Source: a virus. From it: a DNA stretch of 64,000 nt. A model generated the notes under the pieces. The model ran no database searches and was not told the origin of the DNA. It saw only the letters and a program-made list of their open reading frames with translations. This document shows positions 1 through 64,000 of the stretch, one piece after another (position 1 is the first letter of the stretch; each line of letters opens with the position of its first letter). The position numbers and the translations under genes are program-made. The stretch is from positions 21,586 through 85,585 of IMG/VR virus record IMGVR_UViG_3300024264_001700. One strand, written 5' to 3'.

Positions 1-917
1 GCTTGTCATTATGGGAACCTACAGACATTAAAGGTATTCCGTACTTTGACAGTAACTCAGGTACAATGGTTTGGGGTGCACCTAGCGAACTTCCAACAGA
101 AGAATTTGCGGCGCAGTTCGATCACATTACACTATTCTTAGACGAAATGAATTCGGCAGCGCCTAGTGTACAAGCGGCAGCATACCAGTTGATTCTTAAT
201 CGTCGTGTAGGACAATACAAATTACCAGATAATGTTACTATAATTGCCGCAGGTAACCGTGAAGCTGACAAAGGTGTTACATACCGTATGCCTGCTCCGT
301 TAGCTAATCGTTTCATACACATTGAAATGGGTGTTGCATTTGACGACTGGTTTAACTGGGCAGTTGATAATAAAATCAATACCGACGTTGTAGGTTACCT
401 ACAGTTTGCAAAACAAGATCTTTACGATTTTGATCCTAAAAGTTCATCACGTTCGTTTGCAACACCTCGTTCATGGTCGTTTGTTAGTGAACTACTAGAC
501 GATGAGTTAGATGCAGGTACAACAACAGACTTAGTTGCCGGTGCCGTAGGCGAAGGTCTTGCAGTAAAGTTTATGGCACATCGTAAAGTTGCGTCCAGCA
601 TGCCTAACCCAACTGACATCCTTGCTGGTAAAGTTAAAGAACTGAAGACAGACGAAATTAGTGCAAAATATTCTCTTACAGTAAGTCTATGTTATGAATT
701 AAAAGAATCAGCAGATACAAACGATAAAAAGTTTGATTCAAAAGTTAATAACTTCCTACGTTTTGCTATGGATAACTTTGAAACAGAATTAGTTGTTATG
801 GGTATTAAGTTGGCACTTACGCAGTATGCATTGCCGATTGATCCAGACGAAGTAGATTGCTTTGACGAATTCCACGAAAAATATGGTAAGTATATTAAGG
901 CAGCACAATCAGCTTGA
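1..917 (+). CDS. MoxR-type AAA+ ATPase, 5' end cut by window edge
   Basis: The C-terminal 305 or so codons of an AAA+ ATPase of the MoxR type. The visible part holds Walker B (FLDEMN, about residues 45-50 of the visible frame), sensor 1 (AAGN, 82-85) and the arginine-finger region (NRF, 102-104). Walker A must lie upstream, outside the window; the TTG at base 3 is an internal codon, not a convincing start. MoxR ATPases usually work as chaperone-like partners of a VWA-domain protein, and the next gene encodes exactly such a protein, so the pair probably works together. The stop codon overlaps the -35 box of the promoter for the next gene. Family assignment is firm; the target in this phage is unknown. 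Confidence 0.9.
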   Translation, partial: LSLWEPTDIKGIPYFDSNSGTMVWGAPSELPTEEFAAQFDHITLFLDEMNSAAPSVQAAAYQLILNRRVGQYKLPDNVTIIAAGNREADKGVTYRMPAPLANRFIHIEMGVAFDDWFNWAVDNKINTDVVGYLQFAKQDLYDFDPKSSSRSFATPRSWSFVSELLDDELDAGTTTDLVAGAVGEGLAVKFMAHRKVASSMPNPTDILAGKVKELKTDEISAKYSLTVSLCYELKESADTNDKKFDSKVNNFLRFAMDNFETELVVMGIKLALTQYALPIDPDEVDCFDEFHEKYGKYIKAAQSA

Positions 918-941
918 CAAATGTTATAAATGTGTTATAAT
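914..941 (+). promoter_or_regulatory. sigma70-like promoter with extended -10
   Basis: TTGACA at 914-919, a 16-base spacer and TATAAT at 936-941 preceded by TG (extended -10). This matches the bacterial housekeeping consensus perfectly. The -35 box overlaps the TGA stop of the ATPase gene. Transcription would begin near 948, which rules out the ATG at 930 as a start and supports the ATG at 969 for the VWA gene. Confidence 0.75.
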
Positions 942-968
942 AACATTATAAGTAATAAAGGGCAAACA

Positions 969-2294
969 ATGTTAGACTTTTTACCATCATACGTAGCAAT
1001 GCAAATGTCTGCAAAAGATACTCAAACTAAACTAAAACACTGGGCACCTGATCCTGATATCACCGACGATCAACTCGAAACGATGCAGAAAGATGTGCTC
1101 GATCGTATCATTACTGCTCGAGTAGGACTGTTATTAAGACATCCATTTTTTGGTAATATGGCAACACGTTTAAAGATTATTGCTGCCGATGACTGGTTGA
1201 TGACTGCGGCTGTAGACGGTCGTAACTTGTATTTCAACACTCAGTTCTTTAATGCAATGAATAATAAAGAAATTGAGTTTGTTATTGCACACGAAATTTT
1301 ACATATGGTATTTGATCACTTAGGCAGACGTGAAAGTCGTAATCCTATGCTGTACAATATTGCCGCAGATTACATTGTAAACAATCTACTTGTACGTGAT
1401 CGAATCGGTACTAAGCCTAGCTTTATCGATTGTTATCAAGACTTCAAATACGAAGGTTGGACATCAGAAGCTGTTTACGACGAACTATTTGATGAAGCTA
1501 AAAAGAATGGTGAAGAGTTTGTAAAACAACTAGGAGAAATGTTAGACGAACATTTAGACTTAGAAGGCGAAGACGGCGACGAAGGTAACGGACAGGGCAA
1601 AAACGGTAAAGGTCGTCCTAAGTACAGCAAAGCCGAAATGGATCAAATACGTGACGAAGTAAAAGAAGCAATGATTGCTAGTTCTCAAAGTGCCGGAGCA
1701 GGTAATACACCTGCAGGTGTACAGCGTATGATTAAAGAGCTTACTGAACCTAAAATGAACTGGCGTGAATTATTACGTCAACAAATACAATCAACTATTA
1801 AAAGTGATTATACATTTAGTCGTCCTTCACGTAAAGGCTACCAAAGCGGTGCCATTTTGCCAGGTATGAGTTTTCAAGATACTATTGATATTTGTGTAGC
1901 AATTGATATGAGCGGATCAATCGGTAGTAAACAAGGTGAAGACTTCTTAGGCGAAGTTAAAGGCATTATGGACGAATATCAAGATTACAAAATTAAAGTA
2001 TGGTGCTTTGACACTAAGGTATATAATGAGCAAGACTTTACAGCAGATGACGGTGAAGACTTGTTAGACTACGAAATTATGGGCGGTGGCGGCACCGACT
2101 TTGATGCCAACTGGAAGTATATGAAAGAACAAGATATTCAACCCAAAAAGTTCTTGATGTTTACAGACGGTTATGCGTGGGATAGCTGGGGCGACCCAGA
2201 CTGGTGCGAAACAGTATTTGTTATTCACAGCCACCACGATAAGAATCTCGAAGCACCGTTTGGTGTTACAGCTCACTATGAGGAAGCGGCTTGA
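969..2294 (+). CDS. Putative metallopeptidase with C-terminal VWA-like domain (DUF2201 type)
   Basis: A 441-residue protein with two recognisable parts. The N-terminal half has a zinc-peptidase-like HEILH motif (residues 108-112) with a further His at 117 and a following helix with conserved-looking Ala, Asp and Asn residues. A Gly/Lys/Asp-rich linker is followed by a VWA-like domain whose MIDAS motif is DMSGSIG (313-319). This arrangement matches the DUF2201 putative metallopeptidase/VWA family that accompanies MoxR ATPases. I chose ATG 969 (AAAGGG upstream) because an earlier in-frame ATG at 930 lies inside the promoter. The stop overlaps the next gene's TTG start by four bases. Whether it is an active protease or only a metal-ion-dependent adaptor is not shown. 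Confidence 0.85.
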   Translation: MLDFLPSYVAMQMSAKDTQTKLKHWAPDPDITDDQLETMQKDVLDRIITARVGLLLRHPFFGNMATRLKIIAADDWLMTAAVDGRNLYFNTQFFNAMNNKEIEFVIAHEILHMVFDHLGRRESRNPMLYNIAADYIVNNLLVRDRIGTKPSFIDCYQDFKYEGWTSEAVYDELFDEAKKNGEEFVKQLGEMLDEHLDLEGEDGDEGNGQGKNGKGRPKYSKAEMDQIRDEVKEAMIASSQSAGAGNTPAGVQRMIKELTEPKMNWRELLRQQIQSTIKSDYTFSRPSRKGYQSGAILPGMSFQDTIDICVAIDMSGSIGSKQGEDFLGEVKGIMDEYQDYKIKVWCFDTKVYNEQDFTADDGEDLLDYEIMGGGGTDFDANWKYMKEQDIQPKKFLMFTDGYAWDSWGDPDWCETVFVIHSHHDKNLEAPFGVTAHYEEAA

Positions 2295-2569
2295 AAAAGT
2301 TTAAACCTAATATCTATAATGTATTTAATGTAAGGAGAACAGAATTTCCACCTGATACATTTGAATATGCAGAGCTTCCTCTTAATTACAATATGCAATC
2401 TGCTATATCTAAATGGATAGATAGTAATCTAAAAAGTAGATACTATGTAGGCAGACATGTAACGCTAAATGACGAAAACTCTATTTCCTATTCTCTAAAA
2501 ATAGGATTTGAAGAAGCGAAAGAGCTATCATATTTTATGTTAGCTTGTCCACATTTAAAATATAATTAA
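2291..2569 (+). CDS. Small phage protein of unknown function
   Basis: A 92-residue acidic/basic mixed protein beginning at a TTG that overlaps the VWA gene's stop (TTGA). GAGGAAG a few bases upstream serves as ribosome binding site, which supports the unusual start. No membrane segment, cysteine cluster or recognisable motif is visible. The four-base overlap implies translational coupling with the VWA gene, so a role linked to the ATPase/VWA pair is possible but not shown. Confidence 0.7.
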   Translation: MKKFKPNIYNVFNVRRTEFPPDTFEYAELPLNYNMQSAISKWIDSNLKSRYYVGRHVTLNDENSISYSLKIGFEEAKELSYFMLACPHLKYN

Positions 2570-2603
2570 TAAAAAACTAATATATACTATACTAAAGGAG
2601 AAA

Positions 2604-2855
2604 ATGTCTATGACAAAAGAAGATCAAGTTCAAGAACCACAAGTTCAAGAACAAGCACCGGCAGCAGATCAAGGTCCAGAATTAACAATTAATGACCTTA
2701 ATGCACTAAAATCAATTATTGATGTTGCTAGTCAACGTGGTGCTTTTAAACCAAATGAAATGATGACTGTAGGACAAACCTACAGTAAGTTAGAAGCATT
2801 TTTAGGTGCTGTTGCACAATCGCAGCCTGCACAAGGAAGTGCTCAAGGAGCGTAA
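2604..2855 (+). CDS. Small Gln/Ala-rich acidic phage protein
   Basis: An 83-residue protein with AAGGAG placed well upstream of the ATG. The first 25 residues are Gln/Glu/Pro-rich and look disordered. The middle (about 26-72) looks helical. The tail is Gln/Ala/Gly-rich. It resembles small conserved proteins of T4-like marine phages in general character, but I cannot assign a function. AT-rich sequence just before it (2570-2600) includes TATACT, a possible weak -10 without a good -35. Confidence 0.7.
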   Translation: MSMTKEDQVQEPQVQEQAPAADQGPELTINDLNALKSIIDVASQRGAFKPNEMMTVGQTYSKLEAFLGAVAQSQPAQGSAQGA

Positions 2856-2856
2856 T

Positions 2857-3459
2857 ATGATGTTAAAACATACTGGAAGACTAAAAGCCAATCAACGAAA
2901 AGTGGTAGTAGCGTACAAAGTTGTGCCCGGAGAACCGGAAAACTGTGTAGTAATAACTACAGAAAATCTTGGTGCTGATCAACACGATACGTTAATGCGT
3001 ACACTTGAATCTTCATCAGGACAAGAAGCATTTGAATTTGCTACTGTTATGCAACGTACATATTTGCCAGATGGTAGAAATATGCTTGCTGCCTTTCACA
3101 CACAAGGCAAGATGGTAAAAATGCCAACAAACCAAATAGAAATGACGCCTGATCGTAATAGTGTAATTTTGTTAAGTGAGCTAAATGACATTATAGCTCA
3201 ACAACGAGGAGTAACAGTTGGAGACCTCGCCATATCTGATGGTTCAGGAACAAAGAAAGCTGCAAGCAAAGAAGTAATTGCAGATCCTGTAACACCAGTA
3301 GCGAGTACAGATAACGCTGTACTTTCTGATGACGAAATAGCTGCTAAATATCGTAGCGATGCCGATAGGCTTTTTAAAGAAGCAAAACGGTTACGTGAGC
3401 AAGCGGATGAAATATCTCCTACCAAAAAGAAAACGAAAAAGACCGAAGAGAGTGCCTAA
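2857..3459 (+). CDS. Conserved-looking phage protein with C-terminal coiled coil
   Basis: About 200 residues. The start is placed at ATG 2857 (a second ATG follows at once at 2860) because AAGGAG lies at 2845-2850; a longer frame from 2806 would run inside the previous gene. The N-terminal two thirds are mixed alpha/beta. From about residue 155 there is a charged helical stretch rich in Asp, Glu, Lys and Arg, ending in a Lys-rich tail, which suggests a coiled coil or nucleic-acid contact. No enzyme motif is seen. The stop overlaps the next gene's GTG start. Confidence 0.7.
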   Translation: MMLKHTGRLKANQRKVVVAYKVVPGEPENCVVITTENLGADQHDTLMRTLESSSGQEAFEFATVMQRTYLPDGRNMLAAFHTQGKMVKMPTNQIEMTPDRNSVILLSELNDIIAQQRGVTVGDLAISDGSGTKKAASKEVIADPVTPVASTDNAVLSDDEIAAKYRSDADRLFKEAKRLREQADEISPTKKKTKKTEESA

Positions 3460-3775
3460 AAACAAAAAGAATAATCTCCCTAAGGATGTTATAGATAGCT
3501 GGCCTGAAGTATTTAATAATATAGAGATTAATACAGTCCCTATGAAATACCTCAGGTCAGTACTCATATATTTTAAAGACGGTAATGTATGGGATATTGA
3601 TATGACGAAGCCAAAAAATAAAAATTTAACGTCAGAAGAAATAGAAGATAGTATAGAACAAATATTATACGAATACGACGATCATATAGTTAATGTAGAT
3701 TTTGAACTAAATGTCGCTAAAGTAAAACATGATATTACTAAAAGAACAAAGTATTTCCTTAAGAAAAGAAAATAA
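3452..3775 (+). CDS. Small phage protein of unknown function, GTG start
   Basis: About 107 residues if translation starts at GTG 3452, which overlaps the previous stop by eight bases and has GAAGAG just upstream. Longer in-frame starts (3359, 3407) would overlap the preceding gene extensively and add a highly basic tail, so I reject them. The product begins basic, then has a WPEVF segment and an acidic middle (SEEIEDSIEQ) and ends in Lys/Arg. No function recognised. It closes the first plus-strand operon before the late promoter at 3791. Confidence 0.65.
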   Translation: MPKNKKNNLPKDVIDSWPEVFNNIEINTVPMKYLRSVLIYFKDGNVWDIDMTKPKNKNLTSEEIEDSIEQILYEYDDHIVNVDFELNVAKVKHDITKRTKYFLKKRK

Positions 3776-3790
3776 TAAATGCGTAAAAGG

Positions 3791-3798
3791 CATAAATA
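3791..3798 (+). promoter_or_regulatory. T4-type late promoter (CATAAATA)
   Basis: CATAAATA, a match to the T4 late consensus TATAAATA as relaxed in marine T4-like phages, 32 bases before the start of the tail-fibre-like gene. An AGGAG ribosome binding site sits at 3818-3822. Spacing fits a late transcript starting near 3804. Confidence 0.65.
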
Positions 3799-3829
3799 CA
3801 TGTAGCGCAGCATACCCAGGAGTTACGAG

Positions 3830-5116
3830 ATGGCTTTACGTCTAAGACGAGGAACAGATTCAGAAAGATTATTAATTACACCAGCAGAAGGTGAATTAAT
3901 ATATGCAACAGATACAAAACTACTTTTTGTAGGTGACGGTGTTACAGTAGGTGGTAACGCAGTAGATACTAACACACAAGTTAGTTTAGAAGCAGCATTA
4001 GGCGAATTAAGCATTGATAGCTTCGGAGATGTTAATTCAGATAGTACAATTCCAAATGATGGAGATGTATTAGCATATGATGCTAGTTCAGGAGACTGGA
4101 GAGCAAGTTCAACCGCGGGTGGCGCAGCAACACTAGGCGAATTAACTGATGCAGATACAACAGGTGTTTTAAACGATGATGTTCTTGTGTATAATAGCGC
4201 AACTTCAGCATTTGAAAGAGAAACCTTCCGATTAGAAACATTACGTGATGTTAATTTTACTAACTTAACTAACTCTGTATTAGTATATGATAATGTAGCA
4301 GGTACATTTAATCAAGTAGATTCATTAAACAATAATATTGTAGATGCAAACGGTATTACGATATTAGATGCAAACTTAGCCGAATTTAATGGCGCTTTGC
4401 GTGGTGATATTCTTTCTGAAGATAGTAGTGTTATACTTTCAGTAGGTATCGGTGATACAGATAGCACTTTATTTGCAAATGTAACAGGCAATGTAACTGG
4501 GGACACAAACGGTACACACACAGGTGTAGTAATTGGTAATGTTACTGGTAACGTTGTAGGTGATGTAACAGGAAATGTAACTGGAGACGTTAGTGGTAAT
4601 GTTGTAGGCGGAGCAAGTTCATCAGTTACGACTGAATCTGTTGTAACTGATTTTATTTCTGCTCCTGATAATTCATTACAATTTACTGGCACAGGTGATA
4701 TCAATAGACTAGTTTTTAACAGAACAGAGGCAGGCGCACTTGCAGATGACTCGCCGATAGGCCGTTTAACTTTTGCTAAAACAGACTCAACTGGACCAAC
4801 AACTACAACTATTAGTACATTAGATGTTACAAATGATCACCTGATATATTTCCCACAGCCGGGAGGTTCAGGTAATTCTAGTAATTATTTTAAATTACAT
4901 TCTAATGGTAAAATGCAAATTAGTGTTCCTGGAGCAATTGGTACAGTACCAACAGCAGGTTTAGAAGTTGGTGGATCAATTAAACCAGGGGTCTATGCAG
5001 ATGCTAGTGCAAGAGATACAGCTATTACTGCTCCGACAGCCGGAGAAATGGTTTTTGTAACTGATGTTGCAAAGTTCCAAGGGTATGACGGATCTAGTTG
5101 GGTTAATTTAAACTAA
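3830..5116 (+). CDS. Tail-fibre-like virion protein with Gly-Asn-Val-Thr repeat
   Basis: A 428-residue protein. The N-terminus (LRRGTDSERL, then ITPAEGELIYATDTKLLFVGDG at residues 16-37) is the short module common at the start of phage tail-fibre and appendage proteins. Residues about 217-260 form a dense repeat of NVTGNV/GDVTGN units typical of a beta-helical shaft. The last 60 residues (AGEMVFVTDV, then YDGSSWVNLN) form a second small repeat-like end domain. It is a probable late virion protein behind a late promoter. Its stop overlaps the stop of the opposite-strand oxygenase gene by four bases. Attachment or a decorating fibre role is inferred from the module type. Confidence 0.75.
   Translation: MALRLRRGTDSERLLITPAEGELIYATDTKLLFVGDGVTVGGNAVDTNTQVSLEAALGELSIDSFGDVNSDSTIPNDGDVLAYDASSGDWRASSTAGGAATLGELTDADTTGVLNDDVLVYNSATSAFERETFRLETLRDVNFTNLTNSVLVYDNVAGTFNQVDSLNNNIVDANGITILDANLAEFNGALRGDILSEDSSVILSVGIGDTDSTLFANVTGNVTGDTNGTHTGVVIGNVTGNVVGDVTGNVTGDVSGNVVGGASSSVTTESVVTDFISAPDNSLQFTGTGDINRLVFNRTEAGALADDSPIGRLTFAKTDSTGPTTTTISTLDVTNDHLIYFPQPGGSGNSSNYFKLHSNGKMQISVPGAIGTVPTAGLEVGGSIKPGVYADASARDTAITAPTAGEMVFVTDVAKFQGYDGSSWVNLN
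4480..4612 (+). repeat. GNVTGNV-type coding repeat
   Basis: Within the tail-fibre-like gene, short imperfect repeats encode N-V-T-G-N-V or V-x-G-N-V-T-G-D units about every 4-8 residues. The pattern is typical of a beta-helix fibre shaft and could permit length change by recombination. Confidence 0.6.
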
Positions 5117-5823
5117 ACACCTAAAACACTTATTAATTTTATTACATTATCCCAAGTTTTTGGAATATTCATTATTAGATGAATACTTCCATTTGCCCAA
5201 GCATGTGTTCTATGCACTTTAGTTGTGTCAATATAAATTACATTTCCAGGAGTAATCGGCAATCTTCTTCCGTTTTGTTCCCATTCAAATGCTTCGTCAT
5301 CTGTATTATCAAAGAATGCACATATTCTAAAACAATCTCTAGTTAAATATTGATGATCTCTATGTGGTGGAAAATATGCTCCTGCGTCTGCTCTAACTAA
5401 AAATGTTCTTCCTAAAGGTGAGAAATAATCGCAAAGATCATGAATGCTAGTAAGGTCCTTGTATAACTGTGTAGGATAATTAAAATCAGCTTCCATTACT
5501 TTATGTCCTACACGCTTTCTAGCTTCAGGCAAACTTAAACTATCATTACAGTCATCACCTTCTAATCCCCAAAGCATCAATCCATATCTAGGATCAGATT
5601 CACCTTCTCTAGGAAGATAATCAACCCATTTGTCGTTATATGGTTCTATCTCACTATTAAATTTGTCTATATCTAAATTAAAGTTCAACTTAGCATAATC
5701 ACCTAACATTGCTAGTTGCTGTTCGCAATGCATTTGTTCGTCAGTAGGAACAAACATTTTAGAATCGTTTTCGTGCCCACCTATAAAATTGTGCCTAATA
5801 TATTTTTTAAATCTATCTTCCAT
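5113..5823 (-). CDS. Aspartyl/asparaginyl hydroxylase-like 2OG-Fe(II) oxygenase
   Basis: A 236-residue cytosolic protein. The C-terminal half looks like a double-stranded beta-helix of the aspartyl/asparaginyl beta-hydroxylase type: HRD (H154, D156) for iron, then TPGNVIYIDTTKVH with the distal His at 204 or 207. In sister proteins an Arg follows the distal His to hold 2-oxoglutarate; here the equivalent stretch reads NGSIHLIMN with no Arg, so cosubstrate binding may differ. GGAGAAAT precedes the ATG. It is the last gene of operon A and its TAG overlaps the tail-fibre gene's stop. Substrate unknown. Confidence 0.7.
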   Translation of the reverse strand: MEDRFKKYIRHNFIGGHENDSKMFVPTDEQMHCEQQLAMLGDYAKLNFNLDIDKFNSEIEPYNDKWVDYLPREGESDPRYGLMLWGLEGDDCNDSLSLPEARKRVGHKVMEADFNYPTQLYKDLTSIHDLCDYFSPLGRTFLVRADAGAYFPPHRDHQYLTRDCFRICAFFDNTDDEAFEWEQNGRRLPITPGNVIYIDTTKVHRTHAWANGSIHLIMNIPKTWDNVIKLISVLGV

Positions 5824-6714
5824 TTATTTCTCCAGTAAAGGCGGATTAAGAGTATATCTGCTAAAAGACGTAGAATATCCTTCCATAGTATTATTATAAG
5901 TTTCATCCTTTTTCATCAAATGAAATGTTATTGCTATTTTCCAATCGCATCCTTTTTTTCTAAAATCTGTCGGTGCGTGTAATACACTTGTATCTTGTAC
6001 AATACCACTACACAATTTCCAGGGCAACACTTCTTCTATACTTAATCCTTCGTATATGCTCATAGGTATGTGTTCAGGCATTTCACGTTCCATCCATGCC
6101 CAGTCTAGTTTATCGTATTCTATACCTTCGACTCCGTACTGCTCATATGGTAATAATCTAAAGGTATTACTGTAGCCGCTAAAATTAGAAATATGTCTAT
6201 TTTTCATAAAATGTGTAGCTCTTCCGCGATAACGTTGATTAAAAGTTACATAATCTATTGATACATTATTATGTATTTCTAATGGTAAAATAATGTCTTT
6301 GTAAGGACGATAGCCAGGAATATGTGTAACACTGTCTGTATGTAACCCATAAGGTCTAATACTTTTAAACATCTGATCACCGACACTCATAGGATCATTT
6401 GAAACTTCGCTGTAAAATACAGTGTCTTCTCCAAAGTGTTCATATACTTTAGACCGTAAAATATCATTTATTACGCTGTAGCGTATAGGGTGCGGAATGT
6501 TTACAATATGTCCATTTATTTCCCAGCCAACATTGTTGTACTCTTTATACCAAAAGTCAAGCAACTGTATACGTTCTTGTTCTGTAATAAAGTTATCTAT
6601 GCTGTAACTAGGCTCGTATTGATCTTTAAAGAACTTAGTGTTAGGATCATGTATAATGTCCATGTTCTTTAGTGTTTCGTCATCAAATGGTTTATTTGCT
6701 TTCATATTTTTCAT
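5824..6714 (-). CDS. 2OG-Fe(II) oxygenase-like protein
   Basis: A 296-residue protein. The iron motif HTD (H125, D127) follows PYG; the distal His is probably H246 in a VLHAP context. Where related proteins carry the 2OG-binding Arg, this one reads CDWKIAITF, so a Lys may replace it. It shares layout (WK.GS/G..., distal His about 10-12 residues before the final strand) with the oxygenase at 12942-13640. GGAGGT lies before the first ATG, which supports it over the ATG three codons later. Overlaps the upstream gene by 23 bases. Substrate unknown. Confidence 0.65.
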   Translation of the reverse strand: MKNMKANKPFDDETLKNMDIIHDPNTKFFKDQYEPSYSIDNFITEQERIQLLDFWYKEYNNVGWEINGHIVNIPHPIRYSVINDILRSKVYEHFGEDTVFYSEVSNDPMSVGDQMFKSIRPYGLHTDSVTHIPGYRPYKDIILPLEIHNNVSIDYVTFNQRYRGRATHFMKNRHISNFSGYSNTFRLLPYEQYGVEGIEYDKLDWAWMEREMPEHIPMSIYEGLSIEEVLPWKLCSGIVQDTSVLHAPTDFRKKGCDWKIAITFHLMKKDETYNNTMEGYSTSFSRYTLNPPLLEK

Positions 6715-7174
6715 TTATAAACCTCCATTGTGTGTCTCCAAATTCATAAAAACTAATACTTATTGCAACTCGTGTATCTGTTATATTATGTACTGCATGA
6801 TTCTTAAATGTATTTAACAAGTACCACTCGTTCTCCTGTTGCGTATAGTTACTCTCAAGTACTTTATCACTGCTGTAAACGCTTGTATGAGCGTCTAAAC
6901 CACCTTTATTAAGTATGTAGTTAATAGCAAACTCACGCCTATCCATATGTATAAGTCCGTTTAATTGCGGATCAATAAACTGTGCAATTATATGAGTTTT
7001 TTTAGGAAAAAAGTCTTTTGGAAATATACTCCTTATTTGCTTATCAACTTCATTGGTTACATAATAAGCAATATATCCTCCGACCTTTGCTTTCAGTTGT
7101 ACATCATTTGTATGCCAGTTTTCTGGTAAGTCTAATTTAGGTAAATTTAATTTCTTATACGTAACTGTGTTCAT
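6692..7174 (-). CDS. Small 2OG-Fe(II) oxygenase-like protein
   Basis: A 160-residue protein from ATG 7174 (an in-frame TTG two codons earlier is less likely). Iron motif HMD (H76, D78); distal His at 126 or 129 in NHAVHNIT; Arg 135 fits the 2-oxoglutarate contact. This is the minimal size for a double-stranded beta-helix oxygenase, so little extra substrate-binding structure is expected. Its start lies within the 3' end of the TauD-like gene upstream, indicating coupled translation. Substrate unknown. Confidence 0.65.
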   Translation of the reverse strand: MNTVTYKKLNLPKLDLPENWHTNDVQLKAKVGGYIAYYVTNEVDKQIRSIFPKDFFPKKTHIIAQFIDPQLNGLIHMDRREFAINYILNKGGLDAHTSVYSSDKVLESNYTQQENEWYLLNTFKNHAVHNITDTRVAISISFYEFGDTQWRFINEKYESK

Positions 7175-7961
7175 AATCAAATGCGATCCTATGTAATACC
7201 CTTGTCTTCATATCTGCAAATGTCCATCGTTTGTGTATGCTTAACCATTGTTCGCTAATAACAAGATCGCCATCTTCCCAATCGTGATGCATTATATATT
7301 TCTCTTGCAAAATATGATTTTTAATATAGTTGTATAGTTCAGGCCATTCCTCATTAGTAGCGCCTTCAACTATATCGAATATTTGTAAAAAAGGAAAGTA
7401 TAGTCCTGTAAGATTTTCAATATTTGTTCTGACAATTTTTTGTGGATTATTATAAACCACATTATTTTGGAATATTTCACTTGGACTAAAATTACCTACC
7501 TTATGTCCGCAAGCGACAGTTATACCATTTACTGTTTGTTTTACATCTTCTGGTAGGTCATTATAGGCAAGAACTTGGTTAATCCAGCTAGTTCTACTAC
7601 CTTTAGATCCTCTTTCGCTATATAACCAAACAAACGGCCATCTATTTTCTTCTGTAGGATGATGCGTATGCCAATCTAACTCTATTTCGTGCCCAAATAA
7701 TCCTGGCTCTCCTCTATCATTTAATTCTCCAGTTACTCTTAGCACACCTGGTACGAGACTTAGATTATCTTTTGCTGTAGTGCTTTCGCCTTTATTTGCT
7801 TTTACATTACCCATTACACTAGCAATTCTAAGTTCATCTTCTGGTGTAAGGTTTTGGTTTCTAAATATAACCACTAAATGTTTGTTAATATCTCTTGCAA
7901 CTTGCTTTAGTTCTTCGTCAGACATTGTTTTAATATCTACATCATATTCTTTATGCCACAT
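7155..7961 (-). CDS. TauD/TfdA-like oxygenase with His-x-His in place of His-x-Asp
   Basis: A 268-residue protein of the TauD/TfdA 2OG oxygenase fold. The N-terminus (VIFRNQNLTPEDELRIASVMG) is typical of the family. The iron motif region reads DWHTHHP: H98 then H100 where the family has Asp or Glu. The distal His is H243 (SIHKR) with Arg 254 or 258 for the cosubstrate. The His codon is plain in the DNA (CAT ACG CAT). A GGGAT ribosome site precedes the ATG. Possible consequences are an all-His iron site, altered chemistry or loss of activity. A paralogue lies at 11419-12396. Confidence 0.8.
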   Translation of the reverse strand: MWHKEYDVDIKTMSDEELKQVARDINKHLVVIFRNQNLTPEDELRIASVMGNVKANKGESTTAKDNLSLVPGVLRVTGELNDRGEPGLFGHEIELDWHTHHPTEENRWPFVWLYSERGSKGSRTSWINQVLAYNDLPEDVKQTVNGITVACGHKVGNFSPSEIFQNNVVYNNPQKIVRTNIENLTGLYFPFLQIFDIVEGATNEEWPELYNYIKNHILQEKYIMHHDWEDGDLVISEQWLSIHKRWTFADMKTRVLHRIAFDYEHSYV

Positions 7962-8481
7962 TTATACATCCCACTAAATTTACTCTATGTTCTTTACTAG
8001 CATTTGCTGCACTGTGCATTTTTGTTGTTTCAGTAACATAACCATAGCCGTCATCTGGAATATTATATAAAACACTTTCTTCTATGTAGTAACAATATTC
8101 ATTTGTAATAATTCCTAATTGACATCTATCTGTCCAGTCTTTATGAGTATTATACACAAATAGAGGTGCTATTCGTAATATTCTTGTTCTTGTTAAATTA
8201 TTTTCAATTATAAATTTTGACATTTCCCATTCTGGCGGAATTAATAACTGCTTAAAAGATTCATTTTGTTTAGTCCATTCCTCTACATCGTTATCGTCCC
8301 AGTGTCGAATATAGAATTTGTCAATATCATAATGTAAATGGTAATCTTCAGTGCCGTCAGTCTGCAAAGTAATTGCATCAAAATGATCTGGTAAGCCTGG
8401 CGTCCAGCCTACTTTTTCTACAAGTTCGGCATATTCAGATTTAATTTTTTTTATATCGTATTGTTTATCTAACCTATACAT
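7951..8481 (-). CDS. Aspartyl/asparaginyl hydroxylase-like 2OG-Fe(II) oxygenase
   Basis: A 176-residue protein. Iron motif HKD (H113, D115) after VYNT; distal His H156 in KMHSAANAS; Arg 166 for 2-oxoglutarate. The order and spacing fit the aspartyl/asparaginyl hydroxylase type. The N-terminal part (DYHLHYDIDKFYIRHWDD) is unusually rich in aromatic and His residues. It overlaps both neighbours by 11 and 8 bases in operon A. The physiological target is not evident. Confidence 0.7.
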   Translation of the reverse strand: MYRLDKQYDIKKIKSEYAELVEKVGWTPGLPDHFDAITLQTDGTEDYHLHYDIDKFYIRHWDDNDVEEWTKQNESFKQLLIPPEWEMSKFIIENNLTRTRILRIAPLFVYNTHKDWTDRCQLGIITNEYCYYIEESVLYNIPDDGYGYVTETTKMHSAANASKEHRVNLVGCINVA

Positions 8482-8983
8482 TTAATTCTCCGAATTTTAT
8501 ATCATGTATTCCCATATGAAATACTATACGTTCTTGTGAAGGTGCTTCTACTCCGTGTGGTAATTTTGTGTTAAGTACTGTAAGTGTATCATATACAATA
8601 CTTTCTTTTGTGCCTTCCTCTACATATAATGCACCTGTATTTTTTGTTACAGGAATAAGAAAACTACATTCACTTTTAACATCCACATGTATAGGAAGAT
8701 TGCCTCCTTCTAAAACTCTAAAGAAGTTACATCTAAAATCTCGAGGTCGAATACCAAACTCGTTCCAAAGGCTTTTGATTAATTTTAGTAAAGGTCTATC
8801 AAAATTATGTATTTCTTGTACAAAGAACTTATTCATTTCTTTACCACCTGTTGCATCACTTACATATTCTGAATATAGTTTATTACTATCAGTCCATTCA
8901 CTTGTCATATAGGTCTGCCAAAAAGTTGGATTAACTGTAAAATCAGTAGTAATAAAACTATTTTTTACTTTGTTCTTAAACAT
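8474..8983 (-). CDS. 2OG-Fe(II) oxygenase-like protein
   Basis: A 169-residue protein. GGNLPIHVD gives the iron motif (H99, D101); LPHGVEAP gives the distal His H143; Arg 152 (QERIVFHMG) fits the cosubstrate contact. The short length and the His-x-Asp ... His ... Arg order place it with the other minimal oxygenases of operon A. Eight-base overlaps on each side imply translational coupling. Substrate unknown. Confidence 0.7.
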   Translation of the reverse strand: MFKNKVKNSFITTDFTVNPTFWQTYMTSEWTDSNKLYSEYVSDATGGKEMNKFFVQEIHNFDRPLLKLIKSLWNEFGIRPRDFRCNFFRVLEGGNLPIHVDVKSECSFLIPVTKNTGALYVEEGTKESIVYDTLTVLNTKLPHGVEAPSQERIVFHMGIHDIKFGELNV

Positions 8984-9665
8984 ATAAATCTTCTTGTGTA
9001 AGGCAGCTAATAATCAAATGCCAACGTTCAGTGTTGCCATTGTTCCAGGCACTGTGTTTAAACCCTTGATTTAGAAACCAACATTCGCCAATATCCATAA
9101 AACACTCTTCACTATTACCTTGCTTGTCTGTATTTTTAAATCCGCAATCGCTGTTAGTTTTTAGTGGAATATGATATCTCACAGCATAATCTGTATTGTA
9201 GTCTATGTGAGGCTTGATCGAGCCGCCGGGATGCATAATAGCAATTCTGCATCTAGATTTTTCAGCTATAAAAGTGTTAAGCACTGACTCAAGATATGTT
9301 CCGCTAAGTTGTGGCTTGAGTTTGTTATAGTGTCTTTCATCTGGCCTACTTCCGATTTTCTTAGTGTAATCTATATCAACAGAATCTTTATTAAATTCAG
9401 TAACTCCGACTTGTTTATAGTGGCCTTTTGTCATACCAGATATGTACTCTGTATATTGTCCGATACTAAATGCACGTTCGAGTGTAGGTGCTTTACTACC
9501 TACTACGTCACCGTATCCTCCTTTAATTGTCAAATCGTCAAAAAATACAGATTTACCATCTACAGTTGTATCTTCTAATAATTCAAAGTCTTGAAGTATT
9601 TTTTTTGTGTCAAAAGTATAGGTCAGTTTTTTAAATAGTGGAAGTTCTTCTCTACGCTGTCTCAT
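8976..9665 (-). CDS. Aspartyl/asparaginyl hydroxylase-like 2OG-Fe(II) oxygenase
   Basis: A 229-residue protein from the ATG at 9665, which forms an ATGA overlap with the preceding gene; a longer reading from 9722 would overlap it by 61 bases and I think it is not used. HPGGSIKPHID gives H153 and D155. GECWFLNQGFKHSAWNNG gives the distal His H204, and ERWHLIIS gives Arg 214. This is the clearest member of the aspartyl/asparaginyl beta-hydroxylase family in the window. These enzymes hydroxylate Asp/Asn side chains or related small molecules; the target here is unknown. Confidence 0.8.
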   Translation of the reverse strand: MRQRREELPLFKKLTYTFDTKKILQDFELLEDTTVDGKSVFFDDLTIKGGYGDVVGSKAPTLERAFSIGQYTEYISGMTKGHYKQVGVTEFNKDSVDIDYTKKIGSRPDERHYNKLKPQLSGTYLESVLNTFIAEKSRCRIAIMHPGGSIKPHIDYNTDYAVRYHIPLKTNSDCGFKNTDKQGNSEECFMDIGECWFLNQGFKHSAWNNGNTERWHLIISCLTQEDLYV

Positions 9666-10195
9666 AATTTGGTACTCGCTTTGTATTGCCAACAACTCGG
9701 CGCTTCTGGTATGCACACACATTGTTTATCATCATGTAAATGCCATTGTGTGTTTGTTTTTTCTTGTATACTAGTAATTAGCTTGCGAAAGTATCTTGGA
9801 CTCCTTTCTCGGCTTATAAATGCACTAGCAAATCCTTGTGCTTTACACATAGCCATTTGATGTTCAATCATTAATATAGTATGCTTTAATCCTAAGTGTT
9901 TCCGAGAATCTGCATGCCTATATTTAGGATTTTTATAATACTTAGACATTATGCGTATTTCACCAGGTTCATAATATTTAGATCTGTGCCATGCTACACT
10001 AAATTCTGCTATATCTTCTTTTACTTTGAAGATACTTATAACTTGAAAATCATTCCAATCTAAATTTTGATAATTTTTACTTAACGGATCAGTTGAACTG
10101 AAATTAATTTTAGAAAGATCGTTAATAAGATCTAACCTTTCGTTAGGAGAAAATGATATTAATGATGAATCTGGATATGGAGCAGATACTATCAT
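9662..10195 (-). CDS. Possible GNAT-type acetyltransferase
   Basis: A 177-residue protein. The middle and C-terminal parts (GEIRIMSKYYKNPKYR, then a helix IEHQMAMCKAQGFASAFISRE, then YFRKLI) resemble the strand-4/5 and helix layout of GNAT acetyltransferases, with a possible acyl-CoA loop around the RHADSRKHLGLKH segment. The match is by shape only; no textbook Q/RxxGxG/A loop is visible. It sits directly between an oxygenase and a sulfotransferase in operon A. It could instead be an unrelated phage protein. Confidence 0.4.
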   Translation of the reverse strand: MIVSAPYPDSSLISFSPNERLDLINDLSKINFSSTDPLSKNYQNLDWNDFQVISIFKVKEDIAEFSVAWHRSKYYEPGEIRIMSKYYKNPKYRHADSRKHLGLKHTILMIEHQMAMCKAQGFASAFISRERSPRYFRKLITSIQEKTNTQWHLHDDKQCVCIPEAPSCWQYKASTKL

Positions 10196-10879
10196 TTAGA
10201 ATTGATACCCGTATTTTTCTAAGTCGTCTTTGAACATATTTTGTATAATATTTCTTGTGTTAGTATTATAATATTTTTTATATGTATCCCTAGTTGAGCT
10301 ATTAGAATGCGACATGCTTATTGATGTGTTAAATAGTTCTTCTAATAATTTAATTTTATTTTTAAGTTCTTCTATTTTTATTACAATATCAATACTATCT
10401 TCAATCCAATAATTTGTTGTCCTGGGTGTGCTATACCAGTTGTTAAATATTTCTGGGTTACGTACATTAGTGTAAGAATTATAAGGACTACTCGATTCGT
10501 TACTATAATCAATTAGCCAATTTTCAAATCCTAAGTCATAGTAATTAGCCATTGCTATATCATCATTATAGATAGAATTTTGTGTTCCGTCGGGGTTAGT
10601 TGGAGTATGTCCTCTTTTCCATATGCTTACTCTGTTTTTTGCATTTTGTCCCATATAATGAAATAAACTTACCATTCTATCATATGGATTTCTTACAAAT
10701 GTAAAAGTTGTGCCTAAGGTTTTCCAAAGTTGTGTTGCTTCACTAAATGTACAATGCTTATATTTCTTAGGTGCATCAAAGACCAAACCAGTTGATTCTG
10801 CCCAGTACAGTAAGCTTGTGCCGCCTGTTCTAGGAATATGGATAAAAGTTACTTTAGGATCAAGAAAGTGTATTGACAT
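10196..10879 (-). CDS. PAPS-dependent sulfotransferase-like protein
   Basis: A 227-residue protein of the sulfotransferase family. The 5'-phosphosulfate loop HIPRTGGTS (residues 14-22) and the 3'-phosphate motif FVRNPYDRM (62-70) are both intact and correctly spaced. The family moves sulfate from PAPS to hydroxyl groups of sugars, tyrosines or lipids. In an operon full of hydroxylases it could use hydroxyl groups made by its neighbours. No signal peptide or membrane anchor, so it acts in the host cytosol. Substrate unknown. Confidence 0.85.
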   Translation of the reverse strand: MSIHFLDPKVTFIHIPRTGGTSLLYWAESTGLVFDAPKKYKHCTFSEATQLWKTLGTTFTFVRNPYDRMVSLFHYMGQNAKNRVSIWKRGHTPTNPDGTQNSIYNDDIAMANYYDLGFENWLIDYSNESSSPYNSYTNVRNPEIFNNWYSTPRTTNYWIEDSIDIVIKIEELKNKIKLLEELFNTSISMSHSNSSTRDTYKKYYNTNTRNIIQNMFKDDLEKYGYQF

Positions 10880-11435
10880 CGTTCCAAAACTCTTTAGTTT
10901 TTTTACCGTGTATCAGTAAATGCAAGCGTTCCTGATCACTATTGTTTTTAACATCATGTTCATAGTGTATGTTTAAAACCAATGGAACACCAGGAGCATA
11001 CGGTAGTTTCTTTCCATTATGTGTAAATTCACTACCTTCTGGCCACGTGATACAAATATTAATCGGCTCAAGCCAATTGCGCTGTGGTACGTCAATGTGT
11101 GGAGCAATATATCCTCTCGGCTTGATTACTAAAAATCTTACATCATCAATACGTGCTAACGGCAAACTTTTAATCCACTGCATAGTTTTAGGACATTGTT
11201 TGCCTACTTCTGTTAGATCTTTTTTGGCTCTTAGACCATATTCCCAGTGACTATTTGTGCTGTTTGCATCAACTCCGTATAGTGTTACTGCATACCAATC
11301 TTTGTGACCGTCTTCTGGGCGATGTATAATTAGTTTATCTTTTACATTTAAATATTCTTGTTCAACAACATCAACTGGAACTTTCCAGTTCATATGTACA
11401 TATTCTACATCACTATCTCTACTGTATTCCGTCAT
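10860..11435 (-). CDS. Aspartyl/asparaginyl hydroxylase-like 2OG-Fe(II) oxygenase
   Basis: A 191-residue protein. GYIAPHID gives H113 and D115; APGVPLVLNIHYEHDVKN gives the distal His (H160 most likely); ERLHLLIHG gives Arg 170. These match the aspartyl/asparaginyl beta-hydroxylase layout (PF05118-like). It overlaps the sulfotransferase gene by 20 bases and the TauD-like gene by 17, so the three are probably translated together. Confidence 0.8.
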   Translation of the reverse strand: MTEYSRDSDVEYVHMNWKVPVDVVEQEYLNVKDKLIIHRPEDGHKDWYAVTLYGVDANSTNSHWEYGLRAKKDLTEVGKQCPKTMQWIKSLPLARIDDVRFLVIKPRGYIAPHIDVPQRNWLEPINICITWPEGSEFTHNGKKLPYAPGVPLVLNIHYEHDVKNNSDQERLHLLIHGKKTKEFWNDVNTLS

Positions 11436-12396
11436 AATAAAATGCTCCTCGCCACAATAGTCTATCTTGCTGTTCGCCGTCTACTTCAGGAAAAGGCTGA
11501 CGCTTGTGTAGTGCTTGTGTTTGATCAAACAACATCAAGTCTCCTGTTTTCCAATCGTGACTGTATTCATACTTTAGGTAATGTTTGACTAGATAGTCGT
11601 ATAATTCTTTTTGTTCATCTTTAGGAATGTCATGTAGTCCTGCTACATTTAAGAAAGGAAAATATAATCCTTTTTGTCCTGTTACTGTATGTTCATGTAC
11701 TAGTTTTTTGTAGGTATACTTCCATCGACCTTCTACACTAAACTCTTGTTTCCTACGCATCATTTCTTGGTATATAGGACCATTACTACGTTTGCGTCCT
11801 TGTATGTTGTGCAAGTCTTTTGCTTCATCAGCAGTAACTTGATCTTCGCTTATAGTATATGCCCTATTGTCATTAAGTATTCGAGGCTGTTCTGTACGTG
11901 TGATCAAATGCTCAAAGTCGCTTCTATGAAAACTTCTTACATCACTTGTAATCATTAGCATAGTATTTTCAATTGTTTTCTTTACATGATTAGGCAAGTC
12001 GTTGTATGCTTCGACACCATTTAAGAATATAGTATCGCATCTATCTTTTGTAGGAACAACACAATACAATGTTACACAGTCCTCAGGATCAAGTGCAAGT
12101 GTGCCGTTACAATGCCATTCAAGTTCACCTTGTGGAAATATACCACGCTTGCCTCCTAGTTCAGGCATTGCACGATTTGTTACATATTGTATTTGGTGAT
12201 AATCAGGATCTTCGTACCAAGCATGATGCTGAGTCTTGTCTCCCCATAGAGCAAGTATTCTAGCATACTCATCTTTTGTAAGTTCTTGGTTGCGTAGTAA
12301 TACATTTGAATGATAAGCGGTTAGTTTTGCTACATTCTTAATTTGTTCGTCTGTACATTTTTTTAAATCTATATCAAGTTCTTTGTGAATATTCAT
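11419..12396 (-). CDS. TauD/TfdA-like oxygenase with His-x-Asn in place of His-x-Asp
   Basis: A 325-residue TauD/TfdA-type protein. N-terminal VLLRNQELTKDEYARILALWG is characteristic. The iron motif region reads LEWHCNGTL: H95 followed by N97 where the family has Asp/Glu. The codons are CAT TGT AAC, so the substitution is real in this sequence. The distal His is H297 (QALHKRQPF) and Arg 312 or 316 would bind 2-oxoglutarate. Loss of the carboxylate ligand is known to allow halogenase-type chemistry in some family members (which have Ala/Gly); Asn here could instead reduce or change activity. Paralogue of the gene at 7155-7961. Confidence 0.8.
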   Translation of the reverse strand: MNIHKELDIDLKKCTDEQIKNVAKLTAYHSNVLLRNQELTKDEYARILALWGDKTQHHAWYEDPDYHQIQYVTNRAMPELGGKRGIFPQGELEWHCNGTLALDPEDCVTLYCVVPTKDRCDTIFLNGVEAYNDLPNHVKKTIENTMLMITSDVRSFHRSDFEHLITRTEQPRILNDNRAYTISEDQVTADEAKDLHNIQGRKRSNGPIYQEMMRRKQEFSVEGRWKYTYKKLVHEHTVTGQKGLYFPFLNVAGLHDIPKDEQKELYDYLVKHYLKYEYSHDWKTGDLMLFDQTQALHKRQPFPEVDGEQQDRLLWRGAFYYDGIQ

Positions 12397-12940
12397 GATG
12401 ATCTTTATGATTACCTTCTAACGGCGCTATTAGGTTAATCCAAAAATTGTTTATAGGGCCTTTTAAATCATGTCCAAACAAATTTAATATACCAAATCCA
12501 AGATAAGATAACACTACTAGCATTGTATTAATTATAACAGCATCTAAGCCAAAAGTCAAGAAAGAAATAATCCAATGTGCAATAAAAATATATGTTCCGT
12601 ATTTGTGAAAAAACATAACTCTAGGATTACGTATCAAGTCTATAAGAAATTTACGTGGTATACTATCTACACTCCACAGACTGAATAATATTACATACCA
12701 AGGGTGATTCTTTACACTATGCGGATCCTTAGGTGTGTCGGCATATGCATGGTGCATACGATGCACACCGGACCATGTAAGTGCGCTACGTCCGCCGCAT
12801 AGTAAACCTATATATAGTAACCAAATTTCAACCATCGGACTTGCATTATAAGACTTATGAGAAAAATATCTATGATAGCCAAACGTAATGCCAAAAAGTG
12901 CAAGAATCCAGTATGTAATATATCCATATAATAATATCAT
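12374..12940 (-). CDS. Fatty-acid (acyl-CoA delta-9 type) desaturase, short
   Basis: A 188-residue membrane protein with the three His boxes of membrane di-iron desaturases: HRYFSH (H23-H28), HRMHH (60-64) and HKDHH (178-182), plus a DPH after the second box. Hydrophobic segments lie at about residues 1-20, 38-55, 80-100 and 110-150. It is shorter than typical bacterial desaturases (about 270-300 residues) but keeps all His ligands. The start is the ATG at 12940 with GGAG upstream; an in-frame TTG at 12952 is less likely. It would introduce a double bond into host acyl chains and so alter membrane lipid during infection. Confidence 0.85.
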   Translation of the reverse strand: MILLYGYITYWILALFGITFGYHRYFSHKSYNASPMVEIWLLYIGLLCGGRSALTWSGVHRMHHAYADTPKDPHSVKNHPWYVILFSLWSVDSIPRKFLIDLIRNPRVMFFHKYGTYIFIAHWIISFLTFGLDAVIINTMLVVLSYLGFGILNLFGHDLKGPINNFWINLIAPLEGNHKDHHEYSQRT

Positions 12941-12941
12941 A

Positions 12942-13640
12942 TTATTCTCCAATTTTCGTAAATATACTTAAACCAATTTTTCTTGTAATGCCAACATCGT
13001 TAAAATTACTAGCACTATGAAGATCTAAACTGTCAAAAGAAATAATACTACCAATCTTCCAAGGAAAATAAGCATTTACACTTAATCCTTTAAGCCAGTG
13101 ACTCTTTAAGTGCGAAAGATACTTCAAATGTATTTCATCTATACCTGCATTGTTTTTATTTTCTACTTCGTTGTAATTAGTTAAGAACTTATTATAATGT
13201 ACAGAATATCCTGATACATCTTCTTCATTTACAAATTTTGCAGGACCTCCATAATAACTTTGATCAAACACAAAAAATTTTGCTTTATCACAGATGTTGC
13301 CTTCAACGTACAATGGAATTACAAATGCTTTATAACATTGTGGATAATCAAAACTATCATCATTATGTATAATATGTGGCTTTTCTACATCAAAAAAATG
13401 TGCATCACGTAAATTAAATTCTCCATATAATTGCCTTAACTTATATAGAATATTATTAATAATTCCTTCGTCTTCATCAACCTTCAATACTTTCGGACCA
13501 GTAACTTTTTCTACAACATCGTCGCTTGTATTATAAAATTTTAACAAACTATCAATATCATCAGAAGTAACTATATCCCAATGCTGAACAGGGTTACTTT
13601 TAGTTCTTTTAATTGCTTCAATTTGTTCTAATGTACGCAT
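12942..13640 (-). CDS. 2OG-Fe(II) oxygenase-like protein
   Basis: A 232-residue protein. KPHIIHNDD gives H92 and D94; SFDSLDLHSASNF gives distal His H208; ITRKIGLSIF gives Arg 220. The FPWKIGSIISFDS stretch before the distal His resembles LPWKLCSGIVQDTS in the oxygenase at 5824-6714, so the two are paralogues. It shares one base (TAATG) with the radical SAM gene upstream and is one base away from the desaturase gene downstream. Substrate unknown. Confidence 0.7.
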   Translation of the reverse strand: MRTLEQIEAIKRTKSNPVQHWDIVTSDDIDSLLKFYNTSDDVVEKVTGPKVLKVDEDEGIINNILYKLRQLYGEFNLRDAHFFDVEKPHIIHNDDSFDYPQCYKAFVIPLYVEGNICDKAKFFVFDQSYYGGPAKFVNEEDVSGYSVHYNKFLTNYNEVENKNNAGIDEIHLKYLSHLKSHWLKGLSVNAYFPWKIGSIISFDSLDLHSASNFNDVGITRKIGLSIFTKIGE

Positions 13641-14752
13641 TAATATTTACTTTTTGGTATCTTTGAATCAGCACTTGACACACAACTTTTAGTAATACAC
13701 GTTTGTGGCTCTTTAAACAAGGTAAAGCCTGTCTCTATGTTGCCTAGTGGTGTATCGTGACAACTATAACTCCTTTTGACACTACCGTCAGGCTCCCGTA
13801 TTATTATTCCGCTGTAGCCAGCATTACAACGCCATCCTTCGAAATTGTTAAAATTAAAGGCATTAAAGCGTTCTGCCTGGTCCATATAGTATTTATTGCC
13901 TTCAGAATCTTTTAATTCAACTTGCATATGCCAAGGTATACTTGTATCCAGTTTACCGTCTACTCCTTGGGGTACCTGGAACGATGGCTTTGGACGTTTG
14001 GCCCATTTGCGTTTACTTTCTGTATAGGCTCTTTGCGGCATTCCGTTCCAGAGTTTTTTAAGGTGTTCCTCACTATACCCATCCACAACACGGGAGGCCG
14101 TTGGATCGGACTGAGGTTTAAGAGTAACATTAATTCCTTGTTCGTGGAAGAACAAGGCGTTTTCCCAGTCCCTCTCAAACCAGTCCGGAACCATAACCAT
14201 ATTGATCGTAACTTGAACATCATGCTCCTGGCAGAAGATTAACTTGTCTGCAAAGTCCTGCATCTTCTCTACTGTATTTAAGTGTTCTGTGTGTAAACTT
14301 GCTGTAATACTAGCACGATGAAAAGGTTTTACACGTTCTACATAGTCTTCAAACCATCGCATATTGCGACTACAGTTTGATGTCATATGCACAGAGGTAT
14401 AATTAGTGTTAGTAACATCATCAGCCAAATGCTGCAAAATATCCAAGTATCCTGGATGAAAAGTAGGCTCGCCGCCAGACAAAGAAAAATGGAAACTATT
14501 AAAACTGTTATCACGTGCTTGCCTCTTAATTTCATCTATAGTCGCTAGACACAACTCTGTTGGTCTATGATCTTTTCTATCACTTCTTGCGTAGGGCCAA
14601 CAGTAGGAGCATTTGTAGTTACAGAATCTTCCGAGCAACCAGCTGACAGTAAACAAGTCTCTATATAAGAGTGTCCGTTGTCCGACGCTAACAATGTCGT
14701 CAAACGGGATCTTTGTAAAGTCATAATTACTCCATTTCAAATCTTCATTCAT
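13640..14752 (-). CDS. Radical SAM enzyme with C-terminal SPASM-like cysteines
   Basis: A 370-residue protein and first gene of operon A. The [4Fe-4S] motif CNYKCSYC (C44, C48, C51) and GGEP (93-96) mark the radical SAM barrel. The C-terminal 70 residues carry Cys in RCNAG, YSCHD, TCITKSC, consistent with a SPASM or twitch domain holding an auxiliary iron-sulfur cluster. SPASM enzymes usually modify peptides or proteins, some sugars. Its ATG lies only six bases after the -10 box, so the mRNA is probably leaderless here. It is related to the radical SAM gene at 16394-17623 by its N-terminal layout. Confidence 0.9.
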   Translation of the reverse strand: MNEDLKWSNYDFTKIPFDDIVSVGQRTLLYRDLFTVSWLLGRFCNYKCSYCWPYARSDRKDHRPTELCLATIDEIKRQARDNSFNSFHFSLSGGEPTFHPGYLDILQHLADDVTNTNYTSVHMTSNCSRNMRWFEDYVERVKPFHRASITASLHTEHLNTVEKMQDFADKLIFCQEHDVQVTINMVMVPDWFERDWENALFFHEQGINVTLKPQSDPTASRVVDGYSEEHLKKLWNGMPQRAYTESKRKWAKRPKPSFQVPQGVDGKLDTSIPWHMQVELKDSEGNKYYMDQAERFNAFNFNNFEGWRCNAGYSGIIIREPDGSVKRSYSCHDTPLGNIETGFTLFKEPQTCITKSCVSSADSKIPKSKY

Positions 14753-14758
14753 ATCTTT

Positions 14759-14787
14759 ATATTAGCACCATTTTAGCATTCTGTCAA
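14759..14787 (-). promoter_or_regulatory. sigma70-like promoter of operon A
   Basis: On the minus strand TTGACA (14782-14787), a 17-base spacer, then TAATAT (14759-14764). The start codon at 14752 follows after AAAGAT, so the predicted transcription start falls on or next to the ATG. It drives 14 genes down to 5113. Confidence 0.75.
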
Positions 14788-14800
14788 GATATTTATAAAA

Positions 14801-14808
14801 GATAAATA
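14801..14808 (+). promoter_or_regulatory. T4-type late promoter (GATAAATA) before nitroreductase
   Basis: GATAAATA on the plus strand, 21 bases before the nitroreductase ATG, with GGGGAGG at 14816-14822 as ribosome site. It is the only plus-strand promoter within the island and lies back-to-back with the operon A promoter. Confidence 0.6.
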
Positions 14809-14828
14809 CATTATAGGGGAGGACTGAG

Positions 14829-15443
14829 ATGTTTGAATCACACAAAGAACTTAAAAAAGCTGTTATTAGAAGCCAACACGTACAGCGCAACTGGGACTTA
14901 ACAAAAGATATTCCAGAGGACGATCTAGAGCTTTTAATTCATGCTGCTACAAATTGTCCAAGCAAACAAAATTTTGCTTTTTATAAACTTCATTTTATTA
15001 CCAATAGAGAAAAAATAGAATCTATTCATGCTCTAACAGAGGGTCTTAGAAACATGAAAGGTGAAATGAGTACTAACAGTCAAACTCTTGCAAATTTATT
15101 AGTTGTATTTGAAGATATAGATCCTAGTCCTGAACTTATAGAAAAGTGGAAACTACGTGATCATTCAAATATGGAAACACTAAAAAGAGATCAGCAAACG
15201 GCTATCGGTGTAGCTGCTGGTTATTTGAATGTTATTGCAAGTATGCTCGGTTACGGCACAGGCTGCTGTGCTTGCTACGATTACAACGAAGTAAAAGAAA
15301 AAATAGGATTTGAAAAAGATCCATTACTTATGATGGGTATAGGATTCAAGGACGAAACACGCAATCGTAGAGAACATCATTTAACAGGCGAAATGATGGG
15401 ACGTAGAGTAAAAGAGACTATTGAAGTTGTAGTAAGTAGATAA
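14829..15443 (+). CDS. Nitroreductase-family flavoprotein
   Basis: A 204-residue protein of the FMN-dependent nitroreductase family. The N-terminal RSQHVQRNWD segment fits the Arg-rich FMN phosphate site, and AATNCPSKQN fits the next FMN-contact loop; the C-terminal part has GYGTGCCACYDY and the final Arg-rich helix. Family members use NAD(P)H to reduce nitro groups, quinones, flavins or enones. It is the only plus-strand gene in the island and has its own late promoter. Its TAA abuts the opposite-strand radical SAM stop with no spacer. It might supply reduced flavin or electrons late in infection, which is speculation. Confidence 0.8.
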   Translation: MFESHKELKKAVIRSQHVQRNWDLTKDIPEDDLELLIHAATNCPSKQNFAFYKLHFITNREKIESIHALTEGLRNMKGEMSTNSQTLANLLVVFEDIDPSPELIEKWKLRDHSNMETLKRDQQTAIGVAAGYLNVIASMLGYGTGCCACYDYNEVKEKIGFEKDPLLMMGIGFKDETRNRREHHLTGEMMGRRVKETIEVVVSR

Positions 15444-15463
15444 TTATAAAGATTCTTTTATAA
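15444..15463. terminator. AT-rich imperfect hairpin at convergent gene ends (weak)
   Basis: TTATAAAG, loop ATT, CTTTTATAA forms an imperfect stem with one bulge, right after the nitroreductase stop and inside the end of the opposite radical SAM gene. T-rich sequence follows on the plus strand. It is the only hairpin seen at this junction; its stability is low and its function unproved. Confidence 0.25.
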
Positions 15464-16397
15464 ATTTATCTCTTTTTAATTTTTTACAAACTTGCTCACA
15501 CCTTGGCAGGGGAGAGTTAGTATTCCACGAACTTATAATCTCATTCCATATGTTGCTAGATATTGCTTCGTCAATACCTACTTCATTTAGATTTATAGTA
15601 TTTTTATAATCGTGATCATTCAATAACTGTTCAAAATTATCTTTAATTATACCACTTGTATTGTATTCTAGCATTTTACTATTTAAATGACAACAAGGTA
15701 TTATATTACCTGTATGATTAATAAAAATTCTGTTCTGATCTTTATATTTACAACTTATATAAGATTCTTCTTGAACATTGTCAATCTGTTCTTGCTTAGG
15801 CGTTACAGACTTTGTATCTTTTCTATGACTTATAATAGTTTTAAAATCTTTAAAACCTTCAGTCTTTGCTAAATCTTTTGCAGTGTCTAATTGATGTTCG
15901 TTATGTTCAAACACAATAAACTGCCAAACAGCCTTGCCTCCAGCAGCAATAAATGCTTTATAATTTTGTTCTACTTTTTTAAAACTTGAACCTTCTCTAT
16001 ATACTTCGCTTAATTCATCACTGCCGTCAATCCCCCATGTCACTCTATGACTATTCGGCAATCTTTCAGCAAGCTCTGCCCACCATTTCGCAGTCCGTAA
16101 ACTACCGTTAGTAGCAATATTGATATGACAGTTCCATTCTGCAAAATGATCTATTATTTCAAAGAATTGAGGATGAGTAGTAGGTTCGTCTACACTACCA
16201 CAAAAATTTATTATCTTAATATTAGGAAACTGTTCTTTTTTGAATCGAGTTTTGATAGTTTCTAAATCAATATAACTTTTGTTTAAAATTTTATCTGCTT
16301 GATTAGATATAACTCTAAAACAGCCTTTGCATTGTATATTACAAAAACTAGTAAGTTCAATATCAATCCATTCTATAGTATCCATTGACCACATCAC
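15444..16397 (-). CDS. Radical SAM enzyme, CG-x-x-x-[DE]P variant, C-terminal Cys cluster
   Basis: A 317-residue protein, last gene of operon B. CNIQCKGC (C19, C23, C26) binds the SAM cluster. In place of GGEP it has NFCGSVDEPTTHP. The C-terminal part has SCKY, IIPCCHLN and RCEQVCKK, consistent with auxiliary cluster(s) in a SPASM-type domain. The FEHNEHQLDTAKDLA segment recurs in the enzymes at 21278 and 22359, so the three form one paralogous group. Four-base overlap with the upstream radical SAM gene. Substrate unknown. Confidence 0.88.
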   Translation of the reverse strand: MMWSMDTIEWIDIELTSFCNIQCKGCFRVISNQADKILNKSYIDLETIKTRFKKEQFPNIKIINFCGSVDEPTTHPQFFEIIDHFAEWNCHINIATNGSLRTAKWWAELAERLPNSHRVTWGIDGSDELSEVYREGSSFKKVEQNYKAFIAAGGKAVWQFIVFEHNEHQLDTAKDLAKTEGFKDFKTIISHRKDTKSVTPKQEQIDNVQEESYISCKYKDQNRIFINHTGNIIPCCHLNSKMLEYNTSGIIKDNFEQLLNDHDYKNTINLNEVGIDEAISSNIWNEIISSWNTNSPLPRCEQVCKKLKRDKFIKESL

Positions 16398-17623
16398 AAG
16401 ACCTCTGTAGGATTTATAGGAGTACCGTTCGGTTCTTGAAATTCTGCATTATCAAAAACTTTCATATCAACATGTCTTGCTAATGTAGTTTTATAATTTT
16501 CTAAATGAACACTTTTAGGCGCACATAGGCCACATCCACATGTGTGTTTAGGACACACTACTGTAGGCATAGTGCCGCTAGAAAGTTTTTCTTTCAAATC
16601 AGCAATAATTTTTTTGCCTTCACTTATTTTTCCTATAGGTCCTCTTGTCTGATCGAATTTTGCTTGGCAAGTTTGATGATGGAATACACTATCAGTTTGT
16701 TGTTCTAGATGTAAGAAGAACCAATTGACACTACAATTCCATCCTTTGAAATTTCTAAAATCTACAAATGTACCTTTACGTTCTTCGCCTTTTGCACTTA
16801 AACACATTTCTCTACTGCCGCAACACGGTCTTCCGATAGCCCAGCCATCTTTCTTTTCTACTTTGTGTTTTTCATTTTGTGCTTCTCCTGCTGCACTAAG
16901 AGTTGCTGCAACTTCTTTTTCGTCATTTAGTTTGGCATTTTTATATTTCCAATAATTTTTCATATAGTCAAGTTGTTCGTCTGTGTATAAGTGTGAAAAA
17001 TTACTTCTACTACCTGCTTCTTCACCAATTACTCTAGGAACATATGCAACACCATTTTTATGCAAGAAATCACAAAGTTCTTTACACTCATCAAAATATG
17101 CAGCATGAAACATTACATTTACACTTACTGAACAATCATTGTCAGGACCTTGTGTATGAAATTGCATTATGCGATCACGTACTTGTTGTTTTAATTTGTC
17201 ATCACTTTCAGAATGATAACTTATAGTTGCATGTGATACATGCTTCATTACAGCAGTTGCCATCTTTTCACTCATTGCACCATTAGTAGTAAGCGCAAAT
17301 CCTGCAATCCACTTATCAGAATATTTTTCTTCATATGTCTTTTGTAAATACTGTAGGAAAGGAATAAAATTAGGATTTACAGTAGGCTCTCCTCCTGTAA
17401 AACTTATATTAGTTTCTTTATGATTTCTATGCTCCATGTATGTATCAATATACTCAAATAAGAAATCAGTATTAGCTTTTAATTCATCTAAAGTTGCATG
17501 TTTGCTAAAATTGTCATGCCTATGTGCAGGACAGTAAGAACAATCGTAATTGCATCTTCTTCCGACATCCCATGTAACTTGAAAAACATTACCCGTAAGT
17601 AAATCTACTGTATCAAAACTCAT
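16394..17623 (-). CDS. Radical SAM enzyme with Cys-rich C-terminus
   Basis: A 409-residue protein. CNYDCSYC (C24, C28, C31) and GGEP (77-80) define the radical SAM core. The C-terminal region has GWNCSVNW, HHQTCQ and CPKHTCGCGLC, a dense set of Cys that probably binds one or two auxiliary [4Fe-4S] clusters as in SPASM enzymes. N-terminal layout (VFQVTWDVGRRCNY) resembles FTVSWLLGRFCNY of the operon A radical SAM enzyme, so these two are the nearest pair. It overlaps its neighbours by 11 and 4 bases. Substrate unknown. Confidence 0.9.
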   Translation of the reverse strand: MSFDTVDLLTGNVFQVTWDVGRRCNYDCSYCPAHRHDNFSKHATLDELKANTDFLFEYIDTYMEHRNHKETNISFTGGEPTVNPNFIPFLQYLQKTYEEKYSDKWIAGFALTTNGAMSEKMATAVMKHVSHATISYHSESDDKLKQQVRDRIMQFHTQGPDNDCSVSVNVMFHAAYFDECKELCDFLHKNGVAYVPRVIGEEAGSRSNFSHLYTDEQLDYMKNYWKYKNAKLNDEKEVAATLSAAGEAQNEKHKVEKKDGWAIGRPCCGSREMCLSAKGEERKGTFVDFRNFKGWNCSVNWFFLHLEQQTDSVFHHQTCQAKFDQTRGPIGKISEGKKIIADLKEKLSSGTMPTVVCPKHTCGCGLCAPKSVHLENYKTTLARHVDMKVFDNAEFQEPNGTPINPTEVL

Positions 17624-19013
17624 TAAATATATCCTTCATTTCTGGAAATGTTTCCGCAAAAGTAATTCCACGTTGTTTGTCACATAAGCCTAAAAATTCT
17701 TGCATCTCTGGCAAGCGTCTACTCCAGTCTTCACTTTCCATAAAACTAAGTATTCCGTCTAGTCTTTTTATACCATATTCAGCTTGCATAAAATCCTCTT
17801 TAGTAACTTTACCCTTGTGCCAGCTAGGAATGCCCAACTCCCAATTTTCTTCCCACCATGGATACCAGGCTTCGTATTTTGCTCTACATTCTTCTTTGAA
17901 CCATTTAGGTAATACTTTTACGTTTAAATGAGCAGGCCAATATACAAAGTGCTGACTAATGCCGCCAGCGCCAAATGGCCACATATTAATCTTCTTAAAC
18001 TTTTGTTCTAATTTCCATTGTATAAAGTCTGGCAAGTAATATACATTAAGAGCTTGTACAGCAGCAGCAATAGTAACTTCTACATTATCACTTGTTTGTG
18101 TATCCAACAAATGGAACACTTCTTCTTGTCTTGACCACTTGCTAGGATAACGAATGTAGTCGTTCATTTCTTTAATGCTATCTATCGAATAGTGGAAACG
18201 AACAAGTTTGAATTCTTTCCATAGATCGAATAAATCCGCTCTCCATTCAACTCCGTTTGAGTTATAACGCAGTTCAAGATCTTTTGCATAGCCCATTTTA
18301 ATTGCATGTTCGAGTATTTCGTAGTGTTCTTCAATAATTAAACTTTCGCCGCCGGCAAAATATATTTGCTGCATACTAGGCATTTGCTCGTAGAACTGTT
18401 TCCAAAATGTAGGATTTTGTTTATGCCAATTATAACTACTGCCATTAGTACTGCCTTTATCTGCCCAGCCCATAATCTCTTTAAGACTTTCGTTTTTAAC
18501 AGCAGGGAACATTGCTTTCCAGTCTTTGATCCATCCACTACTATCATGTGGGCTACACATTACACACGCAAGCTGGCACTTAGTACCAAACCGCAAATCA
18601 ATATATGCAAGATTAGGCGGAACACTGCCATCCTCATTTGTATCTGCAAGTATTTTATCTATATCAACACGCTTGCTCCAATAATTTGTTTCCCACATAC
18701 GTTTACTACGATGTCCTGCTGCCTCTTCTTTATAGCATTTTAAACAACTAGGAGGCTTTTCGCCTGCAAGCATTTGCTTACGCACATTTTTCATGTATGT
18801 GCTATTCCATGCAGTTTCAAAATCACTTACATTTAGATTGTTGGGCTTACCATCTTCAGTTTTAAGTATTCCAACTTGACCACCATGTTCTTTATCATTA
18901 GTAGGACCAACACTACTTGCGTTTGCTGTACAGCATACACGCATACTTCCGTCTGGTCTTGTGCTTAGATGCACCCAAGGTAATAAACAAAATGTGTCTG
19001 ATATATGTTTCAT
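17613..19013 (-). CDS. Radical SAM enzyme with N-terminal twitch (half-SPASM) domain
   Basis: About 466 residues from ATG 19013; an in-frame TTG at 19037 is possible but would overlap the upstream gene. The protein begins with a Cys module: C9 in FCLLPW, CC at 27-28, C90 and C93 in SCLKCY. The radical SAM motif CQLACVMC follows late (C146, C150, C153), then AGGES in the GGEP position and an IRYPSKW motif. Cys before the barrel is the signature of the N-terminal twitch radical SAM group. It is the largest of seven such paralogues here. Likely to modify a protein or peptide, but the substrate is unknown. Confidence 0.9.
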   Translation of the reverse strand: MKHISDTFCLLPWVHLSTRPDGSMRVCCTANASSVGPTNDKEHGGQVGILKTEDGKPNNLNVSDFETAWNSTYMKNVRKQMLAGEKPPSCLKCYKEEAAGHRSKRMWETNYWSKRVDIDKILADTNEDGSVPPNLAYIDLRFGTKCQLACVMCSPHDSSGWIKDWKAMFPAVKNESLKEIMGWADKGSTNGSSYNWHKQNPTFWKQFYEQMPSMQQIYFAGGESLIIEEHYEILEHAIKMGYAKDLELRYNSNGVEWRADLFDLWKEFKLVRFHYSIDSIKEMNDYIRYPSKWSRQEEVFHLLDTQTSDNVEVTIAAAVQALNVYYLPDFIQWKLEQKFKKINMWPFGAGGISQHFVYWPAHLNVKVLPKWFKEECRAKYEAWYPWWEENWELGIPSWHKGKVTKEDFMQAEYGIKRLDGILSFMESEDWSRRLPEMQEFLGLCDKQRGITFAETFPEMKDIFNEF

Positions 19014-19020
19014 ATGAATT

Positions 19021-20319
19021 CTATTCTTTTTTTCCAATTGCGTAACTATTTACTGGGCGGAGAAGGTTTGATGTATTAGATACATAACGTTCTTTATTAG
19101 GGTACATATCGTATAATTCATCTATCATACCTTGCATGTGTGGAAATAGTCTGTCCCAATCAGTTTCTGGTCTTTTAATTTTAAAATATGAATATGCTAT
19201 ATCATAATCGTATGCTGTAGAATCGTTTATCTTTGTACCAATTAAATTTTGAATTTTTTCTAGGTGCGGTATTAGATAATTTAATTTATTTTTGTTACAA
19301 AAATCTATAGCTTTATTTTGATCTTCTTTAAAATGCTCGGGCATTCCCATAATATGCATACCAGGTTCTACTGCATAATTAAATCCTTCGCCCGGTCGAA
19401 AAAACTCTTTTGTTTTTTCTAGGCCAAAATTGTCTAGATAAAATTCTATATCATCTTTAAAATATGGAGCACTATATACACTCAAAGTGTTAGCAATTCT
19501 AACATTAATATTGCTAAAATTATTATCCAAAACAAAGTTTAAATTTTTCATAGCACGTTCCCAATTTAGGCCGTGTCTAATTGCTTCAGATCTACCTTCT
19601 ACAGAATCAAGGCTAACAGTAAATCCACATTGTACGTCTTTATTATCTCTAAATAATTTAATGTATTCGTTAAAAACTTTTTCTTTGGTATTAAAATTTG
19701 TATGAAGTACAATTTCTAAATTTTTATTAGGTACAATACTAATAATTTGTTTTATTAGTTCAAGATTGTGAGGATTGTATGTGGGCTCGCCGCCGGATAT
19801 TATAAAGAAATAAGGCGTATTAGGATCATACTTTTTATTTTTTAAATAGGTAATAAAATTATTAAAAGCTGCATTAAACCATTCACTGTTAGGTCTTATA
19901 GTAGGAACTCCTACTTCTTTTGCCCAACTCGAACTGTCTTTAGGTGCGCAATATACACATTTTAAATCACACGCACTGCTAAGATTGATAGTAAATCTAT
20001 TAACAATATCTTCGGTTAATAATTTTTGTTTAAAATCTTCGTTTAAAAATGTATCTGTCCAATGATTTCTATTATCAAAAAAACTATGAGGTAGAAATTT
20101 AATACATCCACTACATCCCGATTCTGGCAGCTTATTATCAAGTACCATAGATTCTCTGCGGCTTTGTAATTCAGCATTATTAAATAAAATATTAGGATCT
20201 TTAAAATCTTCTATACTCAATCTAACTTTGTTTGCTTTGCAACAGTTCGTTATACTATTTTGTATAAATCTTAAATCCATACTTTTAAATAATTCACTGC
20301 AAATATACTGTTTGCTCAT
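19021..20319 (-). CDS. Divergent N-terminal twitch radical SAM enzyme
   Basis: A 432-residue protein. The N-terminal Cys module is C7, CC at 26-27, C69 and C72, in a shorter form than its relatives and without the usual PW segment. CDLKCVYC (C117, C121, C124) and ISGGEPTYNP form the radical SAM core. The YRxPSKW motif of the other six members is reduced to IRHGLNW. The C-terminus has no further Cys cluster. ATGA overlap with the upstream PP-loop gene. This member is the most diverged of the seven and may act on a different substrate. Confidence 0.87.
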   Translation of the reverse strand: MSKQYICSELFKSMDLRFIQNSITNCCKANKVRLSIEDFKDPNILFNNAELQSRRESMVLDNKLPESGCSGCIKFLPHSFFDNRNHWTDTFLNEDFKQKLLTEDIVNRFTINLSSACDLKCVYCAPKDSSSWAKEVGVPTIRPNSEWFNAAFNNFITYLKNKKYDPNTPYFFIISGGEPTYNPHNLELIKQIISIVPNKNLEIVLHTNFNTKEKVFNEYIKLFRDNKDVQCGFTVSLDSVEGRSEAIRHGLNWERAMKNLNFVLDNNFSNINVRIANTLSVYSAPYFKDDIEFYLDNFGLEKTKEFFRPGEGFNYAVEPGMHIMGMPEHFKEDQNKAIDFCNKNKLNYLIPHLEKIQNLIGTKINDSTAYDYDIAYSYFKIKRPETDWDRLFPHMQGMIDELYDMYPNKERYVSNTSNLLRPVNSYAIGKKE

Positions 20320-21281
20320 TCTATACCGGCCTTGTCTTTAGCCCAATTTCTTTCAAGGCACCAAAAACATTCGCCACATTCAGAAATATCTTTATTATTT
20401 ACATAGGAATACCATAAATGATCCATACCCAATAATTTGTAATTTGATGACGGTCCTTCGCAACTCCTAGTAGTGTTAAGTAATTCGATAATATCAAAAT
20501 TCTTATATTGCTCAATTATCCAATCTTTTTCAACTAATGTAAATGGTTCCATAACCCAATGTGCAGAATCAGTTCTTACAAAACATAATTTTTTGATAAG
20601 ATAAGGTACATTGTCTCTATTAGTCATTCCACTTGTAATATCATCAGAGGAAGGATTTTTTGTAGTAGCATTAAAACATGCATAATACTTATTTTTGTAT
20701 GCTATATATCTATTAAATGAAGCCACAAGGATTTGATCTGCACTACGCCCTTCTATTATATCACCTATTGTGCCGTGTTCTAATTCAGGTGGAATATATG
20801 CAGATTCTTTTTTGCCAATAATATTAGGAAATCTATTCTTTAACCATTTATAAACATTGTCTGCAATATCTTCTTGCCATGGTTTATTGTCCCAACATCT
20901 TTTGTAATTAATTATATCTATTGTACTGTTATAATTGTTAGATTCTATAATTGTTGCTAATATGTATGTAAGCAAAGCACTATCTGCTCCGCCGCTTAAA
21001 TTAATTCCTACCCTTGACCACTCAGGATTAAATGGAATAAGCAATCCATTTATGTTATGAGTCTTTAAACCTTTTTTGTAAGAATTATCTTGCAACTGAC
21101 TAAAGACTGAGCTCCTATCTTCTGTCATTTTTTCATAATCTTCGTAATGATTATCGTCACCTAACAGATTATTTTTGTAGTAATCATTTAAACTTTTTTC
21201 AAGAAATTCAAAGCAGTCAAATTCTAAGTCATTATAAGGTAACCTATTATAAAGGTCGTTTATTTTATTAAGATCGTTCAT
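20316..21281 (-). CDS. PP-loop ATPase with QueC-like cysteine tail
   Basis: A 321-residue protein. The PP-loop SGGADS (residues 96-101) marks the adenine-alpha-hydrolase (ATP pyrophosphatase) fold shared by QueC, asparagine synthetase and NAD synthetase. Near the C-terminus, SCEG is followed after about 22 residues by CGECFWCLER, like the zinc site of QueC but with a wider spacing. It adenylates a carboxylate or similar group so that an amine or other nucleophile can attack. No QueD, QueE or GTP cyclohydrolase is present in the window, so a queuosine or 7-deazaguanine role is not supported. ATGA overlaps on both sides put it in operon B among radical SAM enzymes. Confidence 0.75.
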   Translation of the reverse strand: MNDLNKINDLYNRLPYNDLEFDCFEFLEKSLNDYYKNNLLGDDNHYEDYEKMTEDRSSVFSQLQDNSYKKGLKTHNINGLLIPFNPEWSRVGINLSGGADSALLTYILATIIESNNYNSTIDIINYKRCWDNKPWQEDIADNVYKWLKNRFPNIIGKKESAYIPPELEHGTIGDIIEGRSADQILVASFNRYIAYKNKYYACFNATTKNPSSDDITSGMTNRDNVPYLIKKLCFVRTDSAHWVMEPFTLVEKDWIIEQYKNFDIIELLNTTRSCEGPSSNYKLLGMDHLWYSYVNNKDISECGECFWCLERNWAKDKAGIE

Positions 21282-22339
21282 TTGTTGTACTCCACTTGAA
21301 TTTCGTTATGGTAAGCTTTATTTTTTGCGCAAGTTTTTATACATCTAGGTAAGTGTAAATCATTATAAGGATGCCAGCTTTCTGCTAATAGTTTTTTATA
21401 CCACGGATGTTCTAAAACTTCATCTATACTTTTGTCTTTTAAGCTATTCCATCCATCGCCTTGTGTAGATAATTTTTCTAATATTTTATCTTTGTTTTCA
21501 AACGTGTTATCCCAAAGAAAGCAACAAGGCCATAAGGTTAAATCATTTGCTATAAAAATTTCGCCTTCGTGTATATATTTACAAGTAATACTATTAGTTA
21601 TAGTTGAAATTTTTTCTTCATCAACTTTTGTGCGCTTATATTCTTCAATAAAATTGTCTAATTCTTTGACTACATCTACTTTACTATGTTGTTTTTTACC
21701 TGTTGTAGTAATTGTCTTTTCTGCTTGCTTATTTTTCTTACCTAATTTAACAAGCCAATCATGATAACTATTACGCATACCGGTACGAATAGCAAAATCA
21801 AAACCTAACGAGTCTGCATGTTTTCTTGCAGTTTCAAGTTCATGTTCGTTATGATCAAATACAATATATATCCACCCTGCAGATTTTTTTGCTGCTGTGT
21901 TTGCAAAAGCTTCCATGTTGCGTTTTACAACATTCCATTTTGTATTTACACGATATATGTGATTTGTTTCTTTATGTCCATCTACACAAAAATGAACACG
22001 CAACTTACCAGGATTTTCTGCTGAAATAGATCCTAATTCTTTCCACCATTCAACAGTATTGTATCCTCCGTTTGTACTATACTCTACATAGCCGCCACAG
22101 CTAATAAGATATCTAGTCATTTCTAAACAATCAGGATTTACAATAGGGTCACCTAATACTCCGCAAAATTTGAATTCTACCCCTGAATAGTCATCAACAG
22201 GAAATAGTCTTTGCAAATCTTGCAATGAAAAACTATTTACTACTAATGTATCTATGTTTATTGTTCTAGCACAACCCGGACAAGCTGCATTACAATCACT
22301 TGTAATTTCAAGCTCGACTTTTTTTAGATCTTTTAACAT
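21278..22339 (-). CDS. Radical SAM enzyme, CG-x-x-GDP variant
   Basis: About 353 residues from ATG 22339; a longer frame from a TTG at 22396 would overlap the upstream gene. CNAACPGC (C16, C20, C23) binds the SAM cluster. The GGEP position reads FCGVLGDPIVNP. C-terminal Cys in TCKYIHEGE, PCCFLW and RCIKTCAKN suggest an auxiliary cluster. FDHNEHELETARKHA matches the paralogous segment in the enzymes at 15444 and 22359. GGAG upstream of the next gene's start lies in its 3' end, showing coupled translation. Confidence 0.87.
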   Translation of the reverse strand: MLKDLKKVELEITSDCNAACPGCARTINIDTLVVNSFSLQDLQRLFPVDDYSGVEFKFCGVLGDPIVNPDCLEMTRYLISCGGYVEYSTNGGYNTVEWWKELGSISAENPGKLRVHFCVDGHKETNHIYRVNTKWNVVKRNMEAFANTAAKKSAGWIYIVFDHNEHELETARKHADSLGFDFAIRTGMRNSYHDWLVKLGKKNKQAEKTITTTGKKQHSKVDVVKELDNFIEEYKRTKVDEEKISTITNSITCKYIHEGEIFIANDLTLWPCCFLWDNTFENKDKILEKLSTQGDGWNSLKDKSIDEVLEHPWYKKLLAESWHPYNDLHLPRCIKTCAKNKAYHNEIQVEYNK

Positions 22340-22358
22340 TAAAATATTTATAACACCA

Positions 22359-23438
22359 TTATTTAAACTGTTCGGAAAATGGATCAAACTCAACACCGCA
22401 CTTCATTGAGCAAACTTTTAATTTTCCGTTATCACAATTTTTTGTTTTCCAGCTGCGTTCTATGTTGTCAAATATACCTGTTTCAAATACAGCCTTTAAT
22501 CCGTGCGTTTTAGCATTGATTGCATCCTTGCCTCCTACAGCATCGATAAAGTCCCATACTTGTTCTTGCTTAGGATCTTTGTGCCACCATTTGTACATAC
22601 GTCCAGCAGTCCAACAACAAGGCATAGCAAGTCCTTCTGCTGTAATAAACAAACTACCTTCATCCTTTACTTTACAGTTGATAGGCACTACATCGTAATA
22701 TGCATCCATACTACCATATTTTTCAAGTAACATATCTTGTTTTGTTAATGCTTTGTTTTGATATTTTGCATCTGGTTTTTTAAGTTCTGTAGTTTCTTTA
22801 CCTTTACGATCTTTAGCTTGATGTGATTCTTTCTTTTTGCTATTTGCTGTAATAAATCTACCTGTCTTCTTAGGTATAAATCTTTCACACCCCCATTTCT
22901 CAGCAAGTGCTTCAGCTTCTTCTACTTGATGTTGATTATGTTCAAATATTAAAAAGTCCCAACGTGCTCTGCCGCCGGCATCTATAAACGCCCGCATGTT
23001 ACGCTCTACATTGTCCCAGTTTACGCCTTGTCGATAAAGATGATTAGTATCACGCAACCCGTCTACACTGAATATAACTGCGCCTTTGTTATTAATAACA
23101 TGAGCAAGCTCTGACCACCATTCAACACTCTTTGCTCCGGCGTTGGTATTCATACTTAACCACATTGTAGGATTATGTAGTCTAAAGTATTTGAATATAT
23201 CAAGTGTGTCTCTTGCAACAATAGGATCGCCTAAGTTACCACACATATACATAGTACCTAACTGTTTTATAAATTCAGGCTCAAATATACGTTTGCAATC
23301 TTCTAGTGTAAGCTCACTAAGATCGATATGAGGATTTAGTCCTTCGCCACTCATATTACGATCACACATAGGACAGTTGGCTTGACAATTCTGTGTGTTT
23401 TCTAAATGAATTGTTTTTATATCATAATAACTATACAT
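22359..23438 (-). CDS. Radical SAM enzyme, CG-x-x-GDP variant
   Basis: A 359-residue protein. CQANCPMC (C18, C22, C25) binds the SAM cluster; CGNLGDPIV stands where GGEP is usual. A Lys/Glu-rich insert (about residues 195-230) looks flexible. C-terminal Cys in INCKVKD, MPCCWTA, NCDNGKLKVCSMKC point to auxiliary iron-sulfur cluster(s). FEHNQHQVEEAEALA is the group-specific segment. Eight-base overlap with the kinase-like gene upstream. Substrate unknown. Confidence 0.88.
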   Translation of the reverse strand: MYSYYDIKTIHLENTQNCQANCPMCDRNMSGEGLNPHIDLSELTLEDCKRIFEPEFIKQLGTMYMCGNLGDPIVARDTLDIFKYFRLHNPTMWLSMNTNAGAKSVEWWSELAHVINNKGAVIFSVDGLRDTNHLYRQGVNWDNVERNMRAFIDAGGRARWDFLIFEHNQHQVEEAEALAEKWGCERFIPKKTGRFITANSKKKESHQAKDRKGKETTELKKPDAKYQNKALTKQDMLLEKYGSMDAYYDVVPINCKVKDEGSLFITAEGLAMPCCWTAGRMYKWWHKDPKQEQVWDFIDAVGGKDAINAKTHGLKAVFETGIFDNIERSWKTKNCDNGKLKVCSMKCGVEFDPFSEQFK

Positions 23439-23949
23439 GATCTAACCTTGAATAATATGTTTGTAAATTTGACATTAGATTTATTTGTGCCATGTAGTAT
23501 TTTTCTGTGTATTCTAAATTATTAACAAATACATACGATTCAGGATCAATTATTCGAACTTTTCCATCTGTTGTTAAAACCATATTTGCTAATTGTAAGT
23601 CACAATTTACAAAAAATTTATTATCTTCTAATTTCTTTGATGCTTCTATTGCTTGACTCCAACTATCATTAACTGTTGTAATAATATCGCAAATTACATT
23701 TTTGTTTATTAAATGATAATATTCTTTTCGTTTTAATATGTTTTCAATATTATTAACAATATCTAATCTTTCCATAGTATATGTTTCGTGATCAACTAAT
23801 TCAAAAACCTTTACAAGTGCAGGATTAATATCTGATAATTGTTTATAGTGTAAAATCCATTGCTCACCGATTTCTTGCCATTCGATATTTCTAACTTTTT
23901 TAATTACTATATCATCTTTAAATGTTATAACTGATTGTTCTTCTATCAT
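23431..23949 (-). CDS. Small kinase-fold protein (aminoglycoside/choline kinase-like)
   Basis: A 172-residue protein that looks like a very short kinase-like phosphotransferase. VIKKV (K17/K18) could be the ATP-binding Lys; MERLDI at about 59-64 fits the hinge; NCDLQLAN (116-122, D117, N122) fits the catalytic loop with Asn replacing the usual His and Cys for Gly; IIDPES (133-138, D135) fits the metal-binding motif. It is missing most of the C-lobe. It may phosphorylate a small molecule or sugar, or be a pseudokinase. ATGA overlap with the 74-residue gene upstream. Confidence 0.6.
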   Translation of the reverse strand: MIEEQSVITFKDDIVIKKVRNIEWQEIGEQWILHYKQLSDINPALVKVFELVDHETYTMERLDIVNNIENILKRKEYYHLINKNVICDIITTVNDSWSQAIEASKKLEDNKFFVNCDLQLANMVLTTDGKVRIIDPESYVFVNNLEYTEKYYMAQINLMSNLQTYYSRLDHV

Positions 23950-24170
23950 TCTGCTAATACCAATTTTATATCTTTGCCAGGCCCTACTTTACTAGGCAAA
24001 TCTCCATATTGGGTTATATACCATTCTATTACAGCACAATACCAATTTTGACTGTTATGGTGTGCTAGTTTATTAAACTGATGTATATTATTATTTGTTG
24101 CTTCCATAGTACTTAATGCTCTTGCGCTTTCTATTTGCAATTCTCTAAGTGACAATTTTTCTAAATTCAT
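23946..24170 (-). CDS. Small orphan protein in radical SAM operon
   Basis: A 74-residue protein of unknown function. The N-terminus is a Leu/Glu-rich helix; the middle has NNNIHQFNKLAHHNSQNWY and then a WY-rich helix; the C-terminus is charged and ends in LAE. Four-base overlaps on both sides make it a genuine gene in operon B. It has no Gly-Gly leader or core-peptide look, and only one Cys. It is one of two small proteins in the island that could be a substrate, carrier or adaptor. Confidence 0.65.
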   Translation of the reverse strand: MNLEKLSLRELQIESARALSTMEATNNNIHQFNKLAHHNSQNWYCAVIEWYITQYGDLPSKVGPGKDIKLVLAE

Positions 24171-25027
24171 TTTAAATACTCTATCATTTCTTTGTCAAGA
24201 TAAATCATATCTTTTAAATTTTCTAATTGATCCTCAAATATTTTTAAATCTTTTAAATTATCATTATACAACTGTCTAGCAACTTTTTTATTATTTTTTA
24301 CTATTATAACATCGATCGATGTATTAATCAATCTAATTATCTCGTTAATATACAAATCAAATCTATTATCAACATTTTCATCAAAACTTAAATCACAATC
24401 AAAGGTAAATCCGTACTCTATTAATTTTTTGTACATACCCGGATAACCGTAATTAAGAAAAGGTTTTCCACTTAATAATGGTCTAAATGTTTTTTCTGAT
24501 ATAAACAAATACGGAACACCTGATATACTACATGTTTCTATTTGGAATTCATACAAACTACGATACCATTCTTTTGGCAGTGTTTTTTTAACATGATAGT
24601 GAGAAGTAACATCTTTCTCAGAAGGCAAAGATATATTTGGCCACAAACTATATACGCCCTGATTTAGCACCTCAGCAGATTTTAACCTAGATATTAATTT
24701 AGATCTAGTTGTACTAGCTGCTCCATTCATTGTTATGAATTTATAAGAGTTATTAGGAACATAATCTACTAAAGGACGTCCGTACATCCAAAACAAAGGA
24801 AAATTAATTATATTATCCGATGCAGCAGATATACTTGAACAGTATATTTTAGAATTATTAATTACCGAAGAATTAATATTATGTCGCACAGTTAATTCTT
24901 CTAATGGTTCTGCTGAAATATCTATATAATTGTTTATTTCAAAAAACCTATCAAATAAATCTTGCCTATCTATAAACTTTTTATGTATGCAACAACTATG
25001 TAAATTAAGCTCACGTAGTGTTTTCAT
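24167..25027 (-). CDS. Possible glycosyltransferase (GT10-like C-terminal motif)
   Basis: A 286-residue protein. The C-terminal half contains FISEKTFRPLLSGKPFLNYG followed by PGMYKKLIEYGF, resembling the nucleotide-sugar binding segment of fucosyltransferase-like and other GT-B enzymes (EK..., SGKP..., G). The N-terminal half is less clear, with WMYGRPLVDYVP and a possible ITMNGAAS strand end. No membrane segment. It lies between an oxygenase and the small orphan gene in operon B. GT assignment rests on one motif region. Confidence 0.5.
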   Translation of the reverse strand: MKTLRELNLHSCCIHKKFIDRQDLFDRFFEINNYIDISAEPLEELTVRHNINSSVINNSKIYCSSISAASDNIINFPLFWMYGRPLVDYVPNNSYKFITMNGAASTTRSKLISRLKSAEVLNQGVYSLWPNISLPSEKDVTSHYHVKKTLPKEWYRSLYEFQIETCSISGVPYLFISEKTFRPLLSGKPFLNYGYPGMYKKLIEYGFTFDCDLSFDENVDNRFDLYINEIIRLINTSIDVIIVKNNKKVARQLYNDNLKDLKIFEDQLENLKDMIYLDKEMIEYLK

Positions 25028-25556
25028 TTAAAAATCCTGATACTTGTAAAGTATATTTGTTATTCATTCCAGCATTTGCACTTAAATGCAAATGATTACT
25101 ATCCCAAACAAATCCCTGGTTTGCTTTCCAGTGTGTGCTACTATGCCAATCGTTGTTTATTTGATATTGTAAAAAATGTCCAACTTTCCAGTCTTCTAAA
25201 TAAATGTTTGCACGTACTTTGCGTCTAGTATCATTTGGAAACCTTTTGTTAATTTGAAAAAAAGTATCTCTATGTATAGGTATACTATTACCAGGTGGTT
25301 GTAATATAGTACTTACCGTTACAACTTCCATCCGTAATTGATTTCCTAAATCTTTAAAATCAACTTGTTTTTCGTTCCACCAAAGTTGCCGTATCAAAGT
25401 ATTACCGATATCATAGCTATCTGGAAATCCGCCATAGCTTTCATGTAAATCTTTAAGCTCATGTACTTGATGAGATATACAACTACCACTATGTACATTA
25501 TAATCTGCACTGAGAAAAATATCAGTATTATAGTCAAGTGTTATTTCGTAAATCAT
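25011..25556 (-). CDS. 2OG-Fe(II) oxygenase-like protein
   Basis: A 181-residue protein, the only oxygenase outside operon A. SIPIHRD gives H95 and D97; GFVWDSNHLHLSANAG gives the distal His (H157 or H155). The position of the 2OG-binding Arg is occupied by NNKYTLQVSG, so Lys 167 may take its place. The layout (RANIYLEDW strand, HLSAN.G turn) fits the aspartyl/asparaginyl hydroxylase group. It overlaps the downstream gene by 17 bases and is two bases from the methyltransferase gene. Confidence 0.65.
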   Translation of the reverse strand: MIYEITLDYNTDIFLSADYNVHSGSCISHQVHELKDLHESYGGFPDSYDIGNTLIRQLWWNEKQVDFKDLGNQLRMEVVTVSTILQPPGNSIPIHRDTFFQINKRFPNDTRRKVRANIYLEDWKVGHFLQYQINNDWHSSTHWKANQGFVWDSNHLHLSANAGMNNKYTLQVSGFLNENTT

Positions 25557-25558
25557 TT

Positions 25559-26404
25559 TTACTTATATCCAATTTTCATAAACCTTGAGTATTTTTCTAA
25601 TTGTAATTCTCCTAGATAAAGACAATTATTCATAGGTATAGATAAACTAAATTCCTCAGCATCTTTTGCACAATTTACATGTTCTTCTACTTCATAATAG
25701 TTATTGCTTTGTAACACCACTAATTTACCATTTGGAATTTTTGCATACCAGTTGGCAAAGTGTTCTATATGCTCGCAACTGGTATTAATAACTGTATCAG
25801 GAGAATCTGTAATAGGATAACTCATTCTATTATTTTTGTTAGACCAATACTGCCATGTATGTTCATTATAATTTATATCTTGTATATCTTCTACTAATGC
25901 TTTAAATTTCCATTGATTTGCAAACCAAGGTTTATTGAAGGTCTCGGCTATATCAACAGTTGTCTCGTCAATGTCAAAACTACGAATTTTATCTACCTTA
26001 ATACCGCTTTCAAATATCATAGTAGCAAGAGTACCATACCATCCTGCACACAAAAATACTGTACCAAGTTCTACATCTATTTTTTTTAATTGTTCAATTA
26101 ACCATAGTTTGCTTTGTAATTGCCCTCTACTAAAACAATCATTGTCAATATCAATATGATTTACAAAAAAACTTTTAAAAGCTGCAATAAATTGGGTATC
26201 AATTTGTTCATTTAATAACAGCCATAACTTCCAAGTATTATCTTCCATTATTAATTTGCGTAAATCTTCTTTGTTTTTGTCAGTAACTAAACGTAATATA
26301 CTAGACAAATCTTTATCAATATAAGATCTACGTAAGTCTGCAAGCTTACTTTTAGTAGGATACATTAATTCAAATCTATCTAATAACTCAAATGTTTGTA
26401 GCAT
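25559..26404 (-). CDS. Class I SAM-dependent methyltransferase-like protein
   Basis: About 281 residues from ATG 26404, which has AGGAG eight bases upstream; a longer ATG at 26434 lacks a ribosome site and lies deeper in the upstream gene. LCAGWYGTL (118-126) fits motif I, SFDIDETTV (142-150) the acidic ribose-binding motif, and DTVINTSCEHI the post-III region. The helical N-terminal 110 residues are not recognised. No target-recognition feature is visible. Operon B context suggests methylation of the same unknown substrate as its neighbours. Confidence 0.7.
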   Translation of the reverse strand: MLQTFELLDRFELMYPTKSKLADLRRSYIDKDLSSILRLVTDKNKEDLRKLIMEDNTWKLWLLLNEQIDTQFIAAFKSFFVNHIDIDNDCFSRGQLQSKLWLIEQLKKIDVELGTVFLCAGWYGTLATMIFESGIKVDKIRSFDIDETTVDIAETFNKPWFANQWKFKALVEDIQDINYNEHTWQYWSNKNNRMSYPITDSPDTVINTSCEHIEHFANWYAKIPNGKLVVLQSNNYYEVEEHVNCAKDAEEFSLSIPMNNCLYLGELQLEKYSRFMKIGYK

Positions 26405-27071
26405 CAAACTGCTCCTGCAACCAATCAAAGTCATTTATTCTACGCAAGTCATCAGGCGATTGTGAGTGTTTTTCACCGTATTTTGTGCCTTGAATAGCAC
26501 CCTGGATAGCATACTCTCCAAAGTCTCTATCAGAGCCTACCGTAGTCCAAATTTTAAGTCTTTCATTTGTTTCGTCATCTTTTTGTCTATCAATTACTTT
26601 TGCACTTAATTTAGCACACTCTCTAAAAGCACTTTTCCATGTTTCAAAAGGTGATATATTATATTGTGTAATATTAGATATCTCAGGCATTGGTTTAAAC
26701 TTATCTGTAATACTAGTTGTCATATCAGGCTTACTGGTATCCATGTCAATTGTTGCCTGACGTGGAAATAATTTTATGCCACCGTACCCATACACAAGAT
26801 CATTAATAGGATTTTGACTTCTCCATACATGCACATGATCTAACTGATGCTCCGGGACTTCATAATTAAAATCAAAATCATCTACAATTCTTGCATCTGC
26901 ATCTACAATCCAAAACATTTTTGTAAAGCATTTTTTAGCCGCGGCAATATGTGCTTGATGTATTCCTTTTACACCATGCACACGCTTTGCAGTTGGAAAA
27001 TCTTCTTTTAATCTTTTCCAGTTCTGTTCAGCATTAATTTCTTTATAACTTATATAAACTATATCATACAT
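26388..27071 (-). CDS. GT-A-like glycosyltransferase, first gene of operon B
   Basis: A 227-residue protein. The N-terminus (DIVYISYKE, AKRVHGV) and the DAD triad (57-59) in a WIVDADARI strand look like a GT-A nucleotide-sugar-binding core with metal-binding DxD. YGYGGIKLF follows in the acceptor region. It is a paralogue of the gene at 33303-34220 (shared ISYxE, VHGV.G, VDAD, YG.GGIK, AFRE motifs). The start is fixed by that comparison and lies five bases after the -10 box, so no leader is expected. Sugar and acceptor are unknown. Confidence 0.65.
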   Translation of the reverse strand: MYDIVYISYKEINAEQNWKRLKEDFPTAKRVHGVKGIHQAHIAAAKKCFTKMFWIVDADARIVDDFDFNYEVPEHQLDHVHVWRSQNPINDLVYGYGGIKLFPRQATIDMDTSKPDMTTSITDKFKPMPEISNITQYNISPFETWKSAFRECAKLSAKVIDRQKDDETNERLKIWTTVGSDRDFGEYAIQGAIQGTKYGEKHSQSPDDLRRINDFDWLQEQFDATNI

Positions 27072-27076
27072 ACTTT

Positions 27077-27105
27077 ATTATACTTTATTTTTTATTGTTT
27101 GTCAA
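27077..27105 (-). promoter_or_regulatory. Perfect sigma70 promoter of operon B
   Basis: Minus strand TTGACA (27100-27105), exactly 17 bases, TATAAT (27077-27082). The ATG at 27071 follows after AAAGT, so transcripts probably begin at the start codon. The promoter overlaps the 3' end region of operon C's last gene. Drives 13 genes. Confidence 0.8.
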
Positions 27106-28318
27106 GATATAACCACGGTAGGTATTTTTTTGTATCTTGTTTTCTATAATTGTCTTGTTTTTCAACATGAGCTTTAAACTGTTCTATCTCCATTTTAGGT
27201 TTTGTAGTTTCCATTAAATTAATACATGCAATGAGTTGGTTATAAAGATATGTGTTTCGATCATTTTTCATTTTATCTGCATGTTTAAGTATTTGATTCT
27301 TAAGTTTTTGTTTATGTTTCTTTCTTAATATACTTGTACAAGAATGCGACGGACTATATGGCCAAATAAAATACGGAATAGTTCTAAAATTCTCTATATG
27401 CGAAAACTGATTAAAGTATTTTAATATATCTACAAATCCATGAATTCCGTAAGTTTGAAATACAGTGTGTATTTCAACTTCATAAGTAGGATGATTTTCA
27501 ATCAATTCTATTAACTTCCTAAAGTTCCTATCAACAACACTCCATTTGCCTGGATACCTTACATATTCGTATAAATCTCCTACAGCATCTATACTTATAT
27601 GCATACGTACCATTTTAAATTTAGACAATCTGTCAAAAAATTTCTTAGGCATAATAGTTAAATTTGTATGAAACGTAAATATAATATTTTTGCTTAAATC
27701 ATTATTATGTAAGTAATCGCAAAATTCTAAAAAATCATTGTTTAGTAAAGGTTCGCCGCCTGTTACTAGTAATTCTGTAACAGTAGCCGATATTTTATCT
27801 AATGTTATTTTTAAATTTTTGTAAGACCATTTATTATTATCAAGAGGCTCAAAAAATTTATACAAATCATTGTATTCTGTTTCAAGCTGATTTGATGCCC
27901 AAGGACCGCACATTTTACATTGTAGATTGCATTTATTGCTCCAAGACAAATCTAGACTTTCTACTGATAAATTAATAATTTCTCCAGTTTCTAAATCTGT
28001 ATTATCAGTAAATTTTTCAACTTCAAAAGATTGCAAAACACCATTACGAACACTTGTTCCATTTTTATCTTCTATAGAATAACATGCACTACATATATTA
28101 GGCCTATCTCCATTTAACATTTGTTTGCGTATATTTTTATAAAAATCTTGATTAAAATAATCTTTAATATTTTTTATTTCATCGATGTATATAGGATTAC
28201 CGTCTGAATCTAGTATATCACCACTAGTACTAGTATTACAACAGATTCTCATTCTGCCGTCAGTATGTGTGCTAAAATGTGTCCAGGGATATGGACAAAT
28301 AACATCTTTAGAATTCAT
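27092..28318 (-). CDS. N-terminal twitch radical SAM enzyme
   Basis: A 408-residue protein, last gene of operon C. N-terminal module: C8 in CPYPWTHFST, CC at 26-27, C76 and C79. Radical SAM motif CNLQCKMC (C130, C134, C137), then TGGEPLLN and VRYPGKW. The sequence ends without further Cys, as in its paralogues. Its stop codon lies 22 bases from the operon B start. Substrate unknown; the group likely acts on polypeptide or glycan. Confidence 0.9.
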   Translation of the reverse strand: MNSKDVICPYPWTHFSTHTDGRMRICCNTSTSGDILDSDGNPIYIDEIKNIKDYFNQDFYKNIRKQMLNGDRPNICSACYSIEDKNGTSVRNGVLQSFEVEKFTDNTDLETGEIINLSVESLDLSWSNKCNLQCKMCGPWASNQLETEYNDLYKFFEPLDNNKWSYKNLKITLDKISATVTELLVTGGEPLLNNDFLEFCDYLHNNDLSKNIIFTFHTNLTIMPKKFFDRLSKFKMVRMHISIDAVGDLYEYVRYPGKWSVVDRNFRKLIELIENHPTYEVEIHTVFQTYGIHGFVDILKYFNQFSHIENFRTIPYFIWPYSPSHSCTSILRKKHKQKLKNQILKHADKMKNDRNTYLYNQLIACINLMETTKPKMEIEQFKAHVEKQDNYRKQDTKKYLPWLYLDKQ

Positions 28319-29655
28319 AAATCTAACTCCGGTATATATTGTTTATGATCAATTTTTCTAAAATTATCTAATACTTTTATTCTATTTTTAAAACTTTCAA
28401 AGTGCTTTTCATTACGAGGAGTTTGTATTTCGTGTATTACTAGATCTATTTTATGAACAATTTCAGGAAACTCTTTAAGTATCAATGAGTTTTTCTTATA
28501 TTCTTCTAATCTATCTATTGCAAGTATTTTATTTCTTTCAGAAAGATTATTTACTGCCTGTCCTTCTGGAAAGTAAAGTAAGTTTATGTTATAAGGCCAT
28601 TCTTTGAAATACGGATATTCTGTACTTTGTTCTTCTATCCAATATAACAAATCAGTTAAATTTAATACGTTTAATAAATTTACTGTGATATTAGTTGTTA
28701 ATTTAACATTATTAGCACTTAAATATGATTTTGCTTTTTTATAATTAGTCGAAAGTGCCGACCACTTACTAGGAAATCTACAATATTCTTGAACTTTTTC
28801 CGTACCGTCAATACTAGCAATGAGTTCAAACTTTTTAAAATGTGGCATAAAATCTAGAAAACTCTGATGTATGTTTGTTAAATTAGTAGCAACATGTACG
28901 TTAATATTTTGACTTAACCCATTATCAACTGCATATTGTAGTGCTTTGCTTACCCAAGGCATTAACGGTGGTTCGCCTCCGGCAAAACTTAATGTTTCTA
29001 TGCCAGGTAATATTTTACAGAAACTATTCCATATGTTTTCGTCATCACTCCAGTCTGGAACATCTATTCCTGCAAAATCTTTGTTGTTTTCTATTATGCC
29101 AGGCTTGTCTGATATCTTTTCAAATCTTCCTGTATTAACTTCAATTCCGCCATGTGTTTTTGCAAGTGCTTTTAATTCTTTTGCTATCTGACTGCTATCA
29201 TAACTGTTGCACATTACACATTTTAAGTTACATAAGTTGTTAGGTTTTAGTTCTAATCTCTTTGGAGTCTTATCAGAGTGTCCGTTGTTATCTAATATAT
29301 CGCTCACTCTGTTTAACACTTCTCTGTTATTTTTATATTCATTAACAGACCGTTGTCTCATACTTGCAATGCCATCTCTATAACAAATGTCACATGCAGA
29401 TAATTTTTCACCTTTATGCATTTTAGTTCTAATATCTTTTAAACTATTGCTATTCCAAACTTCTTCAAATGTATTGCCGTGAGATATAACAAACTGATCA
29501 TCAACGCCGCTGTCAAGTTCTGGTTTTAATGTATCAGCGTAATAGCAGCAAGGTTTTACATGTCCTGCAGGATTAGTGCTTAGTTCTAAAAAAGGATAAA
29601 AACAAAAAGTATCACTTTCGATTATTTCTTTACGTAACTTATCTACCTTATCCAT
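28315..29655 (-). CDS. N-terminal twitch radical SAM enzyme
   Basis: About 446 residues from ATG 29655, which has GGAG eight bases upstream and overlaps the previous stop by eight bases; a longer frame to 29724 is rejected. C18 in FCFYPF, CC at 36-37, C88 and C91 form the N-terminal module. CNLKCVMC (C142, C146, C149), AGGEPPL and CRFPSKW follow. A segment of about 40 residues between the module and the barrel is longer than in its neighbours. Paralogue of the enzymes at 27092 and 29648-33303. Confidence 0.9.
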   Translation of the reverse strand: MDKVDKLRKEIIESDTFCFYPFLELSTNPAGHVKPCCYYADTLKPELDSGVDDQFVISHGNTFEEVWNSNSLKDIRTKMHKGEKLSACDICYRDGIASMRQRSVNEYKNNREVLNRVSDILDNNGHSDKTPKRLELKPNNLCNLKCVMCNSYDSSQIAKELKALAKTHGGIEVNTGRFEKISDKPGIIENNKDFAGIDVPDWSDDENIWNSFCKILPGIETLSFAGGEPPLMPWVSKALQYAVDNGLSQNINVHVATNLTNIHQSFLDFMPHFKKFELIASIDGTEKVQEYCRFPSKWSALSTNYKKAKSYLSANNVKLTTNITVNLLNVLNLTDLLYWIEEQSTEYPYFKEWPYNINLLYFPEGQAVNNLSERNKILAIDRLEEYKKNSLILKEFPEIVHKIDLVIHEIQTPRNEKHFESFKNRIKVLDNFRKIDHKQYIPELDL

Positions 29656-30907
29656 TATATTGCTCCAATATATTGTGAAACTCTGGAAATGTATCTTGAA
29701 AACTTGTGTTTCGAATCTTATCAAGACCTTGAATATAATCTAGGTATTGCGGATATAACTCCGACAAGTCTTCTTGATACATAAAATCTATTTGATGAGA
29801 AATCTTTTCATTCCATTGTTTGTTGTCGGGCAATTTTAAGCTAGCCCATTTGTCTTTTATTTTATCTTTTATTTCTTTAGGAAACATTTGCGTACAAAGA
29901 TATCTCGGCCAATGTACTGTTCCTGCATGGAATAATCCATTATGGTGTCTTATACCTATTTTTTTAAAGTTTTGTTCAAGTAACGATGTAGCAAAGTCTG
30001 GAATATAAAATATATTCATTGCATGTACTGTGCAAAGTATTTTTACTTCAATATTATCAGGTGTATTATCTAATGTATTTAGATTTTCTTGTATAACATT
30101 CCAGTCAGCCGGATATCTCACATAATCATGATGCTTGCCCCAGGCATCCATACTAATCATTAGTTCTACATATCCAAACTCTTTCCAAAGTTCTAATACT
30201 TCTTCTGGCAATACTGTACCGTTTGTATGATATCTTAGATTAATATGCTTACTATGTCCTGTCTCTACAAGTTTTCGTAGCATTCTATGATGTTCTTTTA
30301 TAAGCAGAGGTTCGCCACCGGCAAAAATCATATGACGTATGTTTGCAAACATAGGCTCAAAGTCTTGCCATAGTTTTTCTTTTTTGTACCATTCGAACTT
30401 TGTAGTATCAATTTCTAGTTTGTGCTTCCAATCCCACTTTGCATCTGACTTTAATTCTTCTGCTAGTTTTTTAGCAGGATTTAACCACATACTGCTGTCT
30501 TGAGGCCTACACATCACACATTGTAGATTACAAGTATTGCCTAATCTAAAGTCTAGTGTTACTAAATCTTCTTCGAGTGTGCCGTCTTCTTGTGTAGCTT
30601 CAACTAAACTGTTGATTTTATCCTCGCCTAGTTCTCGTTTCCATAATGTATTTTCATTAATACGATGACTGCGGATGCCTGCTGATTCTTCTTTATAGCA
30701 GTGTTCGCATGCCATGACTTTTTGTCCAGACAACATCTTTTTTCGAGCATCTTTCCAATGTTCGCTGTTCCATATTTCACTTACTGTTTGATCGTTTAAG
30801 TTATGCTTATAACTGTTCTTAGCAACACAGCATAGTAAGGCACTGCCGTCAGTCCATGTAGCCATGTGTGTCCAAGGTAAAACGCAAAATGTTTTCGATT
30901 CAGTCAT
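29648..30907 (-). CDS. N-terminal twitch radical SAM enzyme
   Basis: A 419-residue protein. N-terminal module C8 (FCVLPWTHMAT), CC at 26-27, C67 and C70. Radical SAM motif CNLQCVMC (C126, C130, C133), AGGEPLL, VRYPADW. It most resembles the enzyme at 17613-19013 (shared LPW.H, DFRLG or DLRFG before the core motif, HNG-like strand, WP in the C-terminal part), suggesting those two are the closest pair across operons B and C. Eight-base overlaps with neighbours. Confidence 0.9.
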   Translation of the reverse strand: MTESKTFCVLPWTHMATWTDGSALLCCVAKNSYKHNLNDQTVSEIWNSEHWKDARKKMLSGQKVMACEHCYKEESAGIRSHRINENTLWKRELGEDKINSLVEATQEDGTLEEDLVTLDFRLGNTCNLQCVMCRPQDSSMWLNPAKKLAEELKSDAKWDWKHKLEIDTTKFEWYKKEKLWQDFEPMFANIRHMIFAGGEPLLIKEHHRMLRKLVETGHSKHINLRYHTNGTVLPEEVLELWKEFGYVELMISMDAWGKHHDYVRYPADWNVIQENLNTLDNTPDNIEVKILCTVHAMNIFYIPDFATSLLEQNFKKIGIRHHNGLFHAGTVHWPRYLCTQMFPKEIKDKIKDKWASLKLPDNKQWNEKISHQIDFMYQEDLSELYPQYLDYIQGLDKIRNTSFQDTFPEFHNILEQYNG

Positions 30908-32021
30908 TTAAATTCCATATCTCTTTAAAAGAAGGTACCATTTCTAAAAAGTTTAAGTTTCGTTCTTTATCTAGACTACTAATATTTTCTTTTACTAGCT
31001 GCCAGCTATCTATTTGATCCTCACTTAATCTTTCGATCGTAACTTTGTAGGGATTATCAATTATAGCATAGTTATAGTCTAAATTCAACCGATTAAATTT
31101 TTCTATAAGATTATGTTTGGTACTACTAGGCAACGAACTTAGTTGTTGCCAATGCGGCCATCTAATCCAATCCCATTCTACCTTCCACAAAGGCAAATTA
31201 TTGTGTATGTAATCTACCAATTTATCTAGTTCTAATACATTAACTAAATTTACTACAGTGTGAATAATAAAATGCACGTTACTTTTATGTTGCCACCATT
31301 CTTCAAATGTTTTAATTATCGAAATACAATCATCAAATTTAGAAGGCCATCTATACCAATCGTTTGCAGTATATATACCGTCCATGCTTACACACAAATA
31401 TACATTATTACATTGTTCGATTAAATCTTTTAGTTCTTGATCAGGTAATATAGTTCCGTTAGTACAAATTTGTAAATTTACTTTAGTTAAATCTAAACTA
31501 CGTAACAGTTTCTTAAATTTAGCACCTTCCATAAAAGGCTCGCCGCCTATAATCTTTAGATCAGTTACATCTAATAAATCCCACTTTTCAAAATCAAAGT
31601 CATTTTTTAAAAATCCCTTTGTTTCTACTCTATTTGCTTTTTTATCTTCAGCTTGCCATTTACTACTAAAAAATCCACTACAATGCGCACATGCTAAGTT
31701 ACATAGATTGCTAAAACTTACTTCTAATTGTTGTACTGGCACAGTTTTATTTTCAGTAGGTGTAAATTTTGAAAGACTATGCTGTCTCATACTGCGTAGG
31801 CCGTTGCGCTCATCTTGATAGCACCCGTGACAACCTTCTACAGATTCTCCAGATAGCATTTTATCTCTAATGTCTTTCCAATGCGCTGTATTACGCACAC
31901 GATCATTCCAAACATAGCTATCTTCTTCGTCAATGTGAGGATATCTACAGCAAGGTATTGTTAAGCCGTTTGGCCTAATAGCCGCTGCAAAAAAAGGATA
32001 TGAACAAATAGTCTTATTCAA
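30900..32021 (-). CDS. N-terminal twitch radical SAM enzyme (shortest member)
   Basis: A 373-residue protein. N-terminal module C6 (ICSYPF), CC at 24-25, C64 and C67. Radical SAM motif CNLACAHC (C107, C111, C114), then IGGEPFM and YRWPSKF. It lacks the insert between the Cys module and the barrel seen in the longer paralogues. Overlaps upstream and downstream genes by eight bases each. Substrate unknown. Confidence 0.9.
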   Translation of the reverse strand: MNKTICSYPFFAAAIRPNGLTIPCCRYPHIDEEDSYVWNDRVRNTAHWKDIRDKMLSGESVEGCHGCYQDERNGLRSMRQHSLSKFTPTENKTVPVQQLEVSFSNLCNLACAHCSGFFSSKWQAEDKKANRVETKGFLKNDFDFEKWDLLDVTDLKIIGGEPFMEGAKFKKLLRSLDLTKVNLQICTNGTILPDQELKDLIEQCNNVYLCVSMDGIYTANDWYRWPSKFDDCISIIKTFEEWWQHKSNVHFIIHTVVNLVNVLELDKLVDYIHNNLPLWKVEWDWIRWPHWQQLSSLPSSTKHNLIEKFNRLNLDYNYAIIDNPYKVTIERLSEDQIDSWQLVKENISSLDKERNLNFLEMVPSFKEIWNLND

Positions 32022-33303
32022 CGCCTAGTTCCTTTGCAAGTTCAGGAATAGCATCTTTAAAACTTTCGTTTCTAGTCTTGTCTAGCATACGAGTATAATT
32101 TAAAAAGTTTTTCATTAGTGTTTCATGATCTTGATGCTGTTCTTTGCGCATTAGATTAATGATGCCCTGAATTGTAGTTTTAATTCTCGGTTCATTTAAT
32201 AGCTTACCTTGATACGACTCTAAATTAAGTGCAGCCTTTTCTCTAATATGCTGCGGTAGTATTGTTACATCTAAGTAAAACGGATGATCGTTTATCAAAT
32301 AGTCAATGCCAATTGGCCTGTCGTATTTTTCACTAATAGAATCTACATAATATAGCATATTATGACAATCTAAAACATTATAAGTTTGTACAACTGGTGA
32401 AACGTCTAAATTAACATTTTTTAGTTGTGCAATCTTTTGAAAGTTTTCATCAATTTTTTTCCACTTGCTAGGCGAGCGTATATAATCATTTACTTTTTCG
32501 TATCCATCTAGGCTACAATTAATTTTTATGTTAGAAAACTTACTAATTAGACTTAAAAATTTATCAGTTACGTTTGTGCAGTTAATGTTAAAGAATATTT
32601 CAATCTTATCTTGATATCCTGCTGCAACTATTTCTTCCATAAATCTATAATTGTTGTTTATAAGAGTAGGCTCGCCGCCGGTCATATAAACTTTACTTAA
32701 ATTTGGAATAAGACCTATAATCTCATTCCATAAAAAGTTACTATCAAAATTTAAGTCGCTGTCTTTTAAGAAAGTAGGATTTGGTCCCCAGTTATTATTC
32801 CAAAATTCTTTGTATTCTTCACTTTTTTCGTATGAGCTAAAGTGTTCTTTAGCAATTTGACTGCTATTAAACGGATTACACATACGACATTTAAGATTAC
32901 ACAAGTTTCCTAGTCTAAGATCTAAATATACAGGTGGTAATTTTACTTCGTAGTTATTTTCTTTTGCACTATTAATAAAGTTGTGCAGTTCGGGTCCTAG
33001 TCTATTACGCCACTCAGCAGTCATTCTAGTTCTAAAGCTATCTAAGCCTATACTTTCTTGTTTGTAACAATGCTTACACGCTTCTACTTGAACACCGTTG
33101 AGCATATCTTTTCTAGCATTTTTAAAAACTTCACTGTTCCATGCATCTTCTACACTGTTTTTGCCAACCATCATAGGAGATCCATCTGCATTACGTGCAA
33201 AGGCTGTTGGGCCGCTTGCAATACAGCAATAACGCATTTTACCATCAGTGTTTAACATAGTACTAATAAATGGCATAGCACAAAAGGTTTTTGATTTTCT
33301 CAT
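32014..33303 (-). CDS. N-terminal twitch radical SAM enzyme
   Basis: A 429-residue protein. N-terminal module C8 (FCAMPF), CC at 26-27, C76 and C79. Radical SAM motif CNLKCRMC (C135, C139, C142), TGGEPTL, IRSPSKW. First of the five radical SAM genes of operon C and directly follows a glycosyltransferase-like gene with a one-base TAATG overlap, so the two are translationally linked. Substrate unknown. Confidence 0.9.
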   Translation of the reverse strand: MRKSKTFCAMPFISTMLNTDGKMRYCCIASGPTAFARNADGSPMMVGKNSVEDAWNSEVFKNARKDMLNGVQVEACKHCYKQESIGLDSFRTRMTAEWRNRLGPELHNFINSAKENNYEVKLPPVYLDLRLGNLCNLKCRMCNPFNSSQIAKEHFSSYEKSEEYKEFWNNNWGPNPTFLKDSDLNFDSNFLWNEIIGLIPNLSKVYMTGGEPTLINNNYRFMEEIVAAGYQDKIEIFFNINCTNVTDKFLSLISKFSNIKINCSLDGYEKVNDYIRSPSKWKKIDENFQKIAQLKNVNLDVSPVVQTYNVLDCHNMLYYVDSISEKYDRPIGIDYLINDHPFYLDVTILPQHIREKAALNLESYQGKLLNEPRIKTTIQGIINLMRKEQHQDHETLMKNFLNYTRMLDKTRNESFKDAIPELAKELGVE

Positions 33304-34220
33304 TACTTTTCGATATCTATAAGTTTTCTAGAATTTCTAGATGGATTTTGGTAAACTGATTTAAAGAATTTACTTTGTTGTGCATTCAACGGCTGTTCTG
33401 CAATAGGAATGTTTAGTTCATTAATTAATTTAATTCCATATTCTTCTATTTCATAATCAACATCTTCAATTGATTCGAAAGACACTTTCCATAAATCATT
33501 TAAGTATTCAAAATCTCTCACATTTATAAAATCCCAATCTGTACACATTGTCATATGCAATCCTGCACGGGCGCCGAGAATTGCCCATTCACCATGTTCT
33601 GCATCAGCACCTATCATTAACCAAATATATAAACGTTGTAAATTTTTCCAATGTCCTTTTACTAAATCATATTTGCTAGTACGCACACCTTCGTCCAGCG
33701 TCATCTTAACACCTTCACGGAAACCTGCACGCCATGCTTGCTGCGGTGTTGCATTATTATGCACAGTTGAAAAACAACTATTTTGTTGAATATAATTTAA
33801 ATCCCAACAAAAGTCTACTTGTGCATGTGGATTATCGTCTGGCGCATTTTCATGCGTTTTCATATTAAGAACATAATCTTTAGGCCAACATTTTATGCCG
33901 CCGTTGCCGTACATTAACCCGTTAATTATATTTTTGCCGCACCAACTTATTACACTATTTTCTAAATTAGATAATTGATCAAACGGTATTTCTTGATTTA
34001 TAAACGAACCATCTATTTTATTATCGGCGTCTACTGTAATAAAACGTTCTGTTTCACTTAGTTTTGCACATGCTTTATGCGCTGCATCTGATCCTTCTAC
34101 CCCGTGTACACGTTTAGCCCAAGGAACTTTACTACACAAATCTGCATAGTTTTTTTCTGCATTTGGTTCATCATATGACAAATAAATAATATCACAGTCT
34201 GCTACTCTAAAGTTATTCAT
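33303..34220 (-). CDS. GT-A-like glycosyltransferase, paralogue of 26388-27071
   Basis: About 305 residues from ATG 34220, which has AAAGG upstream and overlaps the previous stop by eight bases; a longer frame to 34250 is rejected. IIYLSYDEPN, RVHGVEG, VDADN (DAD 64-66), YGNGGIKCWP and AGFREG are shared with the operon B glycosyltransferase-like protein. The DxD motif suggests a metal-dependent GT-A enzyme. A C-terminal extension of 60-70 residues is unique to this copy. Sugar and acceptor unknown. Confidence 0.65.
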   Translation of the reverse strand: MNNFRVADCDIIYLSYDEPNAEKNYADLCSKVPWAKRVHGVEGSDAAHKACAKLSETERFITVDADNKIDGSFINQEIPFDQLSNLENSVISWCGKNIINGLMYGNGGIKCWPKDYVLNMKTHENAPDDNPHAQVDFCWDLNYIQQNSCFSTVHNNATPQQAWRAGFREGVKMTLDEGVRTSKYDLVKGHWKNLQRLYIWLMIGADAEHGEWAILGARAGLHMTMCTDWDFINVRDFEYLNDLWKVSFESIEDVDYEIEEYGIKLINELNIPIAEQPLNAQQSKFFKSVYQNPSRNSRKLIDIEK

Positions 34221-35049
34221 TTTGTGCCTTTCTATTACAATCATATGCAACTGTTGTATATATACTTAATTGTTCTAGGTCAGATTCTTGATCAAATATG
34301 AAAGGAATTTTTGCAGTAATTTCTTCTCTTTTCTCTAAAATTAACCATATCAAATTGTCCTTTATGTATAAACCGCCTGTAGGTGTATCTTTCCTATTAG
34401 TAAATACACTATCAATTACAACCTTATCTAAATCAATATCTAAATAATCATTAGTTAAACAATAAATTTTGTTATTGTGAAATACATGATCTCCAGGGTA
34501 GTATACTGAATCTTTTTTATTATCCTTTACTTTAATACCTTTGTATACATGTTCGTCTTTATAATCTTTAGAGGTTTGATAAAGGTCAAACTCTAAAAGT
34601 CTTATTAATTTACGAGGATCATGTCTTTTTGTTATACTACATTTGAAAAGTCTATGATTGCCTATATTCTTCGATATAACAGTATTATAAAACTCTGTGC
34701 CTATCGTAATTTTCCATACTTTTGAGTCAACTATTTGTTCAATTGTAATATCACCGTGTTTTTTAAACAAAATTTCTTTAAAATTATTCCAGTTTAATAA
34801 ATCTTCTGAAGCAGTTTTACTTATTAGTTGATACAATTTATCTTTTTTATTATACTGTACACAAAAATCATTTAGAGATTTTTCTTTTGATTTAATTTGT
34901 TTTTCTTCTAACTCATTAATTTCTACTTTGGAAGTATTTTTATCATTATCGTCAGGTCCAACTTTCCATACATCGCCTGATTTAGTATCATAGTATGCAA
35001 AAGTTTTATTTGGAACTTGTGTATTTTTTATAAGGTCAAGTAGATCCAT
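34213..35049 (-). CDS. Protein of unknown function between glycosyltransferases
   Basis: A 278-residue, highly charged protein rich in Lys, Asp and Ile. It has no Cys cluster, His-x-Asp or DxD motif. Short beta-rich segments such as TFAYYDTKSGDVWKVG and SVYYPGDHVFHNNKIYCLTNDYLDID suggest a binding or structural domain, the latter like the small carbohydrate-binding-type repeats in the giant virion protein. One-base TAATG overlap with the upstream gene. It could be a virion protein or adaptor that is the substrate of the operon; this is speculation. Confidence 0.6.
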   Translation of the reverse strand: MDLLDLIKNTQVPNKTFAYYDTKSGDVWKVGPDDNDKNTSKVEINELEEKQIKSKEKSLNDFCVQYNKKDKLYQLISKTASEDLLNWNNFKEILFKKHGDITIEQIVDSKVWKITIGTEFYNTVISKNIGNHRLFKCSITKRHDPRKLIRLLEFDLYQTSKDYKDEHVYKGIKVKDNKKDSVYYPGDHVFHNNKIYCLTNDYLDIDLDKVVIDSVFTNRKDTPTGGLYIKDNLIWLILEKREEITAKIPFIFDQESDLEQLSIYTTVAYDCNRKAQNE

Positions 35050-35888
35050 TAATTTTCTCGCTTTGATTCATAAAGAGATATAAGTTTATCGTTACAAAAA
35101 TCTTTTTCAGTATAATGAAATATTCCAGTTTGTATATAATTTCCGACAATAAGTTCTACTTCATCATTTACAAAATAGTCAATTCTGTCTTGCCAGGTAT
35201 CTGCTATCTTTTTCCAACCCTGTACATTATTTTTCATATGTGTAAATGTAGGTATACTTATTCTATCATTTGTTACTTGATCTTCGATATTAAGAATTTT
35301 AATAACCAACGATGCTGCTACATCTATACTTAAAAATTTAGGAGTATTCTTTGATATAAATTTAAAATAAAACGCTTCATAGTTATTACAAACTATTTCT
35401 AACATCTTATAAAAATTCATTGCAGTATCACATTTTTTAAAATAATGAAATCCTACATATGTATTAGGTAAGTCATTTAATTGAAATGCCTTTCTATAAT
35501 AACTATTTTGTATACGATCACCTCTATATGTTTTTACATTTTTTACAAAATACAATTCATAATTATTTAAAATTTTCCACCACGAAGAAATGTCTTGTAA
35601 TACAATCATATCAGTATCCATTACAATAGTTTCGTCATATGGTGATGCATGATAAATCTTCCAACGATTTGAAACTTTCCATGTATCATTAACAGCTGAA
35701 TCATTCCAGGGAATATCAATTATTTTATCAAATATATTTTTATAGTTTTTATCTACAGGATCATTTGTAATTAAGCTTACTTTTGTATTAGGATTAGTAT
35801 GTATTATACTTAACGCATTTAAATATGCTTGTTTGACATAGTCGGTTTCATCTGTATTCTGTGCCAACATTACTATGCCCTTAGTCAT
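35049..35888 (-). CDS. GT8-like glycosyltransferase
   Basis: About 279 residues from ATG 35888 (GGAG seven bases upstream; a TTG two codons earlier is less likely). MTKGIVMLAQNTDETDYVKQAYLNA and SPYDETIVMDTDMIV (DTD at 91-93) form the nucleotide-sugar and metal binding core of a GT-A enzyme. GFHYFKK and DVAASL follow as probable acceptor and second-domain elements. The next gene upstream shares the same SPYDETIVMDTD motif, so the two are a tandem duplicate. No signal peptide or membrane segment. Confidence 0.7.
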   Translation of the reverse strand: MTKGIVMLAQNTDETDYVKQAYLNALSIIHTNPNTKVSLITNDPVDKNYKNIFDKIIDIPWNDSAVNDTWKVSNRWKIYHASPYDETIVMDTDMIVLQDISSWWKILNNYELYFVKNVKTYRGDRIQNSYYRKAFQLNDLPNTYVGFHYFKKCDTAMNFYKMLEIVCNNYEAFYFKFISKNTPKFLSIDVAASLVIKILNIEDQVTNDRISIPTFTHMKNNVQGWKKIADTWQDRIDYFVNDEVELIVGNYIQTGIFHYTEKDFCNDKLISLYESKREN

Positions 35889-36723
35889 TTTCAAACTCCT
35901 TATTAATAGCCCTACCTAAACTAAATTTATTCATAGCATGAATAGTTAAATCTTTTGTTTTAATAAGTGTATATTCTCCAGTATAATTTTCTTTTTGTAT
36001 TAAAAATATAATCTCATTATTATCTAATTTTATTACAACATCTCTATCTAAAATATGATATAGTCTACCAGATAACGGTGCTGCAAACGTTCCTTTTTGA
36101 AATCCATTCATTATGTGAATAGCAATACTAAAAACAAAATCGTTTCTAAACAGAGCTGGTACTTGATATGAAGATTTATAGTGCCACCAGTTATGTTCGA
36201 TATGTTTAGCTAAATTAAAAAATATGTCATTATTTTTAGTTTTCCTAAAGAAAAATATAGTTGCCCAGTAAAACTCAACACTAGCATCACTTATATGCTT
36301 AAACTCAGATTGATCTCTCCAGTCAGCTAAATCAAAAGAGTCTTTATATATCTGAAAATCTTGTAGGCTAGAAAAGGCTTCCTTTAATTTATCATTACAT
36401 ATTATTATGTCAGTATCCATTACAATTGTTTCGTCATACGGACTTAACTCATATGACAAAGTTCGAGAATTATTGCGCCATGGAAGTCGATACTGAGATA
36501 AAGAACCGTCAAAATAAGTTTTAATATTTGATTTTAAATTTTCTTCATTTAATTTAATAACATTATCAAAAACTTCAAAAGATTCTGCATAACCTACAGA
36601 ATCTGTCACAACGGATACTGGAAGATCTAAATAAGTTTTACACCTTTTGGCAACAAACGCTGCTTGCTTTACATAATCTACTTTTTCGTTATTATTTGCA
36701 AATAATAATATACCTTTAGTCAT
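35881..36723 (-). CDS. GT8-like glycosyltransferase, tandem paralogue
   Basis: A 280-residue protein. MTKGILLFANN, DYVKQAAFVAKRC and SPYDETIVMDTDIII (DTD 103-105) match the downstream copy almost word for word. The middle region (WATIFFFRKTKNNDIF) differs, so acceptor choice may differ. Overlaps its neighbours by 8 and 8-14 bases. Likely cytosolic, using a nucleotide-sugar from the host pool. Confidence 0.7.
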   Translation of the reverse strand: MTKGILLFANNNEKVDYVKQAAFVAKRCKTYLDLPVSVVTDSVGYAESFEVFDNVIKLNEENLKSNIKTYFDGSLSQYRLPWRNNSRTLSYELSPYDETIVMDTDIIICNDKLKEAFSSLQDFQIYKDSFDLADWRDQSEFKHISDASVEFYWATIFFFRKTKNNDIFFNLAKHIEHNWWHYKSSYQVPALFRNDFVFSIAIHIMNGFQKGTFAAPLSGRLYHILDRDVVIKLDNNEIIFLIQKENYTGEYTLIKTKDLTIHAMNKFSLGRAINKEFEND

Positions 36724-37066
36724 AATCTACTAATTTTTCTACTGATCTTTGAGATTTTAATTTGTTATACTCGGTTAGGTAAGTATTAGATGCAGAAAAG
36801 TATACATCGAGTATATCAACTAAGAAAGAATTTATATTATCTACATTTACAGGTATATTATTATCATCTATTAAAACTGTATTGTCATTGTCGTTTTCAT
36901 TTAATAAATTTACAAAATTTATTAATTCTTTAGTTACAGTAAACTGACATCCATTATAATAATACAACGTATTTTCTATAAATTGTTCATTTAAAATACG
37001 CTTTTGATTTGATAATGTTACCATGTAATTAGAAAAGTTTAGTGCTTTTTCTAAACGCTCGTCCAT
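36716..37066 (-). CDS. Small acidic protein, first gene of operon C
   Basis: About 116 residues from ATG 37066, preceded by GGAG at a good distance; an ATG four codons earlier lacks a ribosome site. The N-terminus is a helix (MDERLEKALNFSNYMVTLSN), the middle holds YYYNGCQF, and the C-terminal half is Asn/Asp-rich and acidic. It resembles small conserved phage proteins found beside glycosyltransferase genes, but no function is known to me. As operon leader and a small protein it is a candidate carrier or substrate. Confidence 0.65.
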   Translation of the reverse strand: MDERLEKALNFSNYMVTLSNQKRILNEQFIENTLYYYNGCQFTVTKELINFVNLLNENDNDNTVLIDDNNIPVNVDNINSFLVDILDVYFSASNTYLTEYNKLKSQRSVEKLVDYD

Positions 37067-37092
37067 ATATTTCTCCATATAACTGTAGTTAC

Positions 37093-37121
37093 AGTATATA
37101 ACAGAAATATATATTTGTCAA
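37093..37121 (-). promoter_or_regulatory. sigma70-like promoter of operon C
   Basis: Minus strand TTGACA (37116-37121), 17 bases, TATACT (37093-37098). The start codon with a ribosome site (37066) is about 27 bases from the -10, so unlike operons A and B this transcript has a short leader. The promoter lies just past the 3' end of the 37133 gene. Confidence 0.75.
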
Positions 37122-37132
37122 ACAATAAATGA

Positions 37133-38329
37133 CTACAAAGATTGTACTGTAAGCCCAGTTACATTAAATGTTACTGTATTATATGTTACACCGTTAATAA
37201 TCATTGTACCTAGTGGTCTATAAAGCTCTACTAGACTCGTTAATGTACCATTAACATTTTCATCAACACCAAAGCCACCTGGACTATCTAGGTCAGCAAA
37301 CTCTACTTTAAATCCTAACTGATTATTAGAATTTCTTTTAGCGTATATTCTAAATCTGTTATTTGCATAACTTGCTCCGAATCTTTCAGCTAATAACTGA
37401 TAGCTAGTTGTTAAATTATAAGGAGTAATAGTTGAATCAACAAAGTTTGCTACACCTGATACGTTTACGCCTGTTCTATCAAAAGTTATAGAACCTATAC
37501 CCGATAACATTGTAGACCAATCACCTGATTTAGATCCGCTATACCCTGTTAGCGATGGGGTGAAAATTATCTCGCCAGCGGCATTCCAATATCCAGTTTG
37601 TTGTCCTTGTGTAGGAAATGTAAGATTTATTTCATGTGACCGTGTGCCGTTCCATGCTGATGTTCTAACACTAGTTACTGGAGTATTAGTCCCGTCTCTT
37701 AATATTTCTTCTGAAACCTGGGACGGGTCTGCAATTAATGCCCTATCAGTTTCAACACTAGACATAAGTGTTTCTAAATCTTGTAAATATGGTTCTGCAA
37801 TTACATCACCGATTGCAAGTGCTGCACTATTACCTATTGTAAATGCAGGTCCTACTTGATGTATACGTGCGCTTACTATATCTTTATATAAATTAAAGTA
37901 ATCTTCAGCTTCTACAGATTCTGCATCTAGTTCTGTTAAAATATGTGTATTAGAAGCACCTGAAATAAAATTTAATTGTCTAGTAAAAGATTCATCTAAG
38001 TATAATTGTATATTATTTCCATCTATTACTTTTACATAATAATGAGAATGCTCATTCATTTCTTCTACAATAGGAGTATTTCCATTTGCATTATATCTTA
38101 CAAATTGTTTGTCAATTAAATTATGACCGCTAATAGTAATTGTATCAGTAGAATAGTTTACATCTGTACTCGGATCAAAAGTTTTATCTACAAATGTAAG
38201 AGGAACAACTTGAGACGAGCGAACTGTTTGTCCATATCCGGTGCCAGAAGATAAGCTAATTGCATTGCCGTATACAGCTTGTATTCGACTTTGTAAATTA
38301 TTATATCTTGTTGCTAAAATCGATACCAA
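37133..38329 (-). CDS. Virion-associated protein, paralogue of the next gene
   Basis: A 398-residue protein beginning at a TTG preceded by GGAG. The N-terminus RYNNLQSR...GYGQ..RSSQV resembles RYNNLQAR...GYGQLLQSSSV of the gene at 38395-39318, and later TRTSAWNGTxxHEIN, WSTMLSGIGSITFDRT and the C-terminal VDENVNGTLTSLVELYRP match its counterpart. It is beta-rich with no membrane segment. An insert of about 70 residues near the N-terminus is unique to this copy. Tail or appendage role is inferred from position between tail genes. Confidence 0.7.
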   Translation of the reverse strand: MVSILATRYNNLQSRIQAVYGNAISLSSGTGYGQTVRSSQVVPLTFVDKTFDPSTDVNYSTDTITISGHNLIDKQFVRYNANGNTPIVEEMNEHSHYYVKVIDGNNIQLYLDESFTRQLNFISGASNTHILTELDAESVEAEDYFNLYKDIVSARIHQVGPAFTIGNSAALAIGDVIAEPYLQDLETLMSSVETDRALIADPSQVSEEILRDGTNTPVTSVRTSAWNGTRSHEINLTFPTQGQQTGYWNAAGEIIFTPSLTGYSGSKSGDWSTMLSGIGSITFDRTGVNVSGVANFVDSTITPYNLTTSYQLLAERFGASYANNRFRIYAKRNSNNQLGFKVEFADLDSPGGFGVDENVNGTLTSLVELYRPLGTMIINGVTYNTVTFNVTGLTVQSL

Positions 38330-38354
38330 AAAACTTCTCCAATTCCTACTATAT

Positions 38355-38383
38355 TATATAGCACATTTTATAGCATATGTCAA
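38355..38383 (-). promoter_or_regulatory. sigma70-like promoter before 37133-38329
   Basis: Minus strand TTGACA (38378-38383), 17 bases, TATATA (38355-38360); a TATAAT at 38353-38358 gives a 19-base spacer instead. This tail-region gene would therefore have an early-type promoter, unlike its neighbours. Confidence 0.5.
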
Positions 38384-38394
38384 CTGATTAGAAT

Positions 38395-39318
38395 TTAAAT
38401 ATACGAAATGGTAGTAAACAGCGGAGTAGGCACATCAACGTGTACACCTGAAGCTCTTTGTACTTGTATTATATTTGAAAGAGATCCTTGTACATTTTCG
38501 TCATAGTTTGGATCACCTGTATCAAAATCATTATATTCAACTCTAAAATTAATTGTTGCCGAGCCTTCAACGGCCCCTGCAGATACTTTATATATGTTTT
38601 CGCTATATACAGAAGAACCAGATTTTTGAAAAATTGTTGTAAATCCTGGTGTCAAATCAAAATAACCAATTAGTGAACCTGTACCTGAACCTGCTGGTGT
38701 TGTTGATGTATGATCAAAACTAATTATACCAGTATTACTTAACATACTTGCCCAATCAGAACCTTTGGCTCCGACAGTATTACTCAAATTACTAGAAATT
38801 CTTATTTCGCCGCCGCTGTTAAAGAAGTGTCTAATATGATCTTGAGGAGTTACCGAACTGCCATCTGATAAGTTATATCCGCCAAAAACTACATTAAAAT
38901 CATGTTGTATTGTACCATTCCAAGAAGTTGTTCTTGTTACACTTAATCCTGACTGTACCGTCGACTGTTGCGGGCTTAATAAAAATTTATCAGATTCAAT
39001 ATCGATCATTAATTCTTCAAATGCTCTAAACGAAGTTATATTATACGGAGCATCATCGTCATCTGTAATGACATCTAAGTTTGCAACAAGTTGTCCTATA
39101 CTATTAGGAATAGTACCTGTTTGATGTACTCTAGCATTAATCATATCGGTATATAAACTATTCATATCACTTGCTTGTACTAATGTGTTAGTTAAAACAG
39201 AAGAACTTTGTAAAAGTTGTCCATAACCTTCATTATTTGCGCCTGAACCTAAAATTGTTTCAGCTCTTGCTTGTAAATTATTATATCGTGCTGCTGTAAC
39301 TAAATTATTAACGGCCAT
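38395..39318 (-). CDS. Virion-associated protein, paralogue of 37133-38329
   Basis: A 307-residue protein with AAGGAAA before its ATG. The N-terminal RYNNLQAR and GYGQ, the central TRTTSWNGTIQHDFNVVF and DWASMLSNTGIISFDHT, and the C-terminal YDENVQGSLSNIIQVQR are shared with the downstream copy. It lacks the extra segment of that copy. Likely structural; fibre or tail-tip position inferred from neighbours. Confidence 0.7.
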   Translation of the reverse strand: MAVNNLVTAARYNNLQARAETILGSGANNEGYGQLLQSSSVLTNTLVQASDMNSLYTDMINARVHQTGTIPNSIGQLVANLDVITDDDDAPYNITSFRAFEELMIDIESDKFLLSPQQSTVQSGLSVTRTTSWNGTIQHDFNVVFGGYNLSDGSSVTPQDHIRHFFNSGGEIRISSNLSNTVGAKGSDWASMLSNTGIISFDHTSTTPAGSGTGSLIGYFDLTPGFTTIFQKSGSSVYSENIYKVSAGAVEGSATINFRVEYNDFDTGDPNYDENVQGSLSNIIQVQRASGVHVDVPTPLFTTISYI

Positions 39319-39328
39319 AAACGTTTCC

Positions 39329-40843
39329 TTATACTTTTAATACACACTCTACTAGTTTTTCGCCCTCATCATTATTGCTTTCAAGTGCAATGCCCACTAA
39401 TGCCGACGAAGCAATAGTTGTACTTACGCCATCTTCCCATGCATATACTGCTTGACCTTTTGAAACTGGACCTTTTACTCTTACTGGCAAACGTCCTTTA
39501 AGACCAATGTACTGGCCTTCTGCTTCGCTGTTCATCATATATGCTGGATCAGTTGAAACAACTCCGATACACATATTGCTTGCACTTGCTGGTTTAACTT
39601 CTGCTTCACCGCCGACTGCAACTGCTGTACCTGCTGGTAATTCTTCTGCTGTTGTATATTTTTCTGCTAAGTCAGCATATCTAGCCGATGTTGCAGTACC
39701 CTGAAACAGATTTGCATATATGTCGCCTTGTGCGTCTCTTACTGCTACAGTATTCGGTGTAGAGGCTGTGGAGCCTGCAGCTAAATTTGCATCTGAATTA
39801 TCATATTTTAGATTTTGAGCATTTAATGCCATTCCATTAAATTGTGTTGCATATACTGTTTGCCATTTTCTAGTGCTAGATCCTAAAATGTAAGCATTAT
39901 CAACACCCGGTGTTATACCTAATTGTGTTCCGCTTACTGTTCCGATACTAACTACATCTGTTAATGCTCCTAGATTGTCATTTGTTTTTATAGAAATTTT
40001 TGTTGAAGCTCCAGTATCATGTTGTAATATTCCATGATTTAAAGTAGGACCAGCTAATCTGTCAACATAGATTTTGAAGTCTTCACTGTATACTCCTGAT
40101 GAACCGCCTATCGAAAGCCCAGCATCAACAAACTTACTTCTTACATTAAACTCTGGAGTAATTTTAGATACAAAATTATCTGCTGAAATTCCGCCTAAAT
40201 TTTCAGCATTAGATGCTGTACCGTAAAATCTATGGTTTGAGCTTGTTATGCCGTTGGATCCGAGCATAGTATTAACTAATGTAATACCTTGTTTTAGTCT
40301 ATCAAATCCTGTTATAGGGTTTGCTGGGCCAATATCAAATTCGTCAGCACTTACAACTTGAATTACTTCATCATTTACATACGCTAATATAACAGAGTGT
40401 GGATTACTTGCTGTGTCAAGTAGGGTAGCACTTAACATAGTTGTAACACCTTCGCCTGCATTTTGCGGACCTATTAATATAAATCGTGTACCGTTATATA
40501 CATACAATTGTTCATTTAAAGTATCCCACCAAAAATCACCAGTTGCTAATCCTGTAGGTTCAGTATCTGATGTTTCAGAACCTCCTGTTGTACGCCATTT
40601 ATTTCCATCATAAAACTTTAATTTAGTTGCATTACTATCATACCATCCTTGACCGCTTACTGCTCTCGGTGGTGGATTAGCGCCGCTAAAGTTTTCTAGC
40701 AAATACAAAAAGTTTTCATTTTGAATTTCGCCGTATCCTGCATAGTTTTTACCTATAAATTTTAGATCAGTTGTTGTATCAATTGTACCATCTTCTACAA
40801 CAGCTAAAATAGTATTGTTGTATCTATCAATTTGATATGCCAT
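39329..40843 (-). CDS. Tail-fibre-like protein with shared N-terminal module
   Basis: A 504-residue protein. The N-terminal module (DNTIL or RYNNTIL, then KNYAGYG, ENFLYLLENF, GQGWYDS, GDFWWDT, QLYVYNG) is shared with the two genes upstream. The C-terminal part (GDIYANLFQGTATSARYADLAEKY, then a mixed beta domain with CIGVVSTDP) resembles the end domains of marine phage tail proteins. A late promoter precedes it. Probable trimeric fibre or baseplate-associated appendage. Confidence 0.75.
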   Translation of the reverse strand: MAYQIDRYNNTILAVVEDGTIDTTTDLKFIGKNYAGYGEIQNENFLYLLENFSGANPPPRAVSGQGWYDSNATKLKFYDGNKWRTTGGSETSDTEPTGLATGDFWWDTLNEQLYVYNGTRFILIGPQNAGEGVTTMLSATLLDTASNPHSVILAYVNDEVIQVVSADEFDIGPANPITGFDRLKQGITLVNTMLGSNGITSSNHRFYGTASNAENLGGISADNFVSKITPEFNVRSKFVDAGLSIGGSSGVYSEDFKIYVDRLAGPTLNHGILQHDTGASTKISIKTNDNLGALTDVVSIGTVSGTQLGITPGVDNAYILGSSTRKWQTVYATQFNGMALNAQNLKYDNSDANLAAGSTASTPNTVAVRDAQGDIYANLFQGTATSARYADLAEKYTTAEELPAGTAVAVGGEAEVKPASASNMCIGVVSTDPAYMMNSEAEGQYIGLKGRLPVRVKGPVSKGQAVYAWEDGVSTTIASSALVGIALESNNDEGEKLVECVLKV

Positions 40844-40871
40844 TTAGTTCTACCCTTCGACTGTATTATAT

Positions 40872-40879
40872 TATTTATC
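40872..40879 (-). promoter_or_regulatory. T4-type late promoter (GATAAATA)
   Basis: GATAAATA on the minus strand about 29 bases before the ATG at 40843, with AAGGGTAG as ribosome site between. It fits late expression of the tail gene downstream. Confidence 0.6.
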
Positions 40880-40891
40880 GTATTTTTGTTA

Positions 40892-42793
40892 TTAAGGCCA
40901 ACCAGGCGCTAATGTGTAATCTGTATACACATCACTGCTAAATTGCCACGTATTTCCTACTACTGTAAACTTTTTCAATCCTCTAGATATGCTAACTGCA
41001 ACGTTTCCTGTAGCAGGGAAGAAGTTAATATCTTGTACAACTGATTCGTTTTGTGTGCCATTTGAGTCAACAGCAACAAACGACACATTTTTTACAGAAT
41101 CAATGTCAATATTTGTTGCAGTAGAACCTGCAAGGTTTTGTGTAACTACAAAGGCTTCTGTGCCTTCTTCTCTTAATCTGTATTCTGCTATTTGTGGTTG
41201 ACCAGGAACGTATACCGGATATACACTCGACATAATATATCCGATTTGATTATCTGTTAATCCTGTAGTATCTAGTGTTAGAGATAAACGTTCGCTTCTA
41301 TTTTGTATATCAACATAATTTTTTGTAGCAACATCTTGAAGTTTTGTTGGATCAGCTAATCCTGTCATTCTTTGATTGTTAACAGTAATTGCGCCAGTTG
41401 ATGTAATGTTTAGCGGTGAACTTGTAGTAATAGTTGCTGCGTTTAAATTAATATTGTCGACATTTAAATATTGAAGTGTACCTATTCTCACAAGACCTTC
41501 AGCATATAGAACACTGTTATCTATACTATCTGCAGAAATCTTATTAACTCCGTTAATTTTATAAGATCGGCCTTGAACTACGTCAAAATTAACATTACTT
41601 GTCCATGCATTGTTTACTCTATTCCATAAAATAGACTTTTCAACTCCGCTTGCTCTTAATATTACGCCACCGCCGTCAACGAATTGATCATCTAAAAGTG
41701 TACTATCTTCAGTAATACCTAATTCTATATTAATATCTTGTACTTTTAGCACGTTTACATCTACTGAAGTAGATTCTCCTCTTACAGTAAGGTTTCCTTC
41801 TATAATAACATCTGTAGAAACTCCTACTGGAGTATTCGGTGCACCGATATGTAACATTGCTTCAGGAGCACCATTGAAAATACCTACTCTAGCTTCGCTA
41901 GAATCAATATATAAAGCATCAGTAGATACAGTGTCATATGCTGTACCTTTAACTCTAATAGAATAATCGTGATCTGTAAGTTGGTTTTCAGTAATATATG
42001 TAGTACCTACAATTTTTTGCACATTGTTAAGATCGGCACCGATAATAATACCACCATTATTTCTGATAGTTAGTGTGCCTGATGTTTCACCAGCAGCATC
42101 ATTTGGAAGAAACTGGTTTGCTGTTAGCACATCACCAGCTTCGTTAATAAGTGCTTCGGACGAAGTTGCTGTTCCTCTAAACTTAAAGTTAGTAGTATCT
42201 AATACATTTACACCTTTTCGAATTGTTCCTGTAGGATTAGATGCTGTTACAAGGTCAGCAATTCTTTCCTCAGGCGTTGGAGTGAAGTCTATATTACTTG
42301 TTACAGAAACTAAGTTACCTGCAACAAATGTTTTTGCAACAGGTCTTGCTCTACTTTGAACGTCTTTAATAGAATCAATTTGAAATCCACTAATACCTTG
42401 TAAGGAACTGTACGCCGGTCCTATAAGAACTAAATTAGAACCGTCATAGAAATAAATCTGTCTTGTTTCTGAATTAATCCATAAGTCGCCAGCAACCATT
42501 TGTGGTCTAGTTGGCGTTACAAATGGTCCTCCACTTACTTTCCATTCTTCTCCATTAAATACTTGTAGTCTTTTACCAGTTACATCCCACCATAGCTGTC
42601 CTTCTAAAGGATTACTAGGAGGTGCAGTGTTTGAAAAATTTTCTAAAACTTTTATAAAGTTTTCATTTATAAATTCTCCAAATCCCTCATAGTTTCGACC
42701 AACTAATACAAGATTAGTTGACGAAGTATCAATTTGTCCATCAATTAAATCTGTAAGTAGCGATCCGTTTGTTTTATTAAGTTTGTAACTCAT
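40892..42793 (-). CDS. Tail-fibre-like protein with shared N-terminal module
   Basis: A 633-residue protein. N-terminal GRNYEGFGEFINENFIKVLENF, GQLWWDV and GDLWINS define the same module as the flanking genes. The middle carries collagen-free beta repeats (LTVRGEST, LNVDNINLN). MTGLADPTKLQDVATKNYVD near residue 470 is a classic fibre linker motif. The C-terminal 130 residues form a distinct beta domain, perhaps the receptor-facing tip. Two bases from the next gene. Confidence 0.75.
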   Translation of the reverse strand: MSYKLNKTNGSLLTDLIDGQIDTSSTNLVLVGRNYEGFGEFINENFIKVLENFSNTAPPSNPLEGQLWWDVTGKRLQVFNGEEWKVSGGPFVTPTRPQMVAGDLWINSETRQIYFYDGSNLVLIGPAYSSLQGISGFQIDSIKDVQSRARPVAKTFVAGNLVSVTSNIDFTPTPEERIADLVTASNPTGTIRKGVNVLDTTNFKFRGTATSSEALINEAGDVLTANQFLPNDAAGETSGTLTIRNNGGIIIGADLNNVQKIVGTTYITENQLTDHDYSIRVKGTAYDTVSTDALYIDSSEARVGIFNGAPEAMLHIGAPNTPVGVSTDVIIEGNLTVRGESTSVDVNVLKVQDINIELGITEDSTLLDDQFVDGGGVILRASGVEKSILWNRVNNAWTSNVNFDVVQGRSYKINGVNKISADSIDNSVLYAEGLVRIGTLQYLNVDNINLNAATITTSSPLNITSTGAITVNNQRMTGLADPTKLQDVATKNYVDIQNRSERLSLTLDTTGLTDNQIGYIMSSVYPVYVPGQPQIAEYRLREEGTEAFVVTQNLAGSTATNIDIDSVKNVSFVAVDSNGTQNESVVQDINFFPATGNVAVSISRGLKKFTVVGNTWQFSSDVYTDYTLAPGWP

Positions 42794-42794
42794 A

Positions 42795-44858
42795 TTAGTT
42801 TCCAGTATAGATAATATAATTTAATGCCAAGTAAGGATTCATAATGTCCATAGGCGTACCTAAATTTTGTGTAGTTTTGATACCGCCACTTGAGGGCAAA
42901 GCTTGACCGGCTTGTGACCCTGTAGGTGCATCATATTGAATAGCTTGAGTATCTAATGGAGCACCAGTATTGTCTCTAATTGCATAGTATTGTGAACCTG
43001 CATCGCCTCTAAGATCGTGTTCGTGTTCAGGTAAATTAGAAACATCAATTGTAGCTTTTTCGTTACCTAAATTGTTGCCTACTGCTGTGGCACCACTACT
43101 AGTAACTCTGCCCGCGGCACTATCATTCATATTGTCTAAACCTAAAGGAAATCTACCTCTCATATCAGGTAATGCAAATAAGTTCACGCCGCCGTCATCT
43201 AAGAAGTCTGGATCTAAGAACGAATATCCTATTTTTTGGAATAGTGCAGTAAACTCTGATTTTAAAACCTGTCTTCCATCACAAAGTAACCATCCATTTG
43301 GTTCTTCGGCGCCACCAAATGGCAAAATAATGCCAATCGGCAAAGTAGGTAATCCACTTAAAAAATTAAGTCTATTTACTTTATAAATGCCTTGATCTGA
43401 TCCGTAATTTTTATTTACTAAAACTTCTAATCTATCATCAGTAGAAAATAATTCTTCTTTTGTAGATATGAATCCATCTCCAACTGTAGTAACAAATGTT
43501 TTTGTATTTTCTCCTGATTTACCATCAAAGGAAAAACTTGATGCACTTACATCGCCTTCCATTCTAAAAGTTGTAGCAGTAGTTAATCTCTCCGATGATC
43601 CAGATCTACCCGATACAGTTCCGTCTAAATTTCCTTGGAATTGACCGAAAAATGTGTTAGCATAAATTTGATCAAATCTATTAATATTTGTACCTATATT
43701 AAATACGCCATTTTCACTCGGTGAAATATTGCCTGACGAAAGTACACCTTTAATTATTGCATCGCCATTAACATATATATTTCTACCTACACCGATTCCG
43801 CCTAATGTAGTAATAGACCCTTCATCTTCTGCAAGACTGTTTTCGCTATTCTTAACAATTATCCTGCCTAATGTAGTGTCTGTCGACGAAGGACTTAATT
43901 GTATATTACCTATGACATCTAACGCTTGATCAGGATCTAAGTTATTAATACCTACATTTTGCGAAGAATCAACTCTAATAACAGTTTTAGTAGTTGCGCC
44001 ATCTTTTACTCTAATATCTAAATTACTACCCGAAGATGTATGCTGTATAATACCTTGATTACCTTCAGCTTGAATTTTAAGTTGTCCTGTTGTTCCGACT
44101 TCTAATCCTAAATCATTTTTTACTCTTAAACTAAAATTTGTTGTACTAGGAGAATCTGAACGCAATAAGTCATTTGCACTAACAACTTTTGTACCATCAG
44201 TAGGGTCATTTGTTACTTTTACATTTAATGCTTGCTCAGCAACTCCATTAAATTTATAAGCATCGTTTGTATTACTTAAATTAAATCCTTTTTTGATTCC
44301 GGCAGTAAACCCTTGTATCGTAGTTTTAGGAAAAAATTCATCGTTGGATATTATACCTACAGTTACATCTCTTATATCAATTTTTAATACAGTATATTCT
44401 ACATTATCTTGGCCTATTAATGTTACAGGAGTTGCGCCTGTAACTAATCCATCTGAGAAACTAGGGCCAACTAATACCCAGCCAGCGCCTGTATATAAAT
44501 ATAATTGTTGGTTATCTGTGTCTACCCAAAGGTCACCGCTATTAGATATACTAGCAATCGGTTCTGACGTTCCCTTTTTTAGACCTGAAGCAGAAAGCCA
44601 GCTTGTTCCGTCATATATTTTAAGCTGATCTACTCCCTCTGAACTGTCGTACCATAGTTGACCTTCTACAGGTCTTTCAGGAGCATTTGGTGCTGCAAAG
44701 TTTTCAAGCAAGTGTAAAAAATTTTCACCTATTACTTGTCCGTAGTCAGTTCTAAATCTACCCGGAATGCTTAAACTAGTATCAGTGTTAATGGTATTAT
44801 CCTGTACTGTTATTTCACCTTTATTTGCTTCGTCTGTGTATCTTATTTCATATGCCAT
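42795..44858 (-). CDS. Tail collar domain protein with shared N-terminal module
   Basis: A 687-residue protein. The N-terminal module (TSLSIPGRFRTDYGQVIGEN, LLENF, GQLWYDSS, GDLWVDT) is shared with the two genes downstream. At about residues 510-580, GIILPFGGAEEPNGWLLCDG followed by LPDMRGRFPLG is the phage tail collar domain (PF07484). The end is Gly/Thr-rich. GGAG precedes the ATG. Probable distal fibre or short-tail-fibre-like protein. Confidence 0.8.
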   Translation of the reverse strand: MAYEIRYTDEANKGEITVQDNTINTDTSLSIPGRFRTDYGQVIGENFLHLLENFAAPNAPERPVEGQLWYDSSEGVDQLKIYDGTSWLSASGLKKGTSEPIASISNSGDLWVDTDNQQLYLYTGAGWVLVGPSFSDGLVTGATPVTLIGQDNVEYTVLKIDIRDVTVGIISNDEFFPKTTIQGFTAGIKKGFNLSNTNDAYKFNGVAEQALNVKVTNDPTDGTKVVSANDLLRSDSPSTTNFSLRVKNDLGLEVGTTGQLKIQAEGNQGIIQHTSSGSNLDIRVKDGATTKTVIRVDSSQNVGINNLDPDQALDVIGNIQLSPSSTDTTLGRIIVKNSENSLAEDEGSITTLGGIGVGRNIYVNGDAIIKGVLSSGNISPSENGVFNIGTNINRFDQIYANTFFGQFQGNLDGTVSGRSGSSERLTTATTFRMEGDVSASSFSFDGKSGENTKTFVTTVGDGFISTKEELFSTDDRLEVLVNKNYGSDQGIYKVNRLNFLSGLPTLPIGIILPFGGAEEPNGWLLCDGRQVLKSEFTALFQKIGYSFLDPDFLDDGGVNLFALPDMRGRFPLGLDNMNDSAAGRVTSSGATAVGNNLGNEKATIDVSNLPEHEHDLRGDAGSQYYAIRDNTGAPLDTQAIQYDAPTGSQAGQALPSSGGIKTTQNLGTPMDIMNPYLALNYIIYTGN

Positions 44859-44861
44859 TTA

Positions 44862-45464
44862 TTAGACTCCTGACAAACTTTGGATTCTTACAGTGTAGTC
44901 AATTTGTATTAATCGGTTTAAACTTTTTTGTACAGGATGGAAGATAACATGTGTTATTAATCTTCCGTCGCCTGTAGGACTATAACTACGTAATCCTAAC
45001 TCGTCGAACACAAATGGACTTTCTTGAGTATTTGCATTATCAAATGCATCTTGTCCAGCTGGTTCGCCATAATCAAGTAAGCATGATACAAAAACATCTG
45101 TATAGTTTGTGCCACTTACGTGTCTAATTTCTAGTTTATTACGTGCAGGATCTGTATTATTAGCATTTCTGTCATCTACAATTTTGCTAAATGTTTGTCT
45201 ATATAAACTGGCATTAGTTCCAGTTGTGTTTGGTGTTAGATATGTAATTATACCAGTTGGGTCTACACTAGTCCCACCACTTCCAAAACTCATTTCACTA
45301 ATAAAACCTTGTCCTGCATTACTTAAACTTTCTGCAAGAGCAATACTCATATTCTCATAGTGGATTGCATTTCGCTTATCGATTAAAATCTCGTTAGATT
45401 CTGGATCAAAGATCTTTATATGTCCTTGTACAAGAATACCACTTTTATCATTAATATCTGTCAT
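44862..45464 (-). CDS. Virion structural protein of marine phage type
   Basis: A 200-residue protein (DKSGILVQGHIKIFDPESNE at the N-terminus, KRNAIHYENMS next). This start resembles a small structural protein common in marine phages. AGGAAAA precedes the ATG and a late promoter lies 20-26 bases upstream. Beta-rich, no membrane segment. It sits in the position where T4 has gp8-type wedge genes, but I cannot show homology. Confidence 0.7.
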   Translation of the reverse strand: MTDINDKSGILVQGHIKIFDPESNEILIDKRNAIHYENMSIALAESLSNAGQGFISEMSFGSGGTSVDPTGIITYLTPNTTGTNASLYRQTFSKIVDDRNANNTDPARNKLEIRHVSGTNYTDVFVSCLLDYGEPAGQDAFDNANTQESPFVFDELGLRSYSPTGDGRLITHVIFHPVQKSLNRLIQIDYTVRIQSLSGV

Positions 45465-45482
45465 TTTTGTTTTCCTACAACG

Positions 45483-45490
45483 TATTTATT
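45483..45490 (-). promoter_or_regulatory. T4-type late promoter (AATAAATA)
   Basis: AATAAATA on the minus strand about 19 bases upstream of the ATG at 45464. It overlaps the last codons of the giant gene, so the 200-residue protein and the tail genes after it can be transcribed without the giant gene. Confidence 0.65.
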
Positions 45491-48400
45491 CCAATAACCC
45501 ACTGTCACTGTCACGTACGAATCTAGCTATATTATTATTAGATTCAACAAGTGATTCCCCAGGAGTTGTCCATGTTTTTCCGATTTTTCTTACTACTGTT
45601 ACTTGTAAATTTTCTTGTGGTACAAAATTTAGTATTAAAGAATTTGATTTCCAAGATATTCCATTCCATGTAAATATATATTCACTTTGCATATGCTGTG
45701 TGCCTATAGTTGGACTTAGTGGTCTTGTATTATCTGTAAAGTCAAACTCTGGTAATATAAATTCTCCTGGAGTTAAAACATCTCCTTCGCTCGAATCTAA
45801 TGCCAATGTTTGATCAAAAATATCTATTTCATTTTTTCTAAGTCTTCTACCCGCATAAAATACTTCAAATTCATTTAAATTATTAGGCACAAAATCTAAA
45901 GCAAAGTTACTCGATATGCCATCAGTTGTAAAGTTTTGTGTAATTATTTGATCTCTGTACGGAATTGTTTTTGATATTCCTTGATCAAAAACATTAGTTC
46001 CTGCATTGATTATATCCTTTGTACCAGTACCGAGTGTTCCTCGTCTTAGCTGTCTTAATAAATTACCTTCTTTTACTAGATATTCAATACGTTCGCCTTC
46101 AATAAAAATTACACCAGGTATATTTTTACCTTTATTAGGTTCAGGTAATTTAGTTCCGTCTATAACTTCAATACGCAAGTCATAATAATTTAAATCTTGT
46201 GATAATGTAGTAGTAGCACTATCTAATCTTTTAAAGTGTGTTCTGTTTAACATATCTTTAAACTGTCTAAATGCAAAGGTATTAGTTACTACTGGTGCAG
46301 CAAAATGTATAATATCTATTACATCGTTAGGATTAGGTAATTCTAAAAGTTGTACTTTTTTCAAGTCACTAGTTATATGATAATCTACAGTAGGTGATAA
46401 TAATTCACCATTTATACTTACCCAAACATATTGTGCATCTATAGCAGGATAACGTAGTTCAATTTCACCTCTAGTAAGTCTATGATAAATTACAAACTCA
46501 TCTTGACCTTCGGAAATAATCGATCTAGCAACAACGTCTAAATTGATTCTTTCAGTTTGTAATATATCGTGATTTGTAAATTTAATCACTTCAATTAAAC
46601 TATTATCTGCGGGCGGCACTTTAAATGTTACATCTGTTCCATCTATTGTATATTCGCCGTCTGTTACAACATATATTTCAAGAATATCACCTTCATTTCC
46701 TGTGCCAGGTGTTAATTCTATAGCATTATTAAATATATCAAATCTCCACTGTGCAGGGAAAGTTATAGTTTCTCCATTTAATATTACAAGTAAATCGTTA
46801 ACAGTAATAGATGCTCCGGGCTGCTGGAACAAATCTAAACTATACTGTGTAGTACCTACTAGTTCTTCGCTTAATTCGTCATACTCAACTATTCGATTAT
46901 TAGAATCAACAACAAACTGTTTGTTATATCCTGGATTTAATATTTTATTATCTACTTTTATAATTGTATTATGTTGAGTTGGTAATTTATACAAAGGAGA
47001 TTGTGTTAAATTATATAATACACTCGAACCATCACCTTTAAATACGTCTTTTGTAACTTGACTATAATTTATTTTTGTGTTATCATAAAATACAATATAA
47101 TTTACCTGAGCATTCTCTGAAGGCGGAGTATCAAATCGTATTAAAAGATTTCCTTTTAAGTTTTTGTTGGTACTATCAGTTGAGTCGTAATTTACTAGAG
47201 TAGTGCTTACTTGTACGCCGTCAATAGTTGCAAATACATCTAATAGATCTGTGTAATCAACATCAACAATAACTTCGTATTTTACGCCATCGCCGACAAA
47301 TGCATCAGCTGTTAGTATTTTTTGTTGTCCTGCACTAATAGTAATAATGTTAAGTTCTTTTTCACTATCTGGTACTTCATTTAATGTTACTGTGTTATTA
47401 ACAAAATCAATAGTATACTTGTCATTTGATAATATTACATTATCTAATTTTACTATTACAGCATCTTTAGTACTAGGAGTAAGTTCTAAATTAAATTCTA
47501 CAGTACCGTCAGTTTTATAACTTTGTGAATAAATTTTTCCTTGTCCGTCACCTTCTCTATGATATACTTTAATATCAAGAGTATCTACTAGTTGTCCTGG
47601 AACAAGTTCTTCAGGACCTTTAGACGTTGTAGGTGTAACAAAGCCGTCACCGTCAACAATAATATCTTCTGCATTTATACCCTGGGCAGTTTGATAGTTT
47701 AAATCTCCGCCACTAAGTGCCGTATCGTAACTTTCTGTATCCGGAGTAACACTGCCGTCACTTGTATTTTTTCTTATAATTAATACATCTCCATCAGCAA
47801 CAATAATACCCAACTCATCTAGGAAAATTGTATCTGTTGTGCCGTCGCCGATCAAGCTATTAATTATTACACCGGTATAATCAAATTTGCCGCTATCAAA
47901 ATTTGGATCATCAATTCTTACACCGTTAAGATATACATTATATTCTGTATCTTGTTCTAATGGCTGGCTTAATTTTATACTAATAGTTGAACCGTCAAAT
48001 GTAAATATTTCATCTTCATATGTATTATCATATATGTCCCATGAAGTACTATACCATTCTCCAGATCCCCAACCAGCAGGTCCTTCAAAATCAAAACTTC
48101 TTACTTCAACGCCGCCGTAATCAACACCGTCCATAAGTTGTGCAAAATTCATCGAACCATCATTGTTTTCACCTATACCAAACATTCCTGTAGTAGGATT
48201 GTATCCGTATGCTAATCTATCTTGTGCAGTAAGCATACTAATAGGCTTATAATAATCAATTACAATTTCTGCACCTACATTAGGCGGAGTAGTAAATATT
48301 ATTTGTCCTTGTTCTCTTGTATAAGTTTTATCTAAATTTTCTGTATTTGCAAATGTATAACGACTTCTTAATTGTTCTTTATTATCTATTAATACTTTTA

Positions 48401-51400
48401 CTTTGGTATTATTTAGATCCATAGGAAAATTTAAGTCAAAAACAAATTTAGATCCTGTTCCGTAGTAAGTTTCTGATTCAGTTAATTCAGCAATATATAC
48501 GTTGCCACTAATTCTATCAAATTTTACTTTAATATTTGCTGTACGTGCAAGACCGTTACCTAAAATTACACTTGCTGTTGCAGATGTACCATCGTCTTCT
48601 TGTGAGCCTATAATTTCAATATCTGGTTTAGATATGTATCCTGATCCAGCATTAGTAACTTTGATTTCTACAATTTTTCCTTGGCTTATATAAGCTTCGG
48701 CTGTTGCATTCTGGCCGCCGCCGCCGGTTATAATAACTTTTGGCTTTGTAAGATATCCTGATCCTGGATTTGCTATTTTAATTTGTGTAATTTCGTATCC
48801 TACATTATCTAACCAGTGCTTCCTTGGATACTCGAGCATAATATCATCTATGCCTATAAGTTGTGTTTCTTGTGCTTTAACTTTAGAAGTTTGTATACTT
48901 TTTGTATTTTCAGAATAAAAAGGAGGTAAATCAAAATCTGTTGTGGAGCTTCTTGTATTATCAAAAGCATCATAATCTGTTACAAATTCTCGTATAGTCG
49001 AACTATATGGTTTTGCTTCATTAATAAAATCTGTATAACTTGGTAAAGTATTGTTTTGGAAGTTTCTAGGCTGATCTAAAACTCCTTTATTATGTTTACC
49101 TTTTATAAAGCTAGTCTTAAATGCCCAATCTACATTATTTTGTTCTGAGAATATATATCTTAAACTTGCAAACCATAACTTATTATATTCTACAGATAAG
49201 TTATCTACAAACAAATTATCTCTTATTGTTTCTAATATAATTCTTGTTTCTTTAATAGGCTGAGAATCGTAAAAATAACTATCGTATGAACGATTGTCAT
49301 ATCCGATAGAGTTACCTGCTAAATCATATAATGCATCTGAGAATTGTATAGAACCGTTTTGTCTGCCTATAGTTTCATAATTTACTGTATAGTCATCTAC
49401 AGATTCATTTGCTATTTTACGCAATAATAACCAACCGCCTGTACTAATATTAGCAATTTTTACTGTATCGCCTATTGTAGCCTCTAATCCTAATAATTCA
49501 TAACTTTGGTCTACTTCGTAATCGATATCAGTAAATTCATTTATACCTTCTTGGTACCAATCAATATAATTCCAAAATAAGTTAACATCAAATTCTTGTA
49601 CTTGATATCTAAACCAGGTTTTTTCATCATAGTTTAATCTATAAATTGACCACTTGCCGAATACTGTTGAATCATTATTAACTAATACAGAAAATGGTCT
49701 AACACTTATTAATGTATTGCTTTCATAATTATTACCTTGTGATTCTACATTTATATTTGTAATTTGTCCTAGATTATTAATTGTAATATCAAAAGAGGCA
49801 CCATTACCGTTACCTATAATAGAATATGTAGGAGCAACTTTGTAGCCTCTACCAGGATTTATAATTCTAACTCTTACAATTCTACCATTTTGTATAACAG
49901 GTTCAAGTATTGCCTGTTCTGCTTTCGATATACCTACAAATTGTAATTCTGATGTTGTATCAATTACTGCATCATATTGACTACTTAATTGAGTAGGTGC
50001 AACTTGTGCTTGTGATAATGGACTTAAATTATATAAATCAGCAATGATATTCTTTTTGAGTATCATATTCACACGTTCTATTACTTGCTTCAATGCTTCT
50101 TCACGGTTAACAAACATACTTTGTCTTGGTCTAAATTTGTTTCCATATCTATATTTTGGAGAAAGTGTGATATCCGGAACTACTTTAAGATTTGTATCAT
50201 ATCCAACAAGACTATCAAACCATTTTTGTTCTATTTCTGTATTCAATCTACTTGTTTCAAGACCTTCACTTATAATCTGATACTGATTATGTACATTTTG
50301 GTCTATTGTATCTTCAGTCCATCTTATCGATAAAACAATATCTTTGTTATTAATAAAAGAACTAATATTGTGCATTGTTAGTCGATTAGCTGAAAGAAAG
50401 TTTACATGTCGATACCCTTGTGCAGAAGGATTAGTAATTAATTTTGTAACATCTAATGCACTAATTGTTCTATCTTCTAAAGACGGAACTGTTGCTTTGT
50501 TCTTTACCCAGAAGTAGTTTTTAACAAAATATGCATTAGATACAGAATCATAAAACGTTTTTTGTGTATAGATTGCATCACTGTATATACTCTGGCCGCT
50601 GACGCCTTTTAATAATCCTTCTTCGGTATCAGCAATTTCGTCATACTCACTAGGTGTAAATTCTGATTCTACCCATTCGTATACATCTACACTTGTATTA
50701 AATTCTAATTTATTAAATGCACCATTTTGATAAATCGTGTCGCCTTGATAAGGGTATGTAAATCTAGCTTCGCTAATGTCCCACCATAATTTTCCAACGT
50801 TTTCTTCAGCCCAAAATTTCTCTTCATCGTATACACCTGCAACTGCACTTACATTATATCGAGCAGGATCAAACGGAATCTTATATGTTAATTCTTGTTC
50901 TGCAGGACCTGCAATTTTTCCTTGTATCGGATCTATCCAATCTAAGTAAGTTAGTATTTGATCTGTTCTTTTGTTATAAAGGAAAATATTTTCAATTTTA
51001 CTTGTATCAACTGGAGCAATTTTTTCTCTTGTTTTAGTCCATGCTGTTTTACCCGAATCTTTACGATATTCTAAAACTGTTCCTCTAGACTTTTGATTTA
51101 ATGTTCCGTCTGGCAATATAATAGGAGCAGTACGTGTCCACTCTGTATTATCAAAGTCTCTATCTTCAATAACTAAGCCTGGAGTAATATCAGCGTTAGC
51201 AACATATGCTATACCGTCATATTCTACTATAGAGCCTTTTTTGTACGATTTATTTTTTGAAAATACATCGTAATCGTTTAAGATCATATTTGTCATACCC
51301 ATATAGACATGATTATTATTAATTTTTAAATTTTCACCTAACAATATTGCATCTTTATCACGTAAGACTAGATCTTCTGCAAAAAGATATTTCTGTTCAA

Positions 51401-54400
51401 TTTTTTCATAGTGATAAACTACACCCGAATCTTTATTAGAACCTGCAAATCTAGTAAAGTTATTATCAAACGCAGTTTCGCCTGTATCAAAAATAGTAGG
51501 TATTACACTATCGCCGTTTGCACTAGTAATAAAAATGCCATTATTAGTTGCAGCTACAGTAAAGCCAAACAATTCAGATTCTTCATTGCTAGGACTATAT
51601 AGCATTTGACCTTTTGTAAATCTTGTTCCATTAAACTGATATACATGGACCTTACCTTGATCTATTTTATTAATATCATCAAATGGTTCGCCGATTGCTA
51701 TAGTGTTTCCGTCTGGACTGATTGATATAGAATTAGCAAAACCGGTATTTGGTATATCTGGATAGATAGACTGATCTAAATAAAATTTATCATTAATCTT
51801 TCTATATACTAAAACTATAGTTTCAGGAGTTGAATTTGTTTCTTGTGTACTAGTTGTAATTAGAACGTCACCTGTAGTACTTAATTCAAATTTTTCACCA
51901 AATCTAATTATGTTAGTTTCTGGATCAAAAAATACTTCATCTTTAGCATTAAATTGCTCTGTCCATTCATTTGGATTAAACCTGCGATTTAATTCAATAC
52001 TATTAGGAGTTATATCATCATTTGCTTTATACAGTTTTTCGTTATACACTACAATCGAATCAACATTATACGATGCATTTTTATCAAAATCTGCAAAATC
52101 ATATGCAACAAATCCACTATTGTTAGGAATGTAACCTAAATAATCGATTCCAGTTGGAACAATATCCCATTGAAAATAGTTAAATGACGAATTTGCCGAA
52201 ATGTTAGTTTTTGCAACAAATAACCTATTGTTTCCGCTATCAGGACCATCATATTTTACTATTTCACCAGCTCTGTATGGTATTACAGGATCATATTCTC
52301 CTCTATAATCTTTATCAATACCGTAAACAAAGCTTATATTTTTCCAGTATAAATTATTTGTAACTAATATAGGATTATTAATATCTTGAATAAAATTAAT
52401 TAATGTTTCGTAGTATTCACCTCTAAATACTACAATATCTCCTTGCACATAATCTAAGTTTAAATCAAACTTACCGCGATATCTTAATGATTGCTCATCA
52501 TCAAGACCATGTGTTAAAAATTCTATAGTACCAAAGTTATTTAAAGACTCGTCGCCTTCTGAACTTACAGAAATATAATATTTACTATTAACTTGTTTTA
52601 CATTTATTCTAGATCCAAACTTTCTGTCATTTCCTCTATACCTAGAAACTATACTTCTAATGTATGTATATGCGCCGTTTTCACTACGTCTATATACAGA
52701 TATAACACCTTCATTATCAAATTTCTTTTCGCCAAAACTATCAACCGGTATGTTATATACTTGTGTATAATCTTTATTAAACGAACTAGGTAAACTTGCA
52801 CTTCTCGAATCACCACTTCTAGTTTGCTCATTATATAACCAGTATTCGTCATTTACTAAGTCTGCATTCTCCACAAGTGGCATAAAGAATGTTCCTGTTG
52901 AATCATTTATTACGTTATTTTTTACAACAAAAAGTTTGCCTATATTATCAGCTGTGTTTACAAGTGAAAATCCTACATCAACACTATCAATAACTCCCAT
53001 ATCTCTATCTGGATCAGCTGCTCCTCTATATAAGTCATTACCTAATCTAGTAAATTCATATCTAGCAATATTAGTATTGTATAATTCAAAGTTTCCGCCA
53101 TAGGTAGTACCGTCGTACTCTTGTAGGATTTTTACATACACTCTTACACGTAGGAAATCTCTTTGATAGAACATTACTTCTGCTGCACTAGTATTGTAAC
53201 TGGTTAATGCAAGTCCGCCAAATTCATTAAAAGGTATTTGTTTATCAACAATTATATCTCCACCATTTGGTCTTTCTGTAAGAACATTTCCTACATAATG
53301 ATATCTAGCCTGCGGTTCAAATGGATCTCCATTAAAATCAAATTCTGAATATTCAAATTCAATAAATCCATCCCAGATATCAAATACATCATGAGATTTA
53401 TTTATAATACTATCTTGAAATCCAAATTGTGTTAAATCAGTAGTAAAGTTTTCGTTTGACTGTAGTTCTAATTTTATACTTTCTCCTGAAACTATAGAAT
53501 TAAATTCATCAGTGTTTGGAGTTCTAAATACAAATATATCTGCAGGATAATCTGCTGGGGTATTATAAGGATTTCCTGAATAAGATAAATTTAATATTTG
53601 ACTTGCTTGTTTTTTTATTCCTGTATAATCGCCTATTGTAGATGTTGTATTAAGTAAATTAAAATATTGATTCTTAACTCTAGATTCTTCAGATCTTACT
53701 AAGTCTACATATACTAAACCATTTCCAGTATCATAAAACTCAGTACCATTATTATAAGGGTCTGTTTCAATAAGCCAAAATCCTCCTACTACATCAGGTG
53801 TAAGATTTTCTGCTATTAATGAATATGTACCAACTAGGTTATCATCATTTACAAACATAACTCCTGTTTGTTCAAAAACTCCGGTTGTATTTTCTAGATA
53901 TAAAACAGTAGTTCCGCCTTGTTCTCCTACAAAAACAACTGTTCCGGCTGCTGTTGTAGTTTCTAAAAAATCTCCTATTATTGGAAGAACAGTATATTCC
54001 GGGATACGTACTATAACTTCTACCTTGTTTTTAATTTCAAACGCACCTGTTAAGTCTGTAGCTTTAATATCTAATAAGTTATTCCATGGCTCGTATGCAT
54101 CATTTATATTTGGATTGTTTTTCGAATATAAATTATATTGTAAATGTATAGTGTCTCCAACTGATGATGCAAGATACTGTTGTAGAGGTGCTCTAACTAA
54201 TACATGTCCTCTTCCTGTCTCAGGGTTATTGACATAGTTATTATTAAGACCAGGAGTTCCAGTAATTAATAATGCTAATAATGTACTATCAACTGTATCG
54301 TCATTAATAAAATCAGTGTAACTACCGAAAGTGTTATACGACTGGCTGCCGATTGCTGGTAAAATATCTCTATTTGCTCTCCATAAACTTTCTTTATAAT

Positions 54401-57400
54401 TTACAATATCAGATTTACTATATGGCAAAAATGGATCAAAGTTTTCTTTATATCTAGTTCTTACATTTGACGCTGTTGGAGAGCCTACAAACAAATAATT
54501 TCCGTCAGGTGTATATGCAACCGAAGTACCGTATCCTGATTCTGCCTCATCACTACTAAAAATATCTCCACCTGATGTTAAAGTTTGATCTAAGGTCCAT
54601 GAACTAATATCATTTGATCTACGATAAACGTGTACTCTACCATCTAATTCTTTAGGAGATCCTACAACCATATTTCTGTTATTAGATGTTACATCTAATG
54701 TCGATGCATAATCATGAAAGGAGCCGTCGTCAGTTGTAGGATTTTCTACACTACTTTGTAGATTGTATACTTCTTCATTTCTATATACTCCCCAGTTAGA
54801 ATCTCCGTCAATATCATCTACCCAAATCTGTTGATTAAGTGCTTTATTTTGTTGTAGGATAGCATTTGCACTATCTAAATCTGTACTTCTTACTGATCGT
54901 AGTCCGACTACTTTTAAATCTAAATCATCGTTATGATCAACATCTACAAACTCTGGAAAATCTTTTTGTAACGGCCATTCAACTATCACGTCATTTCTAT
55001 TTTTTTGTATTACTTTGTAGAAATTTACTATACCAAATAGTTCTGCATTAATAACAGAAATATAATCGCCTATTGCAATATCTGTAGGAAATTTATTAAA
55101 CGTAAATCTTACTAACGGATAATCCGAGTCTGGAGTAGTAGTAAGATTTAAATTAACTTCTGATGTTCCAACTAATGTTAGATTTAATCTTGTAAATTGA
55201 TGAACATTCCAAGTATTATTATCAATAGGAGACCAAATATATTGATCTTCTATTAATTGATTTACGTTAGCATAAATTATGTCTTCAAAATTTACTACTT
55301 TAAAATCTACGTCTCCATTATATACATATCCGCTAGATTTTATATACTCGTCAAATTTAGCCGTTGTAGGGAATGGTGAATTGTTATAATTTTTTGATTT
55401 GTGATATAGCTCAAACGGACGTTGTCTATAAACTTTATCTGTATTATCTTGTGGTAGATAATCAACAAGTTCAATAGGTTGCGGCGAAAGTAGCATACTC
55501 TGTTCATCTAATACAATTTCTAATTCTTCTTTTTTATCAACTGATCCGTATCTGCCTACTTGAATTGCCCATTCTTCATAGAACTCTAAACTATCTTTGT
55601 CTGCTGTATTCAGTGCATCAAATAATTTATCAAGTGCATTTTTTGTGCCTTTTTCTTGTATAAATCCTTGATAGAATTTATACTGACTAACATCATCGTT
55701 GATTATATTTGACAAATATTTTCTATTTTGATATCCTAATAGATGTTGAGCAAGTTTTTGTTTTTCTATATCAAAATTGTCACTATCTAAATCATAAAAA
55801 TCTGTAAATTCACTAATTCTATAATCAAAATTTGTAAGTAACTGTGATTTTGGTCTTTCATCGAGTATTTGCCATTTAGATGTACTAAATGTTTCATTAC
55901 CAGGAATATTTTCTAAAGCTACATAATAAAATTCTTTATATTTTATCAAATCACCGATAACATAATCTTGCCATTCTTGCCATTCAGTTACTTTTGCATC
56001 GTCGAAAACAAACCCAGGTGCATTAAGTGTACCATTCCATTTATCGCTTCTGTATCCTGAAACTTTTATTCTTTCTTGTCTATAACCTGTAGACGGTTTA
56101 TATATAATATCGCTAAATTGTGTAGTATTATCTAGCAGCACAACATGCTCTTTTTGCACGAGAGGAAGTTTTATGTGATATACTCCGTCTTCAGTGTTTG
56201 CTAATCCTATGCTAAATCCCGTCGCGGATCTAGCTATTCTACTAATATCTGATTTAATTTGATTGCCATCTGCATTTAGAATTAATCCATAATCATAAAA
56301 ATTATTATTAAGATTATCTACGGTTACAAAAGCTCTTTCAAAATCTATTAATTCTGCACTAGGACTTATAGATAATGCATTTCCTGGTGCCCAGTTTTGA
56401 GTTGTCCAGAATAAAAATTCTCTTACTGCATATGTCCAGTTTTTAATATTATTAGAGCCAGCAAATTGTTCAAACTTGAAGCCTAGTTTATTTAAATATT
56501 CTCCATAACCTATTAAAAAGTCTACTACTTCTTGACTAGTTCTTAATGTTTCACCGTAGTTAAGATAACTTGTAATAGAACTAAATTTTTGCGCTACGGT
56601 TGCAGATTTTCCACCTACAACTGGTGCTTCGGAAAGTCGAGCTAAATTAGTATCATCAAATTGCGCATTACTTTTATAATTTTTTATTACTCTATAAAAT
56701 ACTGTTCCGTCTTCGACAACTTGACCTTTATAATAATTTTTTTCCGGTTGCCACTTAACAAATTCTTCGCTAACTCCTCCTACCGAAATTGCCGGATCTG
56801 AAAATGAAGTAATCGGTTTATAATATGAAAATTGCGGTTTAGCCGGATCATAACCTTTAATTATATAACCAGATGCACTTTTTTCTACAATTACACCACT
56901 GTAACTAGCAATATCGATCGGTGTACTTTTATGTAAGAATATTTTATAGTTTTCTTCAGGTACAAATACATTACCTTGATTATAAGGTGTTCTACTGTCT
57001 AGTATTAATTTAAACTTATCTTTATTACTAAACCCAGCTATTTTAAAACCCATTTTGTTTTTAATTGATTTAACATTGTTAGTATAATCTTCGTATACTT
57101 TTGTTACATAACCTGAAATATAATTATACTGGTAATTCACTAACCCACTTGTATAAATTCTTTCATCATCATTATACGTATTAGGAAATTTAATTTTTTC
57201 TAATTCTATACTTTTTCCTGTAGGAGTGTAAACTAATTGTCCGCAGAAATTTCTAGACATTCTAGAAATATCAAAAGCAGTACCAAGTACTTTAGCTGGT
57301 TGATTTAGTAAGTAACTAAGAAGTATTGCAAAAGGATATTCGCTTGAATTTCTCCATGCTGCTTCTACTGGAGCAGAATCTCCAAATGTAAATCGTTGAC

Positions 57401-60400
57401 GTGTATAACTTGCAACATAATTCTTTGCAAAATTACTTTCTAACGGAGCAGTTAAATTTCCTCTATCGTCTACAGGAATATGAGATACTAATCCCGGTCT
57501 TATATATTTTGGATTTCTAATAGGTAATTTTCCTGGCTCTCTTATCAAGCCTTCTTGTAAATCTTCCCATAATACTAAATTATTTTTTGTATACGGAGCT
57601 ACTCCATAAACTTCGTCCCACCAAGAAGGTTTGATTGTAAACCCTATCATTTCCCATGGATGACTGTGTGGTCGATCTGTATCATATGCTTGCTTATAAA
57701 TACCTCTCCAAAATCCTGGCAAGGTTTCATCATTAGGTCCGGTCATTGAAGAATAATTTATTAAAAATTTATCTGATCTATTATAAAAACTATTTTCTGT
57801 ATAATCTTCATCAACTATTTGATTCCATTGCAAGAAATCAATCAATAATGTATTATCTATTTCCTGTTTAGTAAATTTAGTATCTCTATAAAATCCTCCA
57901 ACATAATCATTAATGTCAAAGATATTAGGATTATAATCTACTTTAATATTATTAAATATTCGTTTTTCAAATTCTAATAATAAATCATCTCGATAGTCGT
58001 TAAATGCTACAGTAATACTTCCGTCGTGTCCTTGTATTACTCGTGTAGGTTCTCTAAATCTATCATCAATATAAATTTTTGGTTCGTAACTAGGATATAA
58101 TCCTAATTTTGTAGGTGTAGGCGGAACATACGATCCATCTGTCGAACTATACTCATAAATTTCAATAGTATCGCCAACTTCTTTATCGGCTACGATAACA
58201 GCAAATCCTTCAGAACTAAATGTATAATCACGTCCTTTTAATAATTGAGTACCGTTCAAATAAACATTAACCGCAGTAGTGCTTATTATGCTGTCGTCAT
58301 AAGCGTTGCTTATTGCAAAAAACGGATTTGAGTCATCTAGTACTTCGTAAACTAATCGTTTACCTGTATTATAAGATATCATATCACTAAAATAAAATGG
58401 CATATTAGATGTTTTATCTTTATTAATTTCTAATAATATTTTATTTAAATGCTGTATTACTGGCCCTGAATATCCTAATTTTGTAGAAGTTTGTATAAGC
58501 TGTCTTTTAAATTTTGCATACTCTTGTTTAGAAAATCGTAAAGCACTTACAATGTTATGTTCTTGAGAATTTAAATGATAATTTGCTAAATTTACAGGTC
58601 CAGAATGTTTCATAAATCTAGTACCAAACTTATCAAGATCTCCTAAATCTCTTAAATTACTTTTTCCAGGATATGTACCGTCAAATTTAGGAATTTCACC
58701 TATCATTGTATTGACATGGTCTACAACTTCTCCTAATGTAAAATCAACTACATTTTCATTTAATGGATTTCTTTCTAAGTTATTAGGTATTTCATAAAAT
58801 CCATTTTTAGATTTAGGACTATTTGATAAAGTTTTTATAATTACAATTTGATTTTCTTTTAAATCATTTGTAAATGTTACAAAAGTTTTTTTATTAATTC
58901 TATCTATTTGATAATCTACATTTTCTTTTTGAAATCTGTCATTAACAAATACCTTGACTTTTAAATCTGTTAGCAAAGTTGAATTTTCGTAAACATCAAT
59001 TTCAAAGTTATTATTTTGTTGTAATGTAGATGTATATTGTCTAATAACATACTGTTTTGTTATTGTAGGTTGAGATGCCCAGCCGTTTTGATATTTAAAA
59101 TCTTCTCGACTTGTATATTTTCTTAAATATGCATTATCTGTATAGACTGTACTAGTACCAGTTTCACTTTGTATAGTAAATGTATCTGATAATAAATTAA
59201 AGTCAAACACAATATCGCCACTATTATCTATAGTTCTATAGCTTAAAGGAAATCCTAATTCTTCATCAGGAGTTCCGGTTCCTTCTCTATAACTAAAAAG
59301 CTTTGTTCCTGTAAAATTTGAACCTTCAAATATAGTAGAGTCGCCAAAATCGTTTCCATTAGGACAACATAAATCAAATTTAGGAGGCTGGTTAGTTTTT
59401 GTTTTTAATTGTCCTAGATTCCATTTGTTATTAGTAAAATGATAACTTTTACCTGCATTATTAGTACCCTTTGTAACTAAAACAGTTTCTAAATCTAATG
59501 GATTAGAGTCATCAGTTTCAAATAAACTTATTTGTCTATAACCTTGGAAGTTCAAAAACTTTACAGTGTATATTTTGTCTTTGACAAGTATATCTGTATC
59601 AGCAGTAAAAAGTATTCTCATACCTTCAGTTATGTCAACACCGTCGATATTATAGCCAGATGAGCCTTCTATAATAGAAAATACATCTGTTGTAAAATCA
59701 TCAATAAGATCAATATCTTTTTTTGCAAATGTTCCAAAATTAAATAATTTTAATCCTGATTCAAATTCAATAATAGGACGTTTAGCTCTAGCATCTTCAT
59801 CAATATTAACTTGTGTTAAATTAATTTCAGCACTTTTATCTATAACATCTCTATGAATCCATCTATTATATCTAGACCAGGCGTTTTTATCAATTGCTGC
59901 ACGATTAGAAACAATATAATCTTTTGTTGCAGGATATGAATTATTATTACTCCATGGTAATATATCAAATCCTTGGGAGTCAAACGGCACTAATTTATTT
60001 TCAGAATATGATGCAGGAATAATTAAATCTATAGTGTTTACTAATCTAATCTTGTCACCAACACCCTCAACATAATACTGACCTGTTTCGTAACTTTGTG
60101 GCACTGTATCCCCAAGGAAGTATACTTTCATTCCATTTGAAACACTCCAGCCATCTTTTGTTGTATATTCTTTTTTACCTAATATTTCTGCTGCTATATC
60201 GATAGTTGTATTTTCTTCAATATCATATACTCGGATATTGCCACTAGTATTCACATCATTTTTTGATATGTAAAATAATTTATCAGGCGCATTATCAGGA
60301 ATAGTAAATTCTATAGTTCCCTTTTCGATATATAAAGTTGCAATTTCTTCATCGTCTTCATTCAGTTTTCTTATTCCATCTGGATAAAGTGTAGAAATAT

Positions 60401-61232
60401 TTTCAGCATCGTCTTGAAAACTAACTATACCGTCTGCAGGTATTACAAAAAAATCACCTGGTTCAGACACAGCACCCTCTTCGTTATATATAACTGAATT
60501 ATATAAATCGGGGCCACTTGAATCATCTCTTCTGCCAGTTAGTAATGCTGACCCGGGTGTAAAAGTTCGTGATAACGCAAATGCCATAGGATGACCCGGA
60601 GTATCTATTTCAAATTTATAAGTCTGTCCTCTATATAATTTTAAGTTAGGATTTCTACTAAATCCATTTGGAGAAAATACATAAGCAAAATTATCGTCGT
60701 CTTCTTCTAATGTAACTGTGTATGTACTCTCAATTCCTCTTTCTTGACCTTGTATTGCAACAGGCTGCGGTCCTTCAGGTATCCAGTAATATTCACGAAA
60801 GTTTACAAATTTATCCCAGTCAATGCCAGGGTTCCATGCATACGACTCTTGAGAGTTTAATTTGCTGTGATTAGCAACTGATCCTGAAAAATTATTTACA
60901 GAATTGATATAATCAACATAGTCTCCATAAAATTTTACATTGCCTAAATTATCTTCTATTACAGTTGCAGGTTCAAATTGATAGTTTTCTCTATCTGATG
61001 ATATATCTCCGATATAATTATCTGTAGTAGTATTATATGATTTGGCATGCTTTCTTCCAAAATATCCTGATAGTTTTTCTGCTGTGCCTGGTTGTGTTAA
61101 TTGATCTAGTGTTGCTTGTAAAAAATTAATATTTGCAGTAGTTCTAAAGAATTTTGGTAATAGATTACTTGTTTTTCTTTCAGAATCTCCAGGAACTGGC
61201 AAACTGTATTCGTTTTGATTATTATTAGACAT
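45486..61232 (-). CDS. Giant baseplate/tail structural protein, 5248 residues
   Basis: One uninterrupted reading frame of 5248 codons with AGGAGG upstream of its ATG. It follows a gp6-like gene, the place of gp7 in T4, and its NTT/NFREYYW-rich N-terminus fits marine phage structural proteins. Seven CBM5/12-like units (Y..G..V.Y.G..Y.A pattern, ending in W) lie at about residues 1490-3370. Three VYRRS/VYRK and SPDGN-type propeller repeats lie at about 2160-3290. Two NPGxGY...GGGG units lie at about 3780 and 4150. The C-terminus has DNTRPLSPTIGTQHMQ. It is far longer than T4 gp7 (about 1030). The sugar-binding-like units suggest contact with the host surface. No processing site was identified. 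Confidence 0.8.
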   Translation of the reverse strand: MSNNNQNEYSLPVPGDSERKTSNLLPKFFRTTANINFLQATLDQLTQPGTAEKLSGYFGRKHAKSYNTTTDNYIGDISSDRENYQFEPATVIEDNLGNVKFYGDYVDYINSVNNFSGSVANHSKLNSQESYAWNPGIDWDKFVNFREYYWIPEGPQPVAIQGQERGIESTYTVTLEEDDDNFAYVFSPNGFSRNPNLKLYRGQTYKFEIDTPGHPMAFALSRTFTPGSALLTGRRDDSSGPDLYNSVIYNEEGAVSEPGDFFVIPADGIVSFQDDAENISTLYPDGIRKLNEDDEEIATLYIEKGTIEFTIPDNAPDKLFYISKNDVNTSGNIRVYDIEENTTIDIAAEILGKKEYTTKDGWSVSNGMKVYFLGDTVPQSYETGQYYVEGVGDKIRLVNTIDLIIPASYSENKLVPFDSQGFDILPWSNNNSYPATKDYIVSNRAAIDKNAWSRYNRWIHRDVIDKSAEINLTQVNIDEDARAKRPIIEFESGLKLFNFGTFAKKDIDLIDDFTTDVFSIIEGSSGYNIDGVDITEGMRILFTADTDILVKDKIYTVKFLNFQGYRQISLFETDDSNPLDLETVLVTKGTNNAGKSYHFTNNKWNLGQLKTKTNQPPKFDLCCPNGNDFGDSTIFEGSNFTGTKLFSYREGTGTPDEELGFPLSYRTIDNSGDIVFDFNLLSDTFTIQSETGTSTVYTDNAYLRKYTSREDFKYQNGWASQPTITKQYVIRQYTSTLQQNNNFEIDVYENSTLLTDLKVKVFVNDRFQKENVDYQIDRINKKTFVTFTNDLKENQIVIIKTLSNSPKSKNGFYEIPNNLERNPLNENVVDFTLGEVVDHVNTMIGEIPKFDGTYPGKSNLRDLGDLDKFGTRFMKHSGPVNLANYHLNSQEHNIVSALRFSKQEYAKFKRQLIQTSTKLGYSGPVIQHLNKILLEINKDKTSNMPFYFSDMISYNTGKRLVYEVLDDSNPFFAISNAYDDSIISTTAVNVYLNGTQLLKGRDYTFSSEGFAVIVADKEVGDTIEIYEYSSTDGSYVPPTPTKLGLYPSYEPKIYIDDRFREPTRVIQGHDGSITVAFNDYRDDLLLEFEKRIFNNIKVDYNPNIFDINDYVGGFYRDTKFTKQEIDNTLLIDFLQWNQIVDEDYTENSFYNRSDKFLINYSSMTGPNDETLPGFWRGIYKQAYDTDRPHSHPWEMIGFTIKPSWWDEVYGVAPYTKNNLVLWEDLQEGLIREPGKLPIRNPKYIRPGLVSHIPVDDRGNLTAPLESNFAKNYVASYTRQRFTFGDSAPVEAAWRNSSEYPFAILLSYLLNQPAKVLGTAFDISRMSRNFCGQLVYTPTGKSIELEKIKFPNTYNDDERIYTSGLVNYQYNYISGYVTKVYEDYTNNVKSIKNKMGFKIAGFSNKDKFKLILDSRTPYNQGNVFVPEENYKIFLHKSTPIDIASYSGVIVEKSASGYIIKGYDPAKPQFSYYKPITSFSDPAISVGGVSEEFVKWQPEKNYYKGQVVEDGTVFYRVIKNYKSNAQFDDTNLARLSEAPVVGGKSATVAQKFSSITSYLNYGETLRTSQEVVDFLIGYGEYLNKLGFKFEQFAGSNNIKNWTYAVREFLFWTTQNWAPGNALSISPSAELIDFERAFVTVDNLNNNFYDYGLILNADGNQIKSDISRIARSATGFSIGLANTEDGVYHIKLPLVQKEHVVLLDNTTQFSDIIYKPSTGYRQERIKVSGYRSDKWNGTLNAPGFVFDDAKVTEWQEWQDYVIGDLIKYKEFYYVALENIPGNETFSTSKWQILDERPKSQLLTNFDYRISEFTDFYDLDSDNFDIEKQKLAQHLLGYQNRKYLSNIINDDVSQYKFYQGFIQEKGTKNALDKLFDALNTADKDSLEFYEEWAIQVGRYGSVDKKEELEIVLDEQSMLLSPQPIELVDYLPQDNTDKVYRQRPFELYHKSKNYNNSPFPTTAKFDEYIKSSGYVYNGDVDFKVVNFEDIIYANVNQLIEDQYIWSPIDNNTWNVHQFTRLNLTLVGTSEVNLNLTTTPDSDYPLVRFTFNKFPTDIAIGDYISVINAELFGIVNFYKVIQKNRNDVIVEWPLQKDFPEFVDVDHNDDLDLKVVGLRSVRSTDLDSANAILQQNKALNQQIWVDDIDGDSNWGVYRNEEVYNLQSSVENPTTDDGSFHDYASTLDVTSNNRNMVVGSPKELDGRVHVYRRSNDISSWTLDQTLTSGGDIFSSDEAESGYGTSVAYTPDGNYLFVGSPTASNVRTRYKENFDPFLPYSKSDIVNYKESLWRANRDILPAIGSQSYNTFGSYTDFINDDTVDSTLLALLITGTPGLNNNYVNNPETGRGHVLVRAPLQQYLASSVGDTIHLQYNLYSKNNPNINDAYEPWNNLLDIKATDLTGAFEIKNKVEVIVRIPEYTVLPIIGDFLETTTAAGTVVFVGEQGGTTVLYLENTTGVFEQTGVMFVNDDNLVGTYSLIAENLTPDVVGGFWLIETDPYNNGTEFYDTGNGLVYVDLVRSEESRVKNQYFNLLNTTSTIGDYTGIKKQASQILNLSYSGNPYNTPADYPADIFVFRTPNTDEFNSIVSGESIKLELQSNENFTTDLTQFGFQDSIINKSHDVFDIWDGFIEFEYSEFDFNGDPFEPQARYHYVGNVLTERPNGGDIIVDKQIPFNEFGGLALTSYNTSAAEVMFYQRDFLRVRVYVKILQEYDGTTYGGNFELYNTNIARYEFTRLGNDLYRGAADPDRDMGVIDSVDVGFSLVNTADNIGKLFVVKNNVINDSTGTFFMPLVENADLVNDEYWLYNEQTRSGDSRSASLPSSFNKDYTQVYNIPVDSFGEKKFDNEGVISVYRRSENGAYTYIRSIVSRYRGNDRKFGSRINVKQVNSKYYISVSSEGDESLNNFGTIEFLTHGLDDEQSLRYRGKFDLNLDYVQGDIVVFRGEYYETLINFIQDINNPILVTNNLYWKNISFVYGIDKDYRGEYDPVIPYRAGEIVKYDGPDSGNNRLFVAKTNISANSSFNYFQWDIVPTGIDYLGYIPNNSGFVAYDFADFDKNASYNVDSIVVYNEKLYKANDDITPNSIELNRRFNPNEWTEQFNAKDEVFFDPETNIIRFGEKFELSTTGDVLITTSTQETNSTPETIVLVYRKINDKFYLDQSIYPDIPNTGFANSISISPDGNTIAIGEPFDDINKIDQGKVHVYQFNGTRFTKGQMLYSPSNEESELFGFTVAATNNGIFITSANGDSVIPTIFDTGETAFDNNFTRFAGSNKDSGVVYHYEKIEQKYLFAEDLVLRDKDAILLGENLKINNNHVYMGMTNMILNDYDVFSKNKSYKKGSIVEYDGIAYVANADITPGLVIEDRDFDNTEWTRTAPIILPDGTLNQKSRGTVLEYRKDSGKTAWTKTREKIAPVDTSKIENIFLYNKRTDQILTYLDWIDPIQGKIAGPAEQELTYKIPFDPARYNVSAVAGVYDEEKFWAEENVGKLWWDISEARFTYPYQGDTIYQNGAFNKLEFNTSVDVYEWVESEFTPSEYDEIADTEEGLLKGVSGQSIYSDAIYTQKTFYDSVSNAYFVKNYFWVKNKATVPSLEDRTISALDVTKLITNPSAQGYRHVNFLSANRLTMHNISSFINNKDIVLSIRWTEDTIDQNVHNQYQIISEGLETSRLNTEIEQKWFDSLVGYDTNLKVVPDITLSPKYRYGNKFRPRQSMFVNREEALKQVIERVNMILKKNIIADLYNLSPLSQAQVAPTQLSSQYDAVIDTTSELQFVGISKAEQAILEPVIQNGRIVRVRIINPGRGYKVAPTYSIIGNGNGASFDITINNLGQITNINVESQGNNYESNTLISVRPFSVLVNNDSTVFGKWSIYRLNYDEKTWFRYQVQEFDVNLFWNYIDWYQEGINEFTDIDYEVDQSYELLGLEATIGDTVKIANISTGGWLLLRKIANESVDDYTVNYETIGRQNGSIQFSDALYDLAGNSIGYDNRSYDSYFYDSQPIKETRIILETIRDNLFVDNLSVEYNKLWFASLRYIFSEQNNVDWAFKTSFIKGKHNKGVLDQPRNFQNNTLPSYTDFINEAKPYSSTIREFVTDYDAFDNTRSSTTDFDLPPFYSENTKSIQTSKVKAQETQLIGIDDIMLEYPRKHWLDNVGYEITQIKIANPGSGYLTKPKVIITGGGGQNATAEAYISQGKIVEIKVTNAGSGYISKPDIEIIGSQEDDGTSATASVILGNGLARTANIKVKFDRISGNVYIAELTESETYYGTGSKFVFDLNFPMDLNNTKVKVLIDNKEQLRSRYTFANTENLDKTYTREQGQIIFTTPPNVGAEIVIDYYKPISMLTAQDRLAYGYNPTTGMFGIGENNDGSMNFAQLMDGVDYGGVEVRSFDFEGPAGWGSGEWYSTSWDIYDNTYEDEIFTFDGSTISIKLSQPLEQDTEYNVYLNGVRIDDPNFDSGKFDYTGVIINSLIGDGTTDTIFLDELGIIVADGDVLIIRKNTSDGSVTPDTESYDTALSGGDLNYQTAQGINAEDIIVDGDGFVTPTTSKGPEELVPGQLVDTLDIKVYHREGDGQGKIYSQSYKTDGTVEFNLELTPSTKDAVIVKLDNVILSNDKYTIDFVNNTVTLNEVPDSEKELNIITISAGQQKILTADAFVGDGVKYEVIVDVDYTDLLDVFATIDGVQVSTTLVNYDSTDSTNKNLKGNLLIRFDTPPSENAQVNYIVFYDNTKINYSQVTKDVFKGDGSSVLYNLTQSPLYKLPTQHNTIIKVDNKILNPGYNKQFVVDSNNRIVEYDELSEELVGTTQYSLDLFQQPGASITVNDLLVILNGETITFPAQWRFDIFNNAIELTPGTGNEGDILEIYVVTDGEYTIDGTDVTFKVPPADNSLIEVIKFTNHDILQTERINLDVVARSIISEGQDEFVIYHRLTRGEIELRYPAIDAQYVWVSINGELLSPTVDYHITSDLKKVQLLELPNPNDVIDIIHFAAPVVTNTFAFRQFKDMLNRTHFKRLDSATTTLSQDLNYYDLRIEVIDGTKLPEPNKGKNIPGVIFIEGERIEYLVKEGNLLRQLRRGTLGTGTKDIINAGTNVFDQGISKTIPYRDQIITQNFTTDGISSNFALDFVPNNLNEFEVFYAGRRLRKNEIDIFDQTLALDSSEGDVLTPGEFILPEFDFTDNTRPLSPTIGTQHMQSEYIFTWNGISWKSNSLILNFVPQENLQVTVVRKIGKTWTTPGESLVESNNNIARFVRDSDSGLLE
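51135..56760 (-). repeat. Seven CBM5/12-like repeat units within giant protein
   Basis: Coding repeats near 56640-56760, 55865-55990, 54340-54445, 52335-52475, 52165-52305, 51960-52090 and 51135-51265. Each has the pattern of a Tyr, then KGDIV or similar, a short Tyr-x-x-x-Tyr strand, an Asn/Ala turn and a terminal Trp. The last four cluster in 1.4 kb. These resemble small chitin- or polysaccharide-binding domains; identity is by pattern only. Confidence 0.5.
51360..54760 (-). repeat. Propeller-like (FG-GAP-type) repeats within giant protein
   Basis: Three stretches (about 54470-54760, 52510-52830, 51360-51910) encode VYRRSxD, GxSVAYTPDGNYLFVGSP or SISISPDGNTIAIGEP and similar lines. These are typical of beta-propeller or integrin-alpha-type repeats and are interleaved with the CBM-like units. 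Confidence 0.45.
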
Positions 61233-64000
61233 TAGTAACTATAACCTCCTGAAGAGCTACTTGAATTTGATACAAGAACATTCGATTGTACTCCTGTATT
61301 ATTTTGTGCAGTTGCACTAACTACTTTTCCATCTACTTTTAATTTTTTAGCTGAAATTTCATTAATTACTTCAATGTCCGAAACAGTTGCAGCATTAATG
61401 AATACTTCGTCTGGTTCAGATTTTATTTCAAACAAACTTCCAAATACCTGTGAATCTTGTTTTGGTACAATTAATAAACTTGCAATATTAGGACTCATAT
61501 TACTCATAATATATGTGCTAAGTTCTTGGAAGTAAAATGTATCTCCAAAATCCCAGTTTTCAGATGCAAAAAACTTATTAATATAATCAACTACTGTTGA
61601 CTTTAATTGATTATCATTTAAAACTATACTAGGATTTTTTACAATTTTAAATGTTACTTGTAATTCTTCGATTGCTTTATCTCCAAATAATGGTTTATAT
61701 TTTACAGGATGATAAATTATTTCATCGCTTATACTTTTTATTTGGTTCAGTTGACCACTGTAATTTAAGAATAATTGATCACTACTTTGAGGTATAGGTT
61801 TTATATCTAATTCATTAGAAAGCCAAAGCCTATACTGTACATCATAATCTCTTGTTAAAAGGTAGGTATCTATAATATTTGATAACGCAGGATCAATACG
61901 TTGATCATTGTCAGCTGTATGTAAATAATGAAACTTAATTTTTTCTCTACCCACATATGCTCTGTAGTCACTTGTAACATAAGTATTATTCTTTATTTTA
62001 TCAATATACTTGAATACATTTGTCTCAATAATATAAAAGACTTGCTTATCATTATATACACTAAAAGATCCTATGTTAGATTCTGTCGAAACTATTATAA
62101 TTGTGTTATTACTGTTATCGAAATATTTAAAATCTTCTGTTTTATCCTCAGTAATATATTTTTCTTGGAATATAAACTTATTAGCAATATTAGTTGAAGG
62201 GCTAACAATTTCTTCAAATAATTCTATATCGTCATATACACCATCATCGTCAGAATCAAAGAATGTAACTTCAATTTTTTTACTTTCGATATATCCTGAA
62301 CTATCTCTATACGCATCTGATATTGACCATGCAAAATCTCTTGTAAACGGCATTAATTCATCAGGCTTTTTATTAATATTCAATACATTAATTTTATCTT
62401 TAATTGTTTTACCTGTTTTACTATCATATATTTTATCAGCACTATCAAAATAAAATTTAATTTCACTGTCACTTTCAAAAATGTATCTTAAATTTCTATA
62501 ATTTACATTATAAGTCTCGCCGTCAGTTTTAAAGTAAAAAATCCAACTTGAATCTAAATTTTGTTCACTAGTGTTTCCGGCTTTTCCTAAATTAAATTCG
62601 TTTACGGTATCAATGTTTTCTGCTAAAATAATTTTCCACTGTCTATCAAATTGATCGTAACGTAATCCAAAATCATTATATGCAAATGTTTGATCGATAA
62701 TTTGAACAATTACATCTGGTAAAAGATTTTCAGCAAGCTTTGGTCTTATTTCTGTAAGTACTGCTCCTTGAGGTACATTGTCGTTTAAGTATATCGGTCC
62801 TAATGTAGAATCTAAATCTTTACCGTCATCGGTTATACTAATAACTTTAGTCCATATGTATTCTTTGCTTCCTGGATGATCAGCATCGCCTAGCATAAGA
62901 GTATTGTCTTCCATAAAATGATAACCGGACGGTGCTAAAAACTTTAACATAGTTTCTGCTTCTAATAGTCTTAGACTATTAGCAGTAAATGTACCTACTG
63001 CTAACGGATCTCCGTCAGTATCACTCAAATTACCTGTGGTTAAATTAGTATCATTTGTACGTGAATTCCATGAAGCATTTAAATCATCAACTATAATTTT
63101 ATTGTACTTAGAAAGATAAAAATTCTTAATATTGTTTGAAGATAAAATTGGTGTTATAGTATTGTATATAAATCCTTCAATATCTGACTGTGTAGTAAAA
63201 TTAAATTTCTTTAAAATATTATAATCTTCTTTATACAGAATTCCATCGTTAGCATATAAATTTGTAGAACTATATTTTCCAGTAGTGTCTTTTAAATCAA
63301 AATATCTACTTATTCCACTACTTAATCTGTTAACTGATTTTACCTTTGTTATGTCTTGACTCACTGCGAGTGGGCCTACATTATAATCTTCAGCTGTAAT
63401 CATTCTATTTTGAGTGTAGTAAGTAGCTGGAGCATTTTGTTTAATTTCAGCATTAGTTTCAGCAGGTGAAGAATTTGATACATTTGTTTTTAAACTAAGT
63501 GTAATTGTAAGTGTTTCTGAATTATTAGCTTTTGAAATATAAGGTATTTCAATGTTTATATTTGCCATACCTGCTGGAGATATATTCATAAATCTATTAG
63601 CACTTGTTCTATAATATAGCTTATAATTCCCGCCTGGAATATTGCCAAAGACACCGTCTGCAAAAATTAAATTAATTCTGTCATCAACTCTTGACCCTAC
63701 AGCAAAAATATTTTTAATTTTTTTGAATAAACTATTATAAATTACATTGTTACCTTCAACAGTATCAACCTTAGTCCATAATTCTGTTTCAAATCCGTTT
63801 AGATCTAACCCGTATAACCAAACATCACTATTATTAATATTAGGAGTGTCTATAGATACAATTTGATTTGGCGTAGGATTACTAACAGCAAAATTTCCAA
63901 TTTTCAAATCTCCTTGACGGAAATGCATAAAAAATCCTGTATTAGAACTACCGGCGCCTTTGCCATCGTCTCTATATAAAAATGCTGGATTATTATATAG
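61232..64000 (-). CDS. gp6-like baseplate wedge protein, 5' end cut by window edge
   Basis: The frame stays open past the Met at 63928 to the window edge (upstream codons give LYNNPAFLYRDDGKGAGSSN then TGFF), so that Met is internal and the gene is longer than 898 codons. NAPATYYTQNRMITAEDYN (about 170-190 residues after that Met) matches the segment of T4 gp6 and other baseplate J-like wedge proteins. The C-terminus is Ser-rich (SNSSSSSGG). Its TAA shares one base with the giant gene's start. Builds the baseplate wedge with the giant protein. Confidence 0.8.
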   Translation of the reverse strand, partial: LYNNPAFLYRDDGKGAGSSNTGFFMHFRQGDLKIGNFAVSNPTPNQIVSIDTPNINNSDVWLYGLDLNGFETELWTKVDTVEGNNVIYNSLFKKIKNIFAVGSRVDDRINLIFADGVFGNIPGGNYKLYYRTSANRFMNISPAGMANINIEIPYISKANNSETLTITLSLKTNVSNSSPAETNAEIKQNAPATYYTQNRMITAEDYNVGPLAVSQDITKVKSVNRLSSGISRYFDLKDTTGKYSSTNLYANDGILYKEDYNILKKFNFTTQSDIEGFIYNTITPILSSNNIKNFYLSKYNKIIVDDLNASWNSRTNDTNLTTGNLSDTDGDPLAVGTFTANSLRLLEAETMLKFLAPSGYHFMEDNTLMLGDADHPGSKEYIWTKVISITDDGKDLDSTLGPIYLNDNVPQGAVLTEIRPKLAENLLPDVIVQIIDQTFAYNDFGLRYDQFDRQWKIILAENIDTVNEFNLGKAGNTSEQNLDSSWIFYFKTDGETYNVNYRNLRYIFESDSEIKFYFDSADKIYDSKTGKTIKDKINVLNINKKPDELMPFTRDFAWSISDAYRDSSGYIESKKIEVTFFDSDDDGVYDDIELFEEIVSPSTNIANKFIFQEKYITEDKTEDFKYFDNSNNTIIIVSTESNIGSFSVYNDKQVFYIIETNVFKYIDKIKNNTYVTSDYRAYVGREKIKFHYLHTADNDQRIDPALSNIIDTYLLTRDYDVQYRLWLSNELDIKPIPQSSDQLFLNYSGQLNQIKSISDEIIYHPVKYKPLFGDKAIEELQVTFKIVKNPSIVLNDNQLKSTVVDYINKFFASENWDFGDTFYFQELSTYIMSNMSPNIASLLIVPKQDSQVFGSLFEIKSEPDEVFINAATVSDIEVINEISAKKLKVDGKVVSATAQNNTGVQSNVLVSNSSSSSGGYSY

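Follow-up and report, generated by a model that had tools for sequence, protein, structure and literature searches.

A 5248-residue protein encoded after gp6 in a marine phage: a probable baseplate wedge protein with an inserted propeller module

Main finding

The giant gene described here is, by sequence profile, a member of PHROG 10938, a known family with no assigned function, and its product almost certainly belongs to a phage tail-tip baseplate machine. We consider it probable that this protein takes the BW3 role, that of T4 gp7 and P2 gpI, in a large T4-related marine myophage, with an insertion and a tail at the baseplate rim that may dock fibres. Giants at the position of gp7 are already documented. 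The part that appears new is the module of propeller and CBM-like units inserted into the protein, together with its differing extent across relatives; the open-access literature searched held no account of such a module.

The giant gene and its marine relatives

The window (the whole stretch of DNA analysed, 64,000 bases) forms the end of an IMG/VR record of 85.6 kb, an incomplete metagenomic contig. Its minus strand carries a single open frame of 5248 codons at 45486-61232, with an ATG start and one terminal stop. This frame accounts for 15,747 of the 64,000 bases (24.6%), as the first-pass annotation had noted in describing an unbroken frame over a quarter of the window, while the longest run in 30 shuffled windows of the same composition was 203 open codons. 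An AGGAGG ribosome site lies upstream of the ATG at normal spacing, and the stop of the gp6-like gene overlaps the start (TAATG). The predicted product has a mass of 596 kDa, a pI of 4.6 and three cysteines only.

The IMG/VR scan for relatives of residues 767-1750 revealed 288 encoding stretches, of which 80 loci were retained. The frame is split in none of these loci and runs unbroken to the end of the available sequence in all except L045. In the latter, a stop at 18922 lies 9 bases before the sequence end and leaves 3680 codons, which is either a contig-end error or a truncated copy. Complete marine relatives have 4.9-5.2 kaa, dozens of them uninterrupted, and 58 sequences align end to end, mostly with 42-60% identity to the giant. 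Comparison of the giant with L008 or L011 gave dN/dS values of about 0.2-0.5, well below 1 in every section; these are rough, with dS near saturation. The dozens of uninterrupted relatives and the dN/dS values below 1 confirm that the frame is a real gene. An assembly artefact or a fused frame, conceivable for a metagenomic contig, is refuted for practical purposes by the presence of 98-100% identical sequences on three IMG/VR contigs with separate names (L006, L007 and L009) and by the similar length of the 42-60% identical relatives.

Family membership and orthologues in jumbo phages

PHROG 10938 (virion structural protein) matches the first 1750 residues with an E-value of 2e-221, and the profile built from the marine family gives an E-value of 0 with the PA5oct and Atu_ph07 proteins. 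Matches of 24-30% identity were obtained by tblastn in the jumbo phages PA5oct, Atu_ph07, SCTP-2, RaK2, 121Q, CBB and others. The orthologues are 3857 aa (PA5oct gp355), 3326 aa (RaK2 ORF070), 3340 aa (CBB_236), 4449 aa (Atu_ph07 gp180) and 3807 aa (SCTP-2 gene 140) long. The orthologue comes after a gp6-type wedge gene in every jumbo phage inspected. The gene for gp25 is located upstream in CBB, and a gp25-sized wedge gene occupies that place in PA5oct. The gene preceding the orthologue in SCTP-2 is a hypothetical gene of 3096 codons (4630-13920 of L005), so SCTP-2 may have an enlarged gp6 as well.

Orthologues have been detected in virions. CBB_236, which adjoins gp6 (CBB_237), was represented by 21 peptides (PMC5259590). 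In phAPEC6, 17 virion peptides were assigned to the 382-kDa gp245, which adjoins a 131-kDa baseplate wedge protein (PMC7247149); from its size and position, we infer that gp245 is an orthologue of the giant. The PA5oct record labels gp355 'ESI-MS/MS'.

Genomic neighbourhood

The following genes surround the giant gene:

61232..63928, minus strand, gp6-like baseplate wedge subunit; 898 aa present, cut by the contig end (about 1150 open codons in relatives)
45486..61232, minus strand, giant gene; 5248 aa, PHROG 10938
44862..45464, minus strand, gene immediately downstream of the giant; 200-aa protein, PHROG 11259
39329..44858, minus strand, three tail-fibre-like genes (687, 633 and 504 aa) whose first ~120 residues form a common module

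The giant gene directly follows gp6, which is the position of a BW3 gene. The order gp6-giant in the window extends to gp25-gp6-giant in the near-identical L006, where gp25 is directly upstream of gp6, and PA5oct, RaK2 and CBB have this order too; a gp25 gene is present in the contigs of 8 of 8 relatives. This gene order and the mass spectrometry of orthologue virions support the earlier proposal of a baseplate component at the place of gp7.

The three fibre-like proteins differ behind their common N-terminus; one has a Collar domain and another a Peptidase_G2 autoproteolysis domain. The combination of a common N-terminus with different C-termini fits docking to one platform, and these proteins are candidates for docking onto the giant.

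At least eight radical SAM/SPASM-type proteins are encoded within 16 kb on the minus strand of the window (17613-33303), a possible peptide- or sugar-modifying cluster. Radical SAM genes are also found downstream of the giant in Atu_ph07. Bases 1-21600 of the same contig, ahead of the window (L095, L096), encode a Nol-like carbamoyltransferase, a DNA polymerase, UDP-glucose dehydrogenase, a nucleotide-sugar epimerase and a QueE-like radical SAM protein. A search of genome collections for the host yielded matches in MAGs of unrelated bacteria alone, on contigs that were taken as co-binned phage and set aside.

Domain organization

The family profile matches the jumbo phage proteins in two blocks, an N core (residues 1 to about 2020) and a C core (about 3400 to 4100). 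The protein thus has a conserved core of about 2,700 residues and an inserted block of about 1,400 residues. The two blocks are almost contiguous in RaK2, where the matches stop at residue 1769 and restart at 1793; the middle of the giant was therefore either gained here or lost by RaK2. The following features were mapped:

55173..61232, minus strand, conserved N core, residues 1-2020; common to RaK2, PA5oct, Atu_ph07 and SCTP-2
60993..61169, minus strand, LPxxFR N-terminal segment, residues 22-80, from the alignment
56640..56765, minus strand, CBM5/12-like unit 1, residues 1490-1531, in the core
55869..55991, minus strand, CBM5/12-like unit 2, residues 1748-1788, in the core
55527..55841, minus strand, KGT helical segment, residues 1798-1902; five helices predicted, within the 100-residue bin of highest conservation
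51033..55172, minus strand, lineage-specific insertion, residues ~2021-3400; predicted FG-GAP propeller with domains inserted
54573..54737, minus strand, propeller unit, residues 2166-2220
54453..54551, minus strand, propeller unit (first strands), residues 2228-2260
54318..54452, minus strand, CBM5/12-like unit 3, residues 2261-2305
52341..52481, minus strand, CBM5/12-like unit 4, residues 2918-2964
52164..52307, minus strand, CBM5/12-like unit 5, residues 2976-3023
51957..52097, minus strand, CBM5/12-like unit 6, residues 3046-3092; found by Pfam too
51756..51920, minus strand, propeller unit, residues 3105-3159
51591..51752, minus strand, propeller unit, residues 3161-3214; Pfam FG-GAP_2
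51375..51587, minus strand, propeller unit, residues 3216-3286
51132..51272, minus strand, CBM5/12-like unit 7, residues 3321-3367; found by Pfam too
48933..51032, minus strand, conserved C core, residues 3401-4100
49728..49925, minus strand, GSGY-type beta repeat, residues 3770-3835; resembles a stretch of tailspike Dpo31
45489..48932, minus strand, variable C tail, residues 4101-5248; repeats recognized by eye
48531..48794, minus strand, GSGY-type beta repeats, residues 4147-4234

A PDB sequence search with residues 1-5000 and a profile search with residues 1-1000 gave no match. The C part also matched phrog_460 ('head closure Hc2') and phrog_701, but these hits were attributed to the repeats and discounted.

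The inserted propeller

The insertion contains a Pfam FG-GAP match (PF14312, E-value 1.3e-5), and a profile search gave weak matches to integrins and phage tail proteins. An AlphaFold model of residues 2150-3345, based on an alignment of 40 relatives, is nearly all beta (mean pLDDT 82, pTM 0.72). Foldseek matched it to integrin alpha headpieces, WD40/DDB1 and lactonase propellers and one Milano baseplate chain in the PDB, and to FG-GAP proteins of phages and giant viruses among viral models. TM-scores over the whole query were low (0.05-0.18), as explained by the domains inserted between the blades. According to this model, the middle block is a propeller of the integrin FG-GAP type with small CBM5/12-like domains in between; it is not a blade-by-blade match. 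The model stops at residue 3345 with the last blade incomplete, so the blades may number 7 or 8.

In the lineage of the window, CBM5/12-like units and about 480 residues of other sequence separate parts of the propeller. Propeller units are also present in the more distant marine relatives L098, L099 and L101, where they are compact. The first-pass annotation had described carbohydrate-binding-like units interleaved with propeller-like repeats. Both Pfam and the structure prediction confirm the two kinds of unit and their interleaving over residues 2166-3367; the two CBM-like units at 1490 and 1748 are located in the core, outside the interleaved part. The predicted fold is that of an integrin alpha headpiece, a fold analogy only; calcium-binding DxDxDG loops of the integrin type are absent from the giant's propeller. 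Alpha-I integrins also have a large domain inserted between propeller blades.

CBM5/12-like units

Seven CBM-like units are present in the giant and in L006, L007 and L009, six in L008 and four in most other marine relatives. Their number is two in L098, L099 and L101, and 0-1 in RaK2, PA5oct, Atu_ph07 and SCTP-2. Pfam assigned the units to CBM_5_12 (PF02839) with an E-value of 4e-8, and Foldseek matched chitin-binding domains with a probability near 1, though with E-values above 0.1. The WW pair of the chitin-binding motif AKWWTQ (PMC6222997) was found in 0 of 263 CBM-like units. The units are similar to the module by which the Milano tailspike (gp124) is anchored to the baseplate: spike residues 80-118 match a CBM-like unit, and residues 100-115 within this stretch contact BW3. 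The Milano contact and the missing WW pair favour an anchoring or structural role over sugar binding. For the same reasons, the earlier suggestion that the protein also reads the host surface is not upheld by these units.

A wedge protein whose insertion is a receptor-reading head, binding host glycans or surface proteins directly, is a credible, if unlikely, alternative. It would agree with the Pfam CBM_5_12 and FG-GAP matches, the variable number of CBM-like units among relatives, the faster evolution of the insertion (dN about 0.6 versus about 0.3 in the core, with lower identity as well) and the lectin-like Laminin_G domains of the S-SSM4 giant. The absence of both the WW pair and the DxDxDG loop, however, speaks against such a head, as do the anchoring of a spike to the baseplate by similar units in Milano and the dedicated fibre genes that come after the giant.

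Relation to gp7 and other BW3 proteins

T4 gp7 was rejected as a direct sequence homologue: hhalign comparisons of whole blocks and of 350- and 141-residue windows revealed nothing significant. Profile searches of whole records with Tail_P2_I and PF23786 gave no match in the giant's family. When windows of the giant were compared with P2 gpI, those covering the KGT segment were the top three of 139 and landed on the KGT of gpI (E-value of 0.007 for one comparison at best, 0.0085 for another window). Against T4 gp7, the segment aligned at the KG motif, not significantly. Its motif reads KGT or KGS in every jumbo relative compared. We regard the alignment with gpI as a hint of homology. In a model of residues 1400-2040, the KGT segment has a pLDDT of about 29-46, with helices that lack confident packing, and Foldseek of this model gave no match to a wedge protein. 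Low confidence of the segment alone, combined with its very high conservation, would fit folding on partners. Homology to gp7 is suggested by position and by one weak KGT motif.

Precedents for large proteins at this place come from the Kyanoviridae. A protein of 5195 aa is annotated as gp7 in Prochlorococcus phage P-SSM2, and CYXG_00059 of S-SSM4 has 6932 aa and contains the FYSxKG...LFK.LY motif of T4 gp7 (E-value 7e-6). The motif and the annotation together show that giants in the slot after gp6 can be gp7. The first-pass ratio of five times the length of T4 gp7 is correct (5248/1032, or 5.1-fold) and omitted these precedents. S-SSM7 possesses two genes with the annotation gp7, each about 3,000 codons long (L112, 13980-23003 and 24069 onward), with one structural gene between them.

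The giant may instead be an additional peripheral baseplate protein encoded after gp6, with the true BW3 elsewhere in the genome, which we judge unlikely. The contig is incomplete, the giant has no sequence match to gp7 or gpI, and the pair of genes in S-SSM7 indicates that extra peripheral giants occur. The constant place after gp25-gp6 argues against this reading, as does the KGT segment, which is among the most conserved parts and aligns to the KGT of gpI.

Proposed role

As a BW3 protein, the giant would contribute its N core (with the LPxxFR start and the KGT helical segment) and its C core to the wedge, packed with two copies of gp6 and with gp25. T4 gp7 has six copies per virion (PMC3004832), and by analogy each baseplate may hold six copies of the giant. 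The parts protruding at the baseplate rim would be the propeller insertion and the variable C tail. Their likeliest role would be docking and linking the tail fibres encoded downstream and relaying the contraction signal; the rim part may also touch the host surface directly. BW3 holds the receptor-binding proteins of T4, A511 and pyocin, is predicted to do so in P2 and Mu, and carries these proteins in most studied myophages (PMC10811340).

A bolder version, in which the wedge protein has an interchangeable sensing head of integrin-like build that contacts the cell and relays binding directly into the wedge, seems quite improbable; if true, recognition and trigger would reside in one polypeptide. 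It is highly improbable that the giant is cleaved as a polyprotein to give several separate proteins of the virion. The modular make-up, the size and the peptide coverage of just 7-8% for orthologues (PMC5259590, PMC7247149) would be compatible with cleavage, but Pfam finds no protease domain in the giant and the order of the cores is constant in all relatives though the modules between them vary.

The protein following gp6 thus ranges from about 1,000 residues in T4 to 3,300-6,900 in several large-phage lineages. The stable core and lineage-specific modules of the giant provide a map for baseplate cryo-EM of RaK2/PA5oct-type phages. Caution is also needed with 'carbohydrate-binding' Pfam matches in phage tails, which need not imply carbohydrate binding.

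Comparison with known systems

The closest counterparts are the jumbo phage proteins. PA5oct gp355 and RaK2 ORF070 have N and C cores homologous to those of the giant and, like CBB_236 and phAPEC6 gp245, are encoded right after gp6. The CBB, phAPEC6 and PA5oct orthologues are virion proteins by mass spectrometry. The RaK2 and PA5oct proteins are shorter and devoid of the FG-GAP propeller, with at most one CBM-like unit. Both cores and the same gene place are also shared by Atu_ph07 gp180 and SCTP-2 gene 140. At the insertion site, the former has about 1,500 residues including GSGY-type beta repeats and no propeller, and the latter has a short stretch where the giant has its propeller.

The Kyanoviridae giants of P-SSM2 and S-SSM4 are equal to or larger than the giant and, like those of S-SSM7, occupy the same place after gp25-gp6. 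Their core is not detectably homologous to that of the giant; the repeats alone match, and cyanophage matches considered as core homologues proved to be GSGY-type repeats. The S-SSM4 protein (L088, 3788-24586), which shares these repeats with the giant, combines the KG motif with YHYH and Laminin_G domains and has no propeller or clear CBM unit.

The BW3 proteins of smaller systems differ from the giant in size (176 aa in P2 gpI and 1032 aa in T4 gp7) and share no significant sequence similarity with it. T4 gp7, P2 gpI and pyocin PA0619 all follow gp6, as does the giant, and a KGT-like motif may be a further common feature.
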